Below, piece by piece: positions 1 to 48,604 of a stretch of DNA of 48,604 nt. The translations under genes and the position numbers were made by a program. The stretch is taken from NCBI GenBank assembly GCA_019695115.1, contig JAIBAP010000044.1, positions 1 through 48,604 of the forward strand, given 5' to 3'. Every line of letters begins with the position of its first letter. The stretch's first letter is position 1. This DNA is from Caldilineales bacterium (GTDB taxonomy: Bacteria > Chloroflexota > Anaerolineae > J102). The notes under the pieces are model-generated. The model was not told where the DNA came from. It made no database searches and saw only the letters and a program-made list of their open reading frames with translations.

Positions 1-236
1 TCCCCCATTTGTGTCATTCAACTTCGCCAGCATTTACTGGCGGGCAATGAACCTGCGATCCAATCTGTGTTTCCCCCATTTGTGTCATTCAACTTCGCCA
101 GCATTTACTGGCGGGCAATGAACCTGCGATCCAATCTGTGTTTCCCCCATTTGTGTCATTCAACTTCGCCAGCATTTACTGGCGGGCAATGAACCTGCAG
201 ATCCAATCTGTGTCCCCCCCATTTGTGTCATTCAAC
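1..236. repeat. 71-bp tandem repeat, about 3.3 copies, each with a hairpin
   Basis: Copies begin at positions 1, 72 and 143, and a partial fourth copy begins near 214. The first two are identical; the third carries one extra base. Each unit contains the inverted repeat CGCCAG-CATTTA-CTGGCG, a 6-bp stem with a 6-nt loop. The partial fourth copy runs into the last codons and stop of the glycosyltransferase gene on the minus strand, so the array may have grown from the end of that gene. No open frame across it looks like a gene. It could be a minisatellite or a structured 3' element. Confidence 0.95.
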
Positions 237-1208
237 CTTGCGATGCGCCCGCCGCCACCACACCCCCACCGGATACCCCACCATCTTCGCCACATCGCCC
301 ACCACGCGGATGACGGGCGGCAGCAAGAGCGTGTAGAACTTCTCGATCGGGGTCAGCAAGCGGCCCGCAGCCAGGGGGCGCCGCCAGAGCCGGAACAGGC
401 GGCGGTAGGGCCGGGCGCAATAGGCGGCAAAGCTCAGCAGCGCGGCCAGCCAGAAAACGGGGTGAACCAGCCCGCCCAGCGCGACCAACAGCGGCGCCGC
501 CGCCAGATAGGTGACATAACGGATGGCATGTCGCTGGCGCCAGAGATCGGCCTTGCCATCGCCGCGGCTATAGCGATAGTACTGCCGGAAGAAGGCCCGT
601 AGCGACCCGCGCGGCCGGAAATGGGCCACGGCATCCGGCGCCCAACCGAAACGCCCGTACTGCGCCCGCAACGCCAAGTCGAAGACCAGGTCTTCGCAAT
701 AGTCCAACCACTCAGGATAGCCGCCGACGCTTTCCCAGGCCGCTTTTCGCATGGCCAGGGAGCGGCTGGAGGGCAGGAAGGCGGCCGAGTCGATCTCGTC
801 GGCCATCGGCAGCACCGTCGCCCCCATCGCCACCTCGAACGCCGTCGCCGGGTCGGCCTCGAACCAGCCGGAGACCACCATCACGGTCGGGTCATCCACC
901 AGCGGCCGGGTGATGGCCTGAAGCCAGCCCGGCTCCAGCCGCACGCCGGCATCGCACAGCGCCAGAATATCCCCACCAGCAGCGGCGATGGCCAGGTTGC
1001 GCCCGCGTGAGATGTTGGCCCCCGGCTCGACCAGGACGCGCAACGGCAGCCTGTCTGCATAGGCCAGCAACTGCGCCACCGTGTCGTCGGTCGAACCGCC
1101 ATCCACGACCACGATCTCATCAGGGGGCAGAGTCTGGGCTGCCAGGCTGTCCAGCAGCCTCCGGATGGCAGCGCCTTCGTCGAAAACGGTGAGGATGAGG
1201 GAGATCAT
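228..1208 (-). CDS. Family 2 glycosyltransferase, membrane-associated
   Basis: This 326-residue protein is predicted to move a sugar from an activated donor to an envelope or exopolysaccharide acceptor. The N-terminal half is a GT-A fold: the opening strand MISLILTVFDEG, then VVVDGGSTDDT near residues 33-43, and LCDAGVRLE near 84-92 in the place of the DxD metal site. The second Asp of that site is replaced by Gly. A later block around YCEDLVFDLALR supplies the usual ED pair. Hydrophobic stretches near residues 233-265 and 295-310 suggest membrane attachment, as in polysaccharide GT2 enzymes. The ATG at 1208 has no clear ribosome binding site. The stop lies inside the fourth copy of the tandem repeat. 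The acceptor is unknown. Confidence 0.88.
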   Translation of the reverse strand: MISLILTVFDEGAAIRRLLDSLAAQTLPPDEIVVVDGGSTDDTVAQLLAYADRLPLRVLVEPGANISRGRNLAIAAAGGDILALCDAGVRLEPGWLQAITRPLVDDPTVMVVSGWFEADPATAFEVAMGATVLPMADEIDSAAFLPSSRSLAMRKAAWESVGGYPEWLDYCEDLVFDLALRAQYGRFGWAPDAVAHFRPRGSLRAFFRQYYRYSRGDGKADLWRQRHAIRYVTYLAAAPLLVALGGLVHPVFWLAALLSFAAYCARPYRRLFRLWRRPLAAGRLLTPIEKFYTLLLPPVIRVVGDVAKMVGYPVGVWWRRAHRKVE

Positions 1209-1282
1209 GGCCGGTCAGGGCCGAAACCCGAGCGTCTTCCCGCGCCGGCCGGGTTGCGACCACACGAGATTATCCCGCGCCA

Positions 1283-1319
1283 AGACGCCCGAAAGCCTGT
1301 TTGCGGCCGTCGGGCGTCT
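1283..1319. terminator. Perfect 10-bp hairpin downstream of the RRM gene
   Basis: AGACGCCCGA at 1283-1292 pairs perfectly with TCGGGCGTCT at 1310-1319 around a 17-nt loop. It lies just past the stop of the RNA-binding protein gene (minus strand) and before the start of the GT2 gene. Neither side has a T-run, so it is not a standard intrinsic terminator. It may protect a 3' end or stop transcription with help. Confidence 0.45.
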
Positions 1320-1340
1320 GCTCGAAGTCCGTCTACCGGT

Positions 1341-1745
1341 TTAGTACCAGTCTTTGCCGCCGCGACGGTCGCGTCCGCCGCCGCCGCTGCTGCCGCTGCT
1401 GCCGCGCCGATTGTAACCGCCGCCGCTGCCGCCGCTGCCGCCGCCGCGCCGTTCATAGCCGCCGGAGCGATTGTTGCCGTAGGTGCGGGGGCGCTCTTCG
1501 CGCGGGCGGGCGACATTCACGGTCAGATTGCGCCCGCTCAACAGATAGCCATTGTACTGATTGATCGCCTGCTCGGCCTCTTTCTGGCTTCCCATTGCTA
1601 CGAAGGCAAAACCTTTCGATCGATTCGTATCGCGGTCGCGGATCAACTCGACCGACACCACGCTGCCGGCCTGCTCGAACAACTCCCGTATTTCTTCTTC
1701 GGTGGTGGCGTACGAGAGGTTGCCAACGTACAACTTTACTTCCAT
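1341..1745 (-). CDS. RRM-domain RNA-binding protein, glycine/arginine-rich tail
   Basis: This 134-residue protein resembles the cold-inducible Rbp proteins of cyanobacteria and other bacteria. One RNA recognition motif fills about residues 1-80. RNP2 is KLYVGNL near residues 4-10 and RNP1 is KGFAFVAM near 43-50; both carry the aromatic residues that stack on RNA bases. The tail is almost only Gly, Arg, Ser and Tyr, with GGY and RRGG motifs, as in RNA chaperones. The frame is open further upstream, but the ATG at 1745 is preferred because AAGGAG sits 10 nt before it and the RRM begins at once. A likely role is binding single-stranded RNA and melting structure under cold or other stress. It diverges from a small heat-shock gene. 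Confidence 0.93.
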   Translation of the reverse strand: MEVKLYVGNLSYATTEEEIRELFEQAGSVVSVELIRDRDTNRSKGFAFVAMGSQKEAEQAINQYNGYLLSGRNLTVNVARPREERPRTYGNNRSGGYERRGGGSGGSGGGYNRRGSSGSSGGGGRDRRGGKDWY

Positions 1746-1851
1746 GCTAATGCGTCTCCTTGTGGCCGATGGGGCCAGTGCTGAAAAATGCCGCCAACCC
1801 AGCGATGGCTGACGGCGCGTCTCACGCGAAATCAGTTGTGAGGATGGGATC

Positions 1852-1879
1852 AGTATAACACACGGCCCAACTCTAACAA
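1852..1879 (-). promoter_or_regulatory. Sigma-70-type promoter for the RRM gene
   Basis: On the minus strand, TTGTTA (1879-1874) is followed after 16 bp by TATACT (1857-1852). Transcription would begin near 1845 and leave a leader of about 100 nt before the ATG at 1745. A long leader would fit cold-regulated control, but that is inference. Confidence 0.6.
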
Positions 1880-1907
1880 AACGCCAATGTTGCGTCAACG
1901 CTGGACT

Positions 1908-1922
1908 AACACTGGCGGTGTT
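1908..1922. promoter_or_regulatory. Short palindrome between divergent RRM and hsp20 genes
   Basis: AACAC at 1908-1912 and GTGTT at 1918-1922 form a perfect inverted repeat around TGGCG. A looser one, CCAATGTTG...CAACGCTGG, lies just before it. They sit between two stress genes and could bind a regulator. They do not match CIRCE or the HspR site. Confidence 0.25.
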
Positions 1923-2011
1923 GAATCAAGGTTGTGAGCGGTCAACACCCTCACCCCTCACTGACTACCCAATTTCACCTTCTATCCCTCACCCTTGTTG
2001 GAGGCAACCCA

Positions 2012-2476
2012 ATGCGACTCATGCTCCGTCGTGACCCCCTTTATCGTGACCTTTCCCGCGAGATGGCCGCCTGGCGCGGGGCCATGGACAGGCTGTTCGA
2101 TGACACCTTCGAACGCCCCAATCTCTGGAACCAGCCGGCCGCCTGGACTCTGCCGCTGGATGTGGCCGAGACCGCCGAAAACTTCGTGATCAAGGCCTCC
2201 CTGCCCGGCGCCAACCCCGACAACTTCGAGATCACCCTTGCCGACAATGTCCTCAACATCAAGGCCAAGATCGACGAGACCAAAGATTTCGAGGAAGGCC
2301 AGTATCACCTGCGCGAGCGCCGCTTCGGTAGCTTCGAGCGCAGCCTCTCGCTGGCGGCTCCTGTCAACGCCGATGGCATCGTGGCCGACTATGCGGACGG
2401 CGTGCTGACCCTGAATGTGCCCAAGGCTGAGGAAATCAAGCCCAAGCGCATCGCCATCAGCGCTCGCTCCAACTGA
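2012..2476 (+). CDS. Small heat-shock protein, Hsp20/alpha-crystallin family
   Basis: This 154-residue protein is an ATP-independent holdase that binds unfolding proteins as an oligomer in the cytoplasm. The N-terminal arm (about 1-45) is rich in Arg, Trp and Asp, including WRGAMDRLFDD. The alpha-crystallin domain covers about 45-140, from LPLDVAETAENFVIKASLPG to the A-x-x-x-n-GVL signature seen as YADGVLTLNVPK. The tail has RIAIS, a form of the I-x-I/V motif that docks subunits. The frame is open from 1934, but the ATG at 2012 is chosen because GGAGG lies 7 nt before it and the family N-terminus starts there. It is a single-gene unit closed by a strong terminator. Confidence 0.95.
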   Translation: MRLMLRRDPLYRDLSREMAAWRGAMDRLFDDTFERPNLWNQPAAWTLPLDVAETAENFVIKASLPGANPDNFEITLADNVLNIKAKIDETKDFEEGQYHLRERRFGSFERSLSLAAPVNADGIVADYADGVLTLNVPKAEEIKPKRIAISARSN

Positions 2477-2515
2477 TCCTCACCTCCCACCCGTTCCCAC
2501 CTTCCCCTTCTCGCC

Positions 2516-2548
2516 CTGGCCCGGTCTCCTGACCGGGCCAGTCTTTTT
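2516..2548 (+). terminator. Intrinsic terminator of the hsp20 gene
   Basis: CTGGCCCGGTC (2516-2526) pairs perfectly with GACCGGGCCAG (2531-2541) around the loop TCCT, and TCTTTTT follows. It begins 39 bp after the hsp20 stop. A duplicated 16-bp TTCGCGGATCACCCCC unit lies downstream near 2583-2615. Confidence 0.93.
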
Positions 2549-2608
2549 CTCGCGTTACTCCCCTCGCCCCCTTTCGCGTCCTTCGCGGATCACCCCCCCC
2601 TTCGCGGA

Positions 2609-3664
2609 TCACCCCCCATTCTCCACCCGGATCGGCCGCACGTACTCCTGATAATTGCCGTTGCCGTCCACCACCCGCAAGCGTAGCACATGCTCGCCGT
2701 TGGCGATGCGCCTGGTATTGAAACGCGCCATCAGCGCCGAGGCCGGCACCGTTCGGCGGCCTGTGGCCACGAACACCGCTTGTTCGGGGTCGCCGTTCAC
2801 CAACACATCGATCTGCCACTTGCTGAAATCGTCGGCGTTGGCGACGCCGTGGATCTCGATCACCCCTTCCACCAGGGCGTTCTTCTTCGGCGTGGTGAAG
2901 CCATTGGCGGCCACGGGGCGGGGCAGGGGCGCGCCGGGGTTGGCGGTGACGATCGGGAGCAGATACTCGTCGAAATTGCTGTCGGTGTGCACCACGCGCA
3001 GCCGCAACACCTGCGGCCCATTGGCGAAATACTGCGTGTCCACCGCCCCCAGGTTGCGTTCGTCCTCAGCCTGCGACCGCGAGGTCGCGATCGAGAAGGC
3101 TTGCTTGGGGTCGCCGCCGGGCAACAAATCGAGCTGCCACCTCAGGAAGTCGGCATCGGCCGCCACCCCGCGAATGCGCACCGTGCCCTTCACCTTTTCG
3201 CCGACTTTGGGCGCAAAGATGCCGTTGGCCGCGGCTATCGTTGGCCTGGTTGGGGCGTCGGCAGCCGCCGTCAGTGGGTTGGCGAAGGCGACGGTGCGGA
3301 AGAACTCGTCGTAGTTGCCATCCTGTCGCACCACGCGCAGCCGCAACTGGTGCTGGCCGTTGGGGTAGGGCGTGGAATCGAACTTCGTCAGGACGGCCGC
3401 CGCCGGCGTCTGTTCGCTCCCCACCGCCAGCGCCGTGGCCTGGTGCGGCTTGCCGTCCAGCAGCAGGTCGAGCTGCCATTTTTGGAAGGCGGGATCGGAC
3501 GCGACCCCGGCCACCTCGACCATCCCCGCCAGGGTGGCGCCCTCGGCCGGGCTGGTGATGCCATTGTCGGGCGCCTGGGCCAGAACCGTGGTCGAGACGC
3601 CAGCCGCAAGCAGGCTGATCGCAAGCAGGACGAGCGAGAAAAGGGTGACGAGTTTGTTTGTCAT
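2609..3664 (-). CDS. Secreted protein with three Ig-like repeats
   Basis: This 351-residue protein has a Sec signal peptide: a Lys near the start, then a hydrophobic run to VLAQ around residue 30. The mature part is three copies of a domain of about 100 residues. Each copy opens with NG-[IF]-x-[ST/AP]-P and continues with a strand ending GVA or GVASD. It then has a K/R-WQ-[LI]-D core, a small loop with GDP or GKP, and closes with LRLRVV-x-x-[DG]-x-N-[YF]-[DQE]-E-[YF]. That layout predicts tandem beta-sandwich domains, usual in surface proteins for binding or spacing. The ATG at 3664 was chosen over longer options because the signal peptide starts there and GGAGAG precedes it. No enzyme motif is visible and the ligand is unknown. 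Confidence 0.8.
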   Translation of the reverse strand: MTNKLVTLFSLVLLAISLLAAGVSTTVLAQAPDNGITSPAEGATLAGMVEVAGVASDPAFQKWQLDLLLDGKPHQATALAVGSEQTPAAAVLTKFDSTPYPNGQHQLRLRVVRQDGNYDEFFRTVAFANPLTAAADAPTRPTIAAANGIFAPKVGEKVKGTVRIRGVAADADFLRWQLDLLPGGDPKQAFSIATSRSQAEDERNLGAVDTQYFANGPQVLRLRVVHTDSNFDEYLLPIVTANPGAPLPRPVAANGFTTPKKNALVEGVIEIHGVANADDFSKWQIDVLVNGDPEQAVFVATGRRTVPASALMARFNTRRIANGEHVLRLRVVDGNGNYQEYVRPIRVENGG

Positions 3665-3801
3665 CGGGGAATCTCTCCGCAGGGAAAACAGCAACGACGC
3701 TCGCTCGAGCGAGGCATCGTTGCTTGAGACGTTTGTTGGCTGCCTACCGGGACGGGTGCGGCCGGGTTTCGCGCCGGCCCAACCGCCGCCGCCTCCCTCG
3801 T

Positions 3802-5211
3802 TCAGCCGGCCAGCAGCAGATACGGCTCCTCGATCATCGCCTTGATCGCCTGCAAGAAGCGGGCGGCCGGCGCGCCATCCACCAGGCGGTGGTCGAACAC
3901 CAGGCTCAGCGTCCACATCTGCCGGGCGACGATCTGGCCCTCGCGCACAACCGCTTTGGCGGCGATGCGGCCCACGCCCAGGATGGCGGCCTCGGGCAGG
4001 TTGATGACCGGGGTGAAGGCATCGACTTCGAACGGCCCCAGGCTGGTGATGGTGAAGGTGCCGCCGCTAAGGTCATCGGGCAGCGCCTTGCCCTGTCTGG
4101 CGCGCTCGGCCAGCGCCCTGAACTCCTGCCCGAACTGGCGCAGGCTTTTTTGGTCGGCGTTGCGGATGACCGGCACCAGCAGCCCGCGCTCGGTGTCCAC
4201 GGCCATGCCCAGGTTTACGGCTGCCATCTGTTCGATGGCATCGGCGGTCAGGCGGGCGTTCATGGTAGGGAACTGGCGCAGGGCCACGGCCACGATCTTG
4301 CCCAGGAAGTCGTTGTAGCCAGGCGCAAAGCCCCAGCTTTCGCTCACGCGCGCCTTCAGTCGCTCGCGCATGGCCACGAATTCGGTCGCATCGGCCTCCA
4401 TCACCAGCGTCACGCGGGCGGTGGTGTGGACGCTGGCCGCCATGCGCTCGGCGATGATGCCGCGAATGCCTTTCAGCGGGATGCGGGCCAGGACGTCGGC
4501 GGGTGGAGCCGGCGGGGACGGCGGGGCAATTATTGGCGGCGCCGGCGCTGGGGCGGGCGGCTGCGCGAGGGGCGGCTGTGCAGGGCGGGCGGCCATCTCG
4601 ACATCGCGGCGGGTGACGCGGCCGCCCGGCCCGCTCCCCACCATCTCATCTGCGTCCAGCCCGGCTTCTGCGGCCAGCCGGCGGGCGACGGGGGTGAGGC
4701 GCGGGCGCCGGTCGAGAAAATCGAGCACGTCGCGTTCGAGGATGCGGGCGGCCGCCTCGGTTCCGGGCACTTGCGGGCCGCTGGCTGCCACCTTGCCCAG
4801 ATCGACGCCCTTGCGTCCGGCCAGGCTGCGCGCCCGCGGCGAGGCGAAGGCCGGCCCTACCACCGGGGCGGCGGCTTGTGCGGGCGCGGTCGGCGGCGCG
4901 GTTGGCGCTACGGCCGGCGCCGCGGCTGGCATCTCTAGGGCGGCAGCGGCCCCGCCGCCGGCAAAGGCCTCCTCCGCCGCCCCGATGCTGGCGACCACAC
5001 TCAGGACCGGCAGCACATCGCCTTCTTTGACCGGGCCGAAATGGACGAAGCCCTCGCTGGGCGCTTCGACGGCGAAGACGGCCTTATCGGTTTCGATGTT
5101 GAGGATCTCCTGACCCTTGCGCACCGGCGAGCCATCGGCCACCAGCCATTGGCCCACCGTGACTTCTTCGACGGTTTGTCCTAGTTTGGGGATGAAGACG
5201 TGTTCTGACAT
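3802..5211 (-). CDS. Dihydrolipoyl acyltransferase, E2 of a 2-oxoacid dehydrogenase complex
   Basis: This 469-residue E2 transfers an acyl group from lipoate to CoA at the core of a pyruvate, 2-oxoglutarate or branched-chain dehydrogenase complex. The lipoyl domain covers residues 1-77, with the lipoylated Lys43 in IETDKA. An Ala/Pro hinge follows. Two stretches resemble the E1/E3-binding domain: about 124-166 and 172-208, the second being typical with GSGPGGRVTRRDV. The catalytic domain (about 243-469) ends in FDHRLVDGAPA with His441 and Asp445. The ATG at 5211 is fixed by the family N-terminus MSEHVFIPKLG, although no ribosome binding site precedes it. No E1 or E3 gene lies in the window, so the substrate cannot be named. 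Confidence 0.93.
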   Translation of the reverse strand: MSEHVFIPKLGQTVEEVTVGQWLVADGSPVRKGQEILNIETDKAVFAVEAPSEGFVHFGPVKEGDVLPVLSVVASIGAAEEAFAGGGAAAALEMPAAAPAVAPTAPPTAPAQAAAPVVGPAFASPRARSLAGRKGVDLGKVAASGPQVPGTEAAARILERDVLDFLDRRPRLTPVARRLAAEAGLDADEMVGSGPGGRVTRRDVEMAARPAQPPLAQPPAPAPAPPIIAPPSPPAPPADVLARIPLKGIRGIIAERMAASVHTTARVTLVMEADATEFVAMRERLKARVSESWGFAPGYNDFLGKIVAVALRQFPTMNARLTADAIEQMAAVNLGMAVDTERGLLVPVIRNADQKSLRQFGQEFRALAERARQGKALPDDLSGGTFTITSLGPFEVDAFTPVINLPEAAILGVGRIAAKAVVREGQIVARQMWTLSLVFDHRLVDGAPAARFLQAIKAMIEEPYLLLAG

Positions 5212-5400
5212 GGTTTTGGGCGGGGTGCGTGGTGCGTGAAATGTGAAACGTGAGGCGTGAAGCGTGAAGCGTGAAGCGTGGTGCGTGGTGCGTGGTGCGT
5301 GGTGCGTGAAATGTGAAACGTGAGGCGTGAGGCGTGGGGCGGGGTGCGGACGGCGGGCGGAACCCGGAACCCGGAACCCGGAACCCGGAACCCGGAACAA
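5212..5400. repeat. Two minisatellites in the leader of the E2 gene
   Basis: From about 5224 to 5340 the sequence is a patchwork of GTGCGTG, GTGAAGC and GTGAAATGTGAAAC units, some repeated four times in a row. From about 5358 to 5400 it is GGAACCC repeated about six times. Together they fill the gap between the DeoR-type gene and the E2 start and leave no recognisable ribosome binding site for E2. Confidence 0.92.
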
Positions 5401-5403
5401 GAA

Positions 5404-6207
5404 TCAAACTGCAACGACTGTGATCCCCATCCCGCGCACTCGTTCCACGAACTCCGCCGGCGCGTCGGCAGCGGTGATGATGTGGTGGACGGCGGCAAGG
5501 GGGGCGAAGGAGGCAAAGCCAACGCGTCCCCATTTGGTCGCATCGATGACGGCGATCACCTGCCGGCAGCGCGCCGCCATCGCCGCCTTCACATCGGCCT
5601 CCTCCGCGCTGACATCGGTCAAGCCTTCCGCCAGACTGAGGCCGTGCGCGCCGAAGAAACCCTTCTGGATGTTGTAGCCTGCCAGCACTTCCAGGCCATC
5701 GACGCCGATCAGCGAGGCTGTTTCCCGGCGCAGGCGGCCGCCCGGCACCACCACCGTCAGATCGGGCGAGGCCATCAACTCCTGCACGATGGCAATGCTG
5801 TTGGTGATCACCGTCACCTGGCGGTGCTGGCGCAAGCGCATGGCAATGGCCAGGGCCGTGCTGCTGGTGTCCAGAAAAACGGCGTCGCCATCGTCGATCA
5901 TGGCGGCGCCGGCGACGCCGATGCGCTCCTTGGCCAGCGCCTGCTGTTGCCGACGCAGCGCCAACGAAAGCTCGGACGCCAGCCGATTGGCCGGGATCGC
6001 CCCGCCGTGCGTGCGTACGAGCAGATTCTGCTCGGCCAGCGCCTGCAAATCCTGCCGGATCGTCACTTCCGAGACGCCAAACAACCGGCTCAGCTCCGCC
6101 ACCGTCACCCGCCCCTCGCGGTTGGTGCGGTTGAGGATTTCGTGTCGCCGTTCCGGCACGGTCATGTCGTTCAGCATGTGGGCCTGCTCTGCGCCTCCGT
6201 CTTGCAT
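5404..6207 (-). CDS. DeoR-family transcriptional regulator
   Basis: This 267-residue protein has the two-part DeoR layout. The N-terminal winged helix-turn-helix (about 20-70) contains [19 protein letters not shown] and the wing RTHGGAI. The C-terminal sugar-phosphate-sensing domain (about 85-250) has [28 protein letters not shown] and [15 protein letters not shown], the blocks that bind phosphorylated sugars in this family. It most likely represses a sugar or polyol pathway and releases DNA when the sugar phosphate appears. The start is uncertain: ATGs at 6207, 6177 and 6165 are all possible and none has a good ribosome binding site. It follows the PEP-synthase-like gene by 57 bp on the same strand, so they may share a transcript. 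Confidence 0.92.
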
Positions 6208-6215
6208 CCTGTTGG

Positions 6216-6263
6216 TTTCGATTGCTTTTGCTTACTTTCATTCTAGAGCATTCCGAAAGCAAT
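6216..6263. promoter_or_regulatory. Candidate operator for the DeoR-type regulator
   Basis: ATTGCTTT at 6221-6228 is matched by its exact reverse complement AAAGCAAT at 6256-6263. TTTCG (6216-6220) and TTTCATT (6236-6242) lie in the same stretch. DeoR-family operators often contain repeated TTTCG or TTTCATT, and this one sits directly upstream of the regulator gene, which suggests autoregulation. This is inferred from sequence alone. Confidence 0.35.
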
Positions 6264-6264
6264 G

Positions 6265-8958
6265 TCAAGCAGACTGGCCATCGAGAAGGGTGATCTCGCC
6301 CGTACTGCCATCGACGCGCACCCGCTGCCCGGTTGTCAGGCGGGTGGTGGCCTGGCGGATGCCGACGACGGCCGGGATGCCGTACTCGCGCGCCACCACC
6401 GAGCCATGCGTCATCATCCCTCCCACCTCCATCACCAGCCCCGCCGCCGCCAGGAACAACGGCGTCCACGACGGGTCGGTGCCGGGGCAGACCATGATCT
6501 CGCCCGCTTGGAGGCCAGCCTGGTGCGGGTCGAGCACCACGCGCACCCTGCCCTCCACCACGCCCGGCGACACCGGGCTGCCGGTGATCACCCCCTCGGC
6601 CCCGCCGGCGGCCGCATCTACGCCCTCGTAGAACGCCCGGCCATCGCTCAGCAGCAGCCGGGGAATCTGTTTGCGCCGCCATTCGCGCTCGGAGGCGGCG
6701 CGATGGCCGGCGATGATCTCTCGCCACGGGCGCTGCGCTCCCGCGGCCAGGGCCGCCAGATCATCCCAAGTTAGAAAGAACAGATCGTCGGCCCGTTCCA
6801 CCGCCCCCTGCGCGGCCAACTTCTCGCCCTCGATCAGCAGCCTGGCCCGGAAGATGCCGGAGATGTTGATGATCGTCCATTTGGGCAGCTCGCGCAGCCC
6901 GGCGATGGCCCGCGTCCGGCCAGCGGCCATGTGCGCCAGCGCCGCCTTCAGCCGGCCGAACCGCCGGCGACGCAGCCCGGCGGCCAGACGGTCTGTCGCA
7001 GCCTGCGCCGCCGCCGCCCCGCGCCCGAAGACGGCGTCGGGCGCCTGGGCCGGGTCGGTGATGCTCAGGTAGCTCTGCAACGCCTGCATCACCGGCGTCG
7101 GATCCTCGCGCCAGCGCCGGCGGCCCATGTCGATCTCCGCCAACCCGCGCACCCCATAGCGGGACATGAAGCGCCCGATCGCCGTTTGGGCGGCGTCCGG
7201 CAGCCGCCCCGCCTGATAGCGCGCCGCCAGCTCCGCCGCTGCGCCCGCCTGCATGACCGCCAGGCTTTCTGGATCGGCGCGGATGGCCAGCGCGGTCTGC
7301 CAGAGCGCCAGGTCCATCTCGGTGGTGACATTGTGCGGCATGCCGCGCGTCACCTCCAGGGCGGCCTGGCGGCCTTCGGGCAGCTCCCGGCTCAGGCGCA
7401 GCAGCAGATACAGCGGGGCCATGCCGGCGGCGATGCGCGGAATGATAGCCGGGAAGATGGTGATGAAGGTCTTGCTCAGGAAAACCTCGGCCGTGGCCAG
7501 GACATCGGCCAGGCTTTCGGCCTGATCGATGTCGGCCTGAGCGCGGGCGATGGCGTCATCGACGATCTTCCACACCGTCCGGCGGCTGGATGCGGGCGCG
7601 AGCAGTGAGTAGAACAGCCGCGCCCAGATGCCGGCCGCAAAGTGCGCCAGCTTGAAGAGGGTGCTGAGCCGCGGTCGCGAGTGTTGCACCGCCAGCCGCG
7701 GGTCGTCCACCACGGCCGCCAGGGCCAGGCCGGCGCTCGGCTCGATGACGCTGAGGATATTGTGGATGAGGGTGCGGCCGCGCGGGTGGCGGACGAGGCC
7801 GGTGATGTCGGCAAACAGCCGCTCACCCGCCGTCAACACCACCTGCTGGCTGGCGAGGGTCTCATGGCGGCCAAAGATCGCCATCATGCTCACGATCAGC
7901 TGCGGGACGATGTCGCGGCCCAACGGCGTTAGCGGGTCGAGCAGGCCCTGCATGGCCCCGAACGAAGCCATCACCCGCAGTGGGTCGGGGCCGAGGCCAG
8001 CGGGCAAAGGGTAGAGCGAGGTGATCGGCCGGGCCTGGAGCAGGTAAAGCCGGCCATCGGCCCAGGCCCATTCGATGTCCTGCGGCTCGCCCTGATAATG
8101 ACCCGCCACCTGCTGGCCCAGCTCTGCCAGCTGGAGGATAGCAGCGTCGCCCAGGGCCGGGCGGTCGGCGCTGGACTCGGCCACGGTGCTGGTTCCGCCC
8201 CCAGCCTGACCACGGATGGAGAGGGCTTTGGCCCCCAGCGTTTTCTTGTCGATGCGCCCGGCGCGCACATCGACCACGTAATGATCCGGCTCGACCAGCC
8301 CCGACACCAGCGCCTCGCCCAACCCCACCGTGGCATCGATGACCGTTTCGCCCCGCAAGCCGGTGAGCGGGTTGGCCGTGAACAGCACGCCTGCTGCCTC
8401 GCTCTGCACCATGCTCTGCACGACCACAGCCAGGGCCACGTCGTCGGGGGCGATGCCGTTGCGGGCGCGGTAGCCGATGGCTCGCGCCGTCCACAGGCTG
8501 CCCCAACAGCGCCTGACCGCCGCCAACAGGGCCTCGGCGCCGAGGATGTTGAGGTAGGTGTCCTGCTGGCCGGCAAATGAGAGGTCGGGCAGGTCTTCGG
8601 CGGTGGCCGAGGAGCGCACGGCGACGGCAGGGCGACCCAACTCGACATAAGCATCGACGATGGCGGCGGCGATGTCATCCGGGAGGGCGCTGGCGTCGAA
8701 GCGGGCGCGGATGGCGGCGGAGGCGGCCTGGAGTGCGTCGGGGTCATCGGGCCGGGCCGCGGCCAGGGCGGCGAGGATGTCGGCTTGCAGGTTGTGGGCG
8801 GCGACGAAGGCGCGATAGGCGGCGGTGGGGATGAGGAAGCCGCCGGGGACGGGAAAGCCAGCGCCGGCCAGTCGGGCCAGGTTGGCGCCCTTACCGCCGA
8901 CGTTTTCCAGTGTGGCGGCAGGGCTGGCAAGGGGGAGCGCCCAGGGGGTTGGCATCAT
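6265..8958 (-). CDS. PEP-synthase/rifampin-phosphotransferase-like dikinase
   Basis: This 897-residue protein belongs to the ATP-grasp plus swivelling-histidine enzymes, which split ATP, load phosphate on a His and pass it to an acceptor. The N-terminal ATP-binding domain (about 1-315) has GGKGANLARL near 21-30, AVRSSATAEDLPDLSFAGQQ, and EWAWADGRLYLLQARPI closing the lobe. A helical middle part (about 330-770) follows. The C-terminal swivel domain (about 790-897) has the catalytic His851 in GGMMTHGSVVAREYGIPAVVG. The pyruvate-binding barrel of true PEP synthase is missing and the His domain is last. That order matches rifampin phosphotransferases and related enzymes of unknown acceptor. Start is one of two adjacent ATGs. 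A DeoR-type gene follows it. Confidence 0.85.
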   Translation of the reverse strand: MMPTPWALPLASPAATLENVGGKGANLARLAGAGFPVPGGFLIPTAAYRAFVAAHNLQADILAALAAARPDDPDALQAASAAIRARFDASALPDDIAAAIVDAYVELGRPAVAVRSSATAEDLPDLSFAGQQDTYLNILGAEALLAAVRRCWGSLWTARAIGYRARNGIAPDDVALAVVVQSMVQSEAAGVLFTANPLTGLRGETVIDATVGLGEALVSGLVEPDHYVVDVRAGRIDKKTLGAKALSIRGQAGGGTSTVAESSADRPALGDAAILQLAELGQQVAGHYQGEPQDIEWAWADGRLYLLQARPITSLYPLPAGLGPDPLRVMASFGAMQGLLDPLTPLGRDIVPQLIVSMMAIFGRHETLASQQVVLTAGERLFADITGLVRHPRGRTLIHNILSVIEPSAGLALAAVVDDPRLAVQHSRPRLSTLFKLAHFAAGIWARLFYSLLAPASSRRTVWKIVDDAIARAQADIDQAESLADVLATAEVFLSKTFITIFPAIIPRIAAGMAPLYLLLRLSRELPEGRQAALEVTRGMPHNVTTEMDLALWQTALAIRADPESLAVMQAGAAAELAARYQAGRLPDAAQTAIGRFMSRYGVRGLAEIDMGRRRWREDPTPVMQALQSYLSITDPAQAPDAVFGRGAAAAQAATDRLAAGLRRRRFGRLKAALAHMAAGRTRAIAGLRELPKWTIINISGIFRARLLIEGEKLAAQGAVERADDLFFLTWDDLAALAAGAQRPWREIIAGHRAASEREWRRKQIPRLLLSDGRAFYEGVDAAAGGAEGVITGSPVSPGVVEGRVRVVLDPHQAGLQAGEIMVCPGTDPSWTPLFLAAAGLVMEVGGMMTHGSVVAREYGIPAVVGIRQATTRLTTGQRVRVDGSTGEITLLDGQSA

Positions 8959-9138
8959 GGCAGTTCTTCACAGAGGGTGGGCGGGTTGGGTGGGTGGGCG
9001 GATTGCTGGGACGAGGGGAGGATGGGCGGATTACTGGGATGGGCGGATTGGGCGGATTGGGTGGGTGGGCGGATTGCCGGGATGGGCGGATGGTGGGGGG
9101 GCCGTCTGGCGGTTGGAATCATGGCAGTTCCTCACAGA
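8959..9138. repeat. G-rich minisatellite with duplicated flanks
   Basis: Between two copies of a 28-nt segment (8947-8974 and 9111-9138, two mismatches) lies DNA built from GGATGGGCGGATT, GGCGGATTG and GGTGGGTGGGCGG units. The duplicated segment contains the start codon of the PEP-synthase-like gene, so the region upstream carries a second copy of that gene's beginning. The G-runs could fold into quadruplexes. Confidence 0.85.
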
Positions 9139-9201
9139 CAGAGGCCAGAATAGCGGGGGCGGGAGGGCGTGTCAAATGTGGTGCGACTTGTCCCCCAAAA
9201 C

Positions 9202-9230
9202 TTGCCAGGCTGCCGGCAACCGGGTATACT
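9202..9230 (+). promoter_or_regulatory. Promoter of tRNA-Pro
   Basis: TTGCCA at 9202-9207 and TATACT at 9225-9230 are 17 bp apart, the ideal spacing. The tRNA begins 12 bp after the -10 box. Confidence 0.75.
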
Positions 9231-9242
9231 AGCTTCTGCCGT

Positions 9243-9319
9243 CGGGGCGTAGCGCAGCTCGGTAGCGCGCTTGAATGGGGTTCAAGAGGTCGGGCGTTCA
9301 ATTCGCCCCGCCCCGACCA
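9243..9319 (+). tRNA. tRNA-Pro (anticodon GGG), CCA encoded
   Basis: The acceptor stem CGGGGCG (9243-9249) pairs with CGCCCCG (9309-9315). The discriminator A and an encoded CCA follow at 9316-9319. The anticodon arm is CTTGA-ATGGGGT-TCAAG, giving anticodon GGG, which reads proline codons CCC and CCU. The T arm is GGGCG-TTCAATT-CGCCC. All four arms fold without mismatch in the stems checked. Confidence 0.97.
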
Positions 9320-9321
9320 CC

Positions 9322-9356
9322 GGGGCCGATGGACAAGAACCATCGGCCCCTTTTTC
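9322..9356 (+). terminator. Intrinsic terminator of tRNA-Pro
   Basis: GGGGCCGATGG (9322-9332) pairs perfectly with CCATCGGCCCC (9340-9350) across a 7-nt loop, and TTTTTC follows. It starts two bases after the tRNA end and separates it from the histidine kinase gene. Confidence 0.95.
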
Positions 9357-9396
9357 TACCCCAACTCCCACCTCTGTGCATCGGTGTAGATTCACA

Positions 9397-10911
9397 GTGA
9401 ACCCGACCTTCCTGCATCGCGACGAACAACTCTGGCTCCAGCTTCTGGCAACCATGCCGGATGAAGACCGGGGCCTGCTTGAGCGAACCACGGCGGCGCT
9501 GCCTCTGGCGGCCGACCTGACGCGCTCGGATGTTTTTCTGCTGGCCCTGCTGGGCGAGGACGGATTCGGCGTCGTCATCCATGCCCGACCGCATTCGATG
9601 GCCACGCTCTATCCCGATAGCCCGGTCGGCCACCGCTATGGCAGCGACGAACGCCCGTGGCTGTGGTCGGCGGTGCGGTCGGAGCAGCGGTGGGCGCGGG
9701 TCGAACCGGAGGTGCCAGACCAGCGCCCGGAGATGGGACAGGAGGTGTGGCCGGTGGTGGGCACAGGCCGGCGCTCGCTGGCGGCGATGGTGGTGTACAC
9801 CAATGTCATCGAACGCGAGCGACACCGGCGACGGGATCCATCCTTCCAGCGAGCGCTGCATCGCCTGCTGACCACCGTCGCCGCCGGTCAGTTGGCGGGG
9901 GTGGAGGTGGTGCCACCGTTCGAGGAGCAGGATGGCATTCTTTTTGTCGATCACCAGGCCCACTACCGCTACCTGAGCGGGCAGGCCAACAATGTCTATC
10001 GGCGCCTGGGCTATCTGGACGATTTGCGCGGCCGCTCGTTGGACGAAGTGGCGGCCGGCGACCTGGAACTGGTGCAGAAAGCCTGGCAGAGTCAGGGCTG
10101 CGAGTTTGCCGAAGGCGTGGTGCGCGGGCATATCGTCCAGCGCAGCGCCATCCCCCTCTTCGGCCCGCCCGACCTGACGCCCTGGGAATGGCTGAAGGGC
10201 CGGCGCCCGAGCAATCGCTACGGCGCCCTGGTGATCGTCAAGGATGTGACCGAGGAGATCGCACAGGAGCGGGAACTGAAGGTCAAGGCCGTCATGATCA
10301 AGGAGGTGCATCATCGCGTCAAGAACAACTTGCAGATGTTGGTCTCGATCATGCGGATGCAGGCCCGCCGCGCCTTCACCGACGAGGCGCGTTCACTGTT
10401 GTACGAGTCGATCAACCGCATCCTCAGCATGTCGGCCATCCACGAATCGCTCTCGGAGGGCGAGGACCAGGTGCTGAACCTGCGCGATGTGGCCCAGCGG
10501 ATGATGCGGCATCTGCAACAGAGCGCGGTTGGCCCGGCGCGTGACATCCGTCTGTTGGTCGAGGATGCGGACGATGTCTTCTTGCCCACCAACAAGGCTA
10601 CCGCCTGCGCCCTGGTGATCAACGAGTTGGTTCTCAATGCCCTCAAGCATGGTTTTCACGAGGAGCTGGGCGGCCGCGTGGCTGTCGTCATCCACGATCG
10701 GGGACAGAGCGTCGAGATCAGGGTGGTGGACAACGGCCACGGTCTGCCCAAAGAATTCTCGCTCGAATCGGAGACCAGCCTGGGGCTTGACATCATTCGC
10801 ACCTTAGTGCAGGATGATCTCAAAGGTACTTTCGAATTGATCTCTCGACCTCAGTCTGGCGCTCAGGCGGTGGTCTGTTTTCCCAAAACGAGCAGCGGAG
10901 GCCCAGTATGA
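9397..10911 (+). CDS. pdtaS: PdtaS-like sensor histidine kinase
   Basis: This kinase of about 504 residues resembles mycobacterial PdtaS. An N-terminal GAF-like sensor (about 10-180) is followed by a PAS-like domain (about 195-280). The HisKA_2 dimer helix has KEVHHRVKNNLQ, with the phospho-accepting His near residue 305. The ATPase domain has NELVLNALKHGF (N box), DNGHGLP and LGLDII (G boxes). It has no membrane segment, so it senses in the cytoplasm. The GTG at 9397 is chosen because longer versions run back through the tRNA and its terminator; no good ribosome binding site is seen, and ATG 9454 is an alternative. Its stop overlaps the next start, so kinase and partner are made together. 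The signal is unknown. Confidence 0.88.
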   Translation: MNPTFLHRDEQLWLQLLATMPDEDRGLLERTTAALPLAADLTRSDVFLLALLGEDGFGVVIHARPHSMATLYPDSPVGHRYGSDERPWLWSAVRSEQRWARVEPEVPDQRPEMGQEVWPVVGTGRRSLAAMVVYTNVIERERHRRRDPSFQRALHRLLTTVAAGQLAGVEVVPPFEEQDGILFVDHQAHYRYLSGQANNVYRRLGYLDDLRGRSLDEVAAGDLELVQKAWQSQGCEFAEGVVRGHIVQRSAIPLFGPPDLTPWEWLKGRRPSNRYGALVIVKDVTEEIAQERELKVKAVMIKEVHHRVKNNLQMLVSIMRMQARRAFTDEARSLLYESINRILSMSAIHESLSEGEDQVLNLRDVAQRMMRHLQQSAVGPARDIRLLVEDADDVFLPTNKATACALVINELVLNALKHGFHEELGGRVAVVIHDRGQSVEIRVVDNGHGLPKEFSLESETSLGLDIIRTLVQDDLKGTFELISRPQSGAQAVVCFPKTSSGGPV

Positions 10912-11519
10912 GCCAGCCCACTTCCCCCAAACGACGACGAATCATTATTTGCGACGACGAATCGATCATCCGCCGCGATTTGCGCGAGATGCTGACCAAC
11001 CAGGACTATCTGGTGGTAGGCGAGGCCGCCGAGGGCCAGGCGGCGGTGGAGATGGCCCGCAAACTCAGGCCCGACCTGGTGATCATGGATATCCGCTTCG
11101 AGGGCGAGAACTTCGACGGCATCGACGCCGCCCGGATGCTGACCGAAGAAGGCATCGCCCCGGTGCTGCTGCTCAGCGCCTATAGCCAGCGCGACCTGGT
11201 GGAACGGGCGCGCAACGCCGGCGTGGTCGGCTATCTGGTCAAGCCTTTCACCGAGGCCGACCTGCCGCCCGCCATCGAGACGGCGTTGGCGCGCTTCGAG
11301 GAGTTCGATTCGGTGCGAAAGCAGGCCGCCGACCTCAAAGACGCCCTGGAAACGCGCAAGCTGGTGGATCGGGCCAAGGGGCTGCTGATGGACATGCGCG
11401 GCATGTCCGAGGCTGAGGCCTTCCGCCGCATCCAGAAGCTGTCGATGAACTATCGCAAGCCCATGCGCGAAGTGGCCGAAGCCATCATCCTCGCCCAGCA
11501 GATCAACGCCGGCGAATGA
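10908..11519 (+). CDS. pdtaR: PdtaR-like ANTAR-domain response regulator
   Basis: This 203-residue regulator acts on RNA, not DNA: phosphorylated ANTAR proteins bind twin hairpins in nascent mRNA and prevent termination. The receiver domain (about 10-130) has the acidic pair Asp16-Asp17, the phospho-acceptor Asp61 in VIMDIRF, Ser90 and Lys112 in LVKPF. The ANTAR domain (about 138-197) has ALETRKLVDRAKGLLMD and the AEAFRRIQKLSMNYRKP helix. Length and layout match Rv1626/PdtaR. It overlaps the kinase stop by ATGA and the methyltransferase start by ATGA, which points to translational coupling. Its RNA targets are not evident here. Confidence 0.92.
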   Translation: MSQPTSPKRRRIIICDDESIIRRDLREMLTNQDYLVVGEAAEGQAAVEMARKLRPDLVIMDIRFEGENFDGIDAARMLTEEGIAPVLLLSAYSQRDLVERARNAGVVGYLVKPFTEADLPPAIETALARFEEFDSVRKQAADLKDALETRKLVDRAKGLLMDMRGMSEAEAFRRIQKLSMNYRKPMREVAEAIILAQQINAGE

Positions 11520-12286
11520 AGCTCGACGAACTGCAAGCAAACTGGGATAAGTTCGGCGCCACCGACCCGTTGTGGGGCATCCTGGCCTGGCCCGACAAGA
11601 GCGAGAACCGTTGGCAGATCGATGAGTTCTTCGCCACGGGCGTGGCCGAGATCGACGGCGTGCTGGCCTATGTCGAGGGCCTGGGCCTGCCCTTGCGCCG
11701 GGGCGCGGCCCTGGATTTTGGCTGCGGCGTCGGCCGGCTGAGCCAGGCTCTGGCCGGCCGTTTCCAGACGGTGGTCGGGGTGGACATCAGCCCGGCCATG
11801 ATCGAGCTGGCCGGGCGCTACAATCGCTTCCCCGACCGCTGCCACTACCGGCTCAACGCCCGCGACGATCTGAGCCTGTTCGAGGGGGGCCGTTTCGATT
11901 TCATCTACTCGAACATCACCCTCCAACACATGCAGCCTCGCTACAGCCGCGCCTACATGGCCGAGTTCCTTCGCCTCTTGGCCCCCGGCGGCGTGCTCGT
12001 GTTTCAGATCCCCAGCCGGGGCAAGCGCTGGCAGCAGAACGTCTTGCAGCCGCTCAAGCCCACGCGCCTCTTCCGTTTCTACCAGCGCCTGCGCTACGGC
12101 GATCGCCCGATCATGTCGATGTACGGCACCGAGAAGACGCGGGTTCTAGCCTGGTTGGGCCAGCACCGCGGCCGGGTGGTGGATGTGCAGCCGGACGACA
12201 GCGCCGACAGCCAGTGGTATAGTTTCCGCTATTGCGTCGTCAAAGAGCCAGACGCTCCAGCTCTTCAAGACCTCAAGGGTCGATAA
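11516..12286 (+). CDS. SAM-dependent class I methyltransferase
   Basis: This 256-residue protein has a Rossmann methyltransferase core. Motif I is ALDFGCGVGRLSQAL with the SAM-binding glycines near 69-73. The acidic end of strand 2 is VVGVDIS near 86-92, motif II-III is FDFIYSNITLQHM, and the late loop is LLAPGGVLVFQIPS. About 60 residues before the core and the Arg-rich part after it may select the substrate. It starts inside the response-regulator stop (ATGA) and is followed 8 bp later by a GT2 gene, so it may methylate a glycan or lipid made by this operon. That role is inference. Confidence 0.87.
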   Translation: MKLDELQANWDKFGATDPLWGILAWPDKSENRWQIDEFFATGVAEIDGVLAYVEGLGLPLRRGAALDFGCGVGRLSQALAGRFQTVVGVDISPAMIELAGRYNRFPDRCHYRLNARDDLSLFEGGRFDFIYSNITLQHMQPRYSRAYMAEFLRLLAPGGVLVFQIPSRGKRWQQNVLQPLKPTRLFRFYQRLRYGDRPIMSMYGTEKTRVLAWLGQHRGRVVDVQPDDSADSQWYSFRYCVVKEPDAPALQDLKGR

Positions 12287-12294
12287 GCACACCC

Positions 12295-13044
12295 ATGCGC
12301 ACCGTCCGTTACTCCGTCCTCATGCCCATTTTCAACGAGGCCCGCACCCTGCGGGCGATCGTGGCTCATGTGCGGACGATGGCGGAGTTGGAGATGACGA
12401 TCATGCCCCTGGCTTCGGAATCGACCTCCGAGCAGGTGCGGTTGATCCAGGAGATCATCGCCGTCGATGACGGTTCGGGCGACGAAAGCGCCGCCATCCT
12501 GGCGGACCTCGAGGCCGCGGGCTATCTGCGGGCCTTCTTTCACCGTCAGAACCAGGGCAAGGGCGCGGCGGTGCGCACTGCCCTGGCACAGGCCAGCGGC
12601 GACATCGTCCTCATCCAGGATGCCGACCTGGAATACGACCCGCGCGACTACCCCCTCCTGCTGCAGCCCATCCTCGAAGATCGCGCCCGGGTCGTCTACG
12701 GCTCGCGCTTTCTCGGCGGCCCGCGCAAGGCTATGTATTTCCGCAATATGTTGGGAAACAAGCTCTTGACGCTGATCACGAACCTTCTGTACGATTCCAT
12801 TCTTACCGATATGGAGACGTGCTACAAGTGTTTTCGCCGCGAAATCCTGGCCGGCGTCCCCTTGCACGCCCGTCGCTTCGAGTTGGAGCCTGAGATCACG
12901 GCCAAGATCCTGAAGCGCGGCCATCGCATCTACGAGGTGCCCATCAGCTATGCCGGCCGCGAATATCAAGAGGGCAAGAACATCAGCTGGCGCGACGGTT
13001 TCCCGGCGGTGTGGGCGCTGATCAAGTATCGCTTCGTGGACTGA
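12295..13044 (+). CDS. Dolichol-phosphate-mannose-synthase-like GT2 glycosyltransferase
   Basis: This 249-residue soluble GT2 looks like the enzymes that load a sugar on a polyprenyl phosphate. Visible motifs are SVLMPIFNEARTL at the start, IIAVDDGSGDES near 54-65, NQGKGAAVRTAL near 86-97, and the metal site IQDADLEYDP with Asp109-Ala-Asp111. YGSRFLGG and CYKCFRREIL are also typical. An acidic loop of about 15 residues (near 38-52) lengthens the first part. The ATG at 12295 is chosen because the family N-terminus starts there. The next gene is an ArnT-like GT39, which uses polyprenyl-phosphate sugars, so the two could act in series on the membrane. Confidence 0.9.
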   Translation: MRTVRYSVLMPIFNEARTLRAIVAHVRTMAELEMTIMPLASESTSEQVRLIQEIIAVDDGSGDESAAILADLEAAGYLRAFFHRQNQGKGAAVRTALAQASGDIVLIQDADLEYDPRDYPLLLQPILEDRARVVYGSRFLGGPRKAMYFRNMLGNKLLTLITNLLYDSILTDMETCYKCFRREILAGVPLHARRFELEPEITAKILKRGHRIYEVPISYAGREYQEGKNISWRDGFPAVWALIKYRFVD

Positions 13045-13048
13045 GACC

Positions 13049-14674
13049 ATGCAGGCGGAGCGAGTGGCCGGCGCGGGCATGGCCTGGCAGCCGGGGCAAG
13101 CGGGAGCCATTCTCGGGCGCAGGCTGCGGGCCAGGCGGGCGTTGGCAACGGCGGGCTGGCTCGTCGGCTGGCTGGCGGTCGGGGCTGGTCTGCGTGGGTG
13201 GTCGTCGGGGCGCTTTCCGCTGCGCGAGGACGAGGCCCTGTATGCCTTTTGGGCGCGGCTGATTTCGTCCGGCCTCGACCCGATGTTGGAGCGGGTGGCG
13301 GTGGACAAGCCGCCTTTCTTCCTCTATGCGCTGGCCCAGTTTTTCACCTGGTTCGGGCCGAGCGAGGCATCGGGGCGCTTGCTCAGCCAGATCGCCTCGT
13401 TTTTGTCAATCTTCCTGGTTGGGGCGCTGGCCTGGCGGATGTATGGCCGGCGCACGGCGATGGTGGCCCTGCCATTGGCGGCGCTCTCGCCCTTTGCCAT
13501 CAGCTTCGCCCCCACCCTCTACACCGACCCGACTCTGACGGCCTGGTTGCTGCTGGCCCTGCTGGCGGCGTCGCTGCGCCGTGGCCGCGGGCTGGGTTGG
13601 CGCCTGGCTTCGGGTCTGCTGGCGGGGCTGGCCCTGGGCATGGCCTTCGACACCAAACAGAACGCGCTGCTTTTCGTGCCGCTGGTGCTCGGCGCGCTGG
13701 TGGTCGCGCAAGGGATCGGCAGCTCTCCGACCCGGCGTCTCCTCGCCGTCGCGCTTTCGTTTCTCGCCGCCGCCGCTGCTTTTTACTTCATCTGGTTCAA
13801 GGTCTGGCAGTGGGACGGCTGGCGGGTGCTGCCGGCCGAGATCCCCAGCTTTTGGGAGCAGGCGTGGCACACCTATGGCGGCTTGCGGCTGACATCGCCC
13901 GGCGAATGGCCGGGGCGAATGGCGGCCTGGGCGGGGGTGTGGCGCTGGCTGGGCGGCGGTTGGCCGGGGACGCTGGTGCTGGCCGGGCTGGCGGGCGCGG
14001 CGGCGGGGGCCAGTCTGCGGGCGGTTCGCCGGCGGGGGGCCGGGCCGGGCCATGCCTTCGATCTCCTGCTGGCCGGCTTCAGCCTGGCCTACTTGTTGGC
14101 CCATGTCGCCTTCACTTTCCAGCCCTGGGACCGCTATCTGCTGCCGCTGGCGCCGTTGCTGGCCTTGCTGGCGGCGCGCGGGCTGGTGGCCGTGTGGCAG
14201 GCGCTGGGCCGACGACCTGGCTTGCGCCTGGCGGTCGTGGCCGGTCTGGCGGCGGTCTTCGTCGGGGGCGCGGGTCTGGCGGCGGCGGCCCGCATCCCGG
14301 TGGGCGGCGACCACGGCGGCTGGAGCGGGATCGAGGCCGTCGCCCGCTATTTGCAGCAGGTCGTGCCCGACCAGCGCGGGGTGTTGTATCAGCGTTGGGA
14401 GGGCTGGCACTGGAACTGGTATCTATGGGATGGGCCGCATGGCCGCGTCTACTGGGCCAATCCTGAGATGTTGGTGGATGACCTGCGCCCGGATCCCACC
14501 GGCTACCAACGCTTCGTCGTCTTCCCGGCCTGGCACGATGACGAGCGCCCGGCCCTGGCCGCTGCCCTGGCCCCGCTCGGCCTGCGTCTTGCCCCCCGGC
14601 TGGTGGTGCGCGACGGGGCGGACGGGCCAGCGCGCTTCACCGTCTATCAGATCACCGCCAGGGAGGGAGAATGA
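13049..14674 (+). CDS. ArnT/PMT-like GT39 membrane glycosyltransferase
   Basis: This 541-residue protein has many membrane helices and the mark of the PMT/ArnT group. That mark is an acidic motif in the first outer loop, FPLREDEALYAFW, with Glu60-Asp61-Glu62, followed by DKPPFFLYALAQFF. These enzymes take a sugar from polyprenyl phosphate and attach it to lipid or protein outside the membrane. The C-terminal 120 residues are soluble and contain WEGWHWNWYLWDG. It begins 4 bp after the GT2 stop, and its own stop overlaps the next start (ATGA). The acceptor is unknown. Confidence 0.87.
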   Translation: MQAERVAGAGMAWQPGQAGAILGRRLRARRALATAGWLVGWLAVGAGLRGWSSGRFPLREDEALYAFWARLISSGLDPMLERVAVDKPPFFLYALAQFFTWFGPSEASGRLLSQIASFLSIFLVGALAWRMYGRRTAMVALPLAALSPFAISFAPTLYTDPTLTAWLLLALLAASLRRGRGLGWRLASGLLAGLALGMAFDTKQNALLFVPLVLGALVVAQGIGSSPTRRLLAVALSFLAAAAAFYFIWFKVWQWDGWRVLPAEIPSFWEQAWHTYGGLRLTSPGEWPGRMAAWAGVWRWLGGGWPGTLVLAGLAGAAAGASLRAVRRRGAGPGHAFDLLLAGFSLAYLLAHVAFTFQPWDRYLLPLAPLLALLAARGLVAVWQALGRRPGLRLAVVAGLAAVFVGGAGLAAAARIPVGGDHGGWSGIEAVARYLQQVVPDQRGVLYQRWEGWHWNWYLWDGPHGRVYWANPEMLVDDLRPDPTGYQRFVVFPAWHDDERPALAAALAPLGLRLAPRLVVRDGADGPARFTVYQITAREGE

Positions 14675-17586
14675 GGGCCGGTTTCGTCAGGCGATACGGG
14701 CGCGACCTCCTGGCCGTGATGTCGCTGGCGGCGCCCATTCTGTTCGTCTATGGCCGGGTGCTGTTCACCAACCTGGTCCCCGCCTCTGGTGACTTTTTGT
14801 CCTATTACGCGCCCTACTGGGACTATATCAACGATGCCCTGCGGCAGGGGCGGTTGCCGCTGTGGAACCCGCTCTTGTTCGCCGGCGCGCCGCTGCTGGC
14901 CAATCCGCAGACCTCGTTGTTCTATCCCCTGCGCTGGCCGTTCGCCCTCCTCCCGGCCGAGCAGGGCCTTGTCGTTTGGGCCGCCCTTCATGCCTGGCTG
15001 ACCGGGGCCTTCACCTACGCCCTGGCGCGGCGGGCCGGTCGGGTGGGGCGGGGGGCGGCGTGGACGGCGGGGCTGATTTTCGCCCTCAACGGCTGGGCCG
15101 CCGGGCTGCTCGGCCATCCCAACCGTTGGGCCACCCTGCCCTGGCTGCCGGCGGCCCTGTGGCTGTGGGAGCTGCGCCCCGCCCGGCCGGGCTGGGGATG
15201 GCGTTGGCGGCGGTGGCTGGCGGCGAATGCCGTCGTCTGGGCGCTGGCCCTCCTGGCCGGTCACTCCCAGACCTTCTACAACCAGGCTCTGATCGTGGCC
15301 GCCTGGGCGCTGGCCCCGGTCGCCGGGAAAATGGCGGTCAGCCGGCGCCACGGCCATTTTCGCTCTTCCTGGCGCCGCCATGCCGCCTGCCTGCTGGAAG
15401 TCGTCCTGCCGCTGGCCGCCATCGCCCTGCTTGCGCTCGGCCTGACGGCCATCCAGCTCCTGCCCACGCTGGAATTGGCCGGGCTTTCGTTCCGCAGCGG
15501 CGGGCTACCCTACCGCGACCACGCCGCCATGAGCCTGCCGCCCTGGCGTCTGGGCTTCAGCCTGCTGCCGCACTTTGCCCGCGATCTAGGCCGGGCGCTG
15601 GGCACCGATGCCTACGGCGAGTGGGTGGGCTATGTGGGTTGGGCGGGGTTGGCCCTGGCGCTAGTGGGGCTTGGCGCTGCCGGGGCGAGGCGCTGGCGCT
15701 GGCAGGCGGGGCTGCTGGCGCTCACCGGCCTTCTCCTCAGCTTTGGCGCCTACAACCCGCTGGATTACCTGCTCTATGGGCTGATGCCGGGCTGGAACCT
15801 GTTCCGGGCGCCCTCGCGCTGGCTGGAAGCGACGATGCTGGGGATGGCCCTGCTGGCCGGGCTGGGCGTCCACCGGCTGCTGGGAGAGTGGCGGCCGGCC
15901 TGGCCCCGCCCGCTCCGCCGGAGGACCCAGGCGGCCGGCCTCACCCTGGCGCTGGGGCTGGCGAGCCTGGCCGTCCTCACCCGGCCCAACCTGCCCACCC
16001 TGGCGGCCTGGGCCGGGACGCTGCTGCTCCTCGGCGCTTGCTTCTTTCTCCTGGCCCACGGCCGGCGCTGGGCGGTGGGCTTGCTCGTGGCCATCCTGCT
16101 GCTGGAATTGTACGGCGGCAGTTGGGCCTTGCCCGTGCAGCATCCCACGGCGCCGCAGGCGCTGCGCTCGTGGCGCACCGCGCCCGCCCGCATCGCCGCC
16201 GAAGCGGCCGCTGCGCCCGATTGTCGTTTGCTCAGCCTCAGCCGCACCACCTACGACCCTGGCGACCTGGACGACCTGCGGCGCATCTACGGCCCATCGC
16301 TCGACGAGACCGGCTTCCGCGACCTGGTGGTGGCGACCAAAAACAAAGAGGTGCTGGCCCCCAACCTGGGCCTGGTCTTCGATCTGCCCTCGCTCGATGG
16401 CTTCGACGGCGGGCTGCTGCCCACGGGGGCTTTCGTCCGGGCGATGGGCTTGCTGCTGCCGCCCGACCAGGTGGTGGCGGATGGTCGCCTGCGCGAGCAG
16501 TTGCACGAAGTCCCCGACGCCCGCCTGCTCTCGCTTTTCCATGTCTGTTATCTGATCGTCGATAAGGATTTCGATGTCTGGCACGACGACGTTTATTACG
16601 ACCTGGCCTTTGGCGAGCCGTTGGACGCCGCCCATCCCGACCTGGTTCTGACCGACCTGCCCGGCTTCCCGATCACGGCTGTTGGCCTGGTCAGCCATCT
16701 GGTGGGCGGGGCAGAACTGCCGGATGGCGCCGTGGTGGCCGAGCTGACGGCGACGATGAAGGACGGCAGGGCGGCCGTTTTGCCGATCCGAGCCGGGAAA
16801 GAGACCTTCGAGGGGGGCGATGGAGTTTCGGGCCTGGCCGGGCGCATCGTAGCGCCAGCCCACGGCCGTGATCTCCCGGCGGTGCGCTGGCGCTACGATG
16901 CACCCGGCCAGGATGCCATCGCCCGGCTACTGCTGCCATCGCCCGGGCTGCCGGCTGCGCTCCATCTCCGCCTCGTCCGGCCGGATGTGACCCTGTTCGT
17001 GCGCGGTCTGGCGGTGATCGATGACCAGAGCCAGGCCCACGCCACGCCGCCCGTCTCCCGCCACCCCTGGCAGCGCATCCACTCCGGCGATGTCAAGGTC
17101 TACCGCAATGATGGCGTCCTCCCGCGCGCCTTTCTGGTCCCCGCTGCCGAAATCAGCCCCGATGACGCCACCACGCTCGCCCGGCTGGCCGACCCTGGCT
17201 TCGACCCGACCCAAACCGTCCTCCTGTCCGAGGGCCGGCCTCTGGCTCCCACGCCCGGCGCGGCCCCTCCCGGTGCGGTGCAGATCGTTGCCAGCAGCCC
17301 CGAAAGCCTGCATCTCGATGTCCAGGCCGCGGCCCCGGCGGTGTTGGTGGTGGCGGATGCCTGGTATCCTGGCTGGGAAGCGACGGTGGATGGCGAGCGC
17401 GTCCCCATCGCCCGCGCCGACCTGCTGTTGCGCGGGCTGCCCCTCTCGGCCGGCCAGCACGTGGTGCGGCTGAGCTTTCGGCCGGCGTCGTTGCGGTGGG
17501 GGGCGGCGATCACGCTGGCGTCGGCGCTGTTGGTCGGGTTTCTGCTCTGGCGGCGCACTTGGCGGGGCGCTGCCCAGGCCGTATAA
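14671..17586 (+). CDS. YfhO-family large membrane protein
   Basis: This 971-residue protein has about a dozen predicted membrane helices in its first 480 residues. It carries the YfhO pattern GDFLSYYAPYW near 40-50, followed by PLWNPLLFAGAPLLANPQ near 63-80. A long outer domain follows. Near the C-terminus the family block DAWYPGWEATVDG is followed by a final helix and a basic tail. Members help glycosylate lipoteichoic acid or other surface polymers in Firmicutes; here the target is unknown. Its start overlaps the GT39 stop by ATGA. Together with the GT2, GT39 and methyltransferase genes it suggests a surface glycan pathway placed under the two-component pair. Confidence 0.88.
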   Translation: MRAGFVRRYGRDLLAVMSLAAPILFVYGRVLFTNLVPASGDFLSYYAPYWDYINDALRQGRLPLWNPLLFAGAPLLANPQTSLFYPLRWPFALLPAEQGLVVWAALHAWLTGAFTYALARRAGRVGRGAAWTAGLIFALNGWAAGLLGHPNRWATLPWLPAALWLWELRPARPGWGWRWRRWLAANAVVWALALLAGHSQTFYNQALIVAAWALAPVAGKMAVSRRHGHFRSSWRRHAACLLEVVLPLAAIALLALGLTAIQLLPTLELAGLSFRSGGLPYRDHAAMSLPPWRLGFSLLPHFARDLGRALGTDAYGEWVGYVGWAGLALALVGLGAAGARRWRWQAGLLALTGLLLSFGAYNPLDYLLYGLMPGWNLFRAPSRWLEATMLGMALLAGLGVHRLLGEWRPAWPRPLRRRTQAAGLTLALGLASLAVLTRPNLPTLAAWAGTLLLLGACFFLLAHGRRWAVGLLVAILLLELYGGSWALPVQHPTAPQALRSWRTAPARIAAEAAAAPDCRLLSLSRTTYDPGDLDDLRRIYGPSLDETGFRDLVVATKNKEVLAPNLGLVFDLPSLDGFDGGLLPTGAFVRAMGLLLPPDQVVADGRLREQLHEVPDARLLSLFHVCYLIVDKDFDVWHDDVYYDLAFGEPLDAAHPDLVLTDLPGFPITAVGLVSHLVGGAELPDGAVVAELTATMKDGRAAVLPIRAGKETFEGGDGVSGLAGRIVAPAHGRDLPAVRWRYDAPGQDAIARLLLPSPGLPAALHLRLVRPDVTLFVRGLAVIDDQSQAHATPPVSRHPWQRIHSGDVKVYRNDGVLPRAFLVPAAEISPDDATTLARLADPGFDPTQTVLLSEGRPLAPTPGAAPPGAVQIVASSPESLHLDVQAAAPAVLVVADAWYPGWEATVDGERVPIARADLLLRGLPLSAGQHVVRLSFRPASLRWGAAITLASALLVGFLLWRRTWRGAAQAV

Positions 17587-17587
17587 T
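17559..17587 (+). promoter_or_regulatory. Promoter for amaP-scpB inside the end of the YfhO gene
   Basis: TTGGCG at 17559-17564 and a perfect TATAAT at 17582-17587 are 17 bp apart. The -10 box covers the YfhO stop codon. Transcription would begin about 35 bp before the amaP start. Confidence 0.6.
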
Positions 17588-17629
17588 CCAGGCGGCCGGT
17601 TTTCACTTCCTCCACCCTCGGAGCCGCTC

Positions 17630-18190
17630 ATGCGTCTGTTCAATCGCCTTATCACGATCCTGGTTCTGATCCTGATGCTCGTCTGCCTGGTCGCCCTGGC
17701 GCTTTCGCCCCAGGACGTGCTGGCGTTCGTGCAGCGGGCGCTGCTGAGTTTCTCGAATTTCCTGGTTGCGTTTCAGGCCAGGGACCCGCTCAACTTCAAC
17801 ATCGCCCGCGTGGCTGTCATCCTCGGCGCCCTGGTGGTGTTGCTGCCCCTGCTGCTGGCCGAGTTCCCTCGGCGCAAATCCGACCCGACGGTGCGGCTGC
17901 ACACGGCCAGCGGCGAGGCCCAGGTGACGGCCGACAGTATCGCCCGCCGCCTGTCCTGGCATCTGGACCAGCTGGCGGATGTGATCTCGGTGCAGCCGGT
18001 GGTGCGTCCGCGCGGGGATCAAGTGGATGTGCTGCTGAATGTCGAGACCTCGCCGGCGATCGAGGTGCCGATGAAGACCGAAGAGGTGATGCTGGTGGCC
18101 CGCGAGGTGGTGCAGGATCGCATGGGGTTGAAGTTGGGCCGCCTGGAAGTGCGCATCCAGCACGCCGATTTCCCGCCCCTCTCCGCCTGA
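17630..18190 (+). CDS. amaP: AmaP-like alkaline shock response membrane anchor
   Basis: This 186-residue protein has two N-terminal membrane helices (about 7-27 and 58-80). A cytoplasmic domain of Asp23 type (about 88-180) follows, with VTADSIARRLSWHLDQLADV and VDVLLNVETSP. In Staphylococcus AmaP holds Asp23 at the membrane, and this group is linked to envelope stress. Here the Asp23-like part is in the same chain. GGAG lies 7 nt before the ATG. The scpB gene begins directly at the stop. Confidence 0.8.
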   Translation: MRLFNRLITILVLILMLVCLVALALSPQDVLAFVQRALLSFSNFLVAFQARDPLNFNIARVAVILGALVVLLPLLLAEFPRRKSDPTVRLHTASGEAQVTADSIARRLSWHLDQLADVISVQPVVRPRGDQVDVLLNVETSPAIEVPMKTEEVMLVAREVVQDRMGLKLGRLEVRIQHADFPPLSA

Positions 18191-18886
18191 TTGCCCTCGT
18201 CCGACCGGGCGCCTGCCTTGACTGCCGACCTCCCCGCCGCACCCCAGGCCCCGCTGCCTGAAGTCCAAACCGACCTGGACGACGCTCGCTTGCTGATGCT
18301 GACCGAGGCGTTGTTGTTCGTGGCCGGCGAGCCGACGCCGGTGGGGCGGTTGGCGACGGCGCTGGCTGTGGCGCCGGAGCGGGTGGAGGCGGCGCTGGAG
18401 CGTTTGACGCAGGGCTGCGAGGGGCGGGGGATGCGTCTGCAGCGGCACAGAGATGCCGTACAACTGGTCTCGGCCCCCGAAGCGGCCGACGCCATCGAGA
18501 CTTTCCTGGGTCTGGACCTGACGACCAGGCTCTCGCGGGCGGCGCTGGAGACGCTGGCGATCATCGCTTACCGGCAGCCCGTGACCCGGCCGCAGATCGA
18601 TGCCATCCGCGGGGTGAACAGCGACGGGGTGATGCGGACGTTGCTCAACCGGGGACTGATCGAGGAGGTTGGGCGGTTGGAGCAGGCGGGGCGGCCGATC
18701 TTGTACGGCACGACGTTCGAGTTTTTGCAGTATTTTGGGTTGAGTGGTCTGGCCGAGTTGCCGCCATTGGAGGAGGAGGCCATCGCCCAGATGGAGGCGC
18801 GGGCCGAGGCGGCGGAGCAGGGTCTGGCCCCGGCCGAGGGGCATGCCCCATCTCTCCCACTACTCCCCACCCTCCAGCAGATCTAG
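18191..18886 (+). CDS. scpB: Segregation and condensation protein B
   Basis: ScpB is a regulatory subunit of the SMC-ScpA-ScpB condensin, which compacts and separates chromosomes. The protein is about 231 residues with two winged-helix domains. The first (about 30-100) opens with LTEALLFVAGEPTPVGRLA. The second (about 110-185) has RAALETLAIIAYRQPVTRPQI and IRGVNSDGVMRTLLNRGLI, the most conserved blocks of the family. A Glu-rich tail follows. Only TTG starts are available; 18191 sits directly after the amaP stop, and 18218 would give 222 residues. scpA is not in the window. Its end overlaps the convergent thioesterase gene by 27 bp. Confidence 0.93.
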   Translation: MPSSDRAPALTADLPAAPQAPLPEVQTDLDDARLLMLTEALLFVAGEPTPVGRLATALAVAPERVEAALERLTQGCEGRGMRLQRHRDAVQLVSAPEAADAIETFLGLDLTTRLSRAALETLAIIAYRQPVTRPQIDAIRGVNSDGVMRTLLNRGLIEEVGRLEQAGRPILYGTTFEFLQYFGLSGLAELPPLEEEAIAQMEARAEAAEQGLAPAEGHAPSLPLLPTLQQI

Positions 18887-19264
18887 CAGCACTTGGGGCA
18901 GGCGCACGGGCCGGCCGGCGTGGGTGATGCAGATGTGGCGGGTGAAGCCGGTGACGAGGGTTTCGCCGCCGGCGTCGATGACTTCGTACTCCATCCTGAT
19001 TTCCCGGCTTTTGACCTCGCCCACCCAGGTGCGGACGGTCACGAGTTGGTCGTAGCGGGCGGGGCGCAGGTAGCGGGCGCCGACCTCGACGACGGTGAGG
19101 TAGTAGCCCATGGCGGAGAAATCGGCGTAGCTGAGGCCGGCCTCTCGCATCCAGTCCGAGCGGCCGATCTCGAACCAGGGGATGGTGCGCGAGTGGTGGA
19201 CGATGCCCATGGCGTCGGTTTCGGCGTAGCGGACGCGGAGGGGGCTGAGGCTGATGCGGGGCAT
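18860..19264 (-). CDS. YbgC-like acyl-CoA thioesterase, hotdog fold
   Basis: This 134-residue protein is a 4-hydroxybenzoyl-CoA-thioesterase-type hotdog enzyme that cuts acyl-CoA or acyl-carrier thioesters in the cytoplasm. The signature near the N-terminus is RVRYAETDAMGIVHHS, with the catalytic Asp17. WMREAGLSY and VEVGARYLRPARYDQ follow in the usual order. The ATG at 19264 is chosen because the family N-terminus starts there. It has no Shine-Dalgarno sequence; the bases before it are a C-rich tract. Directly upstream is a 7-bp repeat array. The native substrate is unknown. Confidence 0.9.
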   Translation of the reverse strand: MPRISLSPLRVRYAETDAMGIVHHSRTIPWFEIGRSDWMREAGLSYADFSAMGYYLTVVEVGARYLRPARYDQLVTVRTWVGEVKSREIRMEYEVIDAGGETLVTGFTRHICITHAGRPVRLPQVLLDLLEGGE

Positions 19265-19288
19265 GGGGAGGGAGGGGGAGAGGGGGAG

Positions 19289-19358
19289 AACAGTCAACAG
19301 TCAACAATCAACAGTCAACAATCAACAGTCAACAATCAACAGTCAACAGTCAACGGTC
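19289..19358. repeat. Heptamer tandem repeat, 10 copies
   Basis: AACAGTC and AACAATC alternate for ten units of 7 bp, and the last copy reads AACGGTC. It lies about 25 bp upstream of the thioesterase start. A 7-bp unit can gain or lose copies by slippage. Confidence 0.97.
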
Positions 19359-19398
19359 GAAGGGGTGGCAGGTGGCTGGCGATGGTTCGTTCTAGTCG

Positions 19399-19593
19399 GA
19401 GTTTGCCTTGAATGGAGCGAAGGGGCAAGTTCTGCCACTTGCCTATTTGCTAATTGTCCACTTGCCGTCTGCCACTTGTCTACTTGCGACTTGCGACTTG
19501 TCTACTTGCCTGCTTGTCTACTTGCCACCTGCGATCCTTCGTTTCACTCAGAGCCTGCCCTGAGCGGAGCGAAGGGACAAGCTCTGCCACCTG
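19399..19593. repeat. CTTG-rich low-complexity DNA between two 43-nt direct repeats
   Basis: The segments 19399-19441 and 19551-19593 are imperfect copies of each other, both holding GGAGCGAAGG and TCTGCCAC. Between them the sequence is mostly CTTGCC, CTTGTCTA and CTTGCGA units. Around the second copy, CCTTCG (19536-19541) and CTCAG (19547-19551) pair with CTGAG (19560-19564) and CGAAGG (19570-19575), forming a REP-like stem-loop. No gene is visible between 19265 and 19675. Confidence 0.75.
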
Positions 19594-19612
19594 TCCACAT
19601 GGCGTGGGTTGT

Positions 19613-19642
19613 TTGACAGGGTTTCGGGCTGGGGGCTATAAT
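19613..19642 (+). promoter_or_regulatory. Consensus sigma-70 promoter of tRNA-Lys
   Basis: TTGACA at 19613-19618 and TATAAT at 19637-19642 both match consensus exactly, with an 18-bp spacer. The tRNA starts 34 bp after the -10 box. Confidence 0.85.
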
Positions 19643-19675
19643 GGGGTGGTTGTGGCGGTTGGCGGCAGGGAATAA

Positions 19676-19748
<73 letters not shown>

Positions 19749-19760
19749 TTTTGAAATGGC

Positions 19761-19787
19761 TCGCACTCCTGGGGGACAGGAGTGCGA
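19761..19787. terminator. Perfect 11-bp hairpin between tRNA-Lys and the glucosaminidase gene
   Basis: TCGCACTCCTG (19761-19771) pairs with CAGGAGTGCGA (19777-19787) around GGGGA. It sits 13 bp after tRNA-Lys and 36 bp past the convergent gene's stop, so it could act for both. Neither side has a T-run. Confidence 0.55.
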
Positions 19788-19822
19788 GGGGAGAAAGGGA
19801 GGATGGAGGGTGAGAATGTTTC

Positions 19823-22024
19823 TCAGCGCGAGCATCTCCGCTCGCCGGCGCTGATCTCGCGGAAGCCGACGACGTACATGCTGCCGTTGTTGTTGCCGCC
19901 ATCGCTGCGTGGGCCACCAAGGACGATGTGGCCGGGGGTGCTGTCGCAGGAGTAGATCTCGAAGTAGCCCATGCCGCTATCGCTGACGTTGATGCGCTTG
20001 CCATTGCCGGCGAACAGACTCTTCATCCAGTTGGGGCGGCGGTCGCTGCCGGCGCGGGGGTCCCAATAGATGTAGATGCGGGCGGGACGGCTGAGGTCGA
20101 ACTCGAACAGATTGCCGCTGGTATTGTACTTGTCGTCATTGGCAGTGCGCAGGCAGGGCAGGCCGTTGTAGTCGCTGTGCGAGAAGCCGGTGATGGTGTA
20201 GTCGCGGTCGATGTAGTAGCGGGAGCCGATGGAGCAGGTTCCCATGCTGTAACCACGGCCGGAGGAAATGCGCAGGTTGCTGACGAGGGCGCCGCCTCCG
20301 CCACCGCCTCCGCTACCTTCAAGTGTCAGGCCGATGCTGTAGCCGCCCGTCGAACCGAAGGCGTAGCTCCTGGCAACGATGCGATAGCGTCCGGTCTGCG
20401 GCAATGATACTTGATTGATGAGCGAGTTGAGGCTGCCGCCGCTGTCGTCATCCTGAGTCACCAAGGCGCCGTTGGGCGCATACAGATACAGGTAGCTGTC
20501 CAGGTTGCCGCTGGTGCGGTTCATGCGGATAGTGGCGCGTTGTCCCTGGCTGGCGTCGAAGTAATAGGCATCCTGGTCGTTGGCAGGATTGATCGTGCCA
20601 TTGAGGGTCTGGCCCGAGGTGAGGGCGCGGTTGTCGTCCGGGTCGCCAGTCGCGGCTTGTTCCCAGCGGACTTGGGCTACGGCGCCGCCGCTGTTCTCAT
20701 AGAACTCGACTTTAACCTCGTGCGAACCGGCGCTCATAGGACGATTGGCCCGGAATTCAGTTGGCCCATGGTCACTCCAGGCATCGATGAGGATGAGGCC
20801 ATCCACCCACACGCGGATGCCATCGTCGCTGCGGGCGATGAAGGTACGCGTGCCTTCGCTGAAGTCGAAGCGTCCCTGCCAACGGGTCGAGAAGTTGTCA
20901 TTGCCGAGGCCATTACCGGGCCCACCTGCACCCCAATCGTAGTTGATCGGCTGGCCTTCGCAACGCGTGAAGGTTGGGCTACCACTGAGCGTGCGGTTGT
21001 TGAAGTATTCGGCACGGTATTGGTTTGCACTACACCCACCAAAATCAAACTGACGAAGGTTGTAGGTACTGATGGCCCAGGCGATGAAGTTGTAGTAGTT
21101 TTGCGGGAAGCTGGCTGTGCCTGGGGTTGGGCAGGCTGGTGTCCGTCCAGTATAACAGTTCAAAACTGCCTGTGCGAAAGTAAGCGGATTGTCTGTATGA
21201 TTGAAGGCCGGAGCATAGTTACCATTGCCACGGAGCCATCGACCATGCCAGAGAAAGCCATTTGCACCGCTACTGTAACGATTCCATGAGCTGCTACTCA
21301 GTGAAACACAAGAGAGACCTTCATTTGGCGGCGAGCACTTGATGCCGTGGTAGTTGTTGTAGGTGCCGGCCAATGTACTTACCTGGCAGTAACTGTCCGA
21401 ATGACAGCCCGATTCGTACATTGCTTGAGCGATCGAGAAAGACGCTGGTACGCCTGAATCTCTCTGTTCGGCTTGAGCCCATGGAGCAAGGCGATTGATA
21501 AAGTCGTTGACAACTCCTGTTGGAGCTACTTGTTCGGCAGATTCAACAGGCTCTGCCAGCGTATTTAATGGTTTGTCTGCATCCTCCTCTTCTGACGCCT
21601 CCAAGTTGAACCCATCACGACCTGCGGCGAACTTGAAAGGCGCCCCACCATCATCGACCCGCAAGCCTCCCGAAACGATGGTATAGTAAACGACCGCACC
21701 GGGCTCCAGGCCGCCGATCACGACGCGATGCACCGTATCGGACGCCTCTTGCCCGTGTTCGTCGTAGGCGATGTTCATCATTTGATCCCATGTGGCGCCA
21801 TACTCGATCCAGCCGGTCTGGGGTTCGACCGTGCGCCAGGAGATGACGGGGCCGGCGTCAGTGGTCTCGACGAGAAGATCGAGGAGGGGTGGGTCGAGTT
21901 CGACAGCCAGTGCAGGGGGTTGGTTGGGGTCCTCAGGGCCTTGGGCGAAGGCCAGCGCACTGCTCGAGAGCAGTAGGACGATGGTGAAGACCAGGAGAAA
22001 GCGGAGGGCGTGAAGCGGTTTCAT
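19823..22024 (-). CDS. Secreted glucosaminidase-like protein with PA14 and PPC modules
   Basis: This 733-residue exported protein begins with a signal peptide ending near SALAFAQ (residue 28). A fibronectin-like domain (about 40-135) and an acidic linker follow. A lysozyme-like glucosaminidase domain (about 168-325) has IAQAMYESG with likely catalytic Glu204 and NNYHGIKC further on. This group cuts the glycan chain of peptidoglycan. Next is a PA14-like domain (about 335-460, YRAEYFNN to EFYENSGG), then a pre-peptidase C-terminal domain (about 475-565, DQDAYYFDASQGQ). A Gly run leads to a Cys-containing C-terminal domain that I do not recognise. Paired cysteines fit life outside the cell. AAGGAG lies 7 nt before the ATG. 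It may share a transcript with the TM2/HEAT gene upstream. Confidence 0.88.
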   Translation of the reverse strand: MKPLHALRFLLVFTIVLLLSSSALAFAQGPEDPNQPPALAVELDPPLLDLLVETTDAGPVISWRTVEPQTGWIEYGATWDQMMNIAYDEHGQEASDTVHRVVIGGLEPGAVVYYTIVSGGLRVDDGGAPFKFAAGRDGFNLEASEEEDADKPLNTLAEPVESAEQVAPTGVVNDFINRLAPWAQAEQRDSGVPASFSIAQAMYESGCHSDSYCQVSTLAGTYNNYHGIKCSPPNEGLSCVSLSSSSWNRYSSGANGFLWHGRWLRGNGNYAPAFNHTDNPLTFAQAVLNCYTGRTPACPTPGTASFPQNYYNFIAWAISTYNLRQFDFGGCSANQYRAEYFNNRTLSGSPTFTRCEGQPINYDWGAGGPGNGLGNDNFSTRWQGRFDFSEGTRTFIARSDDGIRVWVDGLILIDAWSDHGPTEFRANRPMSAGSHEVKVEFYENSGGAVAQVRWEQAATGDPDDNRALTSGQTLNGTINPANDQDAYYFDASQGQRATIRMNRTSGNLDSYLYLYAPNGALVTQDDDSGGSLNSLINQVSLPQTGRYRIVARSYAFGSTGGYSIGLTLEGSGGGGGGGALVSNLRISSGRGYSMGTCSIGSRYYIDRDYTITGFSHSDYNGLPCLRTANDDKYNTSGNLFEFDLSRPARIYIYWDPRAGSDRRPNWMKSLFAGNGKRINVSDSGMGYFEIYSCDSTPGHIVLGGPRSDGGNNNGSMYVVGFREISAGERRCSR

Positions 22025-22141
22025 AGGAGTCTCCTTGCCATGGGGTTTGAGTGGTTGGATGGATTTGTCCGTAGCTCAGGTCGAGCTGCCGGCGGGAGTG
22101 GAAACAACTGCGAACATCGTTGGTCCTACCTGCTGTTTCGT

Positions 22142-23677
22142 CTACTTACTTGCTCGTCGTTCTGTCTCCTTCACGATTTGTCGCGTACGTTGGGCGACGT
22201 CCGAATTCCTGCTCTGCAACAACTGTTCCACCGCCTTCGTTGCCGGCGCGTAACCCATGCGCCGGTCGCAGACCACCAGCGCGGCGATAGCCGCATCGCG
22301 AGTGCGCTGGTCGGGGCCGTGCGCAGCGGCGAGGGCCAGGGCGATGAAGTGCTGGCGTTGCGCCTCGTCCGGCGCGGTGAGGCAACGATACGACCAGGTT
22401 GCGTACATGAACTGGCGCACGTGCGGGTCCCCATGCTCGAACAGGGCCAATAGATCGGCTGTTGGGAAGGGATCGGCGCTGCCCAGTACGACCAAATAGG
22501 CTTCTGCAAACACAGTCAGCCGCTGCAAAGGCTGCAGTTTGGCCACACTCGACCGCATCGGCCCGGTCAGCCAACTGGCTCCCCGGCCCATCACCATGCC
22601 GCCGAACGACCCAACCAACCCACCCGGCCCCCCGCTGAGGAGCTCGAGACCCAAGCGGGTTGCGGCGGCGACGCGTTGGCCTACCTGTTCTTCGTGTGAG
22701 CGTTGCACCTCACTCACCATCGCCGCCACCAGGTCGCTAGTCACCTCTGGCGTCAGACGGCCGGTCAGCGCCGTCAGCGCCTGGAAACGGCAATTGGCGC
22801 TGGAATCGATTTGGGCCATGCGTGCGAATTTTCGGGCCACGCCTGCATCATCGAAATCGCCGAGTAAAGCGATGGCATGGAAGCGCACAGCGTCGTGTTT
22901 GCTGTCGAGCAGGGTCATCATCTGCGGGAGGATGGCGGCGCCCTGGCGGCGCATCTGCACCTCGGCCCAGCGCGAGACCGACGAGCGTACACTCTCGCGC
23001 AGATCAGGCTCGAACAAGGTAAGGCCCTCCTCATAGAGGACGAGCAGATCGGCGACGGGCGCATTTTGCTCGTAGCGGGAACGCGCCGCCTTCAGCCGCG
23101 CCAGGGCTTGCGCCTCTCTCGAATCAGGGCGACTTCGAGCCGCCGCTTGTTCCCATTGCGGCTGTTTCTCCACTATCTGCTTGTATGCCTCGGGACCGCC
23201 CTGCGCCAGCGCCGTTTGCAGTCGCTCGGCCTCGGCGTCGTTGGCTCGGGCCAGGTCGCGCAACAATGCCTCCGCCTGTTTGTTCGTCAATCTCGGCGCC
23301 GCCAGGATGGGCGCGGCCCCGGCCGCCGCCGTCTCGCCCGCCGGCGGTGGGACGGAGCCTGATGCCCATTCCTGGCCAACGATCGGCGTCGCCGATGCCG
23401 GCGCGGTCTCGCCTCCGACCTGCACCGGCGTCGCCCCGCCTGTGGCGACGCCAGAAGCTTGGGCGCCGCGATAAGCGTCATACATGCCCCATAGCCAGAC
23501 TGCGGCGCCGGTGACCAGTCCAATGCCAACTGATACCAGCACCAGGTTGACGAACTGCACGGCGAGGATGATTAGGCCTCGTTTCGTCTGGCCGTTGTAG
23601 ATCTGGCCCAGACCGGGGATGAAGAAGCTGAGGAGAGCGGCCAGGGCCGGGTTTTTGGTTTCGACGGAAGTGGTCAT
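22142..23677 (-). CDS. TM2-domain membrane protein with HEAT-like repeats
   Basis: This 511-residue protein starts with a TM2 domain (about 8-70). It has ALLSFFIPGLGQIYNGQ and a second hydrophobic segment ending near WLWGMYDAYRGA, the two-helix hairpin that defines TM2. A Pro/Ala linker (about 75-130) leads to a long helical region. Around residues 190-330 it carries HEAT-like repeats, such as AILPQMMTLLDSKHDAVRFHAIALLGDFD, and more near 400-500. Such scaffolds usually bind other proteins. The ATG at 23677 is chosen because the TM2 domain starts there and AGGAAT precedes it. It diverges from a STAND-type regulator. The partner is unknown. Confidence 0.8.
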   Translation of the reverse strand: MTTSVETKNPALAALLSFFIPGLGQIYNGQTKRGLIILAVQFVNLVLVSVGIGLVTGAAVWLWGMYDAYRGAQASGVATGGATPVQVGGETAPASATPIVGQEWASGSVPPPAGETAAAGAAPILAAPRLTNKQAEALLRDLARANDAEAERLQTALAQGGPEAYKQIVEKQPQWEQAAARSRPDSREAQALARLKAARSRYEQNAPVADLLVLYEEGLTLFEPDLRESVRSSVSRWAEVQMRRQGAAILPQMMTLLDSKHDAVRFHAIALLGDFDDAGVARKFARMAQIDSSANCRFQALTALTGRLTPEVTSDLVAAMVSEVQRSHEEQVGQRVAAATRLGLELLSGGPGGLVGSFGGMVMGRGASWLTGPMRSSVAKLQPLQRLTVFAEAYLVVLGSADPFPTADLLALFEHGDPHVRQFMYATWSYRCLTAPDEAQRQHFIALALAAAHGPDQRTRDAAIAALVVCDRRMGYAPATKAVEQLLQSRNSDVAQRTRQIVKETERRASK

Positions 23678-23804
23678 ACAATAGATTCCTGGAAGTGCAT
23701 TGTCCTGTTCTTGGGGGTGATGGCGGGGGATCTTTCTGCCGGCCCACCGTTGTGGCGTGGGAAGCCCTCGCACCCTTCATTCTCGATCCATCAGCCTGGC
23801 TGCT

Positions 23805-23821
23805 GCGCGCGAAAAGCGCGC
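23805..23821. other. GCGCGC hairpin before the STAND gene
   Basis: GCGCGC (23805-23810) pairs with GCGCGC (23816-23821) across GAAAA. A matching GCGCGC hairpin lies just after the same gene. It falls 43 bp before the GTG start, so it would be in the mRNA leader. Confidence 0.5.
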
Positions 23822-23863
23822 GATATTCGAGCTTATTGCCCCTCTGCTTGGAGTCAGAACTCT

Positions 23864-26740
23864 GTGAAGCCGGATCTGATCGACCGCACGATGGTCGAAG
23901 TTGCCCTGAAAAGTCTTGAAGATGTGCAGGCGTTGGGAGCGTGCGAGTTGGCGCGCCTGGAGATCGTGGCGGCGGAACGGGAGCGGTCGGGCTTTCGTGA
24001 TACGCCGCAAGGCAGAGGATTGGCGCTGAAAGCTATCATGCGCAAGACGATCGAGTCCATGAAGCCCACCGGGCTGAGCAGCGACGCTGCCCTTACCGCC
24101 GACCCGCAGGAGCGATACCACTTCATCCTCGCCCAACAGTATTTCGAGGGCGTCGAACCCGCGGTGATCATCGATATGCTAGTTTTGAGCAGCAGGGGTT
24201 ATTACTATCAGTTGCGCAAGAAAGCCTTGACTCTCCTGGCAGATAGGCTGGTCGAAATGGAGCAGCAACACCTGCTGGAAGAAAACCAGCGTCTGGCTGC
24301 TCGGCAGGCGGCACTGCCCGCTTCGGAACTGGCGCCCCCGCGCCCGCCTCAGCTACCGGAGACTGAATTGTTTGTCGGACGAGAGAGCGAGCTCGAAGTC
24401 CATCGTCGCCAGGTCGAAAGTGAGGGCTTCACGGTGATCGGCGGCTTTCCCGGCATCGGCAAGACAGCACTCGCCGCGGAACTTGCCCGGCAGCTCGCTC
24501 CCTCCGGCAAAATCCTCTGGCATGCGTGCCGGCCCGGCGATAACGCCGACAGCCTGATCTGGGCCGTTGCCCAGTTTCTGGCCTTTCATGGTCGTGATGG
24601 CCTTTGGCGCACACTCCAGCATGCCGCCGAAAAATACCGCGAGCCGCTCTCGCTGGGCTTGCGCATCGACTATGTGCGCGAGCATTTGCTGAACAAAGGA
24701 TACGTCGTTTGTCTGGACGACCTGCATGTGATCGCCGACGATGCTGAGGCCATGGAACTGGTGCGCAGGTTGGTCGATGCGGCGCGGCTGAAGCAGGTGC
24801 GCGTGGTCTTGACCACTCGCCGGATGCCGGCTTTTTTGCCGACCGGACGGCTGCAGCCGTTGGGCGGGCTGCGAGTAGATGAAGTTCAGCTGTTGGCAGA
24901 GCGCAAGCATGTGATTCTGAGCGACTTCGAATGCCGATCGTTGCAGGATTACACGAGGGGCAATCCCGACCTCCTTCTCTACCTGTTGGACCTGCTGCAA
25001 CGATCCGCTGACCCGTCTGCGTTCCTTGACCATTTGCCTGAGACGGCGGGGATCGAGCAGTTCATTAGCCGAGAAGTGGATGGATGGCTGGATGAGCAAG
25101 CTCGATCCATCGTAGTTGCGCTGGCGGTTCTGGGGGGTGGGCCGGCGTCGGCGACGGCCATCGGTGGTGTTGCCGGCGTCAGCGGCGTGGCCTCGCTCTT
25201 GGCCGCTCTCGCCAATCGTGATCTGGTGGTTATCGAACTGGGGGGGTATCGGCTCCGCCGCCTGCTTCAGACCTTTTACCTCGGTTATCCCACTGCCCAA
25301 GAAAGCGACTTGCTTCATCTGCGGGCGGCGGAGTTCTACACCCAGAACGAAACCGAACGCGACTGGCTGCGGTCAGCCAACCATTATGTGGATGCCGGCC
25401 GGCCCGATGTGGCCGCTCGCATCCTTGCCGAGCACGGCGAAGACAGTCTCAGCCGGGGCAGAGTTGAGCATGCCATCAGGCTGTTGGTGCGTTTGGAAGG
25501 AGCGCTGTTGGCGCCGCCACTGAAGGTCGATTTGCTCATCCTTCGTGCCGAAGCGCGCCTCTGCCGAGGCGAGGTTGCGGTTGCGCAAGAGGAGTACGAG
25601 CATGCTCTGTGGCGCCTGGGTGCAGAGGACTCAGCGGGCAGTCGCCAGCAGCGGGCGAGAATTCTGCGCGGCCTGGCTTATCTTTTTCGCCACAGCAACC
25701 CCCATCTGGCACTGCACTATATCCGCCGCGGCCTGGAAGAAATCGCAGGCATCGAAAGCCTTGAGCACGCCGCCCTCCTCATCCGCCAGGGTCACATCCA
25801 GAACCAACTCGGCGCCCATGTCGAGGCCATACTCAGCCTGGAACAGGGCCTTCAGCTTCTGGCGCACTCTCCTAGTCAGCTACGCGGCCTTGCTCTGCTC
25901 AATCTGGGCAACGCTTACGGATTTCGGGGCGACAGGCCCAGGGCAGTTGCCTATTATCATCAGGCGCTGGCCGTTTTCGCAGCCGTCGATGACGACAGAC
26001 GCACGATCGATGTTCACTTGGGGCTTGGCATCGAGGCCGATTTGGGCGGCGAGTGGCCAAAGGCCATTGCGCATTACGAGAAAGCATTGAAAATGGCCCG
26101 GAACTGGGGCGGCGTCAAAGAAGAAGCCGCCTGCGAGCTGGCTTTGGGCAATCTACGGTCGAAGCAGGGTCAGCTGCCGAAGGCGGAGCAGCACTATGCT
26201 CGTTGCCTTGCCTTGGGGCGCCAGCATGTGCTCAACGACCATGTGGTCGATGCTCTGTTGGGGATGGCGGCTCTCCATCTGCGGCGTTCCTCGCCGGGCG
26301 CGGCAGCTGCCTGCCTGCAAGAAGCGGAGGAGATTTCGATGGCGATCGGCAGCAAAGGACACTGGCCCGAACTTGAGCGCACATGGGCTTTGTATTATGT
26401 GGCGACCCAGCAGATGGATCAGTCGAGTGAGCATGCCACCCGTTCGGTGGAGATAGCCCGCGATCTCGACATCCCGCCGGAACTGGGCCTGAGCCTGAGA
26501 GTACTGGGACAGACATTTCAGCTTCGGCAGCAACACGGGGAGGCCCTCGATTGCCTGGGCGAGAGCTATGCTCTCTTGGCAGGATGGAATCCCTACGAAG
26601 CCGCCTTGACGCAGATGGTCTGGAGCCGATCCTTGCGCGCTTTGGGGAGGCAGGAGGAGGAGAGATCGTTGCAGGCCGGCGCTAGACGTATCTTGCAGTC
26701 GTTGAAGCTTCCTTTTCGCGACAACGCCTCTGTCATCTGA
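23864..26740 (+). CDS. STAND-type ATPase regulator with helix-turn-helix-like N-terminus and TPR repeats
   Basis: This protein of about 958 residues has three parts. The first 150 residues are helical; near 85-130 they contain a helix-turn-helix-like stretch, AVIIDMLVLSSRGYYYQLRK, of the kind that precedes an ATPase in Chloroflexota regulators. An NTPase domain (about 170-480) has Walker A GGFPGIGKTALA with Lys200 and Walker B YVVCLDDLHVI with Asp285-Asp286. The rest (about 500-940) is TPR-like, with repeats such as ALLNLGNAYGFRGDRPRAVAYY. STAND proteins are signal-gated switches, for example MalT. The GTG at 23864 is preferred because GGAG lies about 10 nt before it; ATG 23891 is an alternative. 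Target and signal are unknown; it could equally be a defence or death switch. Confidence 0.82.
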   Translation: MKPDLIDRTMVEVALKSLEDVQALGACELARLEIVAAERERSGFRDTPQGRGLALKAIMRKTIESMKPTGLSSDAALTADPQERYHFILAQQYFEGVEPAVIIDMLVLSSRGYYYQLRKKALTLLADRLVEMEQQHLLEENQRLAARQAALPASELAPPRPPQLPETELFVGRESELEVHRRQVESEGFTVIGGFPGIGKTALAAELARQLAPSGKILWHACRPGDNADSLIWAVAQFLAFHGRDGLWRTLQHAAEKYREPLSLGLRIDYVREHLLNKGYVVCLDDLHVIADDAEAMELVRRLVDAARLKQVRVVLTTRRMPAFLPTGRLQPLGGLRVDEVQLLAERKHVILSDFECRSLQDYTRGNPDLLLYLLDLLQRSADPSAFLDHLPETAGIEQFISREVDGWLDEQARSIVVALAVLGGGPASATAIGGVAGVSGVASLLAALANRDLVVIELGGYRLRRLLQTFYLGYPTAQESDLLHLRAAEFYTQNETERDWLRSANHYVDAGRPDVAARILAEHGEDSLSRGRVEHAIRLLVRLEGALLAPPLKVDLLILRAEARLCRGEVAVAQEEYEHALWRLGAEDSAGSRQQRARILRGLAYLFRHSNPHLALHYIRRGLEEIAGIESLEHAALLIRQGHIQNQLGAHVEAILSLEQGLQLLAHSPSQLRGLALLNLGNAYGFRGDRPRAVAYYHQALAVFAAVDDDRRTIDVHLGLGIEADLGGEWPKAIAHYEKALKMARNWGGVKEEAACELALGNLRSKQGQLPKAEQHYARCLALGRQHVLNDHVVDALLGMAALHLRRSSPGAAAACLQEAEEISMAIGSKGHWPELERTWALYYVATQQMDQSSEHATRSVEIARDLDIPPELGLSLRVLGQTFQLRQQHGEALDCLGESYALLAGWNPYEAALTQMVWSRSLRALGRQEEERSLQAGARRILQSLKLPFRDNASVI

Positions 26741-26748
26741 TCGAAACC

Positions 26749-26765
26749 GCGCGCTTCTCGCGCGC
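26749..26765. other. GCGCGC hairpin after the STAND gene
   Basis: GCGCGC (26749-26754) pairs with GCGCGC (26760-26765) across TTCTC, nine bases after the stop. No T-run follows. It mirrors the hairpin before the gene. Confidence 0.5.
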
Positions 26766-26841
26766 ATAGCTGGAGCGACTTTCCGGATGATCAGGGCGTC
26801 GAGGGCCTTCTTCTTTCGTTCACTCTATCGGAGATCAGGCA

Positions 26842-29800
26842 ATGAGCGGCGATTCCCGCAGGGGCGTGATGCCCCGCTTCACGATCAAGTTCGTCGGCAC
26901 GCCCTATTGTCGCCAGATCCGATTTGTGATCGTGGCTGCGATTCTGGCCGCCTGTTTGGGATCCCTACTTTTCATGGCTCTGCCGCGCGCCGTCGCCGAA
27001 CCGGACAGCCTTTATCCCCGCCGACTTTTTGGCACCGGTGAAGACCAGACGCGTGTAGTGCTGACCGGCGATATGAACAAGGACGGCGCCCTTGACTTGA
27101 TTGTGGGCAATGCCGACGATCGGAGTTTTGTCTATCTCAATGACGGCGTCGGCAATTTCGATTGGCCCGGCAGCGCTCGTCCCTTCGGCGCCGACTCGGA
27201 CAAGAACTGGGGATTGGCCGTGGCCGATATCGATGGCGATGGCGACCTCGACATCGTTGCCAACCATGCCATCTTCCTCAATGACGGCGCCGCCCATTTC
27301 GACGGCCCCAATGCTGGGCGCGCTTTCGCCGATCCCGATGACGAAAAAGGCATCGTGGCCGTGGGCGACCTGAACGGAGACGCCGCCTTCGACATCATCG
27401 TTGGCGACGACAACGACCCCGACATCGTCTATCTGAACGATGGGGCCGGCAACTTCTACTCTGGCAAAGTGGATTGTCAGGCCGCACCTGCCGACGTGCG
27501 CTGCCTCTCGTTACCGCCACAAGCATCGGTGTTGGCGGCCTCATCGCCATCTGAGGCGACAGACAAGTGTACGTGGCAGGCCCAGCACGAACCAGGTACG
27601 ACGAGCATTGCCCTGGGTGATCTGGACAACGACGGCGATCTGGACATTGTCATCGGGAACTGCTATGAACCCAACCTTGTCTATTACAACGATGGCGCCG
27701 CCGGCTTCCCGCCGCCAGAGGTCATCCCCCCTGCCGAACCGGTCAACGGCCCCGATGAAACCGCAGCCATCGCCTTAGGCGACCTGGATGGGGATGGGTA
27801 TCTCGATCTGGTGGTGGGAAACTATAACTCCAACGACAACAACGTCATTCACTTCAACCGCAATGGTCACTTCAGTGATACAGTCCTGCTCGGCCCTGGC
27901 AGCGACGAAACCTTTGCTCTTGCTCTAGGTGATGTGGACGGCGATGGCGATCTGGATATCGTCGTCGGCAATTCCATTGTCTCCAATGAAGACAAGAAGG
28001 CCAACATCATCTACCTGAACGACGACAAAGGCGGTTTCTACAACACCGCCAATCAGGACATTGATTGCGCGGCGCCACCTCAAAACGCCCGCTGCATCAG
28101 CTTCGCCAAAGAAAACACGCGTAGCCTGGCCTTGGGCGATGTGGACAACGACGGCGGTCTCGATGTCATCGTCGGGAATCGCGCCCAACAAAACGTCATC
28201 TACTTACTCAGCGATGGGCTGGGCCGCTTTGCCATTGGCCAGAAGGTCAGATTCGGCAACCAGGTCGATACGAGAGCCACCGCCCTCGCCGATCTCGACC
28301 GCGATGGCGACCTCGACTTGTTGTTCGGCAACTGGAAGAACCGAGCCGTGTTGCTGATCAACGATGGTCATGGCGGCTTCCCCGCCACCCCCGCCGACTG
28401 CGCTGCCCCGGTGACGGGGGTCGTCTGCTTTGGCTCGGCCGACGCCCAGACTCAGGCCATCGTCGTCGGCGACCTTGACGGCAACCACACCCTAGATGTC
28501 GTGTTGGGCCGTGAGGGGCAGAGCGATGAGCTCTACTTGAATGATGGTTCGGCCAATTTGGGATGGTTGAGCCGCCCCCGCACTCTTGGCGCGACGGGCG
28601 GCCCGACCCGCGCCCTGGCTCTGGGCGACCTCGACCGCGACGGCGACCTGGATCTTGTCGCCGCCTTCGACGACGGCCGGCAAAGCGTCATTTATTACAA
28701 CGATGGGCAGGCGGGCTTCTTCAGCGGGACCTTGAATTGCACTTCGCCGCCTGCCAACGTCGCCTGCTTTGGCTATGGTGACAACGACAGCCACGCTGTC
28801 GCAATTGGCGACCTCGACGGCGACGGCACTCTCGATCTCGTCTTGGGCGACGAGGGCGGACCAAACAGCATCTTTCTCAACGATGGCGCCGGGTATTTCG
28901 GTTGGTCGGGCGGCGTACGAGTTTTTGGCGCCGGGCGCGACACGACACATTCAGTGGCTTTGGGCGATGTCAATGGCGACGGCGCGCTCGACATCATCGC
29001 TGGCAATCGCAATCGGCAGGATTCAGGCATCGGTCAGGCCAATGCCATCTATCTCAATGATGGCGCCGGCAACTTCACGGGTCAGGCTGCCACGCGCGTT
29101 TTTGGTACATTGTTCGATAATACCGAAGACGTTCAAATCGCCGATCTCAACGGTGACGGCGCGCTCGATATCGTCGCTGGCAATCATGGCGAGCCGAGCG
29201 CCGTCTATCTCAACGATGGCGCCGGGAATTTCGACTGGAATGGCAGCGAACGCAGCTTGGGTTTGCAGTCCGATCGCATCTATACGCTTGCTGTGGGTGA
29301 CGTCGATGGCGATGGCGTCCCCGACATTGTCACCGGCGGCAAGACCTCAGAGTGGGTTTTGCGCAACCGCCACCGCCGCCTGGTTGCCTTGCCCAATAAT
29401 CCACCCTACGTCGCCGTCACTCGTCCTGTCCCTACGGCCAATGCCGGCTTTTTTTCCACCCCTATCCTCCTGACCGGCAGCCAGATCAGCATCACTTACA
29501 GCCTTTTCGACCCCGAAGGCGACCCGATTGACCACATCGCCGCCTTTTACTCGCTCGATGGCGGCGGCGTCTGGCAACCGGCGCTCCCAACCACGGCGAC
29601 GCCGACTACCGACTTGACCGCAAACGCTTCCTACACCTTCGTTTGGGATACATATGCTTCGGGCGTGTTTGGTCGCTCGGACGATGTGCTTTTCCGGCTA
29701 CAAGCCTATCCCGCTATCCGGCCTCGCTCTCACGCTCTCCCCGGCCCCTACCTCTGGCCGTGGGCGACGGCGACGACATTTCCGTTTCGGGTGCAGGGCA

Positions 29801-32400
29801 CGCAAGTGCGTGTGTACCATGACGCACCCGCGCCCGGCAATGAGGCCGCCGGAGCACTTGTCTATCGCCTGCGCAAAGACCAATCCGGCAGCGCCCTGCC
29901 GTTGGGCAATCAGCTCGGCCATCCCGCGCCTACCGACCGTCTGGGTTATCTGTTCACACCTGCGCGCCTGGAGCCGGGAGACCGATTGGCGGCGCTGTGG
30001 CCGGTGACAGCGACCAAAAGCTACACGCTTTACTATACCAGCGCCGGGCCAACGCCAACCGGCCTCGATATGACCGCCGTAACCCAGCCTGGCCTGCAAA
30101 CCCTGGTTGTCTCGCCCGACCATCCCCTACTCCTCTTCAATCTCGATGTATCGCTGGAGTGGGATGCACGCAATGACGCCTCCTTCCTCCAGCAACTGCG
30201 CCTCGATCTGGAGCGGACATCGGAACTGATCTTCGACTGGAGCAACGGCCAGGCAGCCCTGGGCCAGGTGACGATCTACCAGAACCGTGAACACTGGCTC
30301 GACGCTCACATTCGCATCTATGCCACCAATCGCCTGCGGCCGTGGGCCGGGCAGGGCGGCATCGTCTCGTCTCCCGTCGCCGACCCCGACCGCAGCAGCA
30401 TCAGCTATTGGCCTGGTCAGGTGCGGATGGGGGCAACTTGGAATCGCTATGGTTCGACCGGCGGCAACCTGGGCGAGGATTGGCCGCGCGCCCTGGCGCA
30501 CGAACTTGGGCATTATCTGTTCTATCTCGATGACAACTATTTAGGGCTGGATGCCAACTATCTGCTGAAGTTATTGACCGATGACTGCCCTGGCGCCATG
30601 AGCGACCCCTACTCGGCGATCAACGACGAGTTCCGACCGGCGACCGATTGGTTGCCCGCCTGCCAGGAGACACTGGCTCAGCACAGCACCGGCCGCTCGG
30701 ACTGGGCCAGCATCATTGCCTTCTATCCCGGTATGGCCGCTCCCTCGACTCCCTTTGGCGCCGTCAACCCCGGTCCCAGCGCCCTGCCTCTGGCCGTGAC
30801 CACCATCCAGCAACGCGCCCCTATCACACCAGTGGCGACGTTGGAATCGCCTCTGTTCTATCTGGTGAACGAGAACGGAGGTCGGGTGCAGCCGGGGGGC
30901 AGCGCCGGCGCCTATCTGTATCAGGGCGATTTTGTGATCGACCTGGGCAACCCCACCCAGGACCGAGTTCTGGCCCGAGGCGCAGCCGTTGGCGACCGGC
31001 TGTGTGTCTATGAACCAGCGGCGCTGCATTTGGGCTGCGAGACAATCCACCCCAACGATGAACAACTGACTTTGCGTCTGGCGCCAGATTGGACGCCTCA
31101 GATCACCGTCTCGCCCGTCACTTCTCGCACCATCGAGGTGGCGGTGAGCCATCTCGATCCGGGACTGGCCTTGATGGGTCGGCTGTATCCGGCGAACGGC
31201 CCTGCCCCCACAGCGGTTCCCCTCGTTACAGTCAACGACGGCTATCATGCCACCTTCCAGATGCCTGAACCCACCTTCGAAGGGCATCTGCAGGTGTGGG
31301 TGGCTGAGGCGGAGCCACGCCGCGAGGCCGTATCTTCGTTCGTCATCGGCGGCCCGCCGGGCTACCAGCGCGGCGGGGGAGGATATCAACGTGGGGGCGG
31401 CGGTTACCAGCGCGGCGGCGGCGCGCCGGTGGGTGATCCTGATGGTCAGGCGACCTTGTTCGCACAAGACCTCAACCTGGGTGAGAACGATTTCCTAACC
31501 TTCGAGACCTTGCTGCAAAGCCCCGCCCCGCCGACCTGGGCGACGGTGGTGGGACGTGCCTATCGTCTGAGCACCTACTCGTCGTCGGTGCAGTTCGACC
31601 GCGCTTCGGTCAGTTTCAGTTACTTCGAGCGAGACGTCCCGCCCGGATTGGAGGAGAACATCGAGATCTATCGTTGGGATGGCCAGACGTGGCAGCCATT
31701 GGCAACCACGCTCGATCGCTATCGCAACTTTGCCTCAGCTGCCTTTCCCGGTTCTGGCGTCTATGCCCTGATGACGAGCCTGCGTATCCCTCTTTCTGGC
31801 CCTGGCTGGAATGATGTCCACTACTTGCAGCGCGATACGCGTCCGGTGGCAGAGGTCTTGCAGGCGCTGGACGGCTATTACAGCGTGGCGTACTCGCAGG
31901 ATCCGACTACCGGCGTGTGGAGTTTGTTCGCAGCCGATGTCCCCGCCTGGGTCAATGATCCGTTGGAGTTCCGCTATGGCCGACACTATTGGTTGCACAT
32001 CACAACCGACATTCCCTACCTCCGTCTCCGCGGGGGCGATCCGCAGGCGCTGGCCGCCAACGGCATCGACCTCCCTCCGGCCGCCTTTTACGGCCCTTTG
32101 CTTCACGATGAAGGTTTCATCCCCCGACCTGGCTTGGAAGTCAGCGCCTGGGTGAACGGGCATCGTTGTGGGACGGCGACGACACGAATGGAGGATGCTC
32201 AGGTCGTGTACGTGATCAAGGTCAGCGCCGATGGCAGTGGCAATACAGACGGCTGCGGCAAAGAAGGTCGCGTGGTCGTCTTTCAGGTCGATGGGCGGCC
32301 GATGGCGACCACGGCAGCCTGGGACAACCGTTACGCCCGGTTCTTGCCGCTGGCCAGGTCGTTACAATATCCGGTTTATTGGCCGCGGGTGAAGCGTTAG
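26842..32400 (+). CDS. Giant surface protein: 14 FG-GAP repeats plus HELGH zinc site
   Basis: This 1852-residue protein begins with a basic stretch and one hydrophobic segment (about 26-50), a signal peptide or anchor. Residues about 55-840 hold 14 FG-GAP/VCBS repeats. Each has a calcium loop such as DVDGDGDLDIVVGN and most have a following IYLNDG strand; they form beta-propeller blades. An Ig-like part (about 860-960) comes next. Near 1215-1232 is LAHELGHYLFYLDDNY, with His1220, Glu1221 and His1224 as a zinc-protease HExxH core. The C-terminal third is beta-rich and includes three copies of YQRGGG from 1508. GGAG lies 10 nt before the ATG. It probably sits outside the cell as an adhesin with a possible peptidase; the substrate is unknown. 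Confidence 0.87.
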   Translation: MSGDSRRGVMPRFTIKFVGTPYCRQIRFVIVAAILAACLGSLLFMALPRAVAEPDSLYPRRLFGTGEDQTRVVLTGDMNKDGALDLIVGNADDRSFVYLNDGVGNFDWPGSARPFGADSDKNWGLAVADIDGDGDLDIVANHAIFLNDGAAHFDGPNAGRAFADPDDEKGIVAVGDLNGDAAFDIIVGDDNDPDIVYLNDGAGNFYSGKVDCQAAPADVRCLSLPPQASVLAASSPSEATDKCTWQAQHEPGTTSIALGDLDNDGDLDIVIGNCYEPNLVYYNDGAAGFPPPEVIPPAEPVNGPDETAAIALGDLDGDGYLDLVVGNYNSNDNNVIHFNRNGHFSDTVLLGPGSDETFALALGDVDGDGDLDIVVGNSIVSNEDKKANIIYLNDDKGGFYNTANQDIDCAAPPQNARCISFAKENTRSLALGDVDNDGGLDVIVGNRAQQNVIYLLSDGLGRFAIGQKVRFGNQVDTRATALADLDRDGDLDLLFGNWKNRAVLLINDGHGGFPATPADCAAPVTGVVCFGSADAQTQAIVVGDLDGNHTLDVVLGREGQSDELYLNDGSANLGWLSRPRTLGATGGPTRALALGDLDRDGDLDLVAAFDDGRQSVIYYNDGQAGFFSGTLNCTSPPANVACFGYGDNDSHAVAIGDLDGDGTLDLVLGDEGGPNSIFLNDGAGYFGWSGGVRVFGAGRDTTHSVALGDVNGDGALDIIAGNRNRQDSGIGQANAIYLNDGAGNFTGQAATRVFGTLFDNTEDVQIADLNGDGALDIVAGNHGEPSAVYLNDGAGNFDWNGSERSLGLQSDRIYTLAVGDVDGDGVPDIVTGGKTSEWVLRNRHRRLVALPNNPPYVAVTRPVPTANAGFFSTPILLTGSQISITYSLFDPEGDPIDHIAAFYSLDGGGVWQPALPTTATPTTDLTANASYTFVWDTYASGVFGRSDDVLFRLQAYPAIRPRSHALPGPYLWPWATATTFPFRVQGTQVRVYHDAPAPGNEAAGALVYRLRKDQSGSALPLGNQLGHPAPTDRLGYLFTPARLEPGDRLAALWPVTATKSYTLYYTSAGPTPTGLDMTAVTQPGLQTLVVSPDHPLLLFNLDVSLEWDARNDASFLQQLRLDLERTSELIFDWSNGQAALGQVTIYQNREHWLDAHIRIYATNRLRPWAGQGGIVSSPVADPDRSSISYWPGQVRMGATWNRYGSTGGNLGEDWPRALAHELGHYLFYLDDNYLGLDANYLLKLLTDDCPGAMSDPYSAINDEFRPATDWLPACQETLAQHSTGRSDWASIIAFYPGMAAPSTPFGAVNPGPSALPLAVTTIQQRAPITPVATLESPLFYLVNENGGRVQPGGSAGAYLYQGDFVIDLGNPTQDRVLARGAAVGDRLCVYEPAALHLGCETIHPNDEQLTLRLAPDWTPQITVSPVTSRTIEVAVSHLDPGLALMGRLYPANGPAPTAVPLVTVNDGYHATFQMPEPTFEGHLQVWVAEAEPRREAVSSFVIGGPPGYQRGGGGYQRGGGGYQRGGGAPVGDPDGQATLFAQDLNLGENDFLTFETLLQSPAPPTWATVVGRAYRLSTYSSSVQFDRASVSFSYFERDVPPGLEENIEIYRWDGQTWQPLATTLDRYRNFASAAFPGSGVYALMTSLRIPLSGPGWNDVHYLQRDTRPVAEVLQALDGYYSVAYSQDPTTGVWSLFAADVPAWVNDPLEFRYGRHYWLHITTDIPYLRLRGGDPQALAANGIDLPPAAFYGPLLHDEGFIPRPGLEVSAWVNGHRCGTATTRMEDAQVVYVIKVSADGSGNTDGCGKEGRVVVFQVDGRPMATTAAWDNRYARFLPLARSLQYPVYWPRVKR

Positions 32401-32479
32401 GCCGCAAATGCCATTCGTGCTGTCGTTGGAAATTGTTGGTTGTTCCTGGCTGCCGGGGGCGGGGCTGGGATTGGATGGG

Positions 32480-32497
32480 GTGCGTCTTGAGGCGCAC
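32480..32497. other. Short hairpin past the giant protein gene
   Basis: GTGCGTC (32480-32486) pairs with GGCGCAC (32491-32497), one G-U pair, around TTGA. It is 79 bp past the stop. A run of four T lies 14 bases later, so this is a weak terminator at best. Confidence 0.35.
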
Positions 32498-32512
32498 ACG
32501 CGCACAGTAATT

Positions 32513-32542
32513 TTGACAACAATCATTCACCTGTGCTATCCT
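32513..32542 (+). promoter_or_regulatory. Promoter upstream of the small protein and FHA cassette
   Basis: A perfect TTGACA at 32513-32518 is followed by TATCCT at 32537-32542 with an 18-bp spacer, and a T-rich stretch lies just past it. It is the only good promoter seen between the giant protein gene and the FHA cassette. Confidence 0.65.
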
Positions 32543-32587
32543 TTTTTTAATCGATAGTTGGGTTGACCTTCTCGCCATTTAGGCCAA

Positions 32588-32642
32588 CCTGACAAGCCTC
32601 TCGTCAGGACCTGCACCACCATCGATAGGTGGTGCGCAGGTC
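32588..32642 (+). other. Two back-to-back hairpins in a leader or small RNA
   Basis: Hairpin 1 is CCTGAC (32588-32593) with GTCAGG (32603-32608). Hairpin 2 is GACCTGCACCACC (32608-32620) with GGTGGTG-CG-CAGGTC (32628-32642), 13 pairs with a 2-nt bulge and the loop ATCGATA. They begin about 40 nt after the expected transcription start. No known RNA family was recognised. They could be a 5' leader element or part of a separate small RNA. Confidence 0.45.
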
Positions 32643-32962
32643 TATTCATGCGATGACTGCGTCCGTTGAGGAGAGTTTTCGTGGTAGTTCCCTCGTGCCT
32701 CGATACAAGCAAATGGCGAACCAGGTGCGCTCATACCGGCGCAGGTGGGGTGGCGTCGTCATGTTCGAATAGGGGAGTACCTCAAAGGGAGGGAGGCTAA
32801 GGAAGCAGACGCCCATGTAGCCCTCGCTCATCATTCAGTCGGTCCTACGCGGTCCCGCCAGAGATTGGAAGATATCCGGGGACTGGTTTTCATTTCTCGG
32901 AGTTGGCCACGGACCCCAGTGGGATGGTCAGCTGCAAGAATAACCTGTAAGGGAGTGCCCGC
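32643..32962. other. Untranslated stretch, nothing recognised
   Basis: About 320 bases without a convincing gene. Short frames exist on both strands; one from 32714 would encode only 19 residues (MANQVRSYRRRWGG...). None has both a ribosome binding site and a family resemblance. It may be part of a long leader or a small RNA transcribed from the promoter at 32513. Confidence 0.4.
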
Positions 32963-33157
32963 ATGCACGCACCGCCAACCACTCATACCGACATGACTGA
33001 CCGTGACGACCCCTTTCCGTTTCGTCATCTCAAACCATCCCAGGTTCGGCAGATCGATAATATGCTCGAAGAGATCGGCGATTTCGGTGAATTACGTTTG
33101 ATCATCGAAAAAGGTTGCCTGAAATATGTGGAGGTAGTAAAAAGCAGAAAACTATAA
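32963..33157 (+). CDS. Small protein resembling YezD/DUF2292
   Basis: This 64-residue protein has a polar, Pro-rich start and a compact C-terminal half, VRQIDNMLEEIGDFGELR followed by LIIEKGCLKYVEVVK. That helix then two-strand pattern resembles the small YezD-like DUF2292 proteins, whose job is unknown. GGGAG lies 9 nt before the ATG, which supports it as a real gene. It precedes the FHA cassette on the same strand, 254 bp away, and may be its first gene. Confidence 0.6.
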   Translation: MHAPPTTHTDMTDRDDPFPFRHLKPSQVRQIDNMLEEIGDFGELRLIIEKGCLKYVEVVKSRKL

Positions 33158-33411
33158 CTTTTTCCTGAGATGGAGCCATTCATCACAACAATTGATTACC
33201 AGTCAACCCACAAAGGCGCTGAGAACGTTGCAGCGGCAGCTCCGGCTCACGCCTCGCAAACTTCATCCGCTGGCGGCACTGATCCTTCAACCGATCTGCT
33301 GTATGGCGGAGCCTGCTCTGGAGAAGTGCAGCGCTGGGTGCATGCCGTGCCGATGAAGGGCAGGGGTTGGACGCAGGCTGGGTTCGGGCAACGCGGCCAG
33401 GAAGTGAAATA

Positions 33412-35010
33412 ATGGCGCTCGTAGACAGCTTGGACAACAACACATTACTGATCGTACTTGTCGCTGCGGTCGTACTGGTCGCTGTTGCCGCCTTGTTGTT
33501 AGGACGAAAACGCAAGCCGGCGGCAGGGGCAAGGACGGGCCAGGGGGTGGCTGTCGGGGGGGCAAGTCTGTACGTGTTGTCTGGCCCTGGCCAGGGTGGG
33601 CGCATCGCCCTCACCACGCCATCGGTGCGCATCGGACGGCGACAAGACTGTGAGATCCCTATCGACGCTCCCCTGGTTTCCAGGCAACATGCAATCATTG
33701 CCTACCAGAATGGTTCCTGGCGTCTGCTCGACCAGGAAAGCACCAACGGCACCTGGGTGAACGGCCAAAGGATCACGGAGCATCTTCTGCAAGCCAATGA
33801 TCACATTGGCATCGGTGCCACCGTCTTCGTTTTCCAGTTGGTCGGAGCTGAACGCACCCCTAGCCCCCAACCCATTCTTGCCCCTGTCGAGCGGCCTCGG
33901 CCCAGCACTGCTGCTGTAGCTCGCATTCATGATCTCAGCAACTATGATCTGTCGGTGGTGGGGCGGGGCGGCGAGGGAGTGGTGTATCGGGGGGTGGCCA
34001 GGGCCGATGGTTCGGTGGTTGCGATCAAGATCCTTGAAAGCCAGGACCCCTATCTAGAACGCAAATTCAGGCAGGTGGGGATGATGGGAAAACAGCTTCA
34101 GCATCCCCATATCGTTGCCATTTACCACTTCGGGCAGCACGATGGCACTTACTACATCATCATGGAATATGTGGATGGCGGTTCGCTGCGCGACCGCATG
34201 CAGGTGAACACGCCCTTCCCACCTGCTGAGGCGATTCGCGTCCTCGGACAAACATGCGAGGCGCTCGATTACGCCCACCGCCAACAAGTGGTCCACCGTG
34301 ATATCAAACCATCGAACATTCTGTTCGACGGCGCCAATCAGGTCAAGTTGAGCGATTTTGGCATCGCCCGCATCCTCTCTCAACCCACCGTCACCCAAAT
34401 GGGCATGATCCTGGGCACACCGGAGTACATGTCGTATGAACAGGCGCGCGGGGCGTCAGCGACCGCTCAGAGCGACATCTACTCGTTAGGCGTCGTCGCC
34501 TATCAGCTTTTCACCGGCCAACTGCCATTCGATGGCTCCGGGCCGGATGCGTGGCGCATCCTCGACAAGCACCTCAAGGAAAAGCCTCGCCCGCCGCGCC
34601 AGGTCAATCCCTCGCTGGCGCCTGCCATCGCCACGGCCATCATGCGTGCGCTCGAGAAAGATGCCGACAAACGTTTTCGCACGGGCGCAGAATTCGCCCG
34701 CGCCTTAGGATACAACGGCCAGACGCCGCCGGCGATGACTTCGGGCAGACTTGTGTCGAATACCGGCTACATCATCCCGATCACAGGAACAGATTTCCTC
34801 ATTACGAACTCTTTGCTCAATCATACATCGGTTTCCCGCGCGCATGCCCGCATCATTTTTCGCGAGAATCAGTTCTGGCTGCACGATGAAGGCTCGACCA
34901 ACGGCACCTGGCGCAATGGCCAGCGCCTGTCATCGGATTGGACGCCTTTGCAGGCGGGTGATGTGCTCACCTTTGGCCAGGTAAGCCTCCAGTTTCTGGC
35001 TGGACCATGA
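33412..35010 (+). CDS. Membrane FHA-kinase-FHA protein (Hanks-type)
   Basis: This 532-residue protein has one N-terminal membrane helix (about 11-31). FHA domain 1 (about 52-142) has RIGRRQD, Ser90, His93 and STNGTWVNG. A Ser/Thr kinase domain (about 179-440) has GRGGEG, Lys206, catalytic HRDIKPSN with Asp297, DFG 315-317 and GTPEYM. FHA domain 2 (about 455-530) has SVSRAHARI and STNGTWRNG. FHA domains bind phosphothreonine, so the kinase is caught between two readers. The helix-C Glu expected three residues after Phe219 is replaced by Val222, so activity may be altered. The ATG at 33412 has AGGAAG 8 nt before it. It opens a run of FHA genes. Confidence 0.9.
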   Translation: MALVDSLDNNTLLIVLVAAVVLVAVAALLLGRKRKPAAGARTGQGVAVGGASLYVLSGPGQGGRIALTTPSVRIGRRQDCEIPIDAPLVSRQHAIIAYQNGSWRLLDQESTNGTWVNGQRITEHLLQANDHIGIGATVFVFQLVGAERTPSPQPILAPVERPRPSTAAVARIHDLSNYDLSVVGRGGEGVVYRGVARADGSVVAIKILESQDPYLERKFRQVGMMGKQLQHPHIVAIYHFGQHDGTYYIIMEYVDGGSLRDRMQVNTPFPPAEAIRVLGQTCEALDYAHRQQVVHRDIKPSNILFDGANQVKLSDFGIARILSQPTVTQMGMILGTPEYMSYEQARGASATAQSDIYSLGVVAYQLFTGQLPFDGSGPDAWRILDKHLKEKPRPPRQVNPSLAPAIATAIMRALEKDADKRFRTGAEFARALGYNGQTPPAMTSGRLVSNTGYIIPITGTDFLITNSLLNHTSVSRAHARIIFRENQFWLHDEGSTNGTWRNGQRLSSDWTPLQAGDVLTFGQVSLQFLAGP

Positions 35011-35184
35011 AGACAGCAACGACCGCTTGGTCTGCATGATTGAAGGAATGATTGGCTGACAAGCGTCGCTGCGCCACCCCCCTTCTTTGCAACGAGGAGG
35101 TTTCTAACATAACATGACACGAGGAATCCCCCTATCTTTTTGCCTTCTACCGTTTTCGTTTTCTTCGCAGAAAAGGAGTGTTCT

Positions 35185-36141
35185 ATGAACACAAACCGGC
35201 CGGCCGGCATCGTCTTCATCGTTGTCTGGCTGTTTCTCAACGGCCTGAGTGCATTGGCGGCGACGGCGGCGCCCCTCTTCGCACTCGATCTGTTCAACAC
35301 CGTCGGTCTGTCTGGGGCCGTCCCTCTCCTGGGCGCAGTCGTAACGCTGGCGATAGCCGTCGCCTATTTTGCCATGGCCTGGGGGTTGTGGGAACTGCGC
35401 GATTGGTCACGGCTGGCTACCATGATCTTATCCGGAATCGGCCTGGTCCTTTATCTGATCGCGGCGGTGATGTTCCTGTTCGGCGTCGAGGTCATGGGCA
35501 TCCGGTTGAGCTTCCCCGGCATCGGCATCGGCTTTCTGATCGGCGCCGTGATCAACGGGCTTGTCATCTGGTATTTGCTCAAGCCCGACGTCCAGTCTAT
35601 CTATCAACAAGGGCAGATGAACATGGGCGGCAATTTCGCTACGGCCATTGGTGGCCCGCCCTCGCCGATGAGCTTCCCCGGCACTGAAACCGCCTGGCCC
35701 GGCGATTGGAACTCGTCGGCGTCGCTGCCCCCGCCTACTCCGCCCTCGGTCTCGTCGCTCCCCACCGCCTCCCCGGCTGCGCCTGTCATCGACGCCACCC
35801 GTCCCTTGCAGGAACCGGAACCGGTGCTGGGCTGGCTGGTGGTGCAGAGCGGCCCGCGCGCCGGCGAGCAACTCAAACTGCGCGCTGGCGCCAATGTGGT
35901 GGGCCGCGATGGGAGGGCGTCCCAGCTCCTGGTCGAGGAATCGTCGGTCTCTGGTGAACACGCCAAGATCCGCTGGGAAAACGGCGTGTTCGTGATCTAC
36001 GATCTGGCCAGCACCAACGGCACCTTCGTCAACGACCGTCGCATCGAGAAACAGCGGTTGATGGACGGCGATAAAGTGCGCATGGGGCGTATGGAGTTCA
36101 CTTTCAAGCAACTCGACCCCAGGCAGCGCCGCTCAGCGTAA
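35185..36141 (+). CDS. Membrane protein with C-terminal FHA domain
   Basis: This 318-residue protein has four membrane helices in the first 130 residues, a Pro/Ser-rich linker (about 150-215) and an FHA domain (about 215-312). The FHA core shows VVGRDGRASQ, SSVSGEHAKI and LASTNGTFVND, the set of residues that grips phosphothreonine. AAGGAG lies 6 nt before the ATG. It follows the FHA-kinase gene on the same strand. It probably brings a phosphorylated partner to the membrane; the membrane part is not a family I recognise. Confidence 0.87.
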   Translation: MNTNRPAGIVFIVVWLFLNGLSALAATAAPLFALDLFNTVGLSGAVPLLGAVVTLAIAVAYFAMAWGLWELRDWSRLATMILSGIGLVLYLIAAVMFLFGVEVMGIRLSFPGIGIGFLIGAVINGLVIWYLLKPDVQSIYQQGQMNMGGNFATAIGGPPSPMSFPGTETAWPGDWNSSASLPPPTPPSVSSLPTASPAAPVIDATRPLQEPEPVLGWLVVQSGPRAGEQLKLRAGANVVGRDGRASQLLVEESSVSGEHAKIRWENGVFVIYDLASTNGTFVNDRRIEKQRLMDGDKVRMGRMEFTFKQLDPRQRRSA

Positions 36142-36206
36142 CGCAGCCGTTACACCAAGTCGATTGATCGATCCTTCCCTCATTTCTCATGCTTCAGGAG
36201 GAAATC

Positions 36207-36686
36207 ATGTCAGAGTATGACCGAACCCAGGCTGTAGGCGGCGGCGCCTACCCTGTGGATTCACCGACGGAGGTCGTCGGTAGCCCGCGCACGGGCGGTG
36301 GCCAGCCGTACCGCAGTGAGTCGTTTCGTGGCGGCGATCAAACCATACGAATGGACATCAAGCGGCAGCCTCCGTCGTTTGCCTTTCTGGTGATCACCAA
36401 AGGACGGCGGCTAGGTGACATCCTGCGTCTCAATCTTGGCGAGACGAGTATCGGCCGCGAGACCGACAACGATGTCATCGTGGACGACGACTATTGCTCA
36501 CGATACCATGCTAAGGTAAAAGTGGAAGACGACGCGGAAGCCGACAACCAGAAGGCTTTTTTCATCTACGATCTGGCGACGCCCAATCATACCTATGTGA
36601 ACGACGAGGAGACCCTGCGAGCCAAACTGGTGGATGGCGCCAGAGTGCAGATCGGTGAGACCATCATGGTCTTCAAGAAGGTGTGA
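36207..36686 (+). CDS. Cytoplasmic FHA protein with threonine-motif tail
   Basis: This 159-residue protein has a disordered N-terminal tail (about 1-55) and an FHA domain (about 58-158). The FHA core shows SIGRETDNDV and YCSRYHAKV. The usual STNGT loop reads ATPNHTYVND, so the strict signature is altered. The tail carries three similar threonine motifs at Thr7 (DRTQAV), Thr21 (SPTEVV) and Thr46 (DQTIRM). This resembles GarA-type proteins, where a kinase phosphorylates a tail Thr and the protein's own FHA domain then grips it. AGGAGG lies directly before the ATG at 36207. The self-switch reading is inference. Confidence 0.85.
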   Translation: MSEYDRTQAVGGGAYPVDSPTEVVGSPRTGGGQPYRSESFRGGDQTIRMDIKRQPPSFAFLVITKGRRLGDILRLNLGETSIGRETDNDVIVDDDYCSRYHAKVKVEDDAEADNQKAFFIYDLATPNHTYVNDEETLRAKLVDGARVQIGETIMVFKKV

Positions 36687-36697
36687 AGGAGGCTGCT

Positions 36698-37033
36698 ATG
36701 GTGACACGTACAGAATATCTGAGCCAGCCGGGCCTGCACGTGGCCTGGCTGGTGGTGGCCTCAGGCCCACGGCGCGGCCGTGACATCCAGGTGCGCAAGA
36801 CCACCAATATCGGGCGCGAGGCCAAGAATCACGTCATCCTCGACGATGAGACCGTCTCGGCCGAACACGCGCGCATCCGCTTCGAAAACGGCGCCTATGT
36901 GCTCTATGACCTGGCCAGCAGCAATGGCACGATGTTGAACGGTGAGCGCATCCAGAAGGCGATGCTGCGGGACGAGGATCGCATCACCATCGGACGTCTT
37001 CAACTGGTCTTCAAAGAGACCAAGATCGATTGA
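36698..37033 (+). CDS. Minimal FHA-domain protein
   Basis: This 111-residue protein is little more than one FHA domain: IGREAKNHV at 38-46, VSAEHARI with Ser54 and His57, and LASSNGTMLNG near 72-82. It has no membrane segment. AAGGAGG lies 6 nt before the ATG at 36698, and the previous gene ends only 12 bp upstream. It is likely a small adaptor that links two phosphorylated or kinase partners. Confidence 0.88.
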   Translation: MVTRTEYLSQPGLHVAWLVVASGPRRGRDIQVRKTTNIGREAKNHVILDDETVSAEHARIRFENGAYVLYDLASSNGTMLNGERIQKAMLRDEDRITIGRLQLVFKETKID

Positions 37034-37048
37034 CAAGGAGTGACAGAC

Positions 37049-37933
37049 ATGGATCCAACCCTCTTCGGCGACGTAAGCGCCGGCATGTTGCGTTTTTTAG
37101 GCATCTGGTACAACGAATGGGGCGCGTTCCTGGGCTTTCTACTGGCCCTGGTCTCGGCCTTCGTCATCTTTCTCGATTCCATCCGCCAGAACATCGGCGC
37201 CCTGTGGTATAAGGTGGCGGCGGTGGTGGGCACGCTGCTGGCGCTGCCATCGCTGGTGTTGCGGGTTTCGCCCGAGTTGGGGAACCGCATCGGGCCGGCG
37301 CTGGTGCCTCTGGCCTTCGTGGGCGTGTTCGGCGCCGTCGTCGCCTTCCTGGCCATGATCACGTATCTGGCCTGGGGCCGGCGGGCGGAGCAAGCACAGA
37401 CTGCCTATGTCGAGTCGACCGTCGGCGTGGCTGGAGTCACCGAAGGCTACGGCCCCTCATTCACGCCGCCCTCCACCCCTGCTTACACGCCCGCGCCTCC
37501 CCAGATCTCTGTTCCTCATGCCTCGGCGCCAGTCGCGCCCGCTACCGTGCAAGTGGGGCCGGGATCGGGCGCGGGGCCGGCGCCTGCCGCAAATACAGTC
37601 ATTTTCAAGCGCCCGCCTAAAGAGATCGGCCAATTGATCGTTCGTAACGGGCAGCGTACTGGCCAAAGTTTCGCGTTGTCAGAAGAAACCAACATCGGTC
37701 GCGACGCACAAGGCAATCAGATTTCACTGGACGATCCTCAGATGTCGCGCTTCAACTCGCGTATCAAACTGGAGAACGGCGTCTTTGTGATCTACGACCT
37801 GGCCAGCACCAATGGCACCTTTGTCAACGGCCAGAAAATCCTGAAGCAGCCTCTCAAAGACCATGACGAGATCAAGATCGGCGACACTTCGTTTGCATTC
37901 ATCGAAGTCAAGAGCGCGGGCGGGCCTGCCTGA
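37049..37933 (+). CDS. Membrane protein with C-terminal FHA domain (second type)
   Basis: This 294-residue protein has three membrane helices (about 26-45, 52-72 and 84-110), a Pro/Ala/Thr-rich linker (about 130-185) and an FHA domain (about 195-290). The FHA core has TNIGRDAQGNQ and LASTNGTFVNG. The usual Ser-x-x-His reads MSRFNSRI, so the His is lost and binding may be weaker. The ATG at 37049 has AAGGAG upstream, 16 bp past the previous stop. The membrane part shares no sequence with the other membrane FHA protein. Confidence 0.86.
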   Translation: MDPTLFGDVSAGMLRFLGIWYNEWGAFLGFLLALVSAFVIFLDSIRQNIGALWYKVAAVVGTLLALPSLVLRVSPELGNRIGPALVPLAFVGVFGAVVAFLAMITYLAWGRRAEQAQTAYVESTVGVAGVTEGYGPSFTPPSTPAYTPAPPQISVPHASAPVAPATVQVGPGSGAGPAPAANTVIFKRPPKEIGQLIVRNGQRTGQSFALSEETNIGRDAQGNQISLDDPQMSRFNSRIKLENGVFVIYDLASTNGTFVNGQKILKQPLKDHDEIKIGDTSFAFIEVKSAGGPA

Positions 37934-37942
37934 CAACCATCG

Positions 37943-38025
37943 GGGCAAGATGCCATCTCGCCTTGCCCGCGCTACGCAGTAGTCCGGGTCAGACCCGAAA
38001 GGATTGCCAATCTCTTGGGTCTGGC
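37943..38025 (+). promoter_or_regulatory. Structured leader between FHA and VWA genes
   Basis: Two hairpins lie here. GGGCAAG (37943-37949) pairs with CTTGCCC (37962-37968). GTCAGACCC (37988-37996) pairs with GGGTCTGGC (38017-38025) with one G-U pair, and inside it GGATT (38001-38005) pairs with AATCT (38009-38013) across GCC. The second ends 17 nt before the GAGGAGG ribosome site of the VWA gene. It could tune translation or cut the operon mRNA into parts. No T-run follows. Confidence 0.5.
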
Positions 38026-38053
38026 GCTGTCGCAGTTGTTTCGAGGAGGAGCT

Positions 38054-39982
38054 ATGAACAAGAATCGTCTTATCTTCAGCCTGCTATCGGCTGCTGTCGT
38101 GCTGCTGGCGGCGGCCGCCGGCGCGCTGGCGCAGGCAGGAAGCGGGGCAGTGGAATTCGAGCCAGTCGAGGTCAACCACTTCCCGAAGATGCAAGCCGTG
38201 GTGACAGCGGTGGACGCCAACGGCATCCCTTTCACCGGCCTGACCGTCGGCAACTTCATCCTGGCCGAAGATGGCCAGAACGTCGAGGCCACGGCGACCG
38301 AGAAGATCAATCCGGTCGTGCCGGTTTCCTTGTTGCTGCTGATCGACAAGAGCGGGAGCATGTCGGCCAAAGGCAGCGTCGCTGGCAAGACCAAACTCGA
38401 CGAGGCCAAGGAGTCGGCGGTTCGCTTCTTGCAGAATCTGCAGCCCAGCGACCGCGCCGCCATCCTGGCCTTCGGCAGCCGGCGGGGCGTCCCCATCAAC
38501 CTCAACCAGGGACTGGACGATGACTGCAAGAGTGAGGAGATCAGCAAGGAGCGCAGTTTTACGGACGACAAGGGCGCCCTGATCAACTGCGTCAACAGCC
38601 TGGATACGATCGCCAACGTGGTGACAACGCCGCTCTATGACGCCGCCTACAAGGCGGTGGTAGAGGCCAAGAAAGAGGCGGAAGGGCAGGGAAATCGGCC
38701 GGTCGTGATTCTCTTCACCGATGGCAAGGATGACGACAGCACAGGCAACCCGGCCAGCGCCAACACGCGGCAGACGGCGGAACTGGCGGCCAAGCAGGAG
38801 AACATCGCCATCTTCACCATCGGCGTGGGCGCCGACGCCGACGCCGCCAATCTGCAGGCCCTGGCCCAGAATACCGGCGGCGCCTTCACCCAGGCGCCCG
38901 ACGCGGCCGGCCTCGATGCCATCTACACCGACATCGCCAATCGTTTGCGCACGCAGTACGACCTGACCTGGCAGTCGAAGGTAGAAGCCGATGGCAAACC
39001 GCACCAACTGGGCGTGAAAGTGGCAGTGAGTGGCAAGGAATTGGCCGGCCTGACCCCTTTCGTTCCCATCTGCACCGAACTTCCCGGCATCCGCTTCTTC
39101 TTCGAGCAACCTTCTCCTGTCTTTGCCTTCACTCGTGAGACCGAACGCAAGCCGCTGGATCCTGGTCAGGAATTCAAGACCAATTGGAAGCTCACGCCCG
39201 ATATTACCGCCTGCAACCTCATCGATCGGGTCGAGTACTACTTCGATGACGAACCAGAGCCTGCCGCTATAGCTCAAGCCGCCCCCTTCACTCTGATCTG
39301 GCCGGCCGACCATCCGGTGGATGAGCCAACATCCTACACGATCCGGGCCGTGGCCTACGACACACAAGGCAATCAGGGCGAAGCCTCGATCCCGTTGATG
39401 ATCACAAAAGGGGGTGGTATAGTCGAGTGGATTCCCCTCCTGATCGGTTTGGTGCTCCTGGTGGCTGTGGTGGTGCTTATCTTCGCCCTGCGCCGGCAGC
39501 GCCAGCCCGAGCCGATTTCGGGGCCGGGCGGGGGGGCGTTGCCCTACCCCGAACCGTTCCCGCCGATCGGTCGCACCACTGTGGGTGATTCCTCAACTCC
39601 GCCACCTCCAACCCCTCCATCTATCCCGATCTCACCTGGCCTAGGCTCACAACCTCCCCTGGCCCCGCCGCGGCCTAACCCCATCGCCTGGTTCGTGGTC
39701 ACGGCTGGGCCGGAAAAGGGCCGAGAGTTCCAGGTGCTCCGCACCGAGATGCGCATGGGCCGCGGCGGCGATAGCGAGATCCATCTGGAGGATGGTACGG
39801 TCTCGCGTGAGCACGCCACCCTGCGCTGGGAGAACGGCCAGTACTATCTTTACGACCTGGGCTCGGTGAACACGGCCAAGGTGAACGGCCGTGGCATTAC
39901 CAAGATGCGCTTGCAGGACAATGACCAGATCACGCTGGGCAATACGACCCTGGTCTTCAAGATGACCGGCCCCAACCGCTGA
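38054..39982 (+). CDS. Secreted VWA protein with membrane helix and cytoplasmic FHA domain
   Basis: This 642-residue protein has a signal peptide (ending about residue 27). A von Willebrand A domain (about 90-300) has the metal site LIDKSGSMS with Asp98, Ser100 and Ser102, and VVILFTDGKDDD further on. A beta-rich part (about 330-450), one membrane helix (about 457-478) and a Pro-rich linker follow. A C-terminal FHA domain (about 550-640) has MGRGGDS and VSREHATL. The STNGT loop reads GSVNTAKVNG, so it is altered. The VWA is outside and the FHA inside, so it can link an outside ligand to phosphothreonine partners. AGGAGG lies just before the ATG at 38054. Confidence 0.9.
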   Translation: MNKNRLIFSLLSAAVVLLAAAAGALAQAGSGAVEFEPVEVNHFPKMQAVVTAVDANGIPFTGLTVGNFILAEDGQNVEATATEKINPVVPVSLLLLIDKSGSMSAKGSVAGKTKLDEAKESAVRFLQNLQPSDRAAILAFGSRRGVPINLNQGLDDDCKSEEISKERSFTDDKGALINCVNSLDTIANVVTTPLYDAAYKAVVEAKKEAEGQGNRPVVILFTDGKDDDSTGNPASANTRQTAELAAKQENIAIFTIGVGADADAANLQALAQNTGGAFTQAPDAAGLDAIYTDIANRLRTQYDLTWQSKVEADGKPHQLGVKVAVSGKELAGLTPFVPICTELPGIRFFFEQPSPVFAFTRETERKPLDPGQEFKTNWKLTPDITACNLIDRVEYYFDDEPEPAAIAQAAPFTLIWPADHPVDEPTSYTIRAVAYDTQGNQGEASIPLMITKGGGIVEWIPLLIGLVLLVAVVVLIFALRRQRQPEPISGPGGGALPYPEPFPPIGRTTVGDSSTPPPPTPPSIPISPGLGSQPPLAPPRPNPIAWFVVTAGPEKGREFQVLRTEMRMGRGGDSEIHLEDGTVSREHATLRWENGQYYLYDLGSVNTAKVNGRGITKMRLQDNDQITLGNTTLVFKMTGPNR

Positions 39983-39991
39983 TCAGCCAAC

Positions 39992-40033
39992 CGTGAGAGC
40001 GGGAAACCAGGAAACTGGTAGCCCGCTCTCACG
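39992..40033 (+). promoter_or_regulatory. Long hairpin capped by a GAAA tetraloop before the kinase gene
   Basis: CGTGAGAGCGGG (39992-40003) pairs perfectly with CCCGCTCTCACG (40022-40033). After a 2x2 internal loop (AA/AG), ACCAG (40006-40010) pairs with CTGGT (40015-40019) around GAAA, a GNRA tetraloop. It sits between the VWA stop and the kinase ATG. With no T-run it is not a simple terminator. It could be an RNA control element or an mRNA-end protector. Confidence 0.65.
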
Positions 40034-40056
40034 GCCCCTCGCTCTCCAATCAGATC

Positions 40057-41955
40057 ATGGCGACGCCCGAACGCATCAAGTACTACCGCATCAAGCGCAA
40101 GATCGGCGCCGGCGGCATGGCGACGGTCTTCGAGGCCATCGACACGCGCAACCAGGGACGAGTGGCGCTGAAGGTGCTGCACCCGCATCTGGCCGACCAG
40201 CCGGCCTATGTGGCGCGTTTCCAGCGCGAAGCGCAGATGGCGATGACGCTGCACAGCCCGCACATCGTGCAGATCCTGGAGTATGGCGATGACCGGGGCC
40301 TGCACTACCTGGCTATGGAGTATGTGTCGGGCGTCACGCTGCAGCAGTTCATCCAACAGATGGGGGCGTTAGGGGTCAATCAGGCGCTGAACATCATCTA
40401 TCAGGCGGCGCTGGCGTTGGAAGAAGCGAATCGCCATCACATTGTCCATCGCGACGTCAAGCCTCATAACATCATGATCCTGCCCAACGGCATGATCAAG
40501 GTGATGGACTTCGGCATCGCCCGCGATGTGATGATGGACTCGATGACGATGACGGGGATGTTCGTGGGTACGCCGCAGTATTCCTCGCCCGAACAGGCTG
40601 GCGGCGAGCGCGTGGACATCCGCTCCGACATCTACTCGTTGGGCGTGGTGCTGTACCAGCTGCTGACGGGGACGGCGCCCTTCCAGGCTGATACGCCGCA
40701 GGCGCTGTTGATGCGGGTGATGCAAGGAAATCCGGTGCCGGTGCAGTCGATCCGCATCGATCTGCCGGCGCCGGTGGTGCGGCTTGTGGATAAGATGTTG
40801 GCCCGCGAGCCGGAGCGTCGTTTCCAGAATCCATCCGAATTGCTGGCGGCGTTGGTCGCTTTGACCGGCAATGTTCCCCAGGAAGACGCCCGCAGCGAGA
40901 TGGCAACCATGGTGGCGCCATTGGTGGCACGGACGCCGCCGCCGCCGCCAGACGACAAACGTTCTCGTCGGACGGTCTATGCCGTGGGCTTCGTGGCGGT
41001 TGCGGCCGTGCTCACGGCCCTGGTCGTCGTCCTCTGGCGGCCCTGGCGGATCGTTTCTCAGGGCGCCACGCCTGCGCTGACGCCAACTACAGCGGCGGCA
41101 TCGGTGGGGGCGACGCCGACCCTGCTTCCGACAGCACCGACCGCAGCACCGGCGTCATCCCACACGCCCACGCCATCGGCGCCGGCGTTGACCGGTCCCG
41201 CCGATGGCAGCGCCTTCCGGGATGAAGTGATCCTGACCTGGCGTCCGGTGGCCGGCGCCGCCGGCTTCCGGGTGGAGACGCGGCGCGCGGATCAGCGGAG
41301 TTGGCGCCCGTGGCCGGTCGAGGCGGGGAGCGAGAGTCTGCGGTTGGTCTTCAGCGACCATCCCGACTATTTTGGTGAGACAGACGACACTTACTGGTGG
41401 CGGGTGGTCGCGCTCGACCAGGGAGGCAACGCGGCCGCCTACTCGCAGGCGCGGCGGTGGGAGTACAGACCGGCATCGACATTCCCCGCCAGTTCGACAC
41501 TGTCGCCTTCTGCCACGGCAACGGGTTCGCCGACCCCAGCCCTGACGCCAACGCGTTCACCAACGACCTCGAGGCGCACACTTACCGTCTCGCCAACGGC
41601 AACCAATACACCCACAAGCCCGGCAAGATCTACACCGACAGAGGCCCCAACCCCGGCCCCAGTTGGCGAGACGCCGACGGCGACCGCAAGGCCAACTGCC
41701 ACGCCCACTGAAAAGCCGTCACCGCCGGCGCCAGCTACTGATACGCCCACTACAGCGCCGACCGATACGCCGACGCCCGAAAAGCCAACACCGCCGCCGC
41801 CAGCCACCGATACGCCGACGCCCGAAAAGCCACCACCGCCGACGCCGTCGAGCACAGCGTTGACCTGGCAAGAACCCTCCCTCAGTGGATCGGGTCTGGC
41901 TCTCATCTGCGGGATCGGTCTGGCCGGATGGGCGTCCAAACGGCGAAGATTGTGA
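40057..41955 (+). CDS. Receptor-type Ser/Thr kinase with outer domain and hydrophobic C-terminus
   Basis: This 632-residue kinase has a full catalytic domain (about 10-270): [12 protein letters not shown], Lys39, Glu58, HRDVKPHN with Asp133, DFG 151-153 and [11 protein letters not shown] basic stretch leads to one membrane helix (about 306-328). Outside are a Thr/Pro-rich linker, an Ig-like domain (about 375-470, [16 protein letters not shown]) and a long TPT-rich stalk. The last 20 residues are hydrophobic and end WASKRRRL, like a surface-anchor tail or second membrane helix. There are no PASTA repeats. The ATG at 40057 has no good ribosome site, and a strong hairpin precedes it. Its end overlaps the next gene by 28 bp. 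It may phosphorylate the FHA partners upstream. Confidence 0.91.
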
Positions 41956-44342
41956 TCAGGACGGCGACAGCGTTGCGCTTCGAGGTCATCCGGAGGCGCC
42001 GACCCGTCGGCATCACGATCATGGCGTTACTGGTTTTTCTTGTGTCCGTGCGCTCTCTTCAGGGCAAGGCAGACACCGCTGTCGTGATTGCAGGGCCTGG
42101 AAGTGGCTCCACATCTGCTGCGCCCTTGCATACCGAGATCCCCATTCGGGCGACGGCTGCCCACGAGTCGGCGCCGGACGTCGTCTTTGGCAGCCTTCGC
42201 CACGAGTATCTCGTCGTCTGGCGTGAGATTACGGGGAGCCAGGCGGCGGTGATGGCGCAACGCATCAGCGCCGCAGGCGCGCTGATCGGCCCCATCATCG
42301 TGGTAGCGGACAGCGACCCCGGAACGAACGGCGCCTACGCCGCAGTGGCCTACAACCTCCTTGATGATGAATACCTGGTCGTCTGGGATCGATGGTTCCC
42401 TTCGGGGTTCAACGGCGGCATCGTCGCCCAACGACTGACCGGGAGCGGCGCCAAAGTGGGAGTCAATTTCTGGATCCTGGATCGGCATTGGGGCGAGGTT
42501 CGGCCCGATGTCGCTTTCTTGCCCGACCGCGCCGAGTATCTGGTGGCCTGGCATGACTACCGCTATCCGCCGGGGGGGACGCGCGGCAACATTTTCGGCC
42601 AACGGCTGTTACGTGACGGCGAGCTGACCGGCTCGGAAATCTCGATTGTCGAGATCGATGGCAACCAGTGGACTCCCAAGCTGGCAGCTGTTGCCGGAGG
42701 CGACGCTTATGTCGTGGCCTGGGTGGATGCACGCAACGGCAATGACGTTCCTCTGATCTTCGCCAGAAGTGTGAGCGGAAACGGCGCCACGGTGGGGCCG
42801 GAGGTGCGGGTGGACGAGGGCGGCATGGGGCATTGGTATCCTGCTGTGCTCTACAATCCCCAAATTCAGGAAGTGCTAGTGGCCTGGCAAGATCACCGCG
42901 TGCCCGAGACACCGCGGGCCTCGGTGCGTCGTTTTTCGGCATCGCTCAGCCCACTGGCTCCCAGCCAGGCGCCACGAGTGGGGATTTCACATGGCCGTCC
43001 TGCTCTGGCCTTCAACCTGCAACGCGGTGAGTACTATCTGGCATGGATGGAGGGCGAGCCACATCAGGTGGGCGGGCAGAGGTGGAGCCTGGCCGGGCAG
43101 GCTATCGGAACACCGGAGATCGTGGCGCCACATCCCTATGAGCAGAGTGCGCCAGCGATTGCTGCCAGCACGACCAACAGTGATCTTCTGCTGGTCTGGG
43201 AAGACTATCGACAAGGGACGAGCAACGCCGACATCTATGGGGTATTGATTGGTCAGGCCATGCCAACGGCGACGCCCACGCCTACGGTCACACCCAGCCC
43301 AACCTTCACCTCCACACCGTCGCCAACTGCAACCCCCACGTTCACGCCCAGCCCGTCCTTTACCCCGACTGCAACTGTCACACCTACGCCTTCCGCCACT
43401 CCGTCGATCACGCCAATACCCAGCCCGGTTCCGTCGCCCACTCCCACCGCCTTGCCGAACGAGTGTCGTCTGTACGAACCCAACGACAACCTTGTTGCCG
43501 CCGCTGGCCCGTTTGCTAACGGCCAGGTCATCCTGGCTTATCTCTGTCCCGGCGACCCGGATGACTTTTACTTCATCGATTTGCCTGCGGACACGCGTGT
43601 GGTTGATGCGCGGCTTGCGAATCTATCAGGTGCACTCAATGCTGACCTCTATCTGTACGACCCGGACGACGTGATCGTTGGTCGTAGCACGCAGCCGGGG
43701 GTCTCCTCAGAACGCATCCAGTTCAATCCTCTGTTCAGCGGTCGCTACAAGGTGCGCGTCCATGCGATCAGCGGCTGGAACACGATGCCTTACTCATTGG
43801 TGGTCTTCTGGTCTGGAACGCCGAAGAGCTTCTTGCCGTTCGTAACCTATCAACGCCCACCCACCCCGACGCCAACCGCCACCCCTTCCTCGACTCCTAC
43901 CCCAACCATAACACCCACCCCCGGCCCTTGCCAGCGTTATGAGCCGAACGATAGTCTCAGCAGCGCGTTTGGCCCCCTCGCCAACGGTTCGGTGATCGAA
44001 GTCGCCTTGTGCGACGGCGATCCGGAAGACTACTATCAGGTGGCGCTGGCCGGCGCTGCGACCTTGCGGGTGGATCTGGACAATCTCCCTGCGGGCACGG
44101 ACTACGACCTCTATCTCTACGATGCCACTGCTCCGCAGAATTACCTGGCGCGGTCGGTCAATGTCGGGACAACGCCGGAGTCCATCCAAATCAATCTATC
44201 GTCTGGGAGTTATGCGCTGCGCATCTATCCATCGACGTCAGGGCGGAGCAACCAACCCTACAGGTTGGCTGTCAACTGGGCGCCGGAAGTTGACATTGGC
44301 AGGGAGTCGATGTTGGAGCTTCCTTCCATTTTGACCACGTAA
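41928..44342 (+). CDS. Surface protein: seven-repeat predicted propeller, TP-linkers, two PPC domains
   Basis: This 804-residue protein has a basic start and a hydrophobic segment (about 27-45), a signal or anchor. Residues about 80-440 hold seven repeats with EYLVVWRE-type strands: [48 protein letters not shown] and LLLVWED. Seven such repeats suggest a seven-bladed beta-propeller. A Thr/Pro-rich stalk (about 445-505) and two pre-peptidase C-terminal domains follow, each opening with YEPND and holding ADLYLYD or [10 protein letters not shown] 42021 is an alternative start. It overlaps the kinase stop by 28 bp, so it may be the partner or ligand sensor of that kinase, which is inference. Confidence 0.83.
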
Positions 44343-44421
44343 TCCATGCTTCTGGGCGGCTATGGCGCCGTTGGAGGTTCATGTACAGTTCGAGAGCCAG
44401 TTTCAGCGGCGCAAGTCCAAT

Positions 44422-47400
44422 ATGAGAGTTGTAATGAAGTCTATCGCACGCTGTATTCACGCACAGTGCAGCCTCATTGTGCTCATGTTGCTCACCGCTG
44501 TTGTCGTCAAGTTGGCGGCAGGTGGCATGGCGTTGGCGGCTCCCTCGACTGGTGAAAGTGTAGCTCCGCTGCAAGCCACCCCTAGCCCCGCTCCTGGTCA
44601 GCCTGCGCCTCCGGCTGATTTGACCTCTGAGCCAAACGCGGCTCCGCGGGAGACAGCTCCGGTAGCGACTGCAGACGATGCCTTGCCCGATAAGTTTTTG
44701 TTTACGATTGGCGCGCAACCGCCGGTGGGGCAATTCAATTTCCCGCGCGGACTCGGCATCGCTGCCAACGGCGCTGTTTTCGTCACGGATTTCAACAACC
44801 GTCTACAAGGGTTTTCGGCCACGGGCGCCTTCCAGACGGCGCGTGGTAGCGCAGGCACAGGCGAGGGAGCGTTTTGGGATGCCCTGGATGTCGCGGTCTC
44901 TGGCTCTGGCGAAATCTATGTGGCGGATACGGGCAACAATCGCATCCAACGCTTTGGGCCAGACCTCAGCTTTCGATCTTCTTTCATTATTCATGGTCCG
45001 GCTCAACTTGCCTTTGCCGCGGATAGCACGTTATATGTGGCGCAACCCAATGCGCACGTCATCGTTCGGCTCGACGCCGTTACAGGCGCACTTTTGGGCG
45101 GGTTTGGCAGCTACGGCGCCGGGAATGGTCAGTTTGCCTACCCCAGAGGGGTGGCGGTGGCGCCTAACGGAACGATCTATGTGGCTGATAAGGAGAATCA
45201 CCGCATCCAGTATTTCAGTGTCAGCGGCCAGTACCAGGGACAGTGGGGGTCATCTGGCGAGGGGAATGGCCAGTTCATCTCGCCATCTGCCGTTGCCGTC
45301 GCCAGGGATGGCAGTGTGTACGTGGCCGACTATGATCTTCATCGCATCCAGCGCTTCTCTGCCACGGGTCAATTTTTGTCCAAGTGGGGATCGCACGGCA
45401 GCGGCGACGGACAATTCGCCAACCCAGTCAACATAGAAATAGCGCCAGATGGCACGATCTACGTAGCTGATGAGCAAAACCACCGCATCCAGCGCTTCTC
45501 GGCCACGGGTCAATTTATTGCCAAATGGGGGGCCAACGGCCAGGCTGATAGCCAATTCAATGGTCTGCGGGATGTGGCGGTGTCCAGCGACGATAGCATG
45601 TATGTCGTCGATCTCGGCAACGCGCGCATTCAACAGTTGGCGAAGACAGGATTGTTTCTGCGCAAGTGGGGCTCTGCCGGAACGGGCAACGGGCAATTCT
45701 TCACTCCTGAAGGCATCGGCGTCGCTCCCAATGGGAATGTGTATGTAGCCGACAGCGGCAATCATCGCGTCCAGCGTTTTGGCAGCGATGGCGTCTTCTT
45801 GGGTAAATGGGGCGCCAATGGCACTGGCAACGGCGCTTTCAATTATCCGCGCGATGTCGCCGTTGCGCCAGATGGCACGGTCTATGTCACCGACTATCTC
45901 AATAACCGGGTGCAGCGCTTTTCAGCCACGGGGCAGTACTTGGGCAAGTGGGGGGCGTTGGGAACGGGCGATGGGCAGTTCAACAGCCCTTCGGGCATCG
46001 CCATTGCCGGCAATGGCACCGTTTATGTCACCGACTATCTCAATCACCGGGTGCAATACTTTGCAGCGAATGGGCAGTTCTTGGGCAAGTGGGGTTCTTT
46101 TGGCAACGGTGACGGACAATTCAATGGGCCGTGGGGGATTGCAGTTGGCCGCGATGGGACGATCTATGTGACAGATTGGATCAACTTTCGCGTACAGCGT
46201 TTTACCGCCACCGGCCAGTTCCTGGGTAAATGGGGGCAATGGCATCACAGCGAAGGCAATTTTGCCTGGCCCACCGGCGTCGCTCTTGCTTCGGATGGAA
46301 ACGCCTATGTCTCCGAGTGGGACACCAGACGCGTCCAGGTCTTCGGCCCGACGTATGCAGACACCTGGCGCGCGGAGTTCTTCGGCAACCGTTGGCTGGC
46401 CGACCGCGCGGTTTTGATTCAGAATGTGGCTGCGATCGATTATCAGTGGAATGATGATTCACCTGGCGCTGGCGTTCCCATCGATAACTTCTCCAGCCGC
46501 TGGCAGCGACGCGTATGGTTCGAGCCGGGTGCGTATCGTTTTACGGTCAGCGCCGATGATGGGGTGCGTTTTTGGGTGGATGACAAATTGCTGATCGAAT
46601 CGTGGCAAGACCCCCAGGTAACCACCCTGCAGGCGAACTTGGCTCTCGACAGAGGCTATCATCGCTTGCGCGTCGAGCACTACGAAGCATTCGGCTTTGC
46701 CGGTATCCGACTTGCCTGGGAAGTATTGCCCGATATCTATGAGCCAGACGATGCGTGCGCGCAGGCGCGCGCCATCGATGCCAACGCCGCTGCGCAAACG
46801 CACAACTTCCACGTCACCGGTGATGTCGATTGGGTGCGTTTCGAGGCCACGATTGGCAATCGCTACACGATCGAAACCAGTAACCTCGGAATCAATAGCG
46901 ATACGATCATGGCGCTCTATCGCTCTGATTGTGTGACCTCGATCGGGTTGGACGACGATGGCGGGCCTGGCCTGGGATCGCGTATCGTCTGGGTTGCCAA
47001 CGAGGATGAGACGCTGTATGCGAGGGTCCTTCCGTTCTCTGGAGATCGCACCGGAGCGAACAGCAACTACGATCTTGCTTTGACCGCTGTGGTCCTGGCG
47101 CCGAAGATTGCCCCGTCATCGCTTTCCGCCGTCGTGGACTTCGGAGGCAATACCACCCAACATCTTACCCTCAGTAACCCTTCCGCTTCATCCATCCAGT
47201 TCGTCATCAATGATACGGAAACGAGCCGGCCGGCCGCGGCGGGGAGTATGGAAATCCTAGCCACGCAAGCGGCTCGCCAGGACAAACAAGAGCGCAAGGG
47301 CGTGGTCCCGCCAACCGCTGCAGCTGTCACGAATAGCGGCAAAGACCTGGCTCAGCCATTGGCCTATCGCTATCATGGTCCCATGACGAATCTGCGCATT

Positions 47401-48604
47401 CTGGTTTACGCCGACGATACGTTCGCCGAAGCCGGCAATACCTTTGTCGAACAAGCCCTGCGCTATCTGGGATTGAGCTACACCTCGTACTATGCCGATT
47501 GCGATGGTTTTGGGGCGGCGCTCGTGGGCGGTAGCTGGGATGTCGTTCTTGTCGCGCACGACAATTGGTATTGCCTGGGAAACTACTGGAGCGAATTGGA
47601 AAGCTATCTGCAAAGCGGGGGCAAGGCAGCCATCGAGACTTTCGATATCGATGGTTCTAACAGCGAAGCCACGACGCTGTGGACAACTCTGGGCATCGTT
47701 CCGATGAGTGACCTAACCGCGATAGCGCCGGTCTATCGTTGGGCGCTGAGCGACCGCCTCTTTTCATCCCCGCGCGGTGTGCCCGATATGACCGACCTCC
47801 AGATCCCGTATCTCGATAACGGCGATCGCATCCAGATAGTGGGAGCGACAACGGCGAAGGCGGGGTTCACCACGACGGCACAGGCGAACCAGTCAGCGAT
47901 CGCTGTGGCTTTGGGTGGACGAGCTATCATCGACAGCTGGATTGTCAGCCAGGCCCGTTCCGATCAGGATAGCGACGGTCTGGCCGATGGCCTGGAACTA
48001 TGGATGAACCAGATCAGCTACCTCACTGGTGCCACTGGCAGCGACGCTGCCTGGCTGAGCGCCAATCCAGTCTCTGGCACTATTCCGGGCGGAGGCAGTC
48101 AAGACATCGAAGTCACTTTCAACGCCGCCGGTTTACGCGCGGGTGTTTACAACGGCGCGCTCATGATCTTCCACGACGGCAATGTCCTCAACCCTCTCGT
48201 CGCACCAGTTGAGTTCACTGTCAGGGCCGCCACTCCTACCCCCACGCCGACGTCTACACGAACTTTCACTCCCACACCAACACCTACACGCACACCCACA
48301 CGCACGCCGACGTTGACGCCGACGCCGACTTCCACCCCGACCGCTACGGTCACGCCGACGTCAACCCTGACTCCATCCCCTACCTCGACTCCCCTGGCGC
48401 CACAATGTGTGCTCGGCGAACCCAACGATTCGTTTGGGGCGGCCGCAGGGCCGTTGCTGAACAATCAGGCGGTCGTAGCTGCGCTTTGCAGTGGCGACCC
48501 TGATGACTTCTACCGCGTCGATCTACCTGCCAATACCGAAGTCCGAATCACACTCGGCGGTTCTCCGGGCAACCTCGATGCCGACCTCTATCTTTACAAC
48601 GCCG
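44422..48604 (+). CDS. Large NHL-repeat surface protein, partial at the right edge
   Basis: The frame is open for 1394 codons and runs past the window end, so the C-terminus is missing. A signal-like segment (about 5-40) is followed by about ten NHL repeats (about 95-640), with lines such as GTIYVADEQNHRIQRFSATG. A PA14-like domain (about 645-770) and a PPC domain (about 772-890) come next. An immunoglobulin-like sheet appears split: its first half is near 893-932 and its second half near 1210-1270. Between them lies a region with strands like LRILVYADD and WDVVLVAHD. A TP-rich stalk and a second PPC follow. The start is uncertain: ATG 44362, 44422 and 44434 are all in frame and none has a good ribosome site. 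Confidence 0.85.
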   Translation, partial: MRVVMKSIARCIHAQCSLIVLMLLTAVVVKLAAGGMALAAPSTGESVAPLQATPSPAPGQPAPPADLTSEPNAAPRETAPVATADDALPDKFLFTIGAQPPVGQFNFPRGLGIAANGAVFVTDFNNRLQGFSATGAFQTARGSAGTGEGAFWDALDVAVSGSGEIYVADTGNNRIQRFGPDLSFRSSFIIHGPAQLAFAADSTLYVAQPNAHVIVRLDAVTGALLGGFGSYGAGNGQFAYPRGVAVAPNGTIYVADKENHRIQYFSVSGQYQGQWGSSGEGNGQFISPSAVAVARDGSVYVADYDLHRIQRFSATGQFLSKWGSHGSGDGQFANPVNIEIAPDGTIYVADEQNHRIQRFSATGQFIAKWGANGQADSQFNGLRDVAVSSDDSMYVVDLGNARIQQLAKTGLFLRKWGSAGTGNGQFFTPEGIGVAPNGNVYVADSGNHRVQRFGSDGVFLGKWGANGTGNGAFNYPRDVAVAPDGTVYVTDYLNNRVQRFSATGQYLGKWGALGTGDGQFNSPSGIAIAGNGTVYVTDYLNHRVQYFAANGQFLGKWGSFGNGDGQFNGPWGIAVGRDGTIYVTDWINFRVQRFTATGQFLGKWGQWHHSEGNFAWPTGVALASDGNAYVSEWDTRRVQVFGPTYADTWRAEFFGNRWLADRAVLIQNVAAIDYQWNDDSPGAGVPIDNFSSRWQRRVWFEPGAYRFTVSADDGVRFWVDDKLLIESWQDPQVTTLQANLALDRGYHRLRVEHYEAFGFAGIRLAWEVLPDIYEPDDACAQARAIDANAAAQTHNFHVTGDVDWVRFEATIGNRYTIETSNLGINSDTIMALYRSDCVTSIGLDDDGGPGLGSRIVWVANEDETLYARVLPFSGDRTGANSNYDLALTAVVLAPKIAPSSLSAVVDFGGNTTQHLTLSNPSASSIQFVINDTETSRPAAAGSMEILATQAARQDKQERKGVVPPTAAAVTNSGKDLAQPLAYRYHGPMTNLRILVYADDTFAEAGNTFVEQALRYLGLSYTSYYADCDGFGAALVGGSWDVVLVAHDNWYCLGNYWSELESYLQSGGKAAIETFDIDGSNSEATTLWTTLGIVPMSDLTAIAPVYRWALSDRLFSSPRGVPDMTDLQIPYLDNGDRIQIVGATTAKAGFTTTAQANQSAIAVALGGRAIIDSWIVSQARSDQDSDGLADGLELWMNQISYLTGATGSDAAWLSANPVSGTIPGGGSQDIEVTFNAAGLRAGVYNGALMIFHDGNVLNPLVAPVEFTVRAATPTPTPTSTRTFTPTPTPTRTPTRTPTLTPTPTSTPTATVTPTSTLTPSPTSTPLAPQCVLGEPNDSFGAAAGPLLNNQAVVAALCSGDPDDFYRVDLPANTEVRITLGGSPGNLDADLYLYNA

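Follow-up and report, generated by a model that had tools for sequence, protein, structure and literature searches.

GarA of Mycobacterium and OdhI of Corynebacterium are small FHA proteins in which a kinase-phosphorylated threonine of the N-terminal tail can be bound by the protein's own FHA domain; both are stand-alone inhibitors of metabolic enzymes. The TerY-P triad, which is linked to tellurium genes, combines a TerY-type VWA protein with a PP2C phosphatase and a kinase. The FHA domain of DgcB of Bdellovibrio bacteriovorus binds a phosphothreonine of the N-terminal tail that is preceded by Glu at -2 and followed by hydrophobic residues at +2/+3 (PMC6733907). PpkA, which has an extracellular VWA domain, phosphorylates Fha1 (PMC3224232), and ArnA and ArnB of Sulfolobus, an FHA and a VWA protein, form an interacting, phosphorylation-linked pair (PMC6509490). 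Fusion of FHA to Ser/Thr kinases in cyanobacteria and Chloroflexus was noted in 2005; the portion of that account available to us mentions neither the operon nor the tail motif described below (PMC1262709).

The locus described here lies in a contig of a Caldilineales bacterium (JAIBAP010000044.1, 48,604 nucleotides, referred to in full as the window). Its likeness to GarA and OdhI is the context of a tail threonine; here, however, such a tail is found in several proteins of a single operon, some membrane-bound and some soluble. DgcB has a GGDEF enzyme, whereas the partners found here have no fused output enzyme. The threonine phosphorylation pathway of the T6SS (PpkA, PppA, Fha1; PMC3224232, PMC5995506) shares with this locus a kinase, a PP2C (here in relatives), FHA and an extracellular VWA, but in the present case the VWA is carried by an FHA protein and the kinase (A) itself bears two FHA domains. 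The FHA and VWA of ArnA-ArnB are on separate proteins, while here they are fused across the membrane. Compared with the cyanobacterial and Chloroflexus FHA-kinases, kinase A has FHA domains on both sides of the kinase.

Organization of the FHA-kinase cassette

The genes of the cassette, designated A to H, and the tail motifs discussed below are as follows (coordinates of the window).
33412-35010, + strand: A, TM helix, FHA (33625-33816), Ser/Thr kinase (33952-34677), FHA (34813-34977) (Pfam, hydropathy scan)
35182-36141, + strand: B, four TM helices followed by FHA (35896-36087) (Pfam, hydropathy scan)
35797-35808, + strand: tail motif TRPL of B (T206), 18 residues ahead of the FHA profile start
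36207-36686, + strand: C, soluble FHA protein with a long N-terminal tail, FHA at 36444-36656
36342-36353, + strand: tail motif TIRM of C (T46)
36698-37033, + strand: D, small soluble FHA protein, FHA at 36806-36994
36710-36721, + strand: tail motif TEYL of D (T5)
37040-37933, + strand: E, three TM helices followed by FHA (37691-37882) (Pfam, hydropathy scan)
37595-37606, + strand: tail motif TVIF of E (T186), 18 residues ahead of the FHA profile start
38054-39982, + strand: F, signal peptide, VWA (about 38330-38926, DKSGS motif), beta domain, TM (about aa 452-480), FHA (39752-39940)
40057-41955, + strand: G, Ser/Thr kinase (40084-40827), one TM, Pro/Thr-rich C-terminal half predicted outside
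41928-44342, + strand: H, N-terminal TM/signal, secreted-type, two PPC domains, doubtful member (Pfam)

A single strand thus carries, between 33412 and 41955, seven FHA domains and two Ser/Thr kinases, all above the Pfam curated cut-offs, together with one VWA. The first-pass annotation, made from the sequence alone, had given the same totals of FHA domains and kinases, and its order of genes also held: Pfam confirmed five successive FHA genes (33412-35010, 35182-36141, 36207-36686, 36698-37033 and 37040-37933), the first of them FHA-kinase-FHA, and on the same strand the VWA-TM-FHA gene (VWA and FHA in 38054-39982) and a second kinase (Pkinase in 40057-41955). The membrane helices that it had placed in several FHA proteins were recovered by the hydropathy scan (four in B, three in E, one each in A and F, with a single one also in kinase G), and the close spacing at 36207-37933 corresponds to gaps of 11 bp between C and D and 6 bp between D and E. 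The entire host genome (5.99 Mb, 135 contigs) contains 20 kinases over the cut-off, six PP2C and 24 FHA domains; given this last number, the presence of seven FHA domains within about 6.3 kb is far from chance.

The kinase of A has all of its motifs (K206, HRD295, DFG315) and threonines in its activation loop (QPTVTQ). F is predicted to cross the membrane once, with the VWA outside and the FHA inside, and C has two extra T-x-x-V sites (T7 and T21). Two corrections apply. The pocket residues are not intact throughout, as the near-invariant pocket Arg is missing from A's second FHA and E has SRFN where most relatives show SxxH; and the supposed surface propeller at 41928-44342 (H) yielded only PPC domains in Pfam. 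Relatives of H and of the next gene, I, were sought in the other operons described below and none were found, so that counting either gene as part of the cassette is unsupported.

By both sequence and fold, the solved structures nearest to C are those of GarA (E 1.6e-26), followed by OdhI and DgcB. Neither C nor D can be assigned to the GarA/OdhI family, their scores with the NCBIfam OdhI model (51.8 and 66.7, respectively) being far under the cut-off of 200. The kinases likewise do not identify a PASTA kinase locus of the actinobacterial pknB-pstP-fha type: PknB_PASTA_kin scores were 276.6 for A and 328.8 for G, below the cut-off of 450.

Other genes of the window include a STAND-like ATPase with TPR repeats (23711-26740) and, in the same orientation as the cassette and upstream of it (26842-32400), a 1852-aa protein with FG-GAP repeats and a HELGH metalloprotease-like motif.

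A conserved operon headed by the FHA-kinase-FHA gene

The same operon, with A as its first gene, occurs in about 20 other genomes; A is followed there by 0-5 FHA genes, usually a PP2C, F (signal peptide-VWA-TM-FHA), and further kinases and phosphatases. Homologues of A that have both FHA domains occur in families f4, f12, f14, f21, f35, f43, f45 and f50 of the class, and a full-length homologue also occurs outside the class, in family f71 (G591). F, or its VWA part, is located downstream of A on the same strand in all 21 assessable loci, a count that leaves out L122 and L136, whose contigs end too early. One further locus (L127) has only a partial A homologue and no F. The order of the window is repeated in G030 (L069), which carries A, B, one small FHA gene, E, a PP2C, F and a kinase. 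The window itself has the defining pair, an FHA-kinase-FHA gene and then a signal peptide-VWA-TM-FHA gene on the same strand. On the basis of gene order and domain composition, the window cassette is one member of a conserved operon, putatively of membrane phosphosignalling, and not a chance cluster. The operon is apparently undescribed: no published description was found in a literature that was mostly open-licence and included few subscription journals, and its novelty is thus provisional.

A Ser/Thr kinase, an outside VWA, FHA domains and, in relatives, a PP2C are also the ingredients of the PpkA-PppA-Fha pathway, and the operon could on these grounds be the regulatory arm of a secretion system. 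We consider this very improbable, given that the VipB sheath gene is absent from the whole genome, that the VWA is fused to FHA and neither kinase has a VWA match, and that no secretion gene was recognised among those operon neighbours that were searched; the first two of these points, VipB being the T6SS gene searched for, also argue against membership of the T6SS pathway proper. The first-pass annotation had regarded the cassette as a candidate envelope phosphosignalling system, and this view survived the refutation test set for it: the genes are also neighbours, with their order unchanged, in other families of the class as well as in a single genome from outside, and no known secretion or cell-wall operon was found to have the identical set.

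Within or near such operons, three loci encode proteins that combine an ABC-transporter-like part with two or three FHA domains (L072:13136-15718, L070:3045-6317 and L130:10619-13909), with Pfam support for the first two; their architecture recalls that of Rv1747. Elsewhere in the host genome, contig C94 carries a SIR2-like and nSTAND protein, resembling defence proteins, between FHA and kinase genes (L074:6895-9924).

The earlier statement that the cassette has no PP2C is correct for the window, where a search of the entire 48.6-kb contig with a PP2C profile built in this study gave no match, but not for the system. Of the 18 loci long enough to be judged, 16 contain a PP2C, which adjoins F in 15, the window and L070 being the two without (locus and PP2C tallies were read from maps by eye and not scripted). 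PP2C is therefore a usual but non-defining part of the operon, and its absence from the window is unusual. This could be explained by loss or by the end of the contig. The window is one entire contig, seen up to its end within a PPC domain of gene I (48304-48604). All six PP2C of the host genome lie elsewhere, five of them in contig C51. At the start of C51, in the orientation expected of a continuation of the window, a fragment (L139:13656-14111) shares 85% identity with the final PPC domain of H, and beyond it follow, on one strand, kinases and the five PP2C genes. No DNA overlap between the window end and C51 was found when sought; the two contigs may conceivably be neighbours.

A conserved threonine in the tails of the partner FHA proteins

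The linkers preceding the FHA domains of the partner proteins share a short motif, T-x-x-hydrophobic, located at positions -26 to -17 relative to the FHA profile start and most commonly at -18. It was found in 79 of 97 partner linkers, compared to about 19.6 after shuffling. No such enrichment was observed for A's own FHA domains (6/49; 7.6 expected), other FHA proteins of the fetched genomes (4/18; 2.9 expected) or FHA proteins whose loci belong mostly to other phyla, a set derived from a scan with a generic kinase pattern (8/67; 8.4 expected). There was no clear excess in the PP2C of the operons (11; 7.3 expected) or in kinases lacking FHA (8; 8.4 expected), and the motif was not replicated in the FHA linkers close to a held-out set of VWA hits taken from other settings (2/20; 3.1 expected). 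The motif is thus confined to the A-headed operons, a few relatives and the triads described below, and is not general to VWA-FHA proteins. Expected values were obtained by shuffling each linker, and as homologues are not independent, the figures gauge conservation and not significance.

Because the range of -26 to -17 was picked after looking and the +3 class is part of the motif definition, independent support comes from the invariance of the threonine, the preference at +2 and the negative controls. In an alignment of 25 small FHA proteins, the column of T46 of C is Thr in every sequence, as invariant as G83, S98 and N127 of the FHA domain, while the tail has otherwise diverged. Position +3 is L/I/M in 24 of the 25 and position +2 is I/L/V in 19. 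Among the partners in general, an acidic residue is often present at -2. The tail Thr is also found in all 19 aligned relatives of F. In the window copy, B, C, D and E carry the motif and F does not.

A strict position and hydrophobic residues at +2 and +3 would equally suit a structural or linker feature, such as a short strand that stays unphosphorylated and docks on the FHA domain, and the tail of DgcB binds its FHA domain even when unphosphorylated. Such a role appears improbable to us, since the position is always Thr in the 25 small FHA proteins, the same operon carries a kinase and phosphatases, and the tail of C is modelled at low confidence (about 65 around T46).

The window copy and its host family

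The copy of the operon in the window deviates in several respects, namely the F without tail Thr, the second FHA of A without Arg, the SRFN of E and the contig without PP2C. It is atypical, and either has drifted or belongs to an operon that runs on past the contig end. A was not found above threshold elsewhere in the bacterium's own family. Most fetched genomes of this family (L071, L077, L078, L083-L088) carry a triad of FHA genes resembling B, D and E with no kinase beside it; in two of them, the triad is near DUF2085 and DUF4013 membrane genes. The triad retains the tail motif though A was not found there, which means that A cannot be the sole kinase that matters. In phylogenetic trees, the window A falls on an unresolved fork and the window F groups weakly with G219; the trees are thus compatible with both transfer and old family loss.

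Proposed mechanism

The context of the tail threonine resembles that of the phospho-tails of GarA, OdhI and DgcB, and C is nearest to GarA and OdhI. From this we infer that the kinases probably phosphorylate the tails and that FHA domains bind them, assembling a membrane complex under the control of the VWA. We assign this reading, which is based on sequence and on analogy, a probability of roughly 55%. An outside event sensed through the VWA of F would activate or recruit kinase A, and probably G too. The kinase would phosphorylate B, C, D and E at their tail threonines, and the phosphorylated tails would be bound by FHA domains, both those of A and those of adjacent partners. This binding would assemble or rearrange a membrane-bound complex, which could be reset by PP2C, whose gene adjoins F in most relatives and lies at other loci in the genome studied here. 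The operon would then operate as a GarA/OdhI/DgcB tail switch in multiple copies. The suggestion of the first-pass annotation that the proteins form one complex relaying an outside signal gains in this respect from the conserved tail threonine and from the way in which F spans the membrane, and it keeps its inferential character.

The same tails could instead act as in GarA and OdhI, each phosphorylated tail folding onto its own FHA domain and blocking separate targets, so that the operon would encode a bank of independent inhibitors and no single complex. GarA and OdhI are indeed the closest solved relatives, and the motif and an FHA domain share one protein in B, C, D, E and most F homologues. 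We nevertheless regard this switch as unlikely, as the operon has no target enzyme and many of its proteins are membrane-bound. In the structure model of C, moreover, only about 12 residues separate T46 from the protein's own first FHA strand (residue 59), fewer than between T14 and V32 of DgcB. Owing to this short spacer, the model slightly favours binding in trans over folding back.

Returning to the complex assembled through phosphorylated tails, a more specific form of it would be a phospho-scaffold, in which kinase A marks the tails and FHA domains bind neighbours in trans, giving head-to-tail chains under an extracellular VWA. We find this version doubtful and put it forward as speculation. 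Head-to-tail chains are known for TIFA in animal cells (PMC6733907).

The partners of FHA-rich kinase clusters are usually unknown, and for such clusters the motif provides a concrete, testable target by singling out a particular threonine in several of the proteins. Should these tails prove to be phosphorylated and recognised by FHA domains, the operon would represent a kinase circuit whose wiring is legible from sequence and, if true, possibly a bacterial counterpart of the animal FHA scaffolds.
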